Shown in pieces: positions 1-49,154 of a stretch of 49,154 bases of DNA (position 1 is the first letter of the stretch; each line of letters starts with the position of its first letter). The position numbers and the translations under genes were made by a program. The notes under the pieces are model-generated. The model saw only the letters and a list, made by a program, of their open reading frames with translations, searched no databases and was not told the DNA's origin. The DNA comes from Candidatus Termititenax sp. (GTDB lineage: Bacteria > Margulisbacteria > Riflemargulisbacteria > GWF2-35-9 > DYQY01), in NCBI GenBank assembly GCA_020719045.1, contig DYQY01000011.1:1-49154 (forward strand), written 5' to 3'.

Positions 1-16
1 GTTTTAAATAATAAAC

Positions 17-45
17 AAAAGACCTAGCATTTTGCTAGGCCTTTT
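17..45 (-). terminator. Intrinsic terminator of the glycosyltransferase gene
   Basis: A 9-bp stem (arms 21-29 and 33-41, one G-U pair on the minus strand) with a 3-nt loop is flanked by AAAA and TTTT, so it can act in both directions. On the minus strand it lies about 28 nt after the glycosyltransferase stop codon. Confidence 0.75.
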
Positions 46-72
46 GAAGTTAAATACAGTAATGGTATAGAA

Positions 73-1098
73 CTATTTTACGAAGTTTCTGTCTTCGAAC
101 CCTAATTCTTTAACAGTAGCTGCACAGATATTTTTATCCATAGCAACTGCTTTGTCATAGCACATAGTCGCAAGGTCATGTTGTTCTTCTCTTCTCATTG
201 TTTCAGCTTCTTTTAATAGAAACTTTATGTATAGCTGAGTTCTTTTTGCTTCAGTAATGCTACCTTTTTGAACTGCGATTGCAGAAGCAGCATTGAATCC
301 AGCTTCGTCTACTCTACATTTAGTTTTATAGAAACCAGCTTTTCCACCTTCACGACTTCTTGATGCTGAACCCTCTGTGTTTTGTGGGATTCTGTAAAGA
401 GTTGGTGAGTCTGGTGTATAAACGAATTCAGCGCCACTTGCTGAGTACACTAACCAAGCATAGTAGTCTTCTGATACTTTTTCTGGTGGGAACTGATTAT
501 TGAAAGCAATTTCTGTTCTTACAGAAGTAGCTGATGTTAGGTTTGTGTAACCTGTTTCTGTAGCAATTTGTATCCATGTATCTTTGCCTTGTGGAGGCGC
601 ATTGTCATGAGATTCAAGGATTTCAACTATTGATTGAGATAATTTTTCTCTTGGAACTACATTGTCTAGTTCGTCGATTACCTTGAAGGTGCTATATACA
701 ACACCAGCGTTTTTGTTTTGTAAGAAAGTTTTCCTAGCTATTTCTACTCTTTTTGGAGAAGCTAAATCATCAGCATCTAGGAATACAATAAATGGATGAC
801 CATCGGCGTATGCTTTTTTAATAGCAACGTTTCTTGCATGACCAGGACCATCACTGTGTTCCATGTAGATAACTTCTAGTTTGTCGTCGAATTCGCCTTC
901 TAGTTGCTTTAAATAATCCTTTGCTTCTTGTGATGGTGAATTTCCATCAGCAATAAGGATTTTCCAGTTAGAATCTGTTTGTGCTTTTATTGTATCTAGT
1001 GTTGTATTTAGCCATTGTCTTTCTAGACCTGAACCACCATTGCTCCAGTGTGGCATAATAAATACTGCTGAACCTTTTTCCATATCAAATTTTGTCAT
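73..1098 (-). CDS. Family 2 (GT-A) glycosyltransferase
   Basis: 341 aa, soluble, no signal peptide or membrane span. The N-terminal GT-A fold shows the family 2 hallmarks: a nucleotide-binding stretch ILIADGNSPS (about residues 47-56), an H-ARN segment near residue 88, and the metal-binding FLDADD (DxD) near residue 106. SEDYYAWL near residue 213 fits the ED catalytic base. Such enzymes transfer a sugar from a nucleotide-sugar donor to an envelope or exopolysaccharide acceptor; donor and acceptor cannot be read here. The last 90 residues are charged and helical, an extension with no recognised motif. A strong AAGGAG ribosome site lies just before the ATG. It is a single-gene unit with its own promoter and terminator, not set in a visible polysaccharide cluster. 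Confidence 0.85.
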   Translation of the reverse strand: MTKFDMEKGSAVFIMPHWSNGGSGLERQWLNTTLDTIKAQTDSNWKILIADGNSPSQEAKDYLKQLEGEFDDKLEVIYMEHSDGPGHARNVAIKKAYADGHPFIVFLDADDLASPKRVEIARKTFLQNKNAGVVYSTFKVIDELDNVVPREKLSQSIVEILESHDNAPPQGKDTWIQIATETGYTNLTSATSVRTEIAFNNQFPPEKVSEDYYAWLVYSASGAEFVYTPDSPTLYRIPQNTEGSASRSREGGKAGFYKTKCRVDEAGFNAASAIAVQKGSITEAKRTQLYIKFLLKEAETMRREEQHDLATMCYDKAVAMDKNICAATVKELGFEDRNFVK

Positions 1099-1134
1099 TT
1101 TTTTCTCCTTTTTGTCATAGTATGGACGATTTAT

Positions 1135-1163
1135 ATTATCGTTTCTTCATAAGAAATTGTCGA
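1135..1163 (-). promoter_or_regulatory. Promoter of the glycosyltransferase gene with an operator-like spacer
   Basis: On the minus strand TCGACA (1158-1163) and GATAAT (1135-1140) are 17 nt apart. The spacer holds a perfect inverted repeat TTTCTT-CAT-AAGAAA (1142-1156), so a repressor bound there would sit between the two boxes. Confidence 0.55.
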
Positions 1164-1225
1164 CTGGTTTTTATAATAAGAGATATTGTTTAGTAAAAAT
1201 ATGCTGATTGGGAAAAAGTAGATAT

Positions 1226-1501
1226 CTAAATATAGTCTAGTAAAAAGAAGCCTTTTTCTTTGTCATACTTAAGCCAACCAGAGCCACTGTTTTCAATATC
1301 TTGTATGTGTTTTTTTACAACTTTAACATCTAGTTTTATGCCCCTAAATTGAGGTTCTGTGAATTGGCGCTGAAATTGTAATTTACTATCTTCGGAAGCA
1401 TCAACTAGTTCACAGTATTCTTGAACGTTGTTAACTCTAGAGTAAGAGGCCAATATATCCTTTATTCGTTCTGATTTGGTAGGGATGTCTTTTAGTTGCA
1501 T
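1226..1501 (-). CDS. Small hypothetical protein, 91 aa
   Basis: Unrecognised charged protein, with no signal peptide or membrane span. It ends in an aromatic/hydrophobic tail (GWLKYDKEKGFFLLDYI). It lies 34 bp downstream of a decayed hydrolase gene on the same strand and has no Shine-Dalgarno sequence. An extended -10 box TGC-TATACT (1508-1516) ends 6 nt before the ATG, so a leaderless transcript is possible. Because its neighbours are decaying it may itself be a remnant. The ORF is long enough to be plausible but no family supports it. Confidence 0.45.
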   Translation of the reverse strand: MQLKDIPTKSERIKDILASYSRVNNVQEYCELVDASEDSKLQFQRQFTEPQFRGIKLDVKVVKKHIQDIENSGSGWLKYDKEKGFFLLDYI

Positions 1502-1507
1502 GCTGGT

Positions 1508-1516
1508 AGTATAGCA
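1508..1516 (-). promoter_or_regulatory. Extended -10 promoter element, leaderless arrangement
   Basis: Minus strand TGC-TATACT followed by 6 nt and the ATG of the 91-aa ORF. No good -35 hexamer is visible, as is usual for extended -10 promoters. The predicted start of transcription falls on or next to the A of ATG. Confidence 0.4.
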
Positions 1517-1535
1517 AAAGATAAACTAATCATCA

Positions 1536-2135
1536 TTATTGTTTTTTTATTTCTTTTTCAAACCAATCCAGAATCAGCGAACAATCTTTTATATAAAACT
1601 CATGACCCATATTTACTTCTTCTTTAAATTTTACTGGGTATTTTTTGTTTTTAAGAAACTGATAATTTTCTCGTCCAAGCTTAATTGGTATCAGATGGTC
1701 TTTTTTGCCATGAATTAGTAAGATTGGTCGTTTGTTTTGAGGTTCTGTTTGATACTTAATATGGTCTCCCAGTGAGTTGGTGACCATGCCCATAAAAGTT
1801 GCAATTCCATCAAAATATTGAAAAAAAGTTATGCCAAACTGTTTTTGAGCACTGTTTACTAATGACATGATTCTTGGGATGTCTTCGCCGCTCCAGCCCA
1901 TCTGGTCAGTGGAGTTTGGTGCAAGCACAAAGTATTCTCTTTTTTCTGCTTCAGCTTGCCAGCCAGTAGCGTACATGTTACCACGCTCTCCTGAGCCATG
2001 CAGCGTAACAATCATCTTTGCAGAGGGAGCAGATGGTACATAGATGCTATAGTTGCCACTGTTAGGACCAAAGTCATATAGCTCACCAGCTAAAATTATG
2101 GTGCTAACAATGGTTATGTAAAATAGAAGACGAAA
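1536..2135 (-). pseudogene. Decayed exported alpha/beta hydrolase (PHB-depolymerase/esterase-like)
   Basis: An ATG ORF of 159 aa (1536-2015) reads as an esterase-like hydrolase: oxyanion-hole region TLHGSGERG, then FVLAPNS, later the acid ILLIHGKKDHLIP and the base MGHEFY. The GxSxG nucleophile elbow, expected after the segment SAQKQFGIT, is absent, as if an in-frame block had been deleted. The frame also continues upstream of the ATG through a signal-peptide-like stretch (FRLLFYITIVSTIILAGE, 2085-2135) and the usual N-terminal strand YSIYVPS. That extension reaches a stop at 2193-2195 without any ATG, GTG or TTG, and there is no ribosome site. I infer a gene that has lost both its start and its nucleophile. 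Confidence 0.65.
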
Positions 2136-2225
2136 CGGAGTATTATGTGTATGAAGTGTGTTGCTAAATGTCCTAATGCTGCACTTAAAACATCAATAGG
2201 TTTGGACTTTGCAAGTAAAGAGCAC

Positions 2226-2957
2226 TTAAACTAGTTGAGATTTTTTTTGGAAGTCGGATGGGTTCATGCCCATTCGCTCCTTAAAACAAACAGTGAAGTA
2301 GGCTGAGGAGGAAAATCCACAATTCATGGCGATTTATGTAATGTTTGATTCTTTTTGTAATAAATGTTTCTTAGCTTTCTGAACACGTAGATTGATTAGA
2401 AAATCTGTTGTAGCAATGCTGAATAAGTAGATGTGTGAGTTCAACTGTTATCGAAGAGAGCATGTCTTCTTTGCCGGGAAGTGAGTCCTCGGATTCTATC
2501 ATAAACCTTTTAATGCATGGAGAATACCTTCATTTGCAGGGAAGAAATCACCTTCAAAAGTTTTTTGGGTGATTCTTGCGTATTTATTTAGTTCTGATTC
2601 AAAGAAAGTTTTGTCGATACAAATAGCAAAATAACTTTTGAATTGATCTTCCATGATTTCTTCGTGTTCAATGTCTGGGCTAAATGAGCAGATATTTGAT
2701 TGCTTTTTAAACGGAGAAGATTTATCTATACCCTTAACTCTGATTTTTGCTTCTCCATCGAAGTTATAGACAAAAGAATACCCTGGGTGTTGGTGGTTTG
2801 GGGTAATTGCATAGTCACAGTAGTCTAGGGAAGGCACAAAGATAGCTAGATTAGGGCTAATATGCATTTCAACATTGTGTGATATCTTTTTATAATCCTC
2901 AGCAGATACATTTCCAACTAGTTTTTTGAATATTCGATAGTTGTTTTAATCGTTCAT
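2226..2957 (-). pseudogene. Degraded AraC-family transcriptional regulator
   Basis: Pieces of one AraC regulator lie in order but in different frames. The N-terminal cupin-like ligand domain begins at an ATG (2955-2957) broken by TAA at codon 4 (2946-2948). It then reads openly (RIFKKLVGNVSAEDY and on) to a frameshift near 2498-2505. Another frame continues with MIESEDSLPGKEDMLSSI to a second frameshift near 2405. About 30 residues of the first helix-turn-helix are missing there. The second HTH (DFLINLRVQKAKKHLL, then NCGFSSSAYFTVCFKERMG) carries an in-frame TAA. The original product would have been about 270 aa. Its target is unknown. Confidence 0.85.
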
Positions 2958-3015
2958 AGTAGGAAGATTATATCATGAAGGTTGTTGTGATATGTTGTGG
3001 AGACGATGTTTGTCA

Positions 3016-3033
3016 CCAAACTGTTCAGTTTGG
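3016..3033. repeat. Perfect 7-bp inverted repeat upstream of the Fic gene
   Basis: CCAAACT (3016-3022), 4-nt loop, AGTTTGG (3027-3033). No T-run follows on either strand, so it is not a standard terminator. It overlaps the left copy of the tRNA-end repeat. Confidence 0.4.
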
Positions 3034-3039
3034 CTCCCC
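3029..3039. repeat. Left copy of TTTGGCTCCCC (tRNA 3'-end-like, att-site candidate)
   Basis: The same 11 bp in the same orientation recurs at 4327-4337, where it is the 3' end of tRNA-Asn including CCA. On the minus strand the left copy reads as a tRNA tail: TCCAAG, then TAGGGGA, G and CCA. It looks like the last ~20 nt of some tRNA with no body. The pair brackets the Fic gene. Confidence 0.5.
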
Positions 3040-3124
3040 TACTTGGACGAGCTAAAATATTATTGTTTAAGTTAAACTTGAATGATTTTATTATTGTGAA
3101 CGTGTGATAAATAAAGCAACAGAG

Positions 3125-3161
3125 ATAAACATAGATAAACAATATTGTTGTCTATGTTTAT
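3125..3161. promoter_or_regulatory. Palindromic operator candidate upstream of the Fic promoter
   Basis: Perfect 11-bp arms ATAAACATAGA (3125-3135) and TCTATGTTTAT (3151-3161) surround an inner palindrome AACAATATTGTT. A third half-site ATAAACA overlaps the centre. It ends 3 bp before the -35 box of the Fic promoter, which fits a regulator binding site. Confidence 0.5.
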
Positions 3162-3164
3162 GGC

Positions 3165-3193
3165 TTGAAAACATTGATAAGATAAAGTATAAT
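3165..3193 (+). promoter_or_regulatory. Near-consensus sigma-70 promoter of the Fic gene
   Basis: TTGAAA (3165-3170), 17-nt spacer, TATAAT (3188-3193). The predicted start near 3200 falls between two in-frame ATGs (3196 and 3202), so the mRNA would begin almost at the start codon. Confidence 0.75.
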
Positions 3194-3195
3194 CT

Positions 3196-4326
3196 ATGGA
3201 TATGAGAACTGGTGAGTATTTTCCTCAATTATCTGGAGAAGTCAGCTATAAGGCTTTTATTCCTAATAAATTACCTTTTAAAGTAAATTTTGATGAAACG
3301 ATGCAACTATTACTTTCTGAAGCGGATCAAGCGTTAGGAAGATTAGATGGTATTGGCGAGACCATACCGGATGCAGATTTTTTTATTTTTATGTATGTCA
3401 GGAAGGAGTCAACCTTATCAAGCCAAGTTGAAGGAACTAAGGCAACTTTTTCAGATGTATTAAAAGCAGAGGCAAGTATTTATGATACTGAAATGCATAG
3501 TGATGTTGATGAGGTTATAAACTATGTTAGAGCAATGAATTATGGATTAGAAAGGCTTGCTAGTCTACCTTTGTCTTTAAGGTTGATAAAAGAGATTCAT
3601 GGTGTTTTATTAGAGGGAGTAAGGGGCTTAGGAAAGACACCAGGAGAATTTAGAAGAACACAGAATTGGATTGGAGGTCCGACCATTCAGACAGCTTCTT
3701 TTGTTCCACCGCCTGCTGATAGGATAATGGAACTGTTAGATAATTTAGAAAAATATTTTTATGACAATAGCCGTTTACCTGTGCTAATTAAAAGTGGGCT
3801 GATTCATGCTCAATTTGAGGGTATTCATCCATTTTTGGATGGGAATGGAAGAACAGGTAGGTTGTTAGTTACTTTTTATTTATGCCATAAGGGTGTTTTA
3901 AGAAAACCATTATTATACTTATCAAGTTTTATTAAGGGATATCGACAAGATTATTATGATAAGCTTCAAGCTTTTCATGTCAAAGATGACATAGAGGGTT
4001 GGCTTAAGTTTTTTTTAACTGGTGTAGCGGAGACAGCAAAACAAGCAATTGATACCGCTCAGAAGATTCAGAAACTACGAGAAGATAATTTATTAAAGAT
4101 TATGAAGCTTGGTAGAAGTAAAGAAAAAGCATTATTACTTTTTAATGCATTATTCAGAACTCCAATGGTTAGAGTAATTGATATTGAGAGAATAACCAGT
4201 TTAAGCAATCCTAATGCTCTTTTATTAACTGTGAAGATGCAACAGATAGGTGTTCTAAAAGAAATTACTGGTAAAAAGAGGAATAGGGTATATTGTTATC
4301 AACAATATATAGAATTATTTGAATAA
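3196..4326 (+). CDS. Fic-domain protein AMPylase (class II)
   Basis: 376 aa. Fic enzymes transfer AMP (sometimes another nucleotide) from ATP to a hydroxyl of a target protein. The full catalytic signature HPFLDGNGRTGR lies at residues 211-222. The N-terminal inhibitory helix motif SSQVEG (residues 75-80) fits [S/T]xxxE[G/N], so this is a class II enzyme that restrains itself and needs no separate antitoxin. The last ~70 residues (MVRVIDIERITSLSNPNALLLT) look like a winged-helix DNA-binding domain, as in many Fic/DNA-binding fusions. The promoter places the transcript start near 3200, so the second ATG at 3202 may be the true, leaderless start. The stop codon lies 2 bp from the CCA end of tRNA-Asn on the other strand, and a repeat of that tRNA end precedes the gene, suggesting acquisition. 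Confidence 0.92.
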   Translation: MDMRTGEYFPQLSGEVSYKAFIPNKLPFKVNFDETMQLLLSEADQALGRLDGIGETIPDADFFIFMYVRKESTLSSQVEGTKATFSDVLKAEASIYDTEMHSDVDEVINYVRAMNYGLERLASLPLSLRLIKEIHGVLLEGVRGLGKTPGEFRRTQNWIGGPTIQTASFVPPPADRIMELLDNLEKYFYDNSRLPVLIKSGLIHAQFEGIHPFLDGNGRTGRLLVTFYLCHKGVLRKPLLYLSSFIKGYRQDYYDKLQAFHVKDDIEGWLKFFLTGVAETAKQAIDTAQKIQKLREDNLLKIMKLGRSKEKALLLFNALFRTPMVRVIDIERITSLSNPNALLLTVKMQQIGVLKEITGKKRNRVYCYQQYIELFE

Positions 4327-4337
4327 TTTGGCTCCCC
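4327..4337. repeat. Right copy of TTTGGCTCCCC within tRNA-Asn
   Basis: Identical to 3029-3039. It forms the CCA, discriminator and first acceptor-stem bases of tRNA-Asn. The distance between copies is 1298 bp and holds the Fic gene, its promoter and its palindromic operator candidate. Confidence 0.5.
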
Positions 4338-4404
4338 GGTGCGGATTCGAACCACAGACCCATTGGTTAACAGCCAATTGCTCTACCGACTGAGCTACCA
4401 GGGA
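4329..4404 (-). tRNA. tRNA-Asn (GTT)
   Basis: 76 nt with encoded CCA. Acceptor TCCCTGG pairs with CCGGGGA, the D arm is GCTCAGTCGGTAGAGC, the anticodon stem ATTGG/CCAAT holds loop CTGTTAA with anticodon GTT, and the T loop is TTCGAAT. Discriminator base is G. Confidence 0.97.
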
Positions 4405-4416
4405 ACACTGAGCAAT

Positions 4417-4445
4417 ATTTAACTATATAAATTAAATATCGTCAA
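4417..4445 (-). promoter_or_regulatory. Promoter of tRNA-Asn
   Basis: Minus strand TTGACG (4440-4445), 17-nt spacer, TTAAAT (4417-4422), ending 12 nt before the tRNA 5' end. Confidence 0.55.
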
Positions 4446-4564
4446 TAAGTTGAAATCACAGGAAGAGGCAAAAGTATTATCAATAATAAATACGAAACTA
4501 TATCTCATAGACTATGTCTAAGGTAGAATATAGATACTAGTGTCCTTTTCGGGAAGAGGAAATA

Positions 4565-6580
4565 ATGAAATTAAGTATTAAGTACAAAGTAACTCTATTC
4601 TTTTTAGCAACTATTATTTTTACGGTTGTTGTTTCCGTGTTTATTATTGCTTCTTTTAGTACAACTCGTGCAGCTTTAGTTCATGATGATTTGATAAGAA
4701 AGTTTGCTTATGAAAACTCGTCAGAAATTATTGCTCATAACTCAACAATTCTTGATTATAAAATGATGATTCTTGGCAAAAAGAGTTCCCATGTTAGCGC
4801 AATGTTTTTAATTGATAATAAGAAAGAAGTTGTCGCCAAGTACGATCCTAATAAGATTGTGTTAGATTTAGTCAAAACTGTTATAGCAGATGAAAATATT
4901 GGTAGAGATTTCTTTTATATTCAGAGTGGGTCTCGTTATGTTGTTGTGATGCGACTAGACATGAACGGGATGTTAATCGGTATTCTATGTGGAGTATTTG
5001 ATAAATCTAGTTTTTTGGAAAACATTACTGGTATAGATGACAACATTAAGTTTTACTTAATATTTTCACTTTTGTTTGGGGTTGTTTTCGTTTTTTTAAT
5101 ATCGATATTGCTTAGTAAGCAAATAGTAGACCCAGTAATGGAAATATCTCAGTTTATTAATGAGAATAATCATCTTAGTCCTGAATTAATGAAGAATATA
5201 AAAATAAAAAAGAGGAAGTGTTGGGTTGATAAGAAGTGTAAGAATAATGAATGTGAAAAATATAAAGATGCTACAGCAAATTGTTGGGACAGATTTTTAG
5301 AGAACCAAAAAGGCGCTGATAACAACCCAATGCTTGCACCTTGCTTCGATTGTAAAGTTTTTTTAGGTCGCGAAGAGGATGAGATAGATAGGCTTAAGAT
5401 ATTTCTTAACCATCTTATCTCGAAGATGAGGTATCACTATAAACAAAGTAAACAGTACAGTCAGTCTTTGGAGGACAAAGTAAATAGAAGAACAGCAGAG
5501 TTAAGGGAAATTACTGATGATTTAATAGTGGCAAATTTAAAGACTCAAATGATTATTGAGAATGTGGCTGAAGGTATAGTTGTTGTTGATAAAAATAATA
5601 TTGTTATTCAGTTTAATCAAGAGGCAAAGAATAGTTTATTTGTTAAGTCAGACATTCATATACTAGGTAGCAGGTTAGAAGATGTATGGGAGGATAAGGA
5701 AGCCTCCAAAGAGATAATTGGTATTGCAAAGAAAACATTCTCTCTTCAAAAAGGCTTAGAATCGGAATTGCTTTACTCAACAGATAATCACCACAAGCAT
5801 TTTGTTGTTAGAACAACAATTGTTAATAATGAACACTTAGGAGAAACTTTTGTTATTTTACTGATTAGAGATAATACAAATGCAAAAATAGTAGAGAATT
5901 TTAAAAATGATTTTTTCCATATGATTTCACATGATTTAAGGAACCCATTATCAAGCGTAATAGGGTTTTTGGATTTGCTTCTTAATGGGTCTAGTAAATC
6001 AAAACTGCAGGATAAGCAGAAGAAATATTTGGAGTTTGCGAGTAAGAGTGCGAGTGATCTTAAGAAAATGTTAGATGATTTAAGTATTATTATTAAAATG
6101 CAACAAAGAAAGATAGATTTAAGTGTTGAGATATTCTTTGTGAATGATTTGTTTATTGAGGTTCAGCAGTCTTTTTATCCGCTTTTTTTACAGAATGATA
6201 TAGATTTTAAGTTTAAAGTAACACCTAACGATTTAACATTGATGGCAGACTATCAGCGAATTAAGCAGGTATTGTCTAATCTTATTGGTAATGCAATTAA
6301 GTCTGGGGAAAATATTTCAATTAAGCTTGAAGCTGTAAGTTTGTCTTCTAATTTACTAATGGTTATAGAGGACACTGGAAAAGGAATTCCTGAAGAAAAA
6401 ATACCGTTGTTATTTGAAAGGTTTACTCAGCTACATACTTATCATGATTCAGATACAGGGCTAGGGCTAGGGTTGTCTATTGTAAAAAATATAATTAACC
6501 TACATAATGGACATATTAGTGTTGATAGTCAGGTAAACAAAGGAACAAAATTTACGATAACGTTGCCGAATAATGGTTAA
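4565..6580 (+). CDS. Membrane sensor histidine kinase with a Cys/Trp-rich (two-CW-like) insert
   Basis: 671 aa. Order: membrane span (about 10-30), extracytoplasmic sensor region (about 33-160), second span (about 165-185), then a cysteine-rich segment with C219-W220, C225, C230, C240-W241, C260 and C263. Next come a coiled coil, a PAS domain (about 325-440), HisKA with phospho-acceptor H456 in MISHDLRNPLS, and HATPase_c with NLIGNAIKSG, DTGKGIPEE and GLGLGLSIVK. The six cysteines, two of them in CW pairs, resemble the two-CW type segment found near HAMP regions of some signalling proteins; metal or redox binding is a guess. A good AGAGG ribosome site precedes the ATG. Its stop overlaps the start of a second kinase, so both are made together. 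No response regulator gene is near, so the target is unknown. Confidence 0.88.
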   Translation: MKLSIKYKVTLFFLATIIFTVVVSVFIIASFSTTRAALVHDDLIRKFAYENSSEIIAHNSTILDYKMMILGKKSSHVSAMFLIDNKKEVVAKYDPNKIVLDLVKTVIADENIGRDFFYIQSGSRYVVVMRLDMNGMLIGILCGVFDKSSFLENITGIDDNIKFYLIFSLLFGVVFVFLISILLSKQIVDPVMEISQFINENNHLSPELMKNIKIKKRKCWVDKKCKNNECEKYKDATANCWDRFLENQKGADNNPMLAPCFDCKVFLGREEDEIDRLKIFLNHLISKMRYHYKQSKQYSQSLEDKVNRRTAELREITDDLIVANLKTQMIIENVAEGIVVVDKNNIVIQFNQEAKNSLFVKSDIHILGSRLEDVWEDKEASKEIIGIAKKTFSLQKGLESELLYSTDNHHKHFVVRTTIVNNEHLGETFVILLIRDNTNAKIVENFKNDFFHMISHDLRNPLSSVIGFLDLLLNGSSKSKLQDKQKKYLEFASKSASDLKKMLDDLSIIIKMQQRKIDLSVEIFFVNDLFIEVQQSFYPLFLQNDIDFKFKVTPNDLTLMADYQRIKQVLSNLIGNAIKSGENISIKLEAVSLSSNLLMVIEDTGKGIPEEKIPLLFERFTQLHTYHDSDTGLGLGLSIVKNIINLHNGHISVDSQVNKGTKFTITLPNNG

Positions 6581-8453
6581 TTTATTTACTTATTTATCTT
6601 TAGAAAGTATCTCCTTAGGACAGCTGTATCAACAGTTCGTTATAATACTTTTTTCAATAATTATTTTATTTTCTGCATATTTTAGTATAGCAAAACTCCC
6701 TGTAAGTCATAATATGAAGTTGAGATTCAAGATAATTTTTATCAGTCATGTGATAATTTTATTTAATTCTTGTATGTTTTTTATTTTTCTTCAGTTGGCA
6801 AAATATAGCTATAATACGCCTTCTTTTTGGTTGCCAATATTTAGTATTTTAATTCAGCTAGGGTATTTGTTGGGGCACGTAATGCTACCCCTTGCTCTTA
6901 TCGTTCCGCAATATGTGCATGATGGAAGATTCAAAAGAATAATTTTATCTTTTTTTGGTGTTTTTGCTTTTTTCTTAGTCGTTTTATTTGCAATTACTAT
7001 TAAGTCAGAGTGGACAGAGGCTTATAAGTTTTTGATTAATGATGTGTGGATTGTTATTGTTGCTGAGCTATTGTTTGTAGTAAGTGTTGGCGTAATGATT
7101 ATTCTGAGCAAGCTTAAGTCTAACTTGTTTTTGGCTTTTGCAAGTTTAAATTTGTTTTTGGCTAATGGTTTACATTTTTTTACACTTGTTCAACCTAAAT
7201 ATATTAAGTATTTGGTTGTTTATAATCTGCTTATTATTTTAGCAAATATCCTTGTGGAAATTTATATATTTTTTGAGATTATTAAGGCGCTTAGATTTAG
7301 CAATAATGAAGTTCAAAAACTTAATAATGAATTAGAAAATAAGATTCAAGAGCGTACTCAAGACTTGTTTAATAGCAACAAAGAGTTGTTTCAGTCAAAC
7401 TATATGCTTCATCAAGAAAAAGAAAAATTAAATGCAATTATTCGTAATATTGATGAAGGAATTATTGTTAGTAACATAAGTGGAAATATTCTTTTAATTA
7501 ATGATAGCGCAATAAAGATACTTGGTATTAAGGATAAGAAAGTTGGGTCATTAATTAAAGAAATAGTTCAAGATAATGATTACATTAAAGAGATGAACAG
7601 TTTGGTTTTGAAAAAAGTTAGGAAGATTAGTAAAGATTTGATGCTTAACTTAGATGGTGAAGATCGCCATATACAGTTTATTTCAACACTTTCTATTGAT
7701 TCAAAAGATAACATTATTGGAATTATTACTTTAATTCGAGATGTTTCAAAAGAGATTGAAGTTGAGCGTTTGAAGACAGGTTTTTTAAGAACAATATCGC
7801 ATGAGCTTAAGACTCCATTAACAACAATTATTGGTTTTGCTGAAACGCTTTCATCAGAAAGAAGAGGTCAGCTAAATAAAGAACAGAAAGATTTTGTGGA
7901 GATTATCGTAAGCGAAGGAGAGCACCTCCATAGACTTATTTCTAATTTATTGGAGTTTACAAAGATAAGCTCAAGTAAGGCCAGCGTTATGTTCGAAGAG
8001 TTTAATCTTAAGTCTGTTATCACAGAGATTATGGAGAGCTTCTTGCCTGTAGCAGAGTCAAAAGGAATTAAAATGAGCATTGATGAGAGTGTTGTTGTGC
8101 CTGCTATTCAGGCAGATAGGGCTAAGCTTCATAAAGCTTTTTTTAATGTTATAAAGAACGCAATTGATTATACGAATACAGGAGAGATAAGTGTAACCTT
8201 TAATATTGTAAAAAATAAAATAATAACACAAGTAAAGGATACAGGAGTAGGCATACCAGAGAGTGAACACTCAAGGATTTTTGATACTTTTTTTCAGTAT
8301 GATCAAAAGAAAGTAACAGGCTATAAGAGTGGTTTAGGGTTAGGCTTAGCAATAGCAAAGAATTTTATTCAAATCCATGATGGTAAGATTTGGGTAGAAA
8401 GTGAAAAAGATAAGGGCTCTGCTTTCTTTATTGAGTTGCCAATAGCTCGCTAA
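6573..8453 (+). CDS. Multi-pass membrane histidine kinase with PAS domain
   Basis: 626 aa. The first ~240 residues form about seven hydrophobic helices, in the style of 7TM-type kinase sensors. A coiled coil (about 245-290) leads to a PAS domain (about 290-395, NIDEGIIVSNISGNILLIN), HisKA with H410 in TISHELKTPLTTIIGF, and HATPase_c with NVIKNAIDY, DTGVGIPE and GLGLGLAIAK. The ATG overlaps the previous kinase gene by 8 nt, so translation is likely coupled. The two proteins could form a mixed kinase pair or one branched pathway; the sequence does not tell which. Its 3' end overlaps the 3' end of nadB by 26 nt on the other strand. Confidence 0.9.
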   Translation: MVNLFTYLSLESISLGQLYQQFVIILFSIIILFSAYFSIAKLPVSHNMKLRFKIIFISHVIILFNSCMFFIFLQLAKYSYNTPSFWLPIFSILIQLGYLLGHVMLPLALIVPQYVHDGRFKRIILSFFGVFAFFLVVLFAITIKSEWTEAYKFLINDVWIVIVAELLFVVSVGVMIILSKLKSNLFLAFASLNLFLANGLHFFTLVQPKYIKYLVVYNLLIILANILVEIYIFFEIIKALRFSNNEVQKLNNELENKIQERTQDLFNSNKELFQSNYMLHQEKEKLNAIIRNIDEGIIVSNISGNILLINDSAIKILGIKDKKVGSLIKEIVQDNDYIKEMNSLVLKKVRKISKDLMLNLDGEDRHIQFISTLSIDSKDNIIGIITLIRDVSKEIEVERLKTGFLRTISHELKTPLTTIIGFAETLSSERRGQLNKEQKDFVEIIVSEGEHLHRLISNLLEFTKISSSKASVMFEEFNLKSVITEIMESFLPVAESKGIKMSIDESVVVPAIQADRAKLHKAFFNVIKNAIDYTNTGEISVTFNIVKNKIITQVKDTGVGIPESEHSRIFDTFFQYDQKKVTGYKSGLGLGLAIAKNFIQIHDGKIWVESEKDKGSAFFIELPIAR

Positions 8454-9996
8454 AGAAGTGTATATGATCAAGGTTTTGGTTTGGTTTCGGGAAATCATCC
8501 CTATAATGCGTTCCTCTGCTTTCTTCTCTTGTTAAGGCATTGTCAGTTATAAGCATTCCCGTAATAAGCATATTTTTTGTTTCACCAAACAGAATTATTT
8601 CTTTTGAATTTGATTTCTTTATCCTTTTGTACAAATTGGTTAATAAATCTTTTAGTAGAAGTAGGTCGCTTTTGTTTCTTTGTATGCCTACTTTTAAGTA
8701 CATTTCTTTTTGAATAGTTTTTTGCATGTTAAGTAAATCTGTTTTACTGTATTCGCTTGTAGGAGTAATTTCAGGTTTTGTGTTAATCAGCACAGTTAGA
8801 GTAGTGGACTTTATTTTTTTATTAATATCTTCAGCTGCTTTATGTCCAAAAACCATGCACTCAAGAAGGGAGTTGCTTGCTAGTCTATTGGCTCCGTGGA
8901 CTCCAGTTGAGGCTACTTCGCCACAGGCATAAAGGTTTTTAATTGAGGTTCGTGCTTTGGTGTCTGTTTTGATGCCACCTATCATATAATGTGCGGCAGG
9001 AAGTATTTCAATCGCATTTTTAGTTAAGTCTATACCTGCTTCTAAACAGCTTGAGAATATAACCGGAAATTTGTTTGGAATATCAGGAATAGGTCTCATG
9101 TCTAAAAAGACTTTTTTGTTGCTTATAAGCTGGTTATAGATGGCACGAGCAACGATGTCTCTTGGTGCAAGCTCGCCTCTTTTGTCATAATCAAAGAGAA
9201 ATCTCTTATTGTCATCGTTAATAATAATGGCCCCTTCACCTCTAACTGATTCTGATATTAAAAAGTTTTTGATTTTGCCTTTTTCTAATAAAATAGCAGT
9301 AGGGTGAAACTGATAGAATTCCATATCGCGAATCTCTGCTCCAGCCATGTGTGCTGCGACAAGTCCGTCGCCAGTACTTCCTTTCCAGTTTGTTGTTTTT
9401 TCAAAAACAGCACCTGCACCTCCAGTTGCGATGATTGTACATTTGGAGGCTATGCTAAGTTCTTTTTTTGTTTTCATGTTAATAAATTTTGCTCCAGCGC
9501 AACATTTGTCTTGGATTATTAGGTTTTCAAGGAAGAGGTTTTCAATCAATGTTATGTTTGATCTATTTAGTGCTTCGTTAGTAAGTGTGGATTGGATACT
9601 GAAACCTGTTTTATCACGAACATGCATTATTCTTCTGCTACTATGAGCAGCTTCTTTTAGGAACTCAAATTCGTTGTCTTGTGTCCTATCAAATTTAACA
9701 CCAATACTAATTAAGTCCCATACTCGTGCAGGTCCCTCTGTGACAAGCATATTAACCGCATCTTCATCCGATAGTTCGCACCCAGTAAGTAGTGTATCGT
9801 TTTTGTGTATTGGTATGTCGGATGGTTCTTGTAGCGCCACAGCTACGCCACCTTGTGCATAAAAGGAGTTAGTGTTGTTCATTTTTCCTTTAGTTACTAT
9901 AGTAACTTTGATAGAAGGATTTAGATCAATTGCGGCAGTTAGACCAGCTATTCCACCTCCAATGATTAAGACATCCGTTTTTTGTTGGTTCTTCAT
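8428..9996 (-). CDS. nadB: L-aspartate oxidase
   Basis: 522 aa, normal length. It oxidises L-aspartate to iminoaspartate, the first step of de novo NAD synthesis, with FAD as cofactor and fumarate or oxygen as acceptor. The FAD-binding motif GGGIAG is at residues 13-18 and NSFYAQGGVAVAL follows. Family landmarks include ATGGAGAVF, EGAIIINDDNKRF, GELAPRDIVARAI (catalytic Arg) and STGVHGANRLASNSLLE. nadA and nadC, often adjacent, are not in this window. There is no ribosome site; a TATAAT box (10005-10010) ends 8 nt before the ATG, so the mRNA may be leaderless or nearly so. It lies 48 bp after an output-less sensor gene on the same strand. Confidence 0.95.
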   Translation of the reverse strand: MKNQQKTDVLIIGGGIAGLTAAIDLNPSIKVTIVTKGKMNNTNSFYAQGGVAVALQEPSDIPIHKNDTLLTGCELSDEDAVNMLVTEGPARVWDLISIGVKFDRTQDNEFEFLKEAAHSSRRIMHVRDKTGFSIQSTLTNEALNRSNITLIENLFLENLIIQDKCCAGAKFINMKTKKELSIASKCTIIATGGAGAVFEKTTNWKGSTGDGLVAAHMAGAEIRDMEFYQFHPTAILLEKGKIKNFLISESVRGEGAIIINDDNKRFLFDYDKRGELAPRDIVARAIYNQLISNKKVFLDMRPIPDIPNKFPVIFSSCLEAGIDLTKNAIEILPAAHYMIGGIKTDTKARTSIKNLYACGEVASTGVHGANRLASNSLLECMVFGHKAAEDINKKIKSTTLTVLINTKPEITPTSEYSKTDLLNMQKTIQKEMYLKVGIQRNKSDLLLLKDLLTNLYKRIKKSNSKEIILFGETKNMLITGMLITDNALTREESRGTHYRDDFPKPNQNLDHIHFFSELLATQ

Positions 9997-10004
9997 GATT
10001 ATGT

Positions 10005-10010
10005 ATTATA
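10005..10010 (-). promoter_or_regulatory. -10 box of nadB, near-leaderless arrangement
   Basis: Minus strand TATAAT, 8 nt, ATG. No convincing -35 is visible in the 48-bp gap. The predicted start of transcription is 1-3 nt before the ATG. Confidence 0.4.
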
Positions 10011-10044
10011 TGATATTTGTTGGTTTCAGGCGATGAATTGAGTG

Positions 10045-11340
10045 TTAATCATTGAAAATAAAGGTGAATATTTTGCCAGAAATCGTATTTTCCTGTTTTA
10101 GCGGTTCGTAATTTATTTGTACCTTCCTGCCATCTTTAAGCTCAAAATTCCCTAACTCAAAAGAGTTCTCGCTACATTTATTGTGAGTATCTATAAATTT
10201 TTCACTATCAATAATTTGGTAAGAGAAATATTTTATGAGCTGTTCTTCATTGTCGTTAATTACAACGTTTTCAGGTAAATCCCACTCTTTACATAGTTTT
10301 TCATTAGCTCGAAGCACTTCACCTTTATTGTTTAATACTAATACTCCGTTGCTGTATTTTGATTGAAGTAAGCTTTTTATTATTCCTTCGCTCTGTTTAA
10401 GCTTCTTTTCTGATGAACTTCTTCTTAATATTTCCTCTTTAAGCATTATATTTATTTCTTTAATAGCTTCTGCTTTTTCATCTATTGTTTCTTCTAGGTA
10501 GACTTTATTGAGAGTATATTCTGTTTCGTATTTCTTTCTTTTTTCTATTTCATTATTGAGTGCATTTATTTGCTGAGAAATAGTATTTTTCATGTTTATG
10601 TACCCAGATATTAATGGTTCAAATTCTGAATTTTTTAATGCCGTGTAGTTGTGTGTCTTTTCAGTTATTGCTCCACTTGTGGCAACTTCTTCTAAATCAG
10701 TAATAATTTCCTCAAGTGGTTTGGTTACGAGATTCGTGAAAATTTTGATTAGAGATAGTCCAATTAGGAAAGTAACTATGACCATCAATATACTGCCCAA
10801 TAAAGCCTTTTGTTTTTCTTTGTTTATTTCTTTGGAAGAGTACTCCATTATTATGCCTCCAAGAGGCATGTCCTCTTCATAAAGAGGAACATTAACATAT
10901 AAGGATTTTTTGTTAAAAGTAATGGATGCTTTTTTGTGTGTAAGAGCTTTATATAATTTTGGAAAAACCAATAGAGGTTCGTTTTTTAGTGTGTGTATAT
11001 TTTTGCGATCAGAGTATATATAAATTTCTTTGAGGTTAGGTACTCTATTTTTTAGCTCTTTAAAAACAGAATGCCCTTGGATATCAAGTACGATTTTAAC
11101 GTAGTTTCTTTTATCTTCTATAGTTTCTATGGAGTTTAATCTAGCCATTGTTTGTTGTTGTAGAGGGTTAAGTAGCTGTATTGTTTGAGTTTTGAGACTG
11201 TTTATAATAATATTTTTAGCATTATAATATAAAAATATTCCCGTAATCGAAGAAATTAATATCTGTATTAAAAGCGTTGAGAGTATGACTTTATTCTGAA
11301 TTGTGTTTATTATTATTTTTTTTTGCTTAGGTGCTATCAT
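10045..11340 (-). CDS. Membrane sensor (sensor region, HAMP, coiled coil, PAS) without output domain
   Basis: 431 aa. A membrane span (about 18-40) is followed by a periplasmic region (about 41-175), a second span (about 180-202), a HAMP-like linker (FTNLVTKPLEEIITDLEEV), a long coiled coil (about 255-320) and a PAS domain (about 325-430). The protein stops right after the PAS core. No kinase, GGDEF, EAL or MCP domain follows, and the 48 bp before nadB cannot hold one. Its ATG overlaps the stop of the preceding periplasmic-binding-protein gene by 4 nt (ATGA), so they are translated together. This recalls LuxP/LuxQ-type pairs in which a binding protein reports a small molecule to a membrane sensor. 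Here the signal would have to pass to a separate partner, or the gene is truncated. Confidence 0.8.
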   Translation of the reverse strand: MIAPKQKKIIINTIQNKVILSTLLIQILISSITGIFLYYNAKNIIINSLKTQTIQLLNPLQQQTMARLNSIETIEDKRNYVKIVLDIQGHSVFKELKNRVPNLKEIYIYSDRKNIHTLKNEPLLVFPKLYKALTHKKASITFNKKSLYVNVPLYEEDMPLGGIIMEYSSKEINKEKQKALLGSILMVIVTFLIGLSLIKIFTNLVTKPLEEIITDLEEVATSGAITEKTHNYTALKNSEFEPLISGYINMKNTISQQINALNNEIEKRKKYETEYTLNKVYLEETIDEKAEAIKEINIMLKEEILRRSSSEKKLKQSEGIIKSLLQSKYSNGVLVLNNKGEVLRANEKLCKEWDLPENVVINDNEEQLIKYFSYQIIDSEKFIDTHNKCSENSFELGNFELKDGRKVQINYEPLKQENTISGKIFTFIFND

Positions 11341-12293
11341 GGTTTTTTAGAGTTTTTTACTTTATAAGATAGAGATTCTTTGGTTATTAATATAGGTAAT
11401 ATAAGCGTTTCTTTTTGGTAGGGGGCATTATTTAAAATAAGGTGGGTTGTTTTAACAGTTTCTTCTGCCATTTTGTCAGAGTCTTGAGCAACAGTTGCAT
11501 CTATTCTGCCTCTTTTGATTAATTCAATTGTTTGAGGCAATCCATCAAATCCAATAAATATTATATCTTTTGTTGATTTTAAGTTATTCCAATATGCCTC
11601 TGCGACAATAATGCCGGGGTCCCAACAACTATATACTGTAGTAATGTCATTTTCTTTTGATAGGTATTTTTTACATAAGTTATATGCTTCTTCAGTCGAC
11701 CAATTAGTGTGAGTTATTATGTAGTCCATACCACCTTGGTTGCATGTTTCAGTAAAACCTTTTATTCTGGAACTAGAATTTGGGTGTTTTTCTTCTCCTC
11801 CTAGGATGAGTGCTTTAGATTTTTTATGAGTTAATTTTTTAATTTGCTTACAAGCGTACTCTCTTGCAAGTTTTCCTCCAAAAAGATTGTCGGAAGTGAT
11901 AAATGCTTTAACCGCTGGGTGAGTATGATTAGTGTCAATTAGAATAACAGGGATGTTGGCTTTTTGAAATTTGGTTAGAGCTTCGTTTAGTTTGTTGAAG
12001 TTTATAGGTGAGCCTATTCCAAGTATTAGTGCGTGAGCTTTTTGTTTAAGAGCAAATTCCATTAATTCAGTTTGTTCATTTTCTTTAGGTAGCTGTGTAG
12101 TTGTAAGGTCAATAATATCAAGATTGTATTTTGCAGAAGAATTTTGAACTTTATTCCCAAGGTCACTCCAGAATGGTTTAGCTTGAGTATATCCAATATA
12201 AATGATTTTATGCCTAAATGTATCTTTGCATAATACAAATGATGATAGATTAAGTAGCAATATTATAATGTACAAAAATAATCTATTATACAT
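11337..12293 (-). CDS. Periplasmic sugar-binding-like protein (Peripla_BP_4 type)
   Basis: 318 aa with an N-terminal hydrophobic export signal (about 1-22). The mature part fits the ribose/galactose-binding fold: opening strand IIYIGYTQAKPFWSDLGNKV, ALILGIGSPINFNKLNEAL, IPVILIDTNHTHPAVKAFIT, ITSDNLFGGKLAREYACK, ALILGGEEKHPNSSSRIKG and IIFIGFDGLPQTIELIKRG. No ABC permease or ATPase lies nearby. The next gene, overlapping by 4 nt, is a membrane PAS sensor, so it more likely acts as a signal receptor than in transport. Ligand unknown; a sugar, AI-2-like compound or other small polar molecule is possible. There is no Shine-Dalgarno; a promoter ends 6 nt before the ATG. Confidence 0.85.
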   Translation of the reverse strand: MYNRLFLYIIILLLNLSSFVLCKDTFRHKIIYIGYTQAKPFWSDLGNKVQNSSAKYNLDIIDLTTTQLPKENEQTELMEFALKQKAHALILGIGSPINFNKLNEALTKFQKANIPVILIDTNHTHPAVKAFITSDNLFGGKLAREYACKQIKKLTHKKSKALILGGEEKHPNSSSRIKGFTETCNQGGMDYIITHTNWSTEEAYNLCKKYLSKENDITTVYSCWDPGIIVAEAYWNNLKSTKDIIFIGFDGLPQTIELIKRGRIDATVAQDSDKMAEETVKTTHLILNNAPYQKETLILPILITKESLSYKVKNSKKP

Positions 12294-12299
12294 AACTAT

Positions 12300-12329
12300 A
12301 TAATAACTCTAACTAGCACTTAATATCAA
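12300..12329 (-). promoter_or_regulatory. Promoter of the binding-protein/sensor operon, leaderless arrangement
   Basis: Minus strand TTGATA (12324-12329), 18-nt spacer, TATTAT (12300-12305), then 6 nt to the ATG. The predicted start of transcription coincides with the A of ATG. Confidence 0.55.
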
Positions 12330-12344
12330 AGGTGTTAGCTAATA

Positions 12345-15300
12345 TTATTTTCTTTTTTTGAATCCATCAACTATTGCAATAAAACATGGAACAACAAAGA
12401 GTGTTAATAGAGAAGCACCAAGTAGCCCGTAACCAAGAGACATTGCCATTGGCATAAGGTACTCATCATAACCTCCAAGACCGTATATCATTGGGACAAC
12501 GCCACCAACGGTAGTTACTGTTGTGAGGATAATTGGTCTTAATCTTGTAACCGAACCTTCTATAATACAATCGATGCATTGCTTGTGAGTTTTGCTATCA
12601 ACCTTCTTGATTTGATCTACCATAATTAGGGAGTCATTTACTACTACTCCCGCAAGACCGACAAACCCTATTAGTGCTTGGAATGTTAGTGGCTTGCCGT
12701 GTAATGCAAAGGCTAATATTACTGGCATAATGCTTAGCGGGATGGCTGTCATTATAAGTATTGGCTCAATAAATGAACCAAACCCAAGAATAAGTATGAA
12801 GTAGATGCTAATTACAGCAATTACAAACAGTTTGCCAATGTCTGCAAAAGAGTCCATTGTTTCTTTGCCTTCACCTTTATATTCGAAAGTTACCGCTGGG
12901 TATTTATCTACAAGCTTGCTGTCAATGAATACTTTAGCTTTTTTCATTACTTCAAGAGCAGTGGTTTCTCCCTTAACTATATTTCCTTCAACTTTTATTG
13001 ATCCAAGTCTATCATATCTTACAATTGTTGGAGTATTTTTATGTGGGTCAAGTGTTGCAAAGTTTTTAACTCTAATTAGCTTACCCTCCTTGTTCATGAT
13101 CGGTAGCTCCAGTAAATTATTACTGTCTTTTCTGAACTCTGGTGCAAGTTTAACAATTAGGTCAATCGATTCATTCCCTTCTCTAATTGATGTTATGGTC
13201 GTTCCAGAAAAAGCTGTTCGTAGAGTAGATGCGACTCCATAGATATCAAGTCCAAGCATGCTTATCTTTTCGTTATCGATATTTAGTCTTAATTCTTCTT
13301 TTCCTTCTGCAACATCATCTTCTATTTCACTTGTTCCTTTTGTTTTTTGTAGGAAAGTTACTAATGCATTAGCTGCAGCGTTTTTTTGAGCTTCGTCATT
13401 AGAGAGTAACTGAATAGAAATTGCCTTACCTGCTTGAGGTCCACGTGCTCGTATTTCTGTAATAACTTTTTCGAAGCCACCAACATGAGGTTTCATTTCT
13501 TGTTTAAGTTTATCAATGATTTCTTGAGCAGTTCTTTCCCTTGTATTTTTTGGTGTTAAATATACATATAGAATTGCACGATTTGAGTCTGTTCCAAGAT
13601 TTGACCAATAAATTTGTGAGTCATATCCAACTCTTCCCGAAAATGATTCCATTTCTTCTTTAGGTAATTGTGCTACTAAATTTTCAATAGGACTAATCAT
13701 TTTAAGTGTTTTTTCAATTGGTGTACCAATAGGAGTTTCGAATTTGATAGTAAATTCAGTTGCTCCTTCTACTGGTGCAAAGTAAAAAGGAATGTATTTT
13801 TTCGCATACCAAATTGAGAATATGAAAAGCAAGAAAATAAATAATAAAAATTTAAATTTATGTTTAATAACAATCGTTAGTGTTTTTCTGTAGCCATTTT
13901 CTAATGCAATCATAAACTTTTTTTTGCCAACTATTTTTTCTTTTTTTCCTTCTTTATGACTTAGATGGGTTGGAAGTATAAACAATGATTCAAATAAAGA
14001 TGCAAGAAGTACAAGAATAACAACTGCAGGGATAGCGTAAATGAACTTTCCCATAATGCCAGGAAGAAAAATAAGTGGAAGGAAAGCTACAATAGTAGTA
14101 ACAATCGAGAATATAACAGGAAAGGCAATGTCGGCAACAGCTTCTACAATATCTTTAGTACTAGTTTTCCCTTCTTCTTTAGTTTTATGGATGCTTTCTG
14201 ATACAACTATCGCATCATCAACCAACATCCCTAATACAAGGATTAGCCCTCCTAAGCTAAGTGCGTTTAGAGTAAGTCCAAGTTGTTTGAAAAAGAGAAA
14301 TGATAGTAAAAAAGAGAAAGGAATTCCGAAAGATGTCCAGAAAGCAGTTTTAAGGTCTAAAAATAACCAAAGTAGACCAAAAACAAGGACCATTCCCATT
14401 AGTCCATTTGAAATAACCATATCAAGTCTATTTTTTGTGTATTTGGATAGGTCATTGCTAAGGGTATAGGAAGTTCCTTCTTCCCATTTAGTTGAGTTCA
14501 ACACTTTTTTTACAGCTCTAATAGTTTTTAGAATATCAGCACTTTCTTTTTTGTGGATGCAAAGTGAGATTGATGTTTGATTGTTGCTCCTAACATAAAG
14601 GTCTTGTTTCTTATAATCTTTTACAACATTTGCAATATCTTTTATTTTTAGGTTATTGCCGGAGAAGTTGGATCTAATAATGATATTTTTTATTTCTTTA
14701 GGTTCTTTAAGTTCTTTAACTGTTATAACACTTTTTTCTTTTGGTGTGGTTTCGAGTATCCCACCTGATAGTCTTATGTTGTTAGCATTAACGACATTAA
14801 GTATTTCGGTGATAGATGTTTCAGTTGATTTGAGTTTAGAAGGGTCAACCTCTATTCTGATTTCTTTATCTCTATAGCCAACTTTGCTTATTTTACTTAC
14901 CCCAGAAGCTCTTCTAAGTTTTAAGTCTAGTTTGTCAGTCATTTTTCTGACAGATGTTTCATTTTTGCCCTGGATGTTAACTTCTAAGATAGGGAACATA
15001 CTTGTTTTTATTTCCATAATTATTGGTTTTTTAAGTATGTCTTTAGGTAACTCACTTATTCTATCTATTGTTTTTTCAATGTCACGTTTAACATCATCTG
15101 CTTCTCGGTCATTTAGATTGCCATCTATTTCGATGACTACTTGAGATAAACCTTCTTGGCTTACAGATGATATGCTCTCTATTCCTTCAGTTTCTTCTAA
15201 GGCATCTTCGATAACCATGGAAACATTAAGTTCAATGTCTGATGGTGCAGCTCCTGGGTAGATTGTGGTTACCACAAGTTGGTTTATGGTAACATTTGGG

Positions 15301-15413
15301 ATTCCTTCTTTTTGCATGGTTAATACAGTAAGTATTCCAGCTAGGAAAACCATAATTACTAATAAGTTAACAAGGAGTTTTCTTTCAAGGAAAAAGTTTA
15401 TTAGGTATTTCAT
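12345..15413 (-). CDS. RND efflux transporter, AcrB/HAE family
   Basis: 1022 aa, full length for the trimeric inner-membrane proton/drug antiporter. It has the usual duplicated plan: one N-terminal span (about 12-30), a large periplasmic loop, a block of spans, a second large loop and a last block. The TM4 motif GMLVDDAIVVSE carries the paired Asp of the proton relay. The start lies 2 nt after the tolC-like gene's stop, and its ribosome site (GGAGAG) is inside that gene's last codons, so the two are coupled. A periplasmic membrane-fusion subunit, normally required, is not encoded in this operon. Substrate cannot be predicted. Confidence 0.93.
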   Translation of the reverse strand: MKYLINFFLERKLLVNLLVIMVFLAGILTVLTMQKEGIPNVTINQLVVTTIYPGAAPSDIELNVSMVIEDALEETEGIESISSVSQEGLSQVVIEIDGNLNDREADDVKRDIEKTIDRISELPKDILKKPIIMEIKTSMFPILEVNIQGKNETSVRKMTDKLDLKLRRASGVSKISKVGYRDKEIRIEVDPSKLKSTETSITEILNVVNANNIRLSGGILETTPKEKSVITVKELKEPKEIKNIIIRSNFSGNNLKIKDIANVVKDYKKQDLYVRSNNQTSISLCIHKKESADILKTIRAVKKVLNSTKWEEGTSYTLSNDLSKYTKNRLDMVISNGLMGMVLVFGLLWLFLDLKTAFWTSFGIPFSFLLSFLFFKQLGLTLNALSLGGLILVLGMLVDDAIVVSESIHKTKEEGKTSTKDIVEAVADIAFPVIFSIVTTIVAFLPLIFLPGIMGKFIYAIPAVVILVLLASLFESLFILPTHLSHKEGKKEKIVGKKKFMIALENGYRKTLTIVIKHKFKFLLFIFLLFIFSIWYAKKYIPFYFAPVEGATEFTIKFETPIGTPIEKTLKMISPIENLVAQLPKEEMESFSGRVGYDSQIYWSNLGTDSNRAILYVYLTPKNTRERTAQEIIDKLKQEMKPHVGGFEKVITEIRARGPQAGKAISIQLLSNDEAQKNAAANALVTFLQKTKGTSEIEDDVAEGKEELRLNIDNEKISMLGLDIYGVASTLRTAFSGTTITSIREGNESIDLIVKLAPEFRKDSNNLLELPIMNKEGKLIRVKNFATLDPHKNTPTIVRYDRLGSIKVEGNIVKGETTALEVMKKAKVFIDSKLVDKYPAVTFEYKGEGKETMDSFADIGKLFVIAVISIYFILILGFGSFIEPILIMTAIPLSIMPVILAFALHGKPLTFQALIGFVGLAGVVVNDSLIMVDQIKKVDSKTHKQCIDCIIEGSVTRLRPIILTTVTTVGGVVPMIYGLGGYDEYLMPMAMSLGYGLLGASLLTLFVVPCFIAIVDGFKKRK

Positions 15414-15415
15414 GA

Positions 15416-16858
15416 TTATCTCTCCATTAGTTTATTTATTTTATCAAGCAAAGTGTCGTTCTGGCTGGCAATTGATGTTTTAAGTTTTGCTATGGCAATT
15501 ATTTTGTTTTGGTGGTCTATTTTGCTTTGTGTATACTTTTGTCTAAAGTCAGAGATGCTAAAAAGTGAGGTTTTTCCTTGGGAGAATCTTTTGCTTTCTA
15601 TATCTAGGATTGATTTTGCATTATCAGCTATTTTGTTTGCATTGTTTTCTATGCTTTTTAAATTAGCTAAGTTTAGTAGACTGTTTTGGTAAAGAGTTTC
15701 TAGTGTTTGTTTTGTTTTGAGTATTTCTTGGTTGGTTGTTTTTATGTTTGCAAGAATGCTTTTTGCTTGTCCTTCTGTGCTGTTTTGTCCAAGAGGAGTG
15801 GAGAAGGTTATTCCTGCTATGTATTTAGTCTTATCTAGGCCCAAAAATGATTCGCTTGAACTATTGGTGTTCTTATAGCGCGATACTTCACCATAAATTG
15901 ATAAATCAGTCATATTTTCCCTATTAATTTTTTCTAAATCCAACTCATACTGTTTTAGTGTCCTTTCAAGTGAGGCGATTATTCTGGGTGTTGGAAGATT
16001 CAAGATTGGTTCTTCTTGGCAAAACTGTTCACATATCTCTGGGCGATTTGGAAGGTTTTCCCATTTAGTTACTGCAGTGAATTTTTTGCCCATTTTTTGA
16101 TAAATATTTGAGCCGAGTGAATTCCATGCGTATAGCGTATCATTTAGAGCATTCCTGTAGATTAGAACTGCGTTCTCTGCCTGGAGTAAATCAGTTTTTA
16201 GGGCAGCATCATTACGATATTTTTCCTGAACTTCTTCGTAAAGTATCATTGCATTCTTATAGCTAATGCTTAGTGGCTCTAAAGCTAGAGTTAGTGATAC
16301 CCAATCATAGTATTGATTAATAGCATCATGATAGTATTTTTCTTCAGCTTCTTTAATGGATAGTTCAATAAATTCTTTTTGTAATCTAAGTCTATTTAGT
16401 GGCATCTTGCTATAAATGCCAAGCTCATCCTTAAGTAAAGGTTGTGTAAGTCTAAGAGCCAGAGAAGGGTATATTTGTGAAAGATTTAAGGTAGAAAGTT
16501 TTGAGCTATTGTCTAATCTCATATAAGTAAGGCTGACATTTGTTCCTGTGTCTTCAAGTTTTTTACTAAGAACAACTGATCCAACAACTAATTGAACAGC
16601 AGTGAGGGGAACAGATGTTCCTCCCGAACTATAGAGTTGTTCTTCTTGATTAGTGTATTCAAGCGAGCCTGACATCTTAGGATCGTAAAGCGTTTGAAAT
16701 GATTGAATAGAACCGTCAATACTTTGGAGGTTAATAAATAGCTGAGAGTATGCTGGGTCATTTTTTGTTATATTTATGAGAAAATCCTTAAGAGTAAAGT
16801 TATTTGAAAATGAAACGCATCCTATGAGTAATAGTGTGATTAATTTAAATTTTTTCAT
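15416..16858 (-). CDS. TolC-family outer-membrane efflux protein
   Basis: 480 aa with a signal peptide (about 1-18). The body is long alternating coiled-coil helices and short strands in two repeats, the outer-membrane-factor plan: for example LRLTQPLLKDELGI, RLRLQKEFIELSIKEAEEKYYHDAINQYYDWVSL split across the first repeat, and AKSILDIESKRFSQGKTSLF in the second. It would form the trimeric exit duct for the RND pump. A strong AAAGGAG site precedes the ATG. It overlaps the 3' end of the tetR gene by 14 nt and abuts the pump gene, so tetR-tolC-RND form one operon. Confidence 0.88.
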   Translation of the reverse strand: MKKFKLITLLLIGCVSFSNNFTLKDFLINITKNDPAYSQLFINLQSIDGSIQSFQTLYDPKMSGSLEYTNQEEQLYSSGGTSVPLTAVQLVVGSVVLSKKLEDTGTNVSLTYMRLDNSSKLSTLNLSQIYPSLALRLTQPLLKDELGIYSKMPLNRLRLQKEFIELSIKEAEEKYYHDAINQYYDWVSLTLALEPLSISYKNAMILYEEVQEKYRNDAALKTDLLQAENAVLIYRNALNDTLYAWNSLGSNIYQKMGKKFTAVTKWENLPNRPEICEQFCQEEPILNLPTPRIIASLERTLKQYELDLEKINRENMTDLSIYGEVSRYKNTNSSSESFLGLDKTKYIAGITFSTPLGQNSTEGQAKSILANIKTTNQEILKTKQTLETLYQNSLLNLANLKSIENNANKIADNAKSILDIESKRFSQGKTSLFSISDFRQKYTQSKIDHQNKIIAIAKLKTSIASQNDTLLDKINKLMER

Positions 16859-17441
16859 ATTGTTTCTCCTTTTTTTGTAGTGCTCCGTATAGGAAGATGT
16901 TTATTGTTTTTATTAGTTCATCTTCGTTTGGTTGTTTTTCTAAGACGTATGATTTAAGGAATAAGTATGAGAATACAGACATTATAAAGGCAAGTAAAAG
17001 TGATGTTGGGTTTGTGTCTATTATTTTGCCATCATTTATATATCTTTGAATTTTATCAATAATTGGATTATTGTTGTTTTTAATCTTTTCTTCCAGAAGG
17101 ATTTGGAAATATTTACCTTTAAATTCTAAAAAATCAATCATTCTAAGTTTCATGGTTTCTATTTTAAATGATTTTAGAAAGATAGTAGCAAATTTTCTAA
17201 AAAATATCTCAGGTTCATCGTTTTCAGTTAGAAGTGAGTTTATGTTTTCTATAAAGGTGTCAAAAGGGATTGCTTGATTAAGTACTTCTTTGAATAAGTC
17301 CTCTTTGCTGTTGAAATAGGAATATATACCTCCTTGTGAAACTCCTGAGGCATTTGTTATGTCACGCATACTTGTTCCGTGAAACCCTCTTTCAAGGAAT
17401 CTTTGTTTTGCAGAACTTAAAACTATTTCTTTTGTAGACAT
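16845..17441 (-). CDS. TetR-family repressor of the efflux operon
   Basis: 198 aa. The N-terminal TetR helix-turn-helix is clear: AKQRFLERGFHGTSMRDIT, then SGVSQGGIYSYFNSKEDLF (about residues 12-50). The C-terminal ligand domain is variable, as usual. An AAGGA site precedes the ATG. An inverted repeat GAGCG-TT-CGCTC lies 17 bp upstream, overlapping the predicted start of transcription. The gene is first in the operon and overlaps tolC, so it most likely represses itself and the pump until an inducer, probably a pump substrate, binds. Confidence 0.92.
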   Translation of the reverse strand: MSTKEIVLSSAKQRFLERGFHGTSMRDITNASGVSQGGIYSYFNSKEDLFKEVLNQAIPFDTFIENINSLLTENDEPEIFFRKFATIFLKSFKIETMKLRMIDFLEFKGKYFQILLEEKIKNNNNPIIDKIQRYINDGKIIDTNPTSLLLAFIMSVFSYLFLKSYVLEKQPNEDELIKTINIFLYGALQKKEKQYEKI

Positions 17442-17457
17442 ATGAATCCTTCAAAGC

Positions 17458-17504
17458 GAGCGTTCGCTCTCTAATGATTTTAGCATTTTTTAAATATTAT
17501 TCAA
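17458..17504 (-). promoter_or_regulatory. Promoter and TetR operator of the tetR-tolC-RND operon
   Basis: Minus strand TTGAAT (17499-17504), 16-nt spacer, TAAAAT (17477-17482). The palindrome GAGCG-TT-CGCTC (17458-17469) starts just at the predicted +1, a classic repressor position. It is unusually GC-rich for this intergenic sequence. Confidence 0.7.
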
Positions 17505-17531
17505 TAATAATTTAAGTGCAAAAGATAGTGG

Positions 17532-18953
17532 TTATTTTTCGCCTTCAATGAGGGTATTTAAATTAGCTATTATTTCATTTAATTGTACAAGGTTTTCTTG
17601 TAGTGTAATGGTTAGACTGGTGGTAGAGTCAGTAGCATTTGAGGTTAACTGAACAGATTCGCTCATTTCGTTAATGCTAGTATTAATTTGAGATATTCCT
17701 GATGCTTGCTCACTGTTAGCTGCACTCACTTCAGTTATTAAGTCTAATACCGTTTGAGTTCCTTTTGTTATTTTTTGTAGTCTTTCGTTTACGCTATTTA
17801 CGGCAATAACGCCATCTTGGCTATGTTCCATGGCGATTTTAATAATGTCACCAGTGTTTCTAGCAGCTTCAGCACTTTTTTGTGATAAGTTTCTAACTTC
17901 GCTAGCAACAACAGCAAATCCTGCGCCAGCCTCACCGGCTCTTGCTGCTTCAACCGCAGCATTAAGTGAAAGGATATTTGTTTGAAAGGCAATTTCATCA
18001 ATCGTCTTTATGATTTTAGATGTTTGGTCTGAGGAGTCTTTTATTTTATTTATTGCTTCAGACATTTTTAGCATTTCATGAGTAATTGTTTGTACTTCTT
18101 TGTTTACTTCATCTGTAAGCGATTGGACTTGATGTGAATTTGAGGCATTTTTCTGTGTCATACTAGATATTTCATGAATCATTGATGACGTTTCTTGTAT
18201 TGCTGCTGCTTGTTTTGCGCTTTCGATAGAAGTGTTTTGGCTTTGTGTTTTTATTTGATCAGTACTTTCTGATACTGAGTTTGCTGTTTCAGTTAGTATT
18301 TGTGATATTTGTTCTACAGGTTTTGTGATGCTCATAGAAATAATATAAGTAATAAACGAAACAATAATAATCGAAACTAAAAATACTGTAATAAATAGGT
18401 ACTTAATAATATTGTTTGATGTAATCATCTTTTTGTAATCTTGTGCGCTTAAGTTTGTTTCAAACGCAAGTAATTCTTTTAGTTCAGAATTTATTTTATT
18501 AAAACTATCTTCAAGGTTGCCTAGTAGGGCATTCATCATAAAGGTAGAATCATGGTTATCGTATACCTCAGTATAGGCACCTATGTATCCATCTAACGAC
18601 TTGATTATGTTTTCTAGAAATACTTCTTCTTCTTTTGCTAGTTTTTTGTCATTAAGTTTTGTTGCTAATTTTTCTTTGTTTTTGTTGAAAACATCTTGTA
18701 TAAGTTGGTGTTGATTTGCGATTTTGTCATCAGGTAACTCGATGTTAACCCAATTAACAAAGGTGTTTATGTTGTTTTGATTGCTATATAGTTCAGAAAT
18801 AACTTCTGAGCAGAATTGATAATTTTGAAATCTTAATAAATATATATTATTGGTGGATTCGGATATCTTGGAGATCCCAAAGAGGGACAATGCTCCAATT
18901 ATAATAAAGAAGCATAAGAACAATGCTGGGGAAAGAAATATCTTCCCCAGCAT
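17532..18953 (-). CDS. Methyl-accepting chemotaxis protein
   Basis: 473 aa. Membrane span (about 8-27), periplasmic helical-bundle sensor (about 28-185), second span (about 187-208), HAMP (about 209-260) and the cytoplasmic signalling domain with the hairpin-tip sequence EIAFQTNILSLNAAVEAARA, GFAVVASEVRNLSQKS. It signals through CheA/CheW, which are not in the window. It lies 64 bp downstream of a secreted Cache-domain protein on the same strand, probably its operon partner. The ATG sits inside a 13-bp perfect hairpin. The frame is open for 13 codons upstream of it (including NKLTFLNRIS, which looks like normal MCP sequence) but offers no ATG, GTG or TTG. The start is therefore uncertain. Confidence 0.9.
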   Translation of the reverse strand: MLGKIFLSPALFLCFFIIIGALSLFGISKISESTNNIYLLRFQNYQFCSEVISELYSNQNNINTFVNWVNIELPDDKIANQHQLIQDVFNKNKEKLATKLNDKKLAKEEEVFLENIIKSLDGYIGAYTEVYDNHDSTFMMNALLGNLEDSFNKINSELKELLAFETNLSAQDYKKMITSNNIIKYLFITVFLVSIIIVSFITYIISMSITKPVEQISQILTETANSVSESTDQIKTQSQNTSIESAKQAAAIQETSSMIHEISSMTQKNASNSHQVQSLTDEVNKEVQTITHEMLKMSEAINKIKDSSDQTSKIIKTIDEIAFQTNILSLNAAVEAARAGEAGAGFAVVASEVRNLSQKSAEAARNTGDIIKIAMEHSQDGVIAVNSVNERLQKITKGTQTVLDLITEVSAANSEQASGISQINTSINEMSESVQLTSNATDSTTSLTITLQENLVQLNEIIANLNTLIEGEK

Positions 18954-18955
18954 TG
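18921..18955. repeat. Perfect 13-bp inverted repeat enclosing the MCP start codon
   Basis: CAATGCTGGGGAA (18921-18933) and TTCCCCAGCATTG (18943-18955) with a 9-nt loop. On the MCP mRNA the AUG is in the 5' arm of this strong hairpin. It encodes residues 1-11 of the receptor and could mask the start. There is no T-run, so a terminator is unlikely. Confidence 0.75.
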
Positions 18956-19017
18956 AAATACGATTTAGAAATGTTAACTTATTGTTAATTTTCTAGCCCC
19001 CCAGCTAAACTTTAAAA

Positions 19018-19497
19018 CTAATCTTTCTTGTAAACCCCAGCACCTAAATAAGTACCTTTTTTAGCATCTAATTGAATCAAATATGATATTTTTGCTTTTA
19101 GTTTTTCTGTTTTTGGCTCTGGCCAGTAGTACTCTACCCATCCAGTTTTGTTTTCTTTAGTTACTTTTACGAATTCTTGAATGAATAGCTTACCGTTAGG
19201 GTCTTTCATGTTCCCCAGGTCTTTACCGACTAATTTTGGAGTAACAGGCTGAACTTTACAGGTTGTTCCTTCAAACAAGAATATGTATAAATCGCCTTTA
19301 AAGAATTTTCCATCTTTTTTTTGGAATTCAGCAAAAGCTTTTGCTTCACCTTCTTTGTTATAGTAAGCAGCAGCATCTTCAACGAATTTCTTAACTTCTG
19401 CTCTTTGTGCCTGAATTTCTTTGCTTTCTGTCCATGTTTCAGCAAAAGACATTCCCATCATTAAAGCCACTAACAAAATACCTAAAACTTTTTTCAT
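19018..19497 (-). CDS. Secreted single-Cache-domain sensor protein
   Basis: 159 aa with a clear signal peptide (about 1-19, cleavage after SFA). The mature part reads as one small Cache domain: an N-terminal helix (VKKFVEDAAAYYNKEG), FAEFQKKDGKFFKGDLYIFLFE, GKDLGNMKDPNGKLFIQEFV and the closing strands GWVEYYWPEP...SYLIQLDAKKGTYLGAGVY. In chemoreceptors this domain is normally part of the receptor. Here it is free in the periplasm and the chemoreceptor encoded next to it has a helical-bundle sensor instead. I infer a ligand-binding partner acting in trans. AGGAGG ribosome site 9 nt before the ATG. Confidence 0.85.
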   Translation of the reverse strand: MKKVLGILLVALMMGMSFAETWTESKEIQAQRAEVKKFVEDAAAYYNKEGEAKAFAEFQKKDGKFFKGDLYIFLFEGTTCKVQPVTPKLVGKDLGNMKDPNGKLFIQEFVKVTKENKTGWVEYYWPEPKTEKLKAKISYLIQLDAKKGTYLGAGVYKKD

Positions 19498-19641
19498 ACC
19501 TTAGCCTCCTTGTTGTATTGTATCTAAATAGTACTCATTTAATGTAAGAAATGCAACATAGACAGATTGAAATTTTTTGGTGTAACTAAACTTTTGTTTT
19601 TTGTCTGCGCTAGTTGTAAGATGTTAATCTATTTTAAATTA

Positions 19642-19898
19642 ATAAAAAGGATAATATATGTCGCTTTCGCAAAGTCTTTTTTATTTCCATTAATAACGTT
19701 TATTTTACTTTTCTTGCTTAAAGTAGATAGGGTATGATACTTTTTATGTTGCAAAGTATAATGCCTCCAGCAATTAATCTGGTTTTATTGCCAAGCAGAG
19801 ATGAGGATAAAGGGCAGTTAAGTATTCAAATGATGATTCTGTATGTTGTGTTTATGGTATGTTCTTTAGGTGTTGTTTTATATCTCAATTTTATTTAG
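19642..19898 (+). pseudogene. C-terminal remnant of an AEC-family permease
   Basis: Two frames joined by a frameshift near 19731 give continuous AEC (auxin efflux carrier type) C-terminal sequence: YVAFAKSFLFPLITFILLF then KVDR, followed in the next frame by ILFMLQSIMPPAINLVLL and a last membrane helix to TAG at 19896-19898. The MPPAIN segment is typical of AEC carriers. No N-terminal two-thirds is present upstream. The ATG ORF of 54 aa (19734-19898) inside it should not be read as an independent gene. The rest of the gap (19498-19641) shows nothing I can support. Confidence 0.6.
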
Positions 19899-19904
19899 TA
19901 ATAA

Positions 19905-20705
19905 TTAGTCACATTGTGGCTTGAAGTCTCTAAATCCACTGTAGTATTTAACTATTCTTGGTTTAAGATAGCGTGGTATAAGTTTATTTGCATGATACAG
20001 TAAATTATTTTTCCAGCCTGGAATTATTAGTATTTTTCCTTTCATCATACCTTTAAAGGTTATTTCTGCGACTTCTTCTGCTGTCATTTTTATCTTATTG
20101 TGAGACTGAAATTTATAGTTTGCGCGTTTGCCAAAGTTGCTTTCTGTTGGTCCTGGGCAGAGACAGCTTACGGTTACCCCATGCTTGAGTACTTCTTCAT
20201 GTAAGCCTTCAGAGAAGCTTAACACGTATGCTTTGCTTGCGAAGTAGGTGTTCATGAATGGTCCTGGGAAAAAGGCTGCCATTGATCCAATGTTCAGTAT
20301 TTTTCCTGTTTTGTTTTTAAGCAGGGCCGGAAGAAATAGCTTTGTTAGTTCAGTAAGTGTTGAGATATTTAGTTGTAAAAGTTCCATATCAGTTTTGGTG
20401 TTTGTTTCTGCAAAGAAGCCATAGTTACCAAATCCAGCATTGTTAATTAGAATATCTACTTCTAATTTTTGCTTCTTACATTCATTAAAGACATTGATAG
20501 CTGAATTAGCAACAGATAAATCTTCGGCAATAGTTACTATATCAACGGGATATTTATTATTTATTTGCTTTGCGGTTTCTTCAAGTGTTTCTTTTGTGCG
20601 AGAAACTAGTATAAGGTTATGACCTTTGCTAGCAAATTTGTTGGCTAGTGCGAGTCCTATTCCACATGAACCACCAGTAATTAGTGTGTAGGTTTTATTT
20701 TCCAT
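19905..20705 (-). CDS. Short-chain dehydrogenase/reductase (SDR)
   Basis: 266 aa. Classical SDR fold: cofactor motif TGGSCGIGLALA (about 10-21), LVSR after the second strand (favouring NADPH), NNAG (about 89-92), catalytic Ser in LNIGSMAAF, and YxxxK as YFASK (about 158-162), then LCPGP. It is an NAD(P)-dependent oxidoreductase of unknown substrate, close in style to DltE/YqjQ-like and acyl-reductase SDRs. A weak AGGA lies just before the ATG with TACAAT immediately upstream. It stands alone, divergent from the sulfur operon. Confidence 0.88.
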   Translation of the reverse strand: MENKTYTLITGGSCGIGLALANKFASKGHNLILVSRTKETLEETAKQINNKYPVDIVTIAEDLSVANSAINVFNECKKQKLEVDILINNAGFGNYGFFAETNTKTDMELLQLNISTLTELTKLFLPALLKNKTGKILNIGSMAAFFPGPFMNTYFASKAYVLSFSEGLHEEVLKHGVTVSCLCPGPTESNFGKRANYKFQSHNKIKMTAEEVAEITFKGMMKGKILIIPGWKNNLLYHANKLIPRYLKPRIVKYYSGFRDFKPQCD

Positions 20706-20729
20706 TAATCCTGATTGTACAATGTAAAT

Positions 20730-20776
20730 CCTTCCCTTTACAAGGGAAGGTGACAGCGGAGCTGGCGGAAGGGTGG
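20730..20776. repeat. GC-rich intergenic palindromic element
   Basis: Perfect 9-bp arms CCTTCCCTT (20730-20738) and AAGGGAAGG (20742-20750) with a 3-nt loop, followed by CAGC-GGA-GCTG (20754-20764) and GGCGGAAGGGTGG. Its base composition stands out from the AT-rich surroundings. It looks like a REP/MITE-type intergenic repeat rather than part of the SDR or metY control region. Copy number in the genome is unknown. Confidence 0.5.
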
Positions 20777-20797
20777 AAAAAGTTCAAGGGAAAAGTG

Positions 20798-20848
20798 TTG
20801 ACAGTAAATTTATATAGCACTACGATATGCCCTATAAATCCTATAGGG
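20798..20848 (+). promoter_or_regulatory. Promoter and operator candidate of the sulfur operon
   Basis: TTGACA (20798-20803), 17-nt spacer, TACGAT (20821-20826). An inverted repeat CCCTATA-AATCC-TATAGGG (20830-20848) covers the predicted start of transcription near 20833. The Rrf2-type regulator at the end of this operon is the obvious candidate to bind it. Confidence 0.65.
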
Positions 20849-20871
20849 ATTAAGTAAATAAGGAAATATAG

Positions 20872-22263
<1,392 letters not shown>

Positions 22264-22280
22264 TTTGCAAAAAAGGAGTG

Positions 22281-22302
22281 CCTCTAATTCATTTGTTAGA
22301 GG
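22281..22302 (+). other. Hairpin between metY and cysK
   Basis: CCTCTAA (22281-22287) and TTAGAGG (22296-22302) with an 8-nt loop, only 25 bp before the cysK ATG. No T-run follows, so it is more likely an mRNA processing or stability element than a terminator. Confidence 0.4.
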
Positions 22303-22326
22303 GTTTCTGTATGAAAGGAAGAAATC

Positions 22327-23265
22327 ATGAGTAAAATATATAATAATATCGCTGAAACTATAGGAAACACCCCGTTAATTAGATTGAATAAGATTGTAGC
22401 TGGTTTAGATGCAACAGTTTTAGTAAAGGTAGAATCTTTCAATGCACTTTCCTGTGTTAAAGATAGGATTGGTGTTGCCATGATTGAGGATGCAGAAAAA
22501 CGAGGATTGATTAATAAGGATACTGTTTTAATAGAGCCAACTAGTGGTAATACAGGGATAGCATTAGCTTTCGTCGCTGCTTCAAGGGGTTATCGTTTAA
22601 TCCTTACTATGCCAGAAACCATGAGCATGGAACGAAGACAGTTGCTTAAGATTTTGGGTGCGGAGTTGGTTTTAACTGAAGGTGCTAAAGGAATGAAGGG
22701 AGCTGTTGCAAAAGCAGAGGAGCTCAATAATGGCATTGCAAATAGTTTGGTTCTTCAACAGTTTAATAATCCAGCAAATCCAGAAATTCATCGCAAAACA
22801 ACAGCAGAGGAAATATGGCGTGATACAGATGGTGCTGTTGATTATTTCGTTGCTGGGGTTGGTACTGGAGGAACTATTACGGGTGTGGGCGAAGTGTTAA
22901 AACAAAAGAAGAAAGACGTTAAGATTATTGCAGTTGAGCCAGCTGATTCCCCAGTTTTATCTGGCGGAAATCCTGGTCCACATAAGATTCAAGGAATAGG
23001 TGCAGGTTTTATTCCAGGTGTTCTAAACACAAAGATAATCGATGAGATTATTCAAGTTTCTTCAAGTAATGCAGGTGAAACAGCTAAGAGACTTGCAAAA
23101 GAAGAGGGTATTTTGGTTGGTATTTCCAGTGGAGCAGCGTTATGGTCGGCACTTGAACTAGCAAAAAGACCAGAGTCTAAGGAAAAAGTCATTGTTGTGT
23201 TGCTTCCGGATACAGGAGAGAGATATCTTTCTACCTGGCTATTTCAGGAGGAATTAGCAGTATGA
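22327..23265 (+). CDS. cysK: Cysteine synthase (O-acetylserine sulfhydrylase)
   Basis: 312 aa, normal length. PLP enzyme making cysteine from O-acetylserine and sulfide. Seen: [13 protein letters not shown]-Lys in SCVKDRIG (about 41-48), substrate loop [12 protein letters not shown], phosphate-binding [10 protein letters not shown] and [12 protein letters not shown]. The segment before the PLP-Lys reads [12 protein letters not shown] where most CysK have E-NP-SVKDR, a small deviation. AAAGGA site before ATG. It overlaps thiS by 4 nt, an arrangement suggesting that a sulfur carrier may serve it. Confidence 0.94.
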
Positions 23266-23462
23266 ATTTAGTTGTAAATGGTGAGAATAAAATTGCAAAA
23301 GAGGGTAGTTCAGTTAATGACCTAATTTTGTCATTCTCAATAAAGCCAGAAGCTGTAGTTGTAGAGCTCAATTATACGATTATTAGTAAAGATCTTTGGG
23401 ATAAAACGATACTTAATGAGAACGATAATATTGAAATTGTAAGGTTTGTAGGTGGAGGGTAA
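23262..23462 (+). CDS. thiS: ThiS-type sulfur carrier protein
   Basis: 66 aa beta-grasp protein ending in FVGGG, the mature Gly-Gly tail that ThiF adenylates and that then carries sulfur as a thiocarboxylate. The opening [20 protein letters not shown] and the end [14 protein letters not shown] are typical. No tail-trimming protease is needed because the protein already ends in glycine. The start overlaps the cysK stop (ATGA). Thiamine genes (thiG, thiH, thiE) are absent here, so the carrier may work in cysteine or homocysteine synthesis. Confidence 0.9.
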
Positions 23463-23471
23463 TGAGATATT

Positions 23472-24077
23472 TTGAAAAACATATTTGAAGAAGGATTATT
23501 GCGTTATTTATCAGCAGAGCAGTTGGGAAAAATACAACAAACCAAGATAGGCATAGCTGGAGTTGGTGGACTTGGTTCAAACATTGCACAGATTTTAGTT
23601 AGGACAGGATTTGTGGATTTCGAGATTATCGATAATGATGTTATTGATGCAAGTAACCTTAATAGACAGAATTATTTTCTTGATGAAATAGGGCGGTTAA
23701 AGGTGGAAGTTACAGTAGAGAGATTAAAGAAAATCAATCCAGCTGTAAAAGTTAGCTGTTCGAAGGTTAGGCTAAATAATGAGAACATTAAAGATTATTT
23801 CCACGATAGAAGTGTATTATTTGAGGCTTTTGATAATGTTCAGTCAAAAGCGATGTTTTTAGAGTGTTTTGCTGGTTCCGACAAGTTACTCGTTTTTGGA
23901 AGTGGGATGTCTGGAATTGTTGGAGAAGAGATAAAGGTAAAGAAAATTAGAGAAAATATTTTTATTGTTGGTGATGGTGTTACAGAGGTTGGTCAGGATA
24001 GTCCACCTTTAGCACCGAGAGTTATGTTGTGCGCTACAATCATGGCATCGATTGTAGTAGAAAGGGTTTTGGCATGA
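23472..24077 (+). CDS. thiF: ThiF-type adenylyltransferase for the sulfur carrier
   Basis: 201 aa, the short ThiF form. Rossmann motif GVGGLGSN (about 30-37), then EIIDNDVIDASNLNRQN with the Asp and the Asn/Arg pair used to bind ATP, and LFEAFDN. It adenylates the C-terminal glycine of ThiS and helps load sulfur. The apparent start is TTG at 23472; the only ribosome site is GGAGG about a dozen nt upstream, inside the end of thiS. The 3' end overlaps rrf2 by 4 nt. Confidence 0.88.
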   Translation: MKNIFEEGLLRYLSAEQLGKIQQTKIGIAGVGGLGSNIAQILVRTGFVDFEIIDNDVIDASNLNRQNYFLDEIGRLKVEVTVERLKKINPAVKVSCSKVRLNNENIKDYFHDRSVLFEAFDNVQSKAMFLECFAGSDKLLVFGSGMSGIVGEEIKVKKIRENIFIVGDGVTEVGQDSPPLAPRVMLCATIMASIVVERVLA

Positions 24078-24517
24078 AGATATCATACAAGGGAGATTAT
24101 GCTTTAAAGGCCTTATTGCACTTGGCTGTTAATTATAGTGCAACAGAGGTAGTAAGGTTGCAGGAGCTATCAAGTGAGCTTGATATTCCACATAAGTTTT
24201 TAGAGGCAGTAATGGCTGATTTGCAGAAGGGTGGGTTTGTAAAAAGTAAGCGTGGTAAAAACGGTGGGTACTATTTGGGTGCAACACCTTCTCAAATAGT
24301 TTTAGGAGAGGTTGTTCGTCATATTGATGGGCCGATTGAACCAATAGCTTGTGTGAATAGTTGTTATAAGGACTGTAAAGATGTAGACCATTGTGTTTTG
24401 CGTTCAGTATGGCAAAATGCTACTAAGGCAGTTGCGGATATAATAGATAATATAACCCTGCAAGAATTGGCAGATAAAGTTAAGAAAAGGAAGTCTATCC
24501 CCGATTATTATATTTAG
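24074..24517 (+). CDS. Rrf2-family transcriptional regulator
   Basis: 147 aa from the ATG at 24074, which overlaps the thiF stop (ATGA) and has GAAAGGG upstream. An earlier in-frame ATG at 24029 lies inside thiF without support. The opening MKISYKGDYALKALLHLA and the winged helix (VRLQELSSELDIPHKFLEAVMADLQK in two helices, then GGFVKSKRGKNGGYYL) are typical of Rrf2. C-x3-C-x3-C-x5-C in the segment CVNSCYKDCKDVDHC could bind an Fe-S cluster as in IscR, though the spacing differs. CymR-like control of cysteine synthesis is a good guess from its place at the end of the sulfur operon. Confidence 0.9.
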   Translation: MKISYKGDYALKALLHLAVNYSATEVVRLQELSSELDIPHKFLEAVMADLQKGGFVKSKRGKNGGYYLGATPSQIVLGEVVRHIDGPIEPIACVNSCYKDCKDVDHCVLRSVWQNATKAVADIIDNITLQELADKVKKRKSIPDYYI

Positions 24518-24553
24518 TAGTAGACATTTGTTTATGATAAAATCATAAGGATT

Positions 24554-25615
24554 ATGAGAGCTTTTATCTATTTACTGTTGATTGTTTTTGTTTCAAGTAC
24601 TATGTTTGCAGAGAGAATTCCTGATGCTCATATTTCGGTGCTTTGTTATCATCATGTTGATTTAAATTCAAAAACTCCTTATTCCGTAACTAGTGAACAA
24701 TTGATAGCTCAAGTTTCAGCTTTGAATCAGGCTGGTTTTAAGTTTGTTACTTTAAAGCAAATAGATGATTTTATGTATTTTGGTAAAGATATTCCAAGTA
24801 AGTCAGTCGCAATTACTTTTGATGATGGCAATTTAACTGTTCTGACAAAAGCTTTGCCGATTTTAAAGAAGATGGGTGTTCCTTTTGCCTTATTTGTTTA
24901 TCCTTCCAGTATTTCTGTTGGGCATAAGAAGCAATTCATGGACTGGGATGATGTGCGATTGCTTCAAAAAGAGGGTGTTACTATTGGGTCTCATAGTTTT
25001 TATCATCCATATCTTACACGACCAAGTGGGATTAAAACTGCACAAAAGTATAACGAGTGGCTTGAAACAGAGTGTGTAAAATCTAAACAAACAATAGAAT
25101 CTCAGATTGGTGTAAGCGTGAATTATTTTGCTATCCCGTTTGGTCTTTATGATAAGAATGTTTATGCAAAGGTTAAGAAAAGTGGGTATCGTTTATCTTT
25201 TAATATTAATGGAATGAATAATTCCATACATGCTGATCCGTATTTCTATAATAGAGTCATGGTCGTTAATACTGATACTCCGAAGACTGTGGTTTCTAAG
25301 GCCTCAGTTAAACCTGTTTATTTCGATTATACCTACCCACTTAAATTAGCAAGGATTACAAGTCAAAATATTCTTGTTAAGTACAAGATATTTAATGCAG
25401 GAGACTATGATTTAACTACTGCTAAGCTTCATTTAGGTAATCCAGTTGGTAAGGGTTATTATTCAGAAAAAGAAGCTATGAATTATCAGAAGGTTTATTT
25501 AGGGACTGAAGCGTTTTATCAGTCATCGGTTACCTTGAAGGATAAAGCTGGACATTCCTGTATGGGAAACTGGTCGTTTACTTATCAGAAGAATATTCCT
25601 GATTATCTTCAATAA
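24554..25615 (+). CDS. Secreted polysaccharide deacetylase (NodB domain)
   Basis: 353 aa with a signal peptide (about 1-20, after MFA). NodB/carbohydrate esterase 4 domain (about 28-235): VLCYHHVD, metal-binding Asp pair AITFDDGN (about 82-89), His pair in IGSHSFYHPYLT (SHxxxH), and YFAIPFGLYD. It removes acetyl groups from an exported sugar polymer such as poly-N-acetylglucosamine or peptidoglycan. The last ~100 residues (ITSQNILVKYKIFNAGDYDL and on) look like a beta-sandwich add-on of unknown use. TAAAAT lies 10 nt and AAGGA about 4 nt before the ATG. Confidence 0.9.
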   Translation: MRAFIYLLLIVFVSSTMFAERIPDAHISVLCYHHVDLNSKTPYSVTSEQLIAQVSALNQAGFKFVTLKQIDDFMYFGKDIPSKSVAITFDDGNLTVLTKALPILKKMGVPFALFVYPSSISVGHKKQFMDWDDVRLLQKEGVTIGSHSFYHPYLTRPSGIKTAQKYNEWLETECVKSKQTIESQIGVSVNYFAIPFGLYDKNVYAKVKKSGYRLSFNINGMNNSIHADPYFYNRVMVVNTDTPKTVVSKASVKPVYFDYTYPLKLARITSQNILVKYKIFNAGDYDLTTAKLHLGNPVGKGYYSEKEAMNYQKVYLGTEAFYQSSVTLKDKAGHSCMGNWSFTYQKNIPDYLQ

Positions 25616-25624
25616 TAGTCGAAA

Positions 25625-25701
25625 TGGTCGGGGTAGCCAGATTTGAACTGACGACCACACGCCCCCCAGACGTGTGCGCTACCGGGCTGCGCTATACCCC
25701 G
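25625..25701 (-). tRNA. tRNA-Pro (GGG)
   Basis: 77 nt with encoded CCA. Acceptor CGGGGTA/TACCCCG, D arm GCGCAGCCCGGTAGCGC, anticodon stem CACGT/GCGTG with loop CTGGGGG (anticodon GGG), T loop TTCAAAT, discriminator A. Confidence 0.96.
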
Positions 25702-25805
25702 ACTTCGCCAAGGCTACGTCGGGCACAGCCCGTTTGCCTTTGCTAAAGTTTATCAGCCAAAGCTCTCCAAAGAGCGACGGCTGGCTACGGCGGGCAGGCC
25801 CGCGA
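25702..25805. repeat. GC-rich palindromic repeat block upstream of tRNA-Pro
   Basis: Two imperfect direct copies (25712-25732 and 25783-25803) share GGCTACG-CGGGCA and end in GCCCG. Each contains its own hairpin: CGGGC-ACA-GCCCG and GCGGGC-AG-GCCCGC. Between them is a nested hairpin GCTCT-CCAA-AGAGC with outer AGCC/GGCT. The block is far more GC-rich than its surroundings and lies between the tRNA-Pro gene and its probable promoter, so it would form the 5' leader of the precursor. Confidence 0.65.
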
Positions 25806-25820
25806 ATTTAGCTGTTTTAT

Positions 25821-25829
25821 ATTATAGCA
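25821..25829 (-). promoter_or_regulatory. Extended -10 promoter of tRNA-Pro
   Basis: Minus strand TGC-TATAAT. No other promoter is visible before the tRNA, whose 5' end is about 110 nt downstream of the predicted start, beyond the repeat block. Confidence 0.5.
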
Positions 25830-25912
25830 ACTAGGACTTTGGTGAACCAGTTTAATTTGTAGGCTAAATATGTGGGAAATGTGTGCATAGTTTACGATAT
25901 TTTTATGAAAAA

Positions 25913-26725
25913 ATGAGAAATAAAATAGTTGCTACCAATCTTGAAAGTCCAAGAGTTAATAAGAAAGTTATCTATAGTCTAGGCGCTCTGGGCATTTTTG
26001 CATTTCTTCAGCAGATGAATTCCCTTAAGGATGTTGCTTCCTCTGATCCGGATTTGAATTGGATTAATTCTGTAGTTGATGGTGTTGTTGGTTGTGCTAT
26101 GTTTGGATTAGGTAGTGCTCTTTCTGTTTTAGAAAATCCAAATAAAAGTTTTCAGGATAAACAAATAAGGAAAGATTTGGCATATGATGCTTTATTTGGG
26201 GCTTTTTCAAATGTGACTTTTGGTTATGTGCTTTCTGGTATTATTGAAGTAAATTCAGTTTTAGAGAGGCAGGGTTATCTAGCAAGTTTAACCCAGTTGA
26301 TGCCAGACAATAGTAACCAAAATGTTGTTTTGACTTCTATAGAAAATTGGGTGATGGGCGAAGATATTCAGATTAAGCTGGCACTTACTCATTGGTTGTT
26401 AGTATTAGGATTAGTAAATGTAGTTTTGCAGAAAAGACTTAATATTAATAATGTCGATAATGTTGAGCATGCTAACTACCGAAATCATTTTGATTATTTC
26501 AAGGACATCATGAAGAATGTTATAAAATTTAATTTGAACCCTGTCTATCCTAAATTAATAGGGGAGAACAATGTAGCTAATCAGTCAAAAAGATTGCTTA
26601 GGTATGGTTTTATGCTTAACTCATTAATGTATATTTTGGTTTCTCCTATGTATTGGTCTGTTATTGGTCCTGGGATATGTTTGGCTCTTATGTTTTCTTT
26701 AGCTACGAGTAGAGATGAAGAATAA
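25913..26725 (+). CDS. Multi-pass membrane protein of unknown function
   Basis: 270 aa from the ATG at 25913; a GTG at 25883 would add 10 residues. Hydrophobic segments near residues 18-32, 45-65, 82-105, 150-170 and 238-265 give about five spans. No family recognised. No Shine-Dalgarno is visible. TACGAT (25892-25897) is followed by ATTTTT and a tiny frame ATG-AAA-AAA-TGA whose stop overlaps the ATG of this gene, a possible leaderless coupling ORF. The next gene overlaps by 11 nt and probably works with it. Confidence 0.6.
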   Translation: MRNKIVATNLESPRVNKKVIYSLGALGIFAFLQQMNSLKDVASSDPDLNWINSVVDGVVGCAMFGLGSALSVLENPNKSFQDKQIRKDLAYDALFGAFSNVTFGYVLSGIIEVNSVLERQGYLASLTQLMPDNSNQNVVLTSIENWVMGEDIQIKLALTHWLLVLGLVNVVLQKRLNINNVDNVEHANYRNHFDYFKDIMKNVIKFNLNPVYPKLIGENNVANQSKRLLRYGFMLNSLMYILVSPMYWSVIGPGICLALMFSLATSRDEE

Positions 26726-27446
26726 AATAATATCAGATAACAGTAGTAAAAATAGTAGTTTCTTGAGTTCAACTAATTTTTGGCCACAGATTGATTCACA
26801 TTGGGATAGCATAGTGTCTTCTTTTATACATAGAAAGGGCAAGAATAATAATTTTTTCTTGAATAATACAGGTCCAGTGTTTAATTGGCATCGTTCTTTT
26901 TTATCAGACCTTGGATGCGTTTCTGGTCTTATGGATAGAAACGTCTTGGTATATCCAGCAGGAGGAATGGATTCATATACAGGGTTTGGATTGTCACCAT
27001 TTGTAGATGATTTGGTTATTATTGGTTTAGAAAGGTTTGGAGAGTCACAAGACTTAGTGAATCTTGGGAAAATAATAGAACATATGCCTGAAAAGGTTTT
27101 CCCTCACTTTATGGGTTTGGGGTTTGATTGCATCAACAATATGTATGATAGTAAGAAAATCAGTGCTTTAGTTCCAGATTATACTTTTTTGAGTAGGCTT
27201 GATTATAATGTTTTGATAAAAGGTTCGTCTGGAGGAGCTAATTTTGTTAAAAGAGAAGAGTCAAATATTCGAGAGCTACTAAGGATAGCGAAGACTAATA
27301 AAGCAAATATTTTAAGCGATAATCCAATTGTAAATCAGGAAAGTAGAGAATTAAGGGAGATACCCCTGCCAGAGGGGGTTCATTTTGGATATAGTGTATT
27401 GGAAGATCCATTATGCTATTTTAGTGCTGATAGCCTAGATGTTTAA
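26715..27446 (+). CDS. Hypothetical soluble protein
   Basis: 243 aa, no membrane span or export signal. A Ser/Asn-rich N-terminus is followed by a segment NVLVYPAGGMD (about 75-85), FVDDLVIIGLERFG and, later, FPHFMGLGFDCINNMY and NVLIKGSSGGANFV, which look like alternating strands of an alpha/beta fold. I do not recognise the family. It overlaps the upstream membrane-protein gene by 11 nt and its end overlaps the plsY-like gene on the other strand by 12 nt. The pair 25913-27446 seems to be a small operon of its own. Confidence 0.6.
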   Translation: MKNKIISDNSSKNSSFLSSTNFWPQIDSHWDSIVSSFIHRKGKNNNFFLNNTGPVFNWHRSFLSDLGCVSGLMDRNVLVYPAGGMDSYTGFGLSPFVDDLVIIGLERFGESQDLVNLGKIIEHMPEKVFPHFMGLGFDCINNMYDSKKISALVPDYTFLSRLDYNVLIKGSSGGANFVKREESNIRELLRIAKTNKANILSDNPIVNQESRELREIPLPEGVHFGYSVLEDPLCYFSADSLDV

Positions 27447-27986
27447 TTTAGTAAATTTGTCTTGGTTAAAAGTTACAAAACGTTGAAGAGAAAAAATAAG
27501 GAACAGAATAGGTAATAGTACAAAAAAGATGTTTGCTCCACTTACCCAAAAAAAGATGGCAATAAAAAATGTAGTAATAATTAATGGAACTTCCTTGAAG
27601 TCACTATTAAACAGAACAACAAGTAACTCTATTATGGTAAATAGTATAAAAAAGTAGATATTAATTTTTAAATAAAAGATAAACACAAGTATCATAGTGC
27701 TTCTATTTTTTATTGGATTCCAAACTGGAAAAACGTGTCCGAGAGTTAATCCAAGCATCCAAGAAAATGAGTTTAGTCCAAGTAGGTAATAAAAGATGAT
27801 TAGCTTAGCAGTATCAACTAGTATTGCAATCCATTGCCAATTAAATGCTGGATAATGACTAATGGTTATCCCTTTTTTGGGAATAACCACTGTTTTTTTA
27901 TTAAAACTATCTAGCTTGTCAGTAAAAAAAGATATTCCTGGTAAAGAACCAATTAAATATCCAGCCAATATATATATTAGAAACAT
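27435..27986 (-). CDS. Divergent PlsY-like membrane protein
   Basis: 183 aa, about six membrane spans. It matches glycerol-3-phosphate acyltransferase PlsY in outline: opening YLIGSLPG, LVDTAKLIIFYYLLG where PlsY has its DxxKG helix, and LGLTLGHVFPVW where PlsY has GHIFPV. The catalytic pieces are eroded: the Ser/Arg/Gly-rich first loop and the GGKG that normally follows the GH-FPV motif (here NPIKNRST) are missing. It may have another role or be inactive. The start codon shares a base with the lysC stop (TAATG), so it is translated after lysC. Confidence 0.6.
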   Translation of the reverse strand: MFLIYILAGYLIGSLPGISFFTDKLDSFNKKTVVIPKKGITISHYPAFNWQWIAILVDTAKLIIFYYLLGLNSFSWMLGLTLGHVFPVWNPIKNRSTMILVFIFYLKINIYFFILFTIIELLVVLFNSDFKEVPLIITTFFIAIFFWVSGANIFFVLLPILFLIFSLQRFVTFNQDKFTKLNI

Positions 27987-29203
27987 TAGTAAGTTTCTAG
28001 ATTAAATCCTGAGTGAAGCAGTTGAACAGCTTTATTTGTTTCCTTCTGGTCAATGATACAAGAAACCTTAATTTCAGATGTTGTAATTAAATCGATGTTT
28101 ATATTGTTTTCTCCCAAGATAGAGAACATCTTTGCTGCTACACCTGGACTGGACACCATTCCAACACCCACGATAGACACTTTAGATACATGTTCTTGTG
28201 AGTCTACTTCTTTTGCTCCAACTGTTTTTGCAAAAGCTTTTGTTATTTCTAATCCTTTTGCAAACTCGTCTTGTGGAATTGTGAAAGCAATATCGTTTTT
28301 AGCATTTGTTTGATTGCTCTGAACAATCATATCAACATTGATTTTTGCCTCAGCAAGCTCAGAGAATAATTTCCCAGCAATACCAGGTTTGTCTGGTAGT
28401 CCTGTGATAGCTATCTTTGATGTGTTTTCGTCGTACGCAATACCTGTAACCGGATTTTTAATTTCCATTTTCGAGACCTCCTTAACTATTGTACCTTCAT
28501 TAAAATTGTAACTATTACGAACAACTAGTGTAACTCCGAAAGCTTTTGCGCCTTCGACAGCTCTTGGATGAAGAACTTGAGCACCAAGACTAGCAAGCTC
28601 TAGCATTTCATCATAGTCGATAATATCATGTTTTCTAGCTTCTTTGATTAGATTTGGATTGGTTGTATATACGCCATCCACATCAGTATATATTTCGCAA
28701 AAGTCTGCTTTTAATGCAGCAGCGATTGCAACAGCTGATGTGTCTGATCCACCTCTACCTATAGTTGTAATATCGTCATCACTGTTTATTCCTTGGAAAC
28801 CATTAATAATAACTATTTTATCGTTTTGAAGCTCAGAAAGAATTCTCGCTGGCTTAACATCAAGTATTTTAGCTTTATTATGAGAAGCTTCTGTATAAAT
28901 ACCAGCTTGCCATCCAGTAAGAGAGATAGCTTCATGGTTCTTTTTCGTTAAAGCCATAGCAAGTAGGGATGATGATATAGATTCGCCTGTGGCAAGTAGT
29001 GCATCATATTCTCTGCCAGAGGGATATGGGTCGATTTGTTTTGCGAGAGTAACAAGCTCATCTGTGAAGTCACCCATTGCAGATACAATGACGACCATTT
29101 TATAGCCTTTTGCTTTATTAGTGATTATTCTGTCAGCAACTCTTTGGATTTTTTCTATACTTCCAACGCTCGTGCCACCGTATTTTTGAACTATTATTTT
29201 CAA
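27986..29203 (-). CDS. lysC: Aspartate kinase
   Basis: 405 aa, single-function form. It phosphorylates aspartate, opening the lysine/diaminopimelate, threonine and methionine routes. Seen: IVQKYGGTSVG at the N-terminus, FQGINSDDDITTIGRGGSD, and YTDVDGVYTTNP. The C-terminal third carries two ACT domains (about 265-400; ITGLPDKPGIAGKLFSELAE and VSIVGVGMVSSPGVAAKMFS), so end-product inhibition is expected. The start is TTG with AAGGAGG 7 nt upstream. It lies 58 bp after the ornithine/lysine decarboxylase gene; shared transcription would link aspartate-family amino acids to the decarboxylase. Confidence 0.95.
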   Translation of the reverse strand: MKIIVQKYGGTSVGSIEKIQRVADRIITNKAKGYKMVVIVSAMGDFTDELVTLAKQIDPYPSGREYDALLATGESISSSLLAMALTKKNHEAISLTGWQAGIYTEASHNKAKILDVKPARILSELQNDKIVIINGFQGINSDDDITTIGRGGSDTSAVAIAAALKADFCEIYTDVDGVYTTNPNLIKEARKHDIIDYDEMLELASLGAQVLHPRAVEGAKAFGVTLVVRNSYNFNEGTIVKEVSKMEIKNPVTGIAYDENTSKIAITGLPDKPGIAGKLFSELAEAKINVDMIVQSNQTNAKNDIAFTIPQDEFAKGLEITKAFAKTVGAKEVDSQEHVSKVSIVGVGMVSSPGVAAKMFSILGENNINIDLITTSEIKVSCIIDQKETNKAVQLLHSGFNLETY

Positions 29204-29261
29204 AGAAGTTCCTCCTTTTTGATGATGTAATAGTTTACAATGACAGTTGTTTTGTGTCTAT

Positions 29262-30440
29262 TTAAAACTTATCTTCGATATAGACTTTTAGAGGTGGGAA
29301 GCCGTTGAAACAGACTGAGCAATAGCTATATGTATAAGCGCCAGTTGTTAAAATAAATACTCTATCTTTTTCTTTAAGTTTATCAGAAAGAGTATATTTA
29401 AAATGTTCATACATAATGTCAGCACTATCACAAGTTGGTCCTGCAATAATAACGTCACTTACTTTTTTTGAATTCATATGTTTCTCTGTAAATATTGGAA
29501 ATTTAATAGATTCATCCATAGTTTCGATAAGTCCATTAAACTTTCCTACATCTAAAAACACCCAGCGGTAATTATCCAGTTGTGCTTTTTTTGTGACCAT
29601 AACTACTTCAGAAACCATAACACCAGAGTCAGCAACAATAGACCTTCCTGGCTCTATAATGATTTCAGGTAGTCCTTCTGGAAAATCTTCGTCTAAGAAT
29701 CTTGTTATTTCATCAGCATAGACCTCTAGTGATTGTGTTGGTTGAACATAGTTAGCAGGAAATCCGCCACCCATGTTTATCATCTTTAGCTCAATGCCGT
29801 CTTTCTTTAGCGCATCAAATAAATATTTGCATTTTGCAATCGCATTGTCCCATTCTCCGATTTCTCTTTGTTGTGAACCAACGTGGAACGAAATTCCGTA
29901 AGGTATAAGTTCAAGTTTTTTAGCTTTTTTTGCTAATTTATAGGCAGTATCAGGATAAACGCCAAACTTTTTCGATAGAGGCCAGTCAGCATCTCCACCA
30001 GAGGACAGCAGTCTAAAGAAAACCTTAGATCCTGGTGCTGCTCTAGATATTTTCAGTAAATCAACAATGGAATCAGAAGCAAATATTCTTATGCCTTTTT
30101 CATATGCGTAAGCAATGTCTTCTTCTTTTTTAATAGTGTTTCCAAAGCTTATTCTGTCAGGAGTTACTCCTATTTCTAATAGTTGATCTAATTCATAGAT
30201 TGTTGCTGTATCAAAGCAAGAACCTTTTTCAGCTAAAAGCTTTAATATCTTTACGTCAGGGTTTGCTTTTACTGCGTAGTAAATTTTCGCATAAGGGAGA
30301 TTTTTCTTTAAATCATCGTAATTTTGGGCTATTTTTTCAAGGCTCACAATTAGGAATGGTGTTTGTTTGCCTTCAGAAAATTCTTGGATTCCTTGAAGTT
30401 CTTTTCTGGTTAGGTAATCGTAAATTCCTCTATGTTCCAT
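29262..30440 (-). CDS. Ornithine/lysine decarboxylase, fold-III PLP type
   Basis: 392 aa, eukaryote-type ODC family. PLP-binding Lys is K58 in YAVKANPD; other landmarks are FHVGSQ, MGGGFPANY, EPGRSIVADSG and the active-site Cys/Asp C337-D338 in GPTCDSAD. The product is putrescine or cadaverine. Bacterial members act on ornithine, lysine or both, and sequence alone does not settle this. Downstream lysC and upstream lipid A genes suggest a role at the cell envelope or in polyamine supply. AGAGG ribosome site. Its promoter carries a large palindrome. Confidence 0.92.
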   Translation of the reverse strand: MEHRGIYDYLTRKELQGIQEFSEGKQTPFLIVSLEKIAQNYDDLKKNLPYAKIYYAVKANPDVKILKLLAEKGSCFDTATIYELDQLLEIGVTPDRISFGNTIKKEEDIAYAYEKGIRIFASDSIVDLLKISRAAPGSKVFFRLLSSGGDADWPLSKKFGVYPDTAYKLAKKAKKLELIPYGISFHVGSQQREIGEWDNAIAKCKYLFDALKKDGIELKMINMGGGFPANYVQPTQSLEVYADEITRFLDEDFPEGLPEIIIEPGRSIVADSGVMVSEVVMVTKKAQLDNYRWVFLDVGKFNGLIETMDESIKFPIFTEKHMNSKKVSDVIIAGPTCDSADIMYEHFKYTLSDKLKEKDRVFILTTGAYTYSYCSVCFNGFPPLKVYIEDKF

Positions 30441-30476
30441 CAGTGCCTCTTTGTTATTTTAATAATTAGACAACGG

Positions 30477-30522
30477 ATAATAACAATGTTTGAGTGATAA
30501 TGCAAATGATATTATTTGCATT
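30477..30522 (-). promoter_or_regulatory. Promoter with palindromic operator for the decarboxylase-lysC operon
   Basis: Minus strand TTGCAT (30500-30505), 17-nt spacer, TATTAT (30477-30482). A perfect 9-bp inverted repeat AATGCAAAT (30499-30507) / ATTTGCATT (30514-30522), 6-nt gap, covers the -35 box. A protein bound there would block or modulate the promoter. Confidence 0.65.
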
Positions 30523-30614
30523 TTTATGATTACTATTTGAAAGCTAAATTTCTATAAATAGTTATTTGGATACTGAGTTATTTTTGTGTCTTGATATTGT
30601 TGAAGTTCATGGTG

Positions 30615-31745
30615 CTAAGATAGGATATATTCGCTTATTTCTGTAAGGATATTTCGGTCGTTTTTTGAGCTTAGTTTAGGTTTAATTTTACTAAAAACAT
30701 CTTTCAATTCTTTCAGTTTAGCCGTGTCTGATAATATTGAGCTTATTTCTTGGTAGATTGCTTCTGTATTGAAATACTGCAAATATTCTGGAACTACTTC
30801 TTTTCCAGCTAAAATATTTGTTAAGGAATAGTTAGGGTATTTAAATTTCTTTTCAAGAACTCTTTTAACCATAAGATAAGAAATAGAATTGAATTTATAA
30901 AAGATAGCATGAGGTGTGCCAACTAGAAGACTTTCAAGTGTAATAGTTCCAGAAGTAACAAGTGCAAATTCGCTTTTGGCTAGAGTCTGATAGGTTTCTC
31001 CAATCGTAATTGATACATAGTTTTTCATGTCTTTTATTTGGTTCTCAATATTTGATAGGTAGTGTTTGTTGGGTAGATTGATAATAAATTGTTTATCATT
31101 CTTTTCATGAAGAAGCTTCATAACCTTTATCATTTCAGGGAAGCTATAAGTTATTTCTTGTTTTCTGGAGCCAGGGAAAACCGCAATCAAATCTTTCTTT
31201 GGAGAATGCTTAACGTTGGCATCTTTAATTATTTGCGTCAGCGGGTGGCCAAAAAAACGAACGTTTTTGGTGTATTTTATGTAAGAATCATACTCTTCTT
31301 GGAAAATAGTAATGATTTTGTCTGTAATGTGAGTTATTTTTTCAACACCTTTTTCTGAACCCCAAACCCATTCTTGGGGTGGAATATAGTAGGCAACAGT
31401 TATTCCCATTTCCTTTGCTTGTTTTGCTAAAATTGTATTGAAACCTTGGAAATCTATACAGATTAATAGGTCTATATTCTTTTCTTTCATAAGCTTAATG
31501 AGCTTGTCTTTTAAAAGTAAAAGCATTGGGATATTCTTTAGTGTTTCCAGAAACCCAATGGTTGATTTTTTGGTGATATCTTTTATTATAGTTGCTCCTG
31601 CATTTTGTAAATGAGTGCTTCCCATAGCAAAGACTTCAAGGTTTGGTGAAATTTCTTTTAAGTGTTTAAGTAAATTGCCACCATGTAAGTCCCCAGAAAC
31701 TTCGCCTGTTAGGATTAGTGCTTTTTTGTATTTATTAAAATCCAT
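30615..31745 (-). CDS. lpxB: Lipid-A-disaccharide synthase
   Basis: 376 aa, normal length. GT19 enzyme joining UDP-diacylglucosamine and lipid X into the lipid A disaccharide at the inner face of the cytoplasmic membrane. Seen: LTGEVSGDLHGGNLL (about 11-25), GFLETLKNIP, IDFQGFN, PPQEWVWG, FGHPLTQ, VFPGSRKQEI and TSGTITLES. The FabZ-LpxA fusion gene ends 9 bp before its start on the same strand, so lpxA and lpxB activities are co-expressed. Confidence 0.95.
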   Translation of the reverse strand: MDFNKYKKALILTGEVSGDLHGGNLLKHLKEISPNLEVFAMGSTHLQNAGATIIKDITKKSTIGFLETLKNIPMLLLLKDKLIKLMKEKNIDLLICIDFQGFNTILAKQAKEMGITVAYYIPPQEWVWGSEKGVEKITHITDKIITIFQEEYDSYIKYTKNVRFFGHPLTQIIKDANVKHSPKKDLIAVFPGSRKQEITYSFPEMIKVMKLLHEKNDKQFIINLPNKHYLSNIENQIKDMKNYVSITIGETYQTLAKSEFALVTSGTITLESLLVGTPHAIFYKFNSISYLMVKRVLEKKFKYPNYSLTNILAGKEVVPEYLQYFNTEAIYQEISSILSDTAKLKELKDVFSKIKPKLSSKNDRNILTEISEYILS

Positions 31746-31754
31746 AGAAACTAA

Positions 31755-33005
31755 TTATTCAGAGTCAGATTCAGAGGTATCTTTGTTCCCTCTTTTCATA
31801 ATTCCATTTTTAGATTCTGCTTGAAGAAAGGATATTAAGTGGTTAACTTCGTGTGAATCAATTTTTAATTCTTTTTCAATTTTTTCAATTGCTTGGCTAG
31901 TATTCATGCTAGAGCGGAATAATGCTTTATAAGCTTCTTTCATGTCTCGTTGGTTTTGTTTTGAAACATCATTTCTTTCAAGTCCAATAATATTCATGCT
32001 TCTTATGCATGCTGGGTTTCCTTCAACAAGCATGTAAGGTGGTACATCTTGGTTTACTTTTGAATATCCGCCAACCATTGCCATGGTGCCAATTCTACAG
32101 AACTGGGTTATTCCTGCCATTCCACCAAGAATTGCTTTATCCTCAATTTGCACATGACCTGCAACTTGTACTGCATTTGACATAACAATATTGTTGCCTA
32201 ATTTACAGTCATGTCCAATATGCACCATTGTTAGTAGTAAGCAGTTATCTCCAATTATTGTCGCCTCGTCTTTTATCGTAGCTCTGTTGATTGTTACGTA
32301 TTCTCGTATGTCACAATTTTTGCCGATAATTACAAAGCTTTTGTCTGTTTTGTTGAACTTTTTATCTTGTGTGGAGTTTCCAATAATTGCACCATAGTGT
32401 ACATGTGTGTTTTCTCCAATTGTTGTCCATTTTTCAATAACAACATTGGCCTCAATAGTAACATTGTTACCTAATACTACACCTTCACCTATGTAGGCAT
32501 TTGGTCCGATTTTAACGTCTTTTCCTATTACTGCATTTGGGTGAATTTTGGCAGATGGGTCTATCAATGTTTCAAGTTGTGAGTTAACTAAAGAGAAGGT
32601 CATTTCTGTTTCTGCTACAAGATTTCCATCAACAAAAGCTTTGCCTGAAGATTTTGCAACTGGTCCTCTAATTTTTTGTATTTCAACTTCAAATCTTATT
32701 TGATCACCAGGTGTTACTGGTCTTTTGAATCTTGCATCATTTATGGAAGCAAAATAAGCGATTTTGCCTTTTGTAGCAGGTGTGTTCAGTAAAATAATTC
32801 CAGAAAGTTGAGCCATTGCTTCAATAATTAGAACTCCAGGCATAACTGGTTGACCAGGAAAATGTCCTTGAAAGTATGCTTCATTGATGGTTGTGTTCTT
32901 GATTGCCACAGCTCTTGTTTCGTTCGCTTCTAAAACACGGTCTATTAGTAAGAAAGGGTATCTGTGTGGAAGAATGTTCATTATTTCGTTAATGTTGAAA
33001 GTCAT
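31755..33005 (-). CDS. FabZ-LpxA fusion: hydroxyacyl-ACP dehydratase and UDP-GlcNAc acyltransferase
   Basis: 416 aa, one unbroken frame. Residues 1-~140 are FabZ: LPHRYPFLLIDRV, catalytic H48 in QGHFPGQPVMPG and E62 in LIIEAMAQ. After a linker (SLVNSQLETL) residues ~148-400 are LpxA: left-handed beta-helix hexapeptides from IDPSAKIHPNAVIG, catalytic H265 in VHIGHDC, and the C-terminal helical part after NIIGLERNDV. An acidic Ser/Glu tail ends it. Both use 3-hydroxyacyl-ACP: FabZ dehydrates it for fatty acid elongation, LpxA uses it for lipid A, so fusing them couples the two competing fates. The start overlaps the PilO-like gene by 4 nt. Confidence 0.93.
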   Translation of the reverse strand: MTFNINEIMNILPHRYPFLLIDRVLEANETRAVAIKNTTINEAYFQGHFPGQPVMPGVLIIEAMAQLSGIILLNTPATKGKIAYFASINDARFKRPVTPGDQIRFEVEIQKIRGPVAKSSGKAFVDGNLVAETEMTFSLVNSQLETLIDPSAKIHPNAVIGKDVKIGPNAYIGEGVVLGNNVTIEANVVIEKWTTIGENTHVHYGAIIGNSTQDKKFNKTDKSFVIIGKNCDIREYVTINRATIKDEATIIGDNCLLLTMVHIGHDCKLGNNIVMSNAVQVAGHVQIEDKAILGGMAGITQFCRIGTMAMVGGYSKVNQDVPPYMLVEGNPACIRSMNIIGLERNDVSKQNQRDMKEAYKALFRSSMNTSQAIEKIEKELKIDSHEVNHLISFLQAESKNGIMKRGNKDTSESDSE

Positions 33006-33547
33006 TCGTATTTCCTTTTTTCGAGTATCAATTGTATTCTAACAGAAATATTATTAGGTGATAAGCCGTCTATTTTCATATCAACTATTTCTGTTGGAAT
33101 TGGTAACTCATTTAGTTTTCTAAGGAATAATGCTAAGTCTGCTTTATTGCACTTGAACTCCAATGAGCCTGGCACCATTGTTGTTTCGTTTGAGTCTATT
33201 TGTTTTGCTAAGGATAAATCTATTAGTTCAAAGGTAGATGGTAAGTTATTTATTACCTTTCTTTTAATCAATTCAGAGAGGTCTCCACGATATGATAGTT
33301 TTTCATTTAGTATTTGCTGTGTCTTTTCAATGTTTTCTTTTTTCATCATTGTTTCTGAAATTTGATTATTCATGTTGTTAATATCACTGCGAAAGGTTTG
33401 GATAAGCGTGTTGAAAGTGTTACCTTTTCGTATTTTTGGATATATTAGTATTTGAAGTAAAAGAATAGCTACTAGCACCAATAATACCCAGAGTAGGTAT
33501 TTCTTTTCTTCAGGTAAGAAAAAGTTGTTTCTTTTGGCTGTTTTCAT
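33002..33547 (-). CDS. PilO/GspM-like membrane protein
   Basis: 181 aa: one membrane span (about 16-36), a coiled coil (about 45-85) and a C-terminal small alpha/beta domain (SLEFKCNKADLALFLRKLNE, then PTEIVDMKIDG), the plan of PilO and GspM. These form the inner-membrane alignment complex of type IV pili or type II secretion with PilN/GspL. It overlaps both the GspL-like gene upstream and the fabZ-lpxA gene downstream by 4 nt each (ATGA). Confidence 0.75.
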   Translation of the reverse strand: MKTAKRNNFFLPEEKKYLLWVLLVLVAILLLQILIYPKIRKGNTFNTLIQTFRSDINNMNNQISETMMKKENIEKTQQILNEKLSYRGDLSELIKRKVINNLPSTFELIDLSLAKQIDSNETTMVPGSLEFKCNKADLALFLRKLNELPIPTEIVDMKIDGLSPNNISVRIQLILEKRKYE

Positions 33548-35010
33548 AATTGGACCTCGATTGTAAATCTTAGTGGTGTTTCTGGATGAATCCTTTTTAA
33601 TAATATTTTATTGTTTGGCATTGAGCTGTTTAGGTTTTTTAAGTATTTTAGTATTGGTTCTTCTTTCTTTGATTTTCCTGAGACGGTGATTCTTCTATTC
33701 CTCAGTTGGATTGTTATTTCAGAGAAAGGTATTTCAGGAGGTAGATTGCGAATGATTGTTTGAGTAACAAGAGTGATAGCATTGTTGTCTTTTGATTGAT
33801 TATCAAGTCTTTCCTCAAGTTTTTCTAGCTGTTTTAAGTTATATAGGGACTCTGTAATATCAATATATTGAGCTTTTGTTGCTGTGGATAAATCTTTAAG
33901 TCCATAGAGTGTTGCTTTTTTTACTTCTAAGGATTTGCTCATATTGAAGCTAACGATGAGAATAATACTTAGAGTAAGTAATGAAGCAGCAATAAATGAG
34001 GCTATCTCTTTGTCGATTATTTTCTTTGGAATCGTGTCATCTGCGTTAACTTTTTTAGGTATGTATGTAATGAAAATTTGCATATTTTGAACAATTGCTA
34101 CTGCTTTTTCAATAATTGTAATTAGTTTCTTTTCTTGAATAATATTAATTAAAGCGGAATTTGCATTAGTTTCAGGTAGTGGTGCATATTGGCATGGGAT
34201 TAACATTTTTTCAGATAAGATATTTGCTAGGTCTGAGTGTTTTAACTGGTCTGCAATAATGTAGCAGGACTTAATGGATAGTTTGTTTATTGAACAAATG
34301 AACTGAACTTCTTTTTGGATATCTGATAAAGTGTCGTTTACTAGTAGTCTGGTGTTAAACCCTAATTCTTTGTCAAAGTTTAGTCGTAGGTTGAGCTTAT
34401 TATTAATCTGGTTGTCAGAAAAACCATCTTCTCGCATGCATATTTTTAGTTTTTCAATTGAGAAAGGTAGTGTTGAGATAGCATTAATTTCTGTGCCTGT
34501 TTTTATAATAATATTGGTTTGTTTTTCTGTGATGTGGATAATTAGTGGTGTTTCTGTAAAGTCACTACTTTCAATTATTGATAAAGTTAAGCAGTAGTTA
34601 GCCGGTATCCATTGAATAGTCTTTTTTTTAACTATTTTAGTTAATTTTTTGGACATAGTTTTATATAAATCAATAGGAATTATTAAGACAGATAGTAGGT
34701 ATTCGCTTTTATCGCTATGGTTTTCGGATACAATTTTATACTTTATAACGGTGTTTTTTGTTGAGTAGTAGTTGTTTGTGAGTTTATTAATTAGTGATTC
34801 ATGGAAGTTATCGGTTGCTCCAATAGTTAGGCTAATAAAGGTTGTTTGGATGCTAGATGTTTCTGGGACTACAATTACTCGATCGATATTTTTTCTAAGT
34901 TCTGGTTCTAAATTAGATGGGCATGATGTTTTTATTACTTTATGCTCATCATTGATTATAAGAAATAGTGTTTCTTTATCCGTAATATGTACAACTAAAT
35001 GATTAGACAT
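33544..35010 (-). CDS. GspL-like protein (PilM-type actin fold plus PilN-type membrane part)
   Basis: 488 aa. The first ~300 residues look like a divergent actin-like PilM/GspL cytoplasmic domain (alternating strands such as LVVHITDKETLFLIIN and PLIIHITEKQTNIII). One membrane span lies at about 335-355. A coiled coil (about 360-410) and a ferredoxin-like periplasmic domain follow (IPFSEITIQLRNRRITVSG). This is GspL, or PilM and PilN fused. It would pair with the PilO/GspM-like protein of the next gene as a pilus/secretion platform. Other pil/gsp genes are not in the window. A GGGGGA ribosome site precedes the ATG. Confidence 0.7.
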   Translation of the reverse strand: MSNHLVVHITDKETLFLIINDEHKVIKTSCPSNLEPELRKNIDRVIVVPETSSIQTTFISLTIGATDNFHESLINKLTNNYYSTKNTVIKYKIVSENHSDKSEYLLSVLIIPIDLYKTMSKKLTKIVKKKTIQWIPANYCLTLSIIESSDFTETPLIIHITEKQTNIIIKTGTEINAISTLPFSIEKLKICMREDGFSDNQINNKLNLRLNFDKELGFNTRLLVNDTLSDIQKEVQFICSINKLSIKSCYIIADQLKHSDLANILSEKMLIPCQYAPLPETNANSALINIIQEKKLITIIEKAVAIVQNMQIFITYIPKKVNADDTIPKKIIDKEIASFIAASLLTLSIILIVSFNMSKSLEVKKATLYGLKDLSTATKAQYIDITESLYNLKQLEKLEERLDNQSKDNNAITLVTQTIIRNLPPEIPFSEITIQLRNRRITVSGKSKKEEPILKYLKNLNSSMPNNKILLKRIHPETPLRFTIEVQL

Positions 35011-35029
35011 AAATCCCCCAATTTTTTAA

Positions 35030-35035
35030 ATTATA
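35030..35035 (-). promoter_or_regulatory. -10 box of the gspL-pilO-fabZlpxA-lpxB operon
   Basis: Minus strand TATAAT, about 20 nt before the GspL-like ATG, with a ribosome site in between. The -35 is poor (GTGCAA at 17 nt). Confidence 0.45.
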
Positions 35036-35069
35036 ACTTTAATTTTTATTAGTTGCACTAATTTGGCAG

Positions 35070-36305
35070 TTAATAAATCGATAAGGTTCCATTAGCAAAA
35101 GCCACGCTACCTTTGCCAGCCTCTTCAATAAGGTTAAAGGAGTTAAACATTTTGTATTCGTAAGAAAGCGCTTGTTTGTTTAGCTTGGATAAGTTTATAG
35201 CTGTTGTAAATACATTGTCTCCCTTGATTTTATCTAGCCCTTTACCATCATCAGCCAAGATAATGCTTTTATCGTGGTATTTATCAGAGAACTTTAACGC
35301 TATGTATATCATTTTTTTATCAGTATTTGAGAGTGCAGTTATTTTATAAGTTGAAGGAGTTATGGTTTGAAGTTTAATTTCTATAGACTTGGCTGTTTGC
35401 TCTAGATTATTACGTACAGGTAATAGTGCTAAATCTACACCAAGCTCGTTTTTTATTCTTTTCCTAAGGTTATCGGTTCTAGCTATAATATAGGCAAATT
35501 CTGCTCGAGTAATAGCTTTATTTGGTTGTATTTCTTTGCTACTCGTCCACTCTCTTGGAAGGTAGCCAGATATAGCAATATCAGATATTAGTTTCTCGTC
35601 AGTGAGATTATAGTTAAGGTCAAGGAACGGTTTGTTCTGAGAAGTGTTTGTTATAGTTATAAGAGATTTGATTATTGTGGCTAGTTCTTTTCTTGAGATA
35701 TAGGAGTTAGTTCCAAAGAGGCCACTTTCTTTAGGTTCAACGAGGTTTCTGTTTAAAGCTGTTTGAATATACTCATATGCCCAATGGTTGGGAAAAAGAT
35801 CTTTGAAATGGTACCTTGTTTTATACCCTAAAGGTTGAATGTTATTTAATTTTAGCAGTGTTTGTACTAATTCAGCTTTAGTTAAGAAATTGTCTGGCTT
35901 AAAGAAGTCTGTACCAAAATATGAGCTAATAATTTCCATGGTAAGCAAAATATCAATTTCTTTTTTAAACGGACTAAGATAGCAATCAAGTAACGTCTTA
36001 AGTGTTAAGATGTTAATATCTTTATTAGTTGTTTGTTGGTCATTTCTTGCTGATAGCTGAAAAGTTCTTTTCCCTGGATATTGTTTTGGTATCTCAAAGC
36101 GAAACAATCCTTTTTCAACCTTAATTTTGTTGTTGTTTAAATAAAGGCTGTCTGTTTTCTTTACTTCGCCAAAGATTATTGTCTTTTCTGTAGTAATAAT
36201 AGGGTCATTATTAATAGGAGAAATGATTCTGATTATTGGTTGTTCGGCAAAAACAAAAGACAGTAATACAAAGATATATAAGTATTTGCTAATAGATATT
36301 TTCAT
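35070..36305 (-). CDS. Exported SLH-domain protein
   Basis: 411 aa from the ATG at 36303-36305, which gives a clean signal peptide (MKISISKYLYIFVLLSFVFA) and lies 1 nt after the atpC stop. A longer start inside atpC would bury the signal. After an N-terminal Ig-like strand-rich part (about 20-90) come SLH-like repeats: FKDLFPNHWAYEYIQTALNR, ISRKELATIIKSLI, then ITRAEFAYIIARTDN. A C-terminal beta domain ends the protein. SLH domains bind peptidoglycan-linked polymers or, in some diderms, polyamine-modified peptidoglycan. It lacks a beta-barrel, so it is probably periplasmic. It lies between the ATP synthase and the lipid A genes. Confidence 0.8.
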   Translation of the reverse strand: MKISISKYLYIFVLLSFVFAEQPIIRIISPINNDPIITTEKTIIFGEVKKTDSLYLNNNKIKVEKGLFRFEIPKQYPGKRTFQLSARNDQQTTNKDINILTLKTLLDCYLSPFKKEIDILLTMEIISSYFGTDFFKPDNFLTKAELVQTLLKLNNIQPLGYKTRYHFKDLFPNHWAYEYIQTALNRNLVEPKESGLFGTNSYISRKELATIIKSLITITNTSQNKPFLDLNYNLTDEKLISDIAISGYLPREWTSSKEIQPNKAITRAEFAYIIARTDNLRKRIKNELGVDLALLPVRNNLEQTAKSIEIKLQTITPSTYKITALSNTDKKMIYIALKFSDKYHDKSIILADDGKGLDKIKGDNVFTTAINLSKLNKQALSYEYKMFNSFNLIEEAGKGSVAFANGTLSIY

Positions 36306-36306
36306 C

Positions 36307-36548
36307 CTAACAGAAAATAATAGCTTTATTAGCCTCAATTAACAATAATGAATCTTCTTTTATTGTAATTCTTCTTTTGGGACCTTCTTCTTTTTTGTCT
36401 ATTAAAACTATTTCACCTTTTTTTAGCACTGTTAGGTAGTTGGCATGATTGTCTAGAAAAGTGACTACACCATCTACTGCTTTGCCGGAGAAACCATAGA
36501 TATCTCCCTCAAAAACCATTGATTCAGAACCAGAGACTCTCAGATGCA

Positions 36549-36549
<1 letters not shown>
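36307..36549 (-). CDS. atpC: ATP synthase epsilon subunit, short form
   Basis: 80 aa: only the N-terminal beta-sandwich (MHLRVSGSESMVFEGDIYGF, HANYLTVLKKGEIVLI). The C-terminal helical hairpin that inhibits rotation in the usual ~135 aa subunit is absent. The start overlaps the atpD stop by 1 nt. It links gamma to the c-ring, but the regulatory inhibition by the epsilon C-terminus should be missing. Confidence 0.85.
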
Positions 36550-38752
<2,203 letters not shown>

Positions 38753-38760
<8 letters not shown>

Positions 38761-40282
38761 TATGTATGTAAATCTCTTTAATTACTTTTGGTAATATTTC
38801 GTTAAGTTCAGCAATATTTTCTTCTGTTACATTTTTTGAGCTATCTATTTTTTCATAGAGTGCAGGAGCAAATTCTTTAAAAAACTTAATAAAATCATCT
38901 TGAAAGTGATGAACCTTATCTAGAGGTACTTCATCAAGGAATCCATTTATCGCAGTGTAGATAGTTAGAACTTGGTCAGTAACATAGATTAGATGGTGTT
39001 CTTTTTGTTTTAATACTTGGATTAGTGTTTTACCTCTCTTTAATTGAAGAGTAGTCATTTCATCTAGGTCTGATGCAAAAAGTGAGAATTTTTCTTTTTC
39101 TCTGTATTGTGCAAGAGTAATTCTAAGTAAGCCTGCTACTTTTTTCATAGCCTTAATCTGCGCTGCTCCACCAACTCTGGAAACAGAGATACCAGGGTTT
39201 ACTGCTGGTCTTAGGTTAGCGTTAAATAACTCAGAGGAAAGGAAAATCTGACCGTCAGTAATAGAAATTACGTTAGTTGGAATATATGCCGATACGTCTC
39301 CAGCTTGCGTTTCAATGATTGGAAGCGCTGTCATGGATCCTCCACCTAATTCATCGTTAAGCTGTGCAGCTCTTTCAAGAAGTCTGGAGTGTGTATAGAA
39401 AATGTCTCCTGGGTAAGCTTCTCTTCCAGGCGGTCTTTTTAATAGAAGCGATATGTTTCTATATGCATGAGCGTGTTTTGTTAAGTCGTCATAAATAACG
39501 AGTGTTCTTTGTCCATTAAACATGAAGTGTTCTGCCATTGCACACCCAGCGTATGGAGCATAGAATTGTAGTGCTGAAGGTGCAGAAGCTGGAGCGTTTA
39601 CTATAATGGTGTATTCCATTGCTTGGTGTTCTTCTAGCGTTCTTTTTAGTTTTGCTACAGAGGAGTTTTTTTGCCCGATTGATACATACACGCAAATAAC
39701 ATTTTTACCTTTTTGATTAATTATTGTATCAACAGCAAGCGCTGTTTTACCTGTTTGTCTGTCACCGATAATAAGTTCTCTTTGACCATGGCCGATTGGA
39801 ACCATAGCATCTATGGTTATGTATCCTGTTTGAAGAGGTGTATCAACTGGTTTTCTTTCAATGATTCCTGGAGGAACAATGGTCAATGGTCTATGTCCTT
39901 CAGCTTTAATGTCGCCTAACCCATCCATTGGTTCACCTTGTGCATCAATAACTCTACCTAGGAATTCTTTTCCAACAGGTATTTCAATAATACGGTCAGT
40001 TTTTTTGACGGAGTGACCTTCTTTAACTTTATTGTGTCTTTCTAAAACAACAGCAACTAGTTCTTCTTTTTCAAGATTAAAAACTACACCGAAAACGTTA
40101 TTACCAAAGTCTAGGATTTCGCCCATAAGCGCACCAGGAAGTCCAGCTACTCTAGCGATTCCGTCTCCACTATCTAAAACAATTCCTACTTCTTGTTTTT
40201 TTACTGTGTCGCTATAGTTTTCTATTTGTTTAAGGATCTCTTCAACAAGGCTCATTTTGTGCTCTATTTTTTCTCCAAGCAT
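38753..40282 (-). CDS. atpA: ATP synthase alpha subunit
   Basis: 509 aa, the non-catalytic nucleotide-binding F1 subunit. Walker A GDRQTGKT, then the arginine finger region [12 protein letters not shown], and QREKEKF-like C-terminal part ([18 protein letters not shown]). The first ATG (40282) has AAAGGG at good distance; a second in-frame ATG at 40255 begins [12 protein letters not shown], nearer the usual start, so the N-terminus is slightly uncertain. Confidence 0.96.
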
Positions 40283-40285
40283 TTT

Positions 40286-40843
40286 TTATCCCTTTCTTTG
40301 TATAATGTCTTTTATTTTGTCGACTCTTTTTCTTATTGTTGCGTCTACTTCACCAGCATGCCAACGAAGCTTAAATCCGCCCAACATATTTGGTACGGTC
40401 TTATAGATAAATTCAACTTTTTTATCTTGGTTAGCATCTTCTATTTTTCGTTTATAGAAGGCAAGAATCTTTTCATCAATTGGATATCTTGAGATGACCT
40501 CTACTAATAGAAGATTATTTCTTTCAGCAAAGTAATCTTTGAATGTGTGCATTATGTAACTTAGTTTATGAAGTAAGTTTTGTCTTAGTAAATATACTAG
40601 GAAAGCAATAGTGTACTCTGATGGGTCTTTTAAAAGCTTGATAATTAATTGTGTAAGGATATTTTCTCTTACAGTATGAGACACAATGATACTTTCAAGG
40701 TAATACTTAATTTGTCTGTTATCAGAAATAAACCAATGTACTTCATATAGCTCTTTGACTATACGAACAGTTTCTTTTGAGTCATTTTTTTTGACAATAG
40801 ACTGAAAAAGGTTATGGTAGGCAATTTCTTCTCTTTTACTCAA
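40286..40843 (-). CDS. atpH: ATP synthase delta subunit
   Basis: 185 aa, the peripheral-stalk link between alpha/beta crown and subunit b. Helical N-terminal domain and the C-terminal landmark MLGGFKLRWHAGEVDATIRKRVDK (conserved LGGF and D-S-rich helix, here DATIRKR). It overlaps atpF by 8 nt. Confidence 0.9.
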   Translation of the reverse strand: MSKREEIAYHNLFQSIVKKNDSKETVRIVKELYEVHWFISDNRQIKYYLESIIVSHTVRENILTQLIIKLLKDPSEYTIAFLVYLLRQNLLHKLSYIMHTFKDYFAERNNLLLVEVISRYPIDEKILAFYKRKIEDANQDKKVEFIYKTVPNMLGGFKLRWHAGEVDATIRKRVDKIKDIIQRKG

Positions 40844-41324
40844 CCGAAGTTACCACCTTTTTTATTTCTTCCATAACTTTTTTATCAAGATCTTCGTCAA
40901 CAACATTGTAAAGAACTTGTTTGATTGATTTAGCAATAATGTTAGATACGTCTTTACGAACTTCCTGGAATGCTTTGTTCTTTTCTTTTGTTATTTCTTG
41001 ATGTGCTTTTTCTAAAACCGAAGAAGCTTCCATGTGTGCTTTTTGAATAAGGTCATGTCTAATTACTGAGCATTCGTGCTTTGTATCAGTAAGTATTTTT
41101 TTTCTTCTTTCAGCAGCACTTGCGCTTTCCTCTTTAATTTTTTCAGTTAGTTCTAGTATCTCTTTGTTACGTCGTTCGTATGAGCTTTGTAGGCTTTCTA
41201 TTTTTTTTCTTCTGGCTTCTATGAAATAAAATAGCTTAGGCCAAATAGCATAACGAACGATGAATAGCATTAGTAGAAATGCTATTAGGTTCCAGATTAT
41301 AAGTAAACTATTATGGCTTTCCAT
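40836..41324 (-). CDS. atpF: ATP synthase b subunit
   Basis: 162 aa: one N-terminal membrane span (about 8-28, IWNLIAFLLMLFIVRYAIWP) and a long charged coiled coil, the stator stalk. It lies 2 bp after atpE. Confidence 0.92.
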   Translation of the reverse strand: MESHNSLLIIWNLIAFLLMLFIVRYAIWPKLFYFIEARRKKIESLQSSYERRNKEILELTEKIKEESASAAERRKKILTDTKHECSVIRHDLIQKAHMEASSVLEKAHQEITKEKNKAFQEVRKDVSNIIAKSIKQVLYNVVDEDLDKKVMEEIKKVVTSVE

Positions 41325-41326
41325 AA

Positions 41327-41611
<285 letters not shown>

Positions 41612-41641
41612 TCACTACTTACTTTTCACTTTTCACTATTC

Positions 41642-42352
41642 TTAGTGTCCCTTATACATATTGTCTGTTACGTATATCGCTGATAGATAAGCGAAAACAT
41701 ATGCCTGAATAAATGCTACCATTAATTCAAAAAGCATCATTACTGTAAGAACAATAATGTCAAAAGGCACAAAAAATATTGATTTAATGGTTTCAGTTAA
41801 TGAAAGAAGAATCATTATTGTTAAATGACCTGCAAACATGTTTGCATATAGTCTTATTCCTAAAGAAAAAGCTTTAGAAACTAAAGAAACTAGTTCAAGC
41901 GGGAACATAATAACTCTCATTGGCCAAGCAACTCCTGAAGGAGTTAGATCAACAAAGAAAGATATTACTCCTTTATTCTTGATTCCCATAAAGATACTGA
42001 TTAAGATAACCATACAAGCAAGTGAGCCCGTTACATATATGTTTGCTGTTAAAGAGTGACCTCTAGGTATTAGTCCAGCAAGGTTATGAATTAATACATA
42101 GAAGAAAAGAGTAAGGATGAATGGCATCCAATACTTATAGTCCTCTGCTGAGTGGTATAGACCACGTATTTGAGTTTCCAGAAACTCATAAATAAGTTCA
42201 AATATCGATTGAATCTTGTTTGGAATAATATCAAACTTAGCTGTGCCAACTAAAATTATTACGATAACTGGAATAAATAATAGAAGCACATCGCGTGTAA
42301 CGTGAAAGAAATGTGCAATAATGATTAACTCTTTTAAGATAAAATCTATCAT
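41642..42352 (-). CDS. atpB: ATP synthase a subunit
   Basis: 236 aa, multi-pass. The essential Arg is in LGIRLYANMFAGH. It opens the operon order atpB-E-F-H-A-G-D-C, complete and without atpI. A GGAG site lies before the ATG. Confidence 0.94.
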   Translation of the reverse strand: MIDFILKELIIIAHFFHVTRDVLLLFIPVIVIILVGTAKFDIIPNKIQSIFELIYEFLETQIRGLYHSAEDYKYWMPFILTLFFYVLIHNLAGLIPRGHSLTANIYVTGSLACMVILISIFMGIKNKGVISFFVDLTPSGVAWPMRVIMFPLELVSLVSKAFSLGIRLYANMFAGHLTIMILLSLTETIKSIFFVPFDIIVLTVMMLFELMVAFIQAYVFAYLSAIYVTDNMYKGH

Positions 42353-42375
42353 AAGTTATCTCCAAACTGAAACGT

Positions 42376-42404
42376 ATCTTACACCCGCCAAATTAATCAG
42401 TAAA
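42376..42404 (-). promoter_or_regulatory. Possible promoter of the atp operon
   Basis: Minus strand TTTACT (42399-42404), 17-nt spacer, TAAGAT (42376-42381), followed by a 5' leader with a GGAG site. The -35 is weak, so this is tentative. Confidence 0.35.
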
Positions 42405-42475
42405 TCATTAAATATAGGTTATTTTTTTGCTATTTCTTTCTTTCTTTTATTTTTGACAAGCAATTTAATGGATAT

Positions 42476-43870
42476 TTATGCTTTTTCAAGAAAAAGCTTA
42501 TACGCCTTATACGTCATGTAGATATCTAGCTTTGAGCAACATTCCATTGGTGAGTGCATTGCAAGTACTGGTGTTCCCATGTCTACTATTTCCATTCCAT
42601 ATTCAGCTAGGTACTTTGCAACAGTTCCCCCGCCACCTTCATCAACTTTTCCAAGTTCTCCTGTTTGCCAAACTATGTTGTTCTTGTTCAATAGAAGTCT
42701 GAGTTTTGTGACGTATTCTGCATTTGCATCTGAACTGCCAGATTTTCCTCTTGAACCACCGTACTTTTCCATGGATACACCATAACCTATTTTGGCGGAG
42801 TTTCTGGATTCAAATACTTCTTTCCAGTCTGGGTCATATGCACCTGTAACATCGCCAGAGATAGCTAGACTATTGAAAAGACACTCATCAATGTTGATTG
42901 CATCTGGTTTTTCACCTAAGTTAATAAATGCTTGCTTAATAATCTGTTTAATAAATGCGCTTTTTGCTCCAGTGTTGCCATCTGAACCGATTTCTTCTTT
43001 GTCTACGAGCCATACCACTATCGGTTTATCATAGTTTTTTGCGTTAATAATTGCCTGAAGTGCATTATAAGAACAAACTCTGTCGTCGTGTCCGTATGCT
43101 CCTATCATGGATCTATCAAAGCCAAGCTCTCTTGCTTTTCCAGCAGGCACTATTTCTATTTCAGCAGTTGTGAAGTCTTCCTCTGTAATCCCGTATTTTT
43201 CGTTAAGGAGTTTTAAAATATTTAGCTTAACCGAGCTTTTTTTGTCTTTCTCTTCTTCGTCAGGAATATATGGGATGTTCCCAACTAATAGGTTTAATTG
43301 TTCGCCAGTAATAGCATCTTTAATCTTTTTATCTTCTTGTACTTTTGAAGATAAGTGAGGAAGAAGGTCCGCTATAAAGAAAACTGGATCATTTTCATCT
43401 TCTCCGATAGAGATATCAATCCTTTGACCTTCTTTATTATAAATAACACCATGAATTGCTAAAGCACGAGATACCCATTGGTATTTTTTGATTCCACCAT
43501 AGTAGTGAGTTTTAAGATAAGCAAGGTCAGTGTCTTCATACAAAGGGTTAGGTTTTAAATCAAGCCTTGGGCAATCTAAGTGGGAAACTATGATATTTAC
43601 ACCTTTAGTTAAGTCGCAATTGTTAGGCATCCTTACTATTCCTACATTTTTTTCTTTATGCGTTATAAAGAAATTGTTGCCGGTTTTTTCAGTAAAGCCT
43701 TTTCCTTTAAGTGAGTCAATGCAATATGAGACTGCTTGTCTTTCTGTTTTATAGTTAGATAAAAACTCCATGTAACTCTTGTTATGTTCGTTAATGGTGT
43801 CTTTGTTTATGTCTTTGTTTTCCCAACCGTTTGTTTTTTTGTATTCAAGTTTCTTTGAAATATCTTCCAT
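42476..43870 (-). CDS. apeA: M18-family aminopeptidase
   Basis: 464 aa. Zinc aminopeptidase of the aspartyl-aminopeptidase (M18) family, cytosolic. Metal and catalytic residues appear as VSHLDCPRLDLKP, GAYGHDDRVCSY, VDKEEIGSDG (catalytic Glu and ligand), GDVTGAYDP and LAMHSPMECC. Insert GGSRGKSGSSDANAE and VDEGGGGTVAKYLAE are typical. It trims N-terminal residues from peptides. AAGGAG site before the ATG; promoter with extended -10 upstream. Confidence 0.93.
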   Translation of the reverse strand: MEDISKKLEYKKTNGWENKDINKDTINEHNKSYMEFLSNYKTERQAVSYCIDSLKGKGFTEKTGNNFFITHKEKNVGIVRMPNNCDLTKGVNIIVSHLDCPRLDLKPNPLYEDTDLAYLKTHYYGGIKKYQWVSRALAIHGVIYNKEGQRIDISIGEDENDPVFFIADLLPHLSSKVQEDKKIKDAITGEQLNLLVGNIPYIPDEEEKDKKSSVKLNILKLLNEKYGITEEDFTTAEIEIVPAGKARELGFDRSMIGAYGHDDRVCSYNALQAIINAKNYDKPIVVWLVDKEEIGSDGNTGAKSAFIKQIIKQAFINLGEKPDAINIDECLFNSLAISGDVTGAYDPDWKEVFESRNSAKIGYGVSMEKYGGSRGKSGSSDANAEYVTKLRLLLNKNNIVWQTGELGKVDEGGGGTVAKYLAEYGMEIVDMGTPVLAMHSPMECCSKLDIYMTYKAYKLFLEKA

Positions 43871-43934
43871 TTTTTGCTCCTTTTTATTGAACCATACTCC
43901 TTTTGTTGATTTAGAAGTACCCCCAATGCTTCTT

Positions 43935-43943
43935 ATTATAGCA
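43935..43943 (-). promoter_or_regulatory. Extended -10 promoter of the M18 aminopeptidase gene
   Basis: Minus strand TGC-TATAAT, identical to the element upstream of tRNA-Pro. Confidence 0.55.
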
Positions 43944-43953
43944 AAATAAAACG

Positions 43954-43982
43954 TTGATAAAATAGCTTATTTAAAGTAATGT
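43954..43982 (+). promoter_or_regulatory. Promoter of the UPF0104-type membrane protein gene
   Basis: TTGATA (43954-43959), 17-nt spacer, TAATGT (43977-43982), 16 nt before the ATG. It is divergent from and close to the aminopeptidase promoter. Confidence 0.45.
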
Positions 43983-43998
43983 TTAATTACGAAAGATT

Positions 43999-45006
43999 AT
44001 GGTAAAAAAAACTAAAAAAAATAAAAATAGAATTGTCCCTTTAATCGTTTCGGCGATAGTTTTTATCCTTTTTATTGTTTCGGTAGTAGTTCTTATCGAT
44101 AAATTAAAGGATGTAGCTATTGGCGATGTTCTTGATAGTTTGAATTTGCTTGATAACTCTAAGATTTTATTAGCATTTGTGCTGATGTTTTTTAGTTATA
44201 CTATTTTTACTCTTTATGATTTTTTGGCTGTGGCATATCTTGGGTACTCAGTTAAGTTCCGTAAAATATTCATGGGATCTTTTATTAGCTATGTAATTAG
44301 TGAGAACATCGGTTTTGCATTAATTAGTGGTTCAACTATTCGTTATAAGTATTACAGTGAGTGGGGTATCCCTCCAAAACACATCGCAAAAGCAATTTCT
44401 TTTTGCACAATTACTTTTTGGTTAGGTATGTTTACAGTTGCTGGTGCTTTTTTGACTATTTATCCAATTGCAATACCAGATGCGTCCATATTTAGTAACT
44501 TGCTTTTATATAGTGGGAAATTACTTGGTCCATTAATGTTAGGAGTTGTTGGATTTTATTTTTTCGTTGGTGTATTAAGAAAAACTCCTTTAAAGATAAG
44601 AGGATCTCAATATATTGTTCCTTCTAATCGGCTTGCCTTTTTGCAGTTATTTATTGGAGTAGCTGATTTTATGGTAGGTTCTGCCTTATTTTACGTGTTA
44701 TTACCTTCTTCGGACTTGTTAACCTATTTTCAATTTACAAGTTTTTTTATGTTTGTAAAAGTTATTGTGCTTTTTAGTAATATTCCTGCTGGGTTAGGGA
44801 TTTTTGAAACGTTAATGCTTATGTTTCTAGCCCCTTATTACACAGATGTTGCAGTACTTGGGTCAATTGTTATATATAGAGTTATTTATTATATTTTTCC
44901 TTTATTTTTGGCTTTATTTATTTATGGATATAATGAATTTAAAACTGGCCACAGACGCTTTAAAGCTTTGCAAAGATTAGTCCGTTTTAAAAAACGAAAC
45001 GATTAG
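43999..45006 (+). CDS. UPF0104 / MprF-flippase-like membrane protein
   Basis: 335 aa with a basic N-terminus and about 7-8 membrane spans. The motif ENIGFALISGSTIRYKYY matches the conserved G-S-IRYRYY region of the lysyl-phosphatidylglycerol flippase domain of MprF and its YbhN-like relatives. The soluble aminoacyl-transfer domain of MprF is absent, so it may move a lipid but should not make lysyl-PG. A weak GAAAG lies before the ATG. Confidence 0.82.
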   Translation: MVKKTKKNKNRIVPLIVSAIVFILFIVSVVVLIDKLKDVAIGDVLDSLNLLDNSKILLAFVLMFFSYTIFTLYDFLAVAYLGYSVKFRKIFMGSFISYVISENIGFALISGSTIRYKYYSEWGIPPKHIAKAISFCTITFWLGMFTVAGAFLTIYPIAIPDASIFSNLLLYSGKLLGPLMLGVVGFYFFVGVLRKTPLKIRGSQYIVPSNRLAFLQLFIGVADFMVGSALFYVLLPSSDLLTYFQFTSFFMFVKVIVLFSNIPAGLGIFETLMLMFLAPYYTDVAVLGSIVIYRVIYYIFPLFLALFIYGYNEFKTGHRRFKALQRLVRFKKRND

Positions 45007-45025
45007 ACCCTTCCGACAGGTTTTA

Positions 45026-46801
45026 CTAGAAGTCTAGTTGTCCACCAATAACGATAATGGAGTTGTCAGCAATTAGATTCATTTGCTCTAATGACAATTT
45101 GAAAAACAGCTGGAATGTGCTAGATGTTTCAATATTTGTAAAAAGAGAATAAACAGACGATAGTTGAGATAATTCTGCCCTTGCATTAAATAAAGCATTT
45201 GGAGCTTCTGCTAGCTTAAAAAGACTACTAGCAATAATTGAGTTATTGTTTTTATAAGTTTTTATTGATACTTCTGTTGTTTGAGATTCACTAAAAAACA
45301 TGCCTGTTAGGTATAGGCTGTTGTCGTCTTTTTCCTCAAAACCAAGGATTTCATGAGCAAACAATCCCTTGTATGATATTCCAACTGAGAGCTGTTGTGT
45401 TAGTTCGTAGAGCAGACCAAAGTCTAATCCGTAATAAAAGAATGATGATTCAGTTCCAGCAGAAAAAAGGCTTTGAAATGGTTCTGTGAAAGAAGTTTTA
45501 GATTCTTTTGTTGAAGTAATAATCGAGCTTCTTATCAAGAGCCCAATGTTCGTGTTTTTCTGTATTTGAAAGGATTTACCGTAGAAAAGGTTAAGAATGT
45601 TGTTTTGGTAGAGGTTAGCGTTTGATGAGCTGACCAGTTGTAAGTATCTTTGTTTTTTAAAATGAACCCCTACACCTGTTCCTCTTTCAAGTGTTCTTAC
45701 TCCTAATATTTGGTTTTCTTCTAGTCTTTCATTTGTTCCTGCATTTACTTTCTCAGGAGAACTAATGTAGGAATTATCAGAGTAGTTGTTGTTAAAGTTT
45801 AAAATGCTTAAATCACTTCTTGATGTATAGTAAACTGTATTCATTTTATTTATAGGTATTTTAGCAAGGATAGCTGGGTTTCTAAAAAGTTGGGAATCTT
45901 CAAGGACAGAGGTTGTTTTGTCTTTTGAGATTAATAAGTTCATAATAGGTTCTTCAATAATATTAGCATCTTCAGTGATATCCTCAGTTAAAATATACTC
46001 TAATTCTTGTTCATATTCGTTTTGAGTAATTCCAGAAACGTTTTCTTTAATTATTTTTTTGGCTTGAGCTACTTTTGCGTTAGTTTTATTTTTTGCTGGA
46101 GTAATAATTCTATTTCTTATAGTTTTAATGTCTTTTGCACTAATATATGTGGATGATTGCTCAAACTGCTCGAAGGAGCTAATTCCTTCAGAATCAATAT
46201 GCTCAGCTTTAGACATGAACCCAAGCGAATTTATTCTTGTTTGTTCTCCAGCATTTACTTCAATGCTTAGGTTTTCTTGTGTGACTTGTATAGTACCCTC
46301 GTACGCTACTATTTTGCCACTTGGTGATTCAACGGAGAAAACAGTGCCCTTAACAGAAATGGAAGCATGAGGAGTTTCTAGTACAAAATTTTCAGCGTTT
46401 GGAGCGCTGTTAATGACCTTTATCCATAATTTGCCTGCGTTAAGCTTGAAGGCAGCCCATCTATCTATGCCTGGGTTTCTTTCGGCAAATGAAAAGTTAG
46501 AGCTTGGTTCAAGTCTAAGAATGTGGTCTCCATAAAGCTTTATTTCGCAAACTGAGTTTTTTTCTGTTTGGATAGTATCCTGAGGGTAGAATCTAGTATT
46601 AAGCTCAACGTTTTGCCAATAATCAGAGTTTGCTCTTTTTACATGAACGATTCCTTTTTTATAAACCGCAACACCAGCACTTCCAGCCACTTCTATTGAG
46701 TCAATTTGCTTAAGCTGTGCTGGAGTTAGTTGGTTACTACTGAAAACAACAGAAAACAGAAGGAACAGTAAAGCTAGTGCAATTATTTTTTTTATTAACA
46801 T
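45026..46801 (-). CDS. FecR-domain exported protein with beta-rich C-terminus
   Basis: 591 aa from the ATG at 46799-46801, giving a direct signal peptide (MLIKKIIALALLFLLFSVVF); an upstream ATG at 46834 adds 11 residues without a ribosome site. FecR domain about residues 30-190: WQNVELNTRFYPQDTIQTE, EIKLYGDHILRLEPSS, ASISVKGTVFSVESPSGKIV and YEGTIQVTQE. A low-complexity linker follows, then about 270 residues of alternating strands that could form an outer-membrane barrel. It is divergent from a CHASE2 cyclase gene. TAGAAT ends 7 nt before the ATG. Confidence 0.82.
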   Translation of the reverse strand: MLIKKIIALALLFLLFSVVFSSNQLTPAQLKQIDSIEVAGSAGVAVYKKGIVHVKRANSDYWQNVELNTRFYPQDTIQTEKNSVCEIKLYGDHILRLEPSSNFSFAERNPGIDRWAAFKLNAGKLWIKVINSAPNAENFVLETPHASISVKGTVFSVESPSGKIVAYEGTIQVTQENLSIEVNAGEQTRINSLGFMSKAEHIDSEGISSFEQFEQSSTYISAKDIKTIRNRIITPAKNKTNAKVAQAKKIIKENVSGITQNEYEQELEYILTEDITEDANIIEEPIMNLLISKDKTTSVLEDSQLFRNPAILAKIPINKMNTVYYTSRSDLSILNFNNNYSDNSYISSPEKVNAGTNERLEENQILGVRTLERGTGVGVHFKKQRYLQLVSSSNANLYQNNILNLFYGKSFQIQKNTNIGLLIRSSIITSTKESKTSFTEPFQSLFSAGTESSFFYYGLDFGLLYELTQQLSVGISYKGLFAHEILGFEEKDDNSLYLTGMFFSESQTTEVSIKTYKNNNSIIASSLFKLAEAPNALFNARAELSQLSSVYSLFTNIETSSTFQLFFKLSLEQMNLIADNSIIVIGGQLDF

Positions 46802-46808
46802 TATTAAT

Positions 46809-46814
46809 ATTCTA
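46809..46814 (-). promoter_or_regulatory. -10 box of the FecR gene, leaderless arrangement
   Basis: Minus strand TAGAAT, 7 nt, ATG, with no Shine-Dalgarno. The -35 is poor. Confidence 0.35.
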
Positions 46815-46884
46815 TAACATAAACCAAAAACCATAAAACAATTAAAGTAAATTTGATATGATAAAGAAAGGTTAATAAAAGGAA

Positions 46885-48669
46885 ATGGGTTTTATGAAAA
46901 AAAGTTTGTTTATTTGTCTAATTATATCCGTATCGCTTTTTCTTTTGTTTTCTTTTGGCATTTTTAAAGTGTTCGATAACTTCTTTTATGATAATTGCCA
47001 AAGAAGTATCGACTCTGGTTCGCCTACAGAAAATTTTATTGTAGTTGTCGCAATTGATGATTTTTCACTTAAGAAGTTTCATGTTTGGCCTTTCCCTAGA
47101 AACAAATACGCCGAGCTTGTTCATGTATTAGATAAAGGTGGTGCCAAGGTTATTGCTTTTGATATCAATTTCGATTCCTACAGTGGTCGTTCTTACAATG
47201 AAGATTTGGCTTTTTCTCAGGCTTTGCTAAGTAAAAATAATGTCATTCTCGCTAGAGACTACTATATGGATAAAGATACTCCAGTCATTAGAGACCCAAT
47301 TGATGAGCTAAAGAATGATTCTGTTTTAGCAATGATAGACCCTGTTTTAGATGATGATTCATTCATAAGAAGATACAAAATGTTTGCGTATTACAAAGAT
47401 GAGGTGTATTTGTATTTTGCAGCTCAAGCTTCAATGATGTATAAAAATTGTTGCGAAGAAAAGATGGTTTTTGATGGTAGTGGTTTGTTGTTGAATGGAG
47501 TGAGGATACCTTTAGATAAAGACGGTAGAATGCTAATTAATTATCACTCAGAAAATAAGGCTATAAGTGTAATCCCTTTTTCTCATGTTTTAGAGCCTGG
47601 ATTTTTAGAGATTAATCCTGATTATTTTAGAGGGAAGATTGTGTTGGTAGGTTCAACAGCTAGTTATTTGCAAGACAGGTTTCCAACGCCTGTAGATATT
47701 AGTATGCCGGGTGTCTTAATTCATGCAAATGCAATAAGAACTATTGTGAATCAAGAGTTCATTTCACCATTGCCGATATTGTTTTATGTCTTGTTTATCT
47801 TTATTGTGGTTGTTGCTATTTTTTTATTAACAATTATTTATGGTTCGCTTATTGGGTTTATATCAGTAGCTGCAAGTACTGTGCTTCTTTTGTTCTCTCA
47901 TAAGTTTTTATATCAGAAGGGTATATATGTAGAAGTAGCTGTTTTATTTTTCTCTTTATTTATTAGTTATTTGGTAGCTTTTTTTATGAAATTTTTAAGT
48001 ATGAAAGATGAGAAAACAAGAATTAAGGGCATTTTTAAGCAATATGTCTCTCCTAACATTGTTGATAGGTTTATTTCTGGTGAAGAGAGTCTTGTAGAAC
48101 AAGGTAAGGAAAGAATCGTAAGTGTGCTTTTTGCTGACATAGTGGGTTTTACAAGCGTATGTGAAGAGCTTCCCGCAGAAAAAGTTGTGGAACAGTTAAA
48201 TGAGGTGTTAGATGTTCTTACTGAGGAAGTTTTTAAATATAACGGTACTTTAGACAAGTTTATGGGTGATGCATTAATGGCAGTTTGGGGAAGCCCTGTA
48301 GAGCAGATGAATCATGCAGAGTTGGCTGTGGAGTGTGCTTTAGCAATGATAGCTTCACTAAGAAAATTGAATGACAAATGGAGCAAAGAAGGAAAACAAG
48401 TACTTAATGTTGGGATAAGTATAAGCTCAGGAACTGTAATATCAGGGAATATCGGAGCAAAAAAACATAAGGATTTTACCGTTATTGGAGATGTTGTAAA
48501 TATTGGTGCAAGACTTCAGCCTCTTACTCGTGATGGACATGCTATTGTGATTGAAGAAACAACAAAAGGTCTAGTTAAGGATAAGTATAGCGTAAAAAAG
48601 ATAGGAGATGTAATCGTTAAAGGGAAAAAGAATAAGGTAAGTGCATGGGCAGTAGATGAAGAAGTATAA
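46885..48669 (+). CDS. CHASE2-domain adenylate cyclase (class III)
   Basis: 594 aa (585 if the better spaced ATG at 46894 is used). N-terminal span (about 5-25), extracytoplasmic CHASE2 domain (about 28-285; VVAIDDFSLKKFHVWPFPR, KVIAFDINFD, GKIVLVGSTA, PGVLIHANAIRTIV), three spans (about 293-370) and a class III cyclase domain (about 405-590). The metal Asp residues are D418 (FADIVGFT) and D462 (GDALMA). K458 and the D530-x-T532 pair in DFTVIGDVVN favour ATP over GTP. It would make cAMP in response to an external signal. FecR proteins are common genomic partners of CHASE2 cyclases, and one is encoded divergently here. Confidence 0.93.
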   Translation: MGFMKKSLFICLIISVSLFLLFSFGIFKVFDNFFYDNCQRSIDSGSPTENFIVVVAIDDFSLKKFHVWPFPRNKYAELVHVLDKGGAKVIAFDINFDSYSGRSYNEDLAFSQALLSKNNVILARDYYMDKDTPVIRDPIDELKNDSVLAMIDPVLDDDSFIRRYKMFAYYKDEVYLYFAAQASMMYKNCCEEKMVFDGSGLLLNGVRIPLDKDGRMLINYHSENKAISVIPFSHVLEPGFLEINPDYFRGKIVLVGSTASYLQDRFPTPVDISMPGVLIHANAIRTIVNQEFISPLPILFYVLFIFIVVVAIFLLTIIYGSLIGFISVAASTVLLLFSHKFLYQKGIYVEVAVLFFSLFISYLVAFFMKFLSMKDEKTRIKGIFKQYVSPNIVDRFISGEESLVEQGKERIVSVLFADIVGFTSVCEELPAEKVVEQLNEVLDVLTEEVFKYNGTLDKFMGDALMAVWGSPVEQMNHAELAVECALAMIASLRKLNDKWSKEGKQVLNVGISISSGTVISGNIGAKKHKDFTVIGDVVNIGARLQPLTRDGHAIVIEETTKGLVKDKYSVKKIGDVIVKGKKNKVSAWAVDEEV

Positions 48670-48675
48670 TTAGGA

Positions 48676-48681
48676 TATAAT
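48676..48681 (+). promoter_or_regulatory. -10 box of the small membrane protein gene, leaderless arrangement
   Basis: TATAAT, then ATTTTT, then ATG, 6 bp after the cyclase stop codon. Predicted transcription start coincides with the A of ATG. Confidence 0.45.
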
Positions 48682-48687
48682 ATTTTT

Positions 48688-48921
48688 ATGGAAATAAAAA
48701 AACCAGTCTTAGTTCCGAAAGAACCAATCAAAACTAAGCAAGCTAGCCATTCTGCTAAGTGGTCACTAGTTTCAATTTCCGGAATAGTTTCCTTAGCTAG
48801 CATAGTGATTATTTGTCTGTTTGTTATATTCACACCATCTCAAATGATAATTGCAGGGTGGGTTATATCAGCATTAGCAGTGATGGGTATAGCAATGGCT
48901 GGCGCTGTTATTAAAGCTTAG
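48688..48921 (+). CDS. Small two-span membrane protein
   Basis: 77 aa: a basic, Pro/Lys-rich N-terminus (about 1-24) and two hydrophobic helices (about 27-48 and 54-75) joined by a short turn. No family recognised. No Shine-Dalgarno; TATAAT ends 6 nt before the ATG. It may be co-expressed with the cyclase or stand alone. Confidence 0.55.
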   Translation: MEIKKPVLVPKEPIKTKQASHSAKWSLVSISGIVSLASIVIICLFVIFTPSQMIIAGWVISALAVMGIAMAGAVIKA

Positions 48922-48971
48922 TTTTCACTGATTTTAGCGGGATATTCCCAAGCATAGTTCGATATATTTTC

Positions 48972-49151
48972 ATGAACAATAAACTAGTTGCATTACAAGA
49001 ACTTCAAATTACTCAAGGAGAACATATTCGTGCTGTTAAAGCTAGAAGATTGAGGGCAAAAGTTAATAACGAAGTGGATGTTTCTCTTTTTCCAGCCTTT
49101 AATAAGGATACAGCTAGAATTTTTTTTAGATATAGATGGCGTATTAAATAG
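48972..49151 (+). CDS. Small basic hypothetical protein, 59 aa
   Basis: ATG at 48972 to TAG at 49149-49151. Basic, with helical N-terminal half (HIRAVKARRLRAKV) and an aromatic end (IFFRYRWRIK). No ribosome site; a TATATT sits just before. No family recognised, and the ORF could be chance. Confidence 0.35.
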   Translation: MNNKLVALQELQITQGEHIRAVKARRLRAKVNNEVDVSLFPAFNKDTARIFFRYRWRIK

Positions 49152-49154
49152 AAT

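Follow-up and report, generated by a model that had tools for sequence, protein, structure and literature searches.

Structures have been published for periplasmic binding proteins on sensor kinases, and passages of the review PMC6321045 name XylFII-LytS, TorT-TorS and LuxP-LuxQ and cite the structure of XylFII. LytS is described there as a histidine kinase, and passages of PMC9769921 give it a four-helix bundle as its periplasmic module. A different arrangement, also treated in PMC9769921, is GlnH-GlnX-PknG of Corynebacterium and mycobacteria, which combines a binding protein and an output-less membrane protein with a separate kinase. As far as the passages of that paper go, HAMP, kinase and receiver domains are all missing from GlnX, and neither the GlnH-GlnX nor the GlnX-PknG interaction had been shown. 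Sensor kinases can also associate with one another in mixed complexes, an example being RetS as an optional partner of GacS (PMC5992135). Among the titles and abstract beginnings returned by our literature search, there was no HAMP-PAS case of an output-less binding-protein sensor or PAS sensor.

Here we describe a locus of Candidatus Termititenax sp. (contig DYQY01000011.1 of assembly GCA_020719045.1; the window is the whole stretch analysed, 49,154 nucleotides) in which a binding-protein gene adjoins the gene for a membrane sensor that stops after a PAS domain. It resembles GlnH-GlnX, as presented in the passages of PMC9769921, in that the binding-protein gene lies beside a membrane protein without output, whose signal is thought to reach a separate partner. 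However, GlnH belongs to SBP_bac_3 and the protein found here to Peripla_BP_4; GlnX has four transmembrane segments and our sensor two; GlnX has an all-helical model without HAMP, whereas the sensor continues as a HAMP-like linker, coil and PAS; and pknG is in the same putative operon as glnH-glnX, whereas there is no partner kinase in the operon studied here. With the binding-protein-coupled sensor kinases LuxPQ, TorTS and XylFII-LytS the locus shares the adjacency of the binding-protein and sensor genes. XylFII-LytS, which also joins a signalling binding protein to a membrane sensor, provides the best solved profile match (XylFII), but LytS has a kinase and a helical bundle, whereas our sensor lacks a kinase, and low-confidence models of its periplasmic region contain strands as well as helices. 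LuxP-LuxQ and TorT-TorS likewise pair a binding protein with a membrane sensor that has a periplasmic domain; NCBIfam lists LuxQ as a sensor kinase/phosphatase and TorS as a sensor histidine kinase/response regulator, and the kinase domains of both have no counterpart here. Finally, the coil and PAS are like those of the scytonemin-type sensor kinase NF045595, but this profile is that of a histidine kinase and the sensor ends after PAS. From GlnH-GlnX-PknG, its closest published counterpart, the pair differs by its HAMP-like-coil-PAS layout, its two transmembrane segments and the lack of a kinase in its operon.

Results

A binding-protein gene adjoins a membrane sensor without output domain

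The pair consists of the following two genes:

11337-12293 (-): binding protein, putatively periplasmic (perhaps a lipoprotein), sugar-type, 318 aa; Peripla_BP_4, E 1.3e-37
10045-11340 (-): output-less membrane sensor, 431 aa; open reading frame with a syntenic 429-aa copy in a second member of the genus

A preliminary description of this DNA had proposed a binding protein beside a membrane sensor that lacks an output domain, and the open reading frames, Pfam and the syntenic copy all confirm this. The ATGA-type overlap that it reported is present in the window, where the two frames share 4 bp; in the second species the genes do not overlap and are 2 nt apart. The sensor could be divided as follows:

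11227-11292 (-): TM1, residues 17-38, by hydropathy
10813-11226 (-): periplasmic region, residues 39-176, without a Pfam or credible PDB match
10723-10812 (-): TM2, residues 177-206, by hydropathy
10567-10725 (-): HAMP-like linker, residues 206-258, by reading of the sequence; 57% identity between the two species
10369-10566 (-): helical or coiled-coil segment, residues 259-324, overlapping the NF045595 match; 61% identity
10051-10368 (-): C-terminal PAS, residues 325-430, matching NF045595 and DcuS 2w0n; the stop codon follows almost at once

Hydropathy gave two hydrophobic segments in both species, flanking approximately 140 residues in the sensor. Regarding the HAMP-like stretch, which was recognised by eye, Pfam found no HAMP match even at E<=1. 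The coil and the linker are the best-conserved parts of the sensor between the two species, as expected of a signalling path. Pfam matched the PAS weakly and below its cut-off (PAS_9, E 0.13). Residues 283-426, comprising coil and PAS, matched the sensor histidine kinase model NF045595 with an E value of 3.7e-13 and aligned to profile positions 119-263 of 637; at 48.7 bits against a curated cut-off of 865 bits, this does not make the sensor a member of the family. A four-sequence PAS profile, whose alignment took in two other PAS proteins of the phylum, matched the DcuS chain 2w0n (E 0.0061), which we take to be the PAS domain of DcuS. The proposed order of periplasmic region, HAMP-like linker, coil and PAS, followed by the end of the protein, was therefore borne out, with the HAMP part assigned by eye.

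No HisKA or HATPase match was found on the sensor polypeptide in either species. Downstream of the sensor we detected no output domain in any of the three frames of the window and no kinase in any frame of either species; nadB comes next, in the window after 48 nt. Searching solved structures by sequence with the sensor, as a single sequence and as a two-row profile, gave no match at E<=1, and the periplasmic region gave only a chance match to a ribosomal protein (E 0.65). Single-sequence models of this region were mixed alpha/beta, with strands, at low confidence (mean pLDDT 43.6 and 49.3), and a fold search with the low-confidence model returned nothing at E<=0.001.

The sensor ends at the same point in a second species

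We searched 74 genomes of the phylum with a profile of the sensor (E<=1e-5) and obtained matches in four, including the window genome. Two of these, the window genome and one other member of the genus, have the full-length sensor, and no other full-length copy was found among the 74; the remaining two match in the coil-PAS part only. In the second genus member, HK1, HK2, nadB, sensor, binding protein, RND, OEP and TetR have the order and orientation seen in the window (functions assigned by alignment to the window genes). Its sensor has 429 aa, is 51% identical without internal gaps, ends at the same point and has the binding-protein gene as its neighbour. Pairwise comparison of the sensors gave a dN of 0.37 and a dS of around 2.9, which is near saturation. 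Hence, both genes are conserved in two species and the sensor is under purifying selection. Among the eight genes compared it has also, at 51% identity, diverged furthest, and its constraint may therefore be relaxed.

The preliminary description had allowed for truncation, to be recognised from close homologues that all run on into a kinase or GGDEF domain. The sole close full-length homologue (n=1 in the genomes searched) ends identically, and this shared stop after PAS suggests that the receptor is genuine and has been maintained. A frameshift, a stop or readthrough as the cause of a truncation was rejected, as only nadB lies downstream and the end is the same in the second species.

The two coil-PAS matches are PAS-PAS proteins of 302 and 333 aa with the sensor's PAS type (L009 1138-2046(+) and L010 1252-2253(-), respectively), which likewise end soon after the matching part and have no kinase match. 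We also sought an in-genome parent kinase for the coil-PAS and found none: at E<=10, its only match in the genome was a chance-like one of E 0.019, in a protein that reads as RecJ-like and is not a convincing relative. Besides, GTDB-wide scans with short patterns gave 73 stretches for the sensor and 67 for the binding protein, none of which was confirmed; outside the phylum these scans are a weak test.

The binding protein looks dedicated to sensing

The binding protein has a hydrophobic N-terminus (residues 3-25), and C22 is invariant in both species; given these features, export is probable and the protein may be a lipoprotein. The window genome has no other Peripla_BP_4 protein. BPD_transp_2 is the permease family of such sugar importers, and it had no match in either genus member (G000, G001), although it was found in three of the six other genomes searched. 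Judged on this permease family alone, the binding protein is not part of an ABC importer, and we consider a transport role unlikely.

A two-sequence profile of the binding protein ranked three XylFII entries first (5xsj at E 3.2e-24), followed by ribose-binding protein (E 1.1e-21 and 1.4e-21), whereas the single-sequence query placed the ribose-binding protein 7e7m first and XylFII second. The database names 5xsj, 5xss and 5xsd only as periplasmic binding proteins; we take them to be XylFII of XylFII-LytS. With a single Peripla_BP_4 protein, no BPD_transp_2 and XylFII leading the solved profile matches, the protein looks dedicated to sensing rather than transport.

Four positions align with ribose-binding-protein positions that are presumably pocket residues: the D of IDTN/IDSN, the R of NSSSRIKGF, the D of GFDG and the Q of VAQDSD. 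The position that we take to be N190 of ribose-binding protein is W. The ligand is thus likely to be sugar-like but changed, and the motifs of the binding protein are kept in both species. In the search for further binding proteins, run over 69 genomes of the phylum at E<=1e-15, a match in G073 was read as a permease-binding-protein fusion of the RbsC-RbsB kind and rejected as a sensor partner.

The pair probably closes an efflux operon

Upstream and downstream of the pair we identified the following genes:

16845-17441 (-): TetR-family regulator, with which the operon probably begins; TetR_N, E 5.6e-16
15416-16858 (-): outer membrane efflux protein (OEP); PF02321, E 2.4e-17
12345-15413 (-): RND efflux permease, 51 nt upstream of the pair; ACR_tran, E 5.2e-182; syntenic in the second species
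8428-9996 (-): nadB, separated from the stop of the sensor by 48 nt; TIGR00551, E 3.1e-157, above cut-off

The TetR, OEP, RND, binding-protein and sensor genes are co-directional, and none of the gaps or overlaps between them exceeds 51 nt; the gap between RND and binding protein is 51 nt in the window and 38 nt in the second species. The binding protein and sensor had been credited with a shared leaderless-type promoter. There is indeed a hexamer pair matching at 10 of 12 positions (12329-12300, reverse strand) just before the binding-protein ATG, with its -10 box ending at 12300, but the region holds 30 promoter-like sites where 31.3 are expected and the second species lacks this -10 box. 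With sites at chance level and no conservation of the box, the proposed promoter is not upheld, and it is more likely that the pair ends a TetR-OEP-RND efflux operon as part of one transcription unit. There is no kinase gene in this probable operon, the neighbours being TetR, OEP, RND and nadB. A TATAAT lies 8 nt before the nadB ATG (window 9997-10030), and 6 nt before the likely ATG in the second species. nadB may have its own leaderless-type promoter, in which case the sensor would be the last gene of the operon.

OEP-RND cassettes without an adjoining adaptor (membrane fusion protein) gene were observed at window 12345-16858, L045 2724-7312 and L044 6252-10906. The adaptor model HlyD_D23 had no match in the window genome and at least one in each of the other seven of the eight genomes searched. 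Elsewhere in the window, a chemoreceptor-type protein (17532-18953(-), MCPsignal E 2.8e-37) has a gene for a 159-aa sCache_2 protein just upstream (19018-19497(-), E 9.7e-17), and the two are possibly another split receptor; neither frame is present at the corresponding position of the second genus member, which otherwise keeps the flanking genes. We also noted, next to an LpxB gene, a lipid A gene fusion whose protein combines a FabA-like domain with acyltransferase domains of the hexapeptide, LpxA type (31755-33005(-)), and a protein that joins a CHASE2 sensor to an adenylate/guanylate cyclase domain (46885-48669(+)).

The neighbouring kinases occur without the sensor

Two histidine kinases lie beyond nadB:

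4565-6580 (+): HK1, membrane histidine kinase with PAS; candidate but not dedicated partner
6573-8453 (+): HK2, multi-TM histidine kinase with PAS; candidate but not dedicated partner

The PAS of HK2 scores above the Pfam cut-off and that of HK1 is weaker. The N-terminal part of HK2 matched in seven of the 74 genomes, which are all seven genomes of the order examined, and that of HK1 matched in the same seven and in one more. Five of the seven order genomes carrying HK1-HK2 lack the sensor, so the kinases do not need it. In one genome (G002) HK1-HK2 is convergent with nadB and there is no sensor; in another (G006) it has neither nadB nor sensor alongside, and the related RND cassette of this genome has no binding protein and no sensor. 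The binding protein and sensor appear to have been added in this genus. HK1 also contains a cysteine-rich stretch after its TM2/HAMP-like region (residues 218-265, window 5216-5359), with CW and C..C motifs in pairs; the second species keeps all six cysteines of the stretch, which is a possible metal or redox site.

Discussion

We propose that the pair forms a split receptor that signals in trans through HAMP, coil and PAS, a reading to which we give an even chance. The binding protein would bind a sugar-like ligand in the periplasm, and the periplasmic region of the sensor would read its ligand state by contact. The signal would then pass TM2 and the HAMP-like linker to the coil and PAS, the direction being that suggested by the architecture, and a contact of the PAS or coil would hand it to a partner encoded by another gene, the simplest candidate being a histidine kinase that contains PAS. 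This reading draws support from GlnH-GlnX-PknG, the precedent for an output-less membrane protein with a separate kinase in the passages of PMC9769921, and from the architecture, end point and neighbour being equal in both genus members examined. Against it stand the lack of a kinase in the operon and of a coil-PAS relative in the genome, the divergence of the sensor, and the presence of the pair in only two genomes.

The preliminary description had suggested that one of the nearby kinases, at 4565-8453, is perhaps the partner. In such a scheme the sensor would control HK1 and/or HK2 through mixed complexes of the kind known for RetS with GacS (PMC5992135). Both genus members keep the order HK1, HK2, nadB, sensor, binding protein and RND, both kinases have a PAS, the clearer one being in HK2, and no response regulator gene adjoins them. 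However, HK1-HK2 is present in all seven genomes of the order, five of them sensor-less, and the coil-PAS is not recognisably similar to either kinase. Moreover, an inherited arrangement of the kinases with nadB may account for the proximity, as in G002 HK2 is convergent with nadB without a sensor. We therefore regard control of these kinases as unlikely; the suggestion is weakened as far as a dedicated partnership goes, and an optional one is possible.

Still less probable is a degenerate or dominant-negative remnant, now drifting, of a PAS kinase whose C-terminus was already lost when the two species diverged. It would fit the match of the coil-PAS to a stretch of the NF045595 histidine kinase model, a sensor that evolves fastest in the block, a PAS below the Pfam cut-off and a HAMP that Pfam does not find; but the frame is open, the two copies have near-equal lengths and align at 51% identity without internal gaps, dN is far below dS, and the binding-protein motifs are kept in both species. 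About as improbable is a local action of the pair on the RND efflux system with which it shares its operon (gating, assembly or substrate report, with PAS as the effector contact), for although the TetR-OEP-RND-binding protein-sensor order and its short gaps recur in both species and other RND cassettes that we read (G006 C40, G000 C24) have no such pair, no precedent came up, a sugar-type binding protein is no obvious fit for a drug-type pump, and the pair may simply be co-transcribed with RND.

A fuller version of the split receptor, to which we hold more tentatively and at somewhat less than an even chance, is that it is specific to this lineage and that its HAMP-coil-PAS, gated by the binding protein, serves as a pure adaptor, devoid of any enzyme, that switches a separate kinase or the efflux pump by PAS or coil contact alone. 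If the split receptor is real, a binding-protein receptor would work with only HAMP, coil and PAS inside the cell, and the locus would be a natural minimal case for what PAS alone passes on. It would add another route, besides that of GlnX, for binding-protein signalling without an attached kinase, and would caution against dismissing output-less sensors as truncations.
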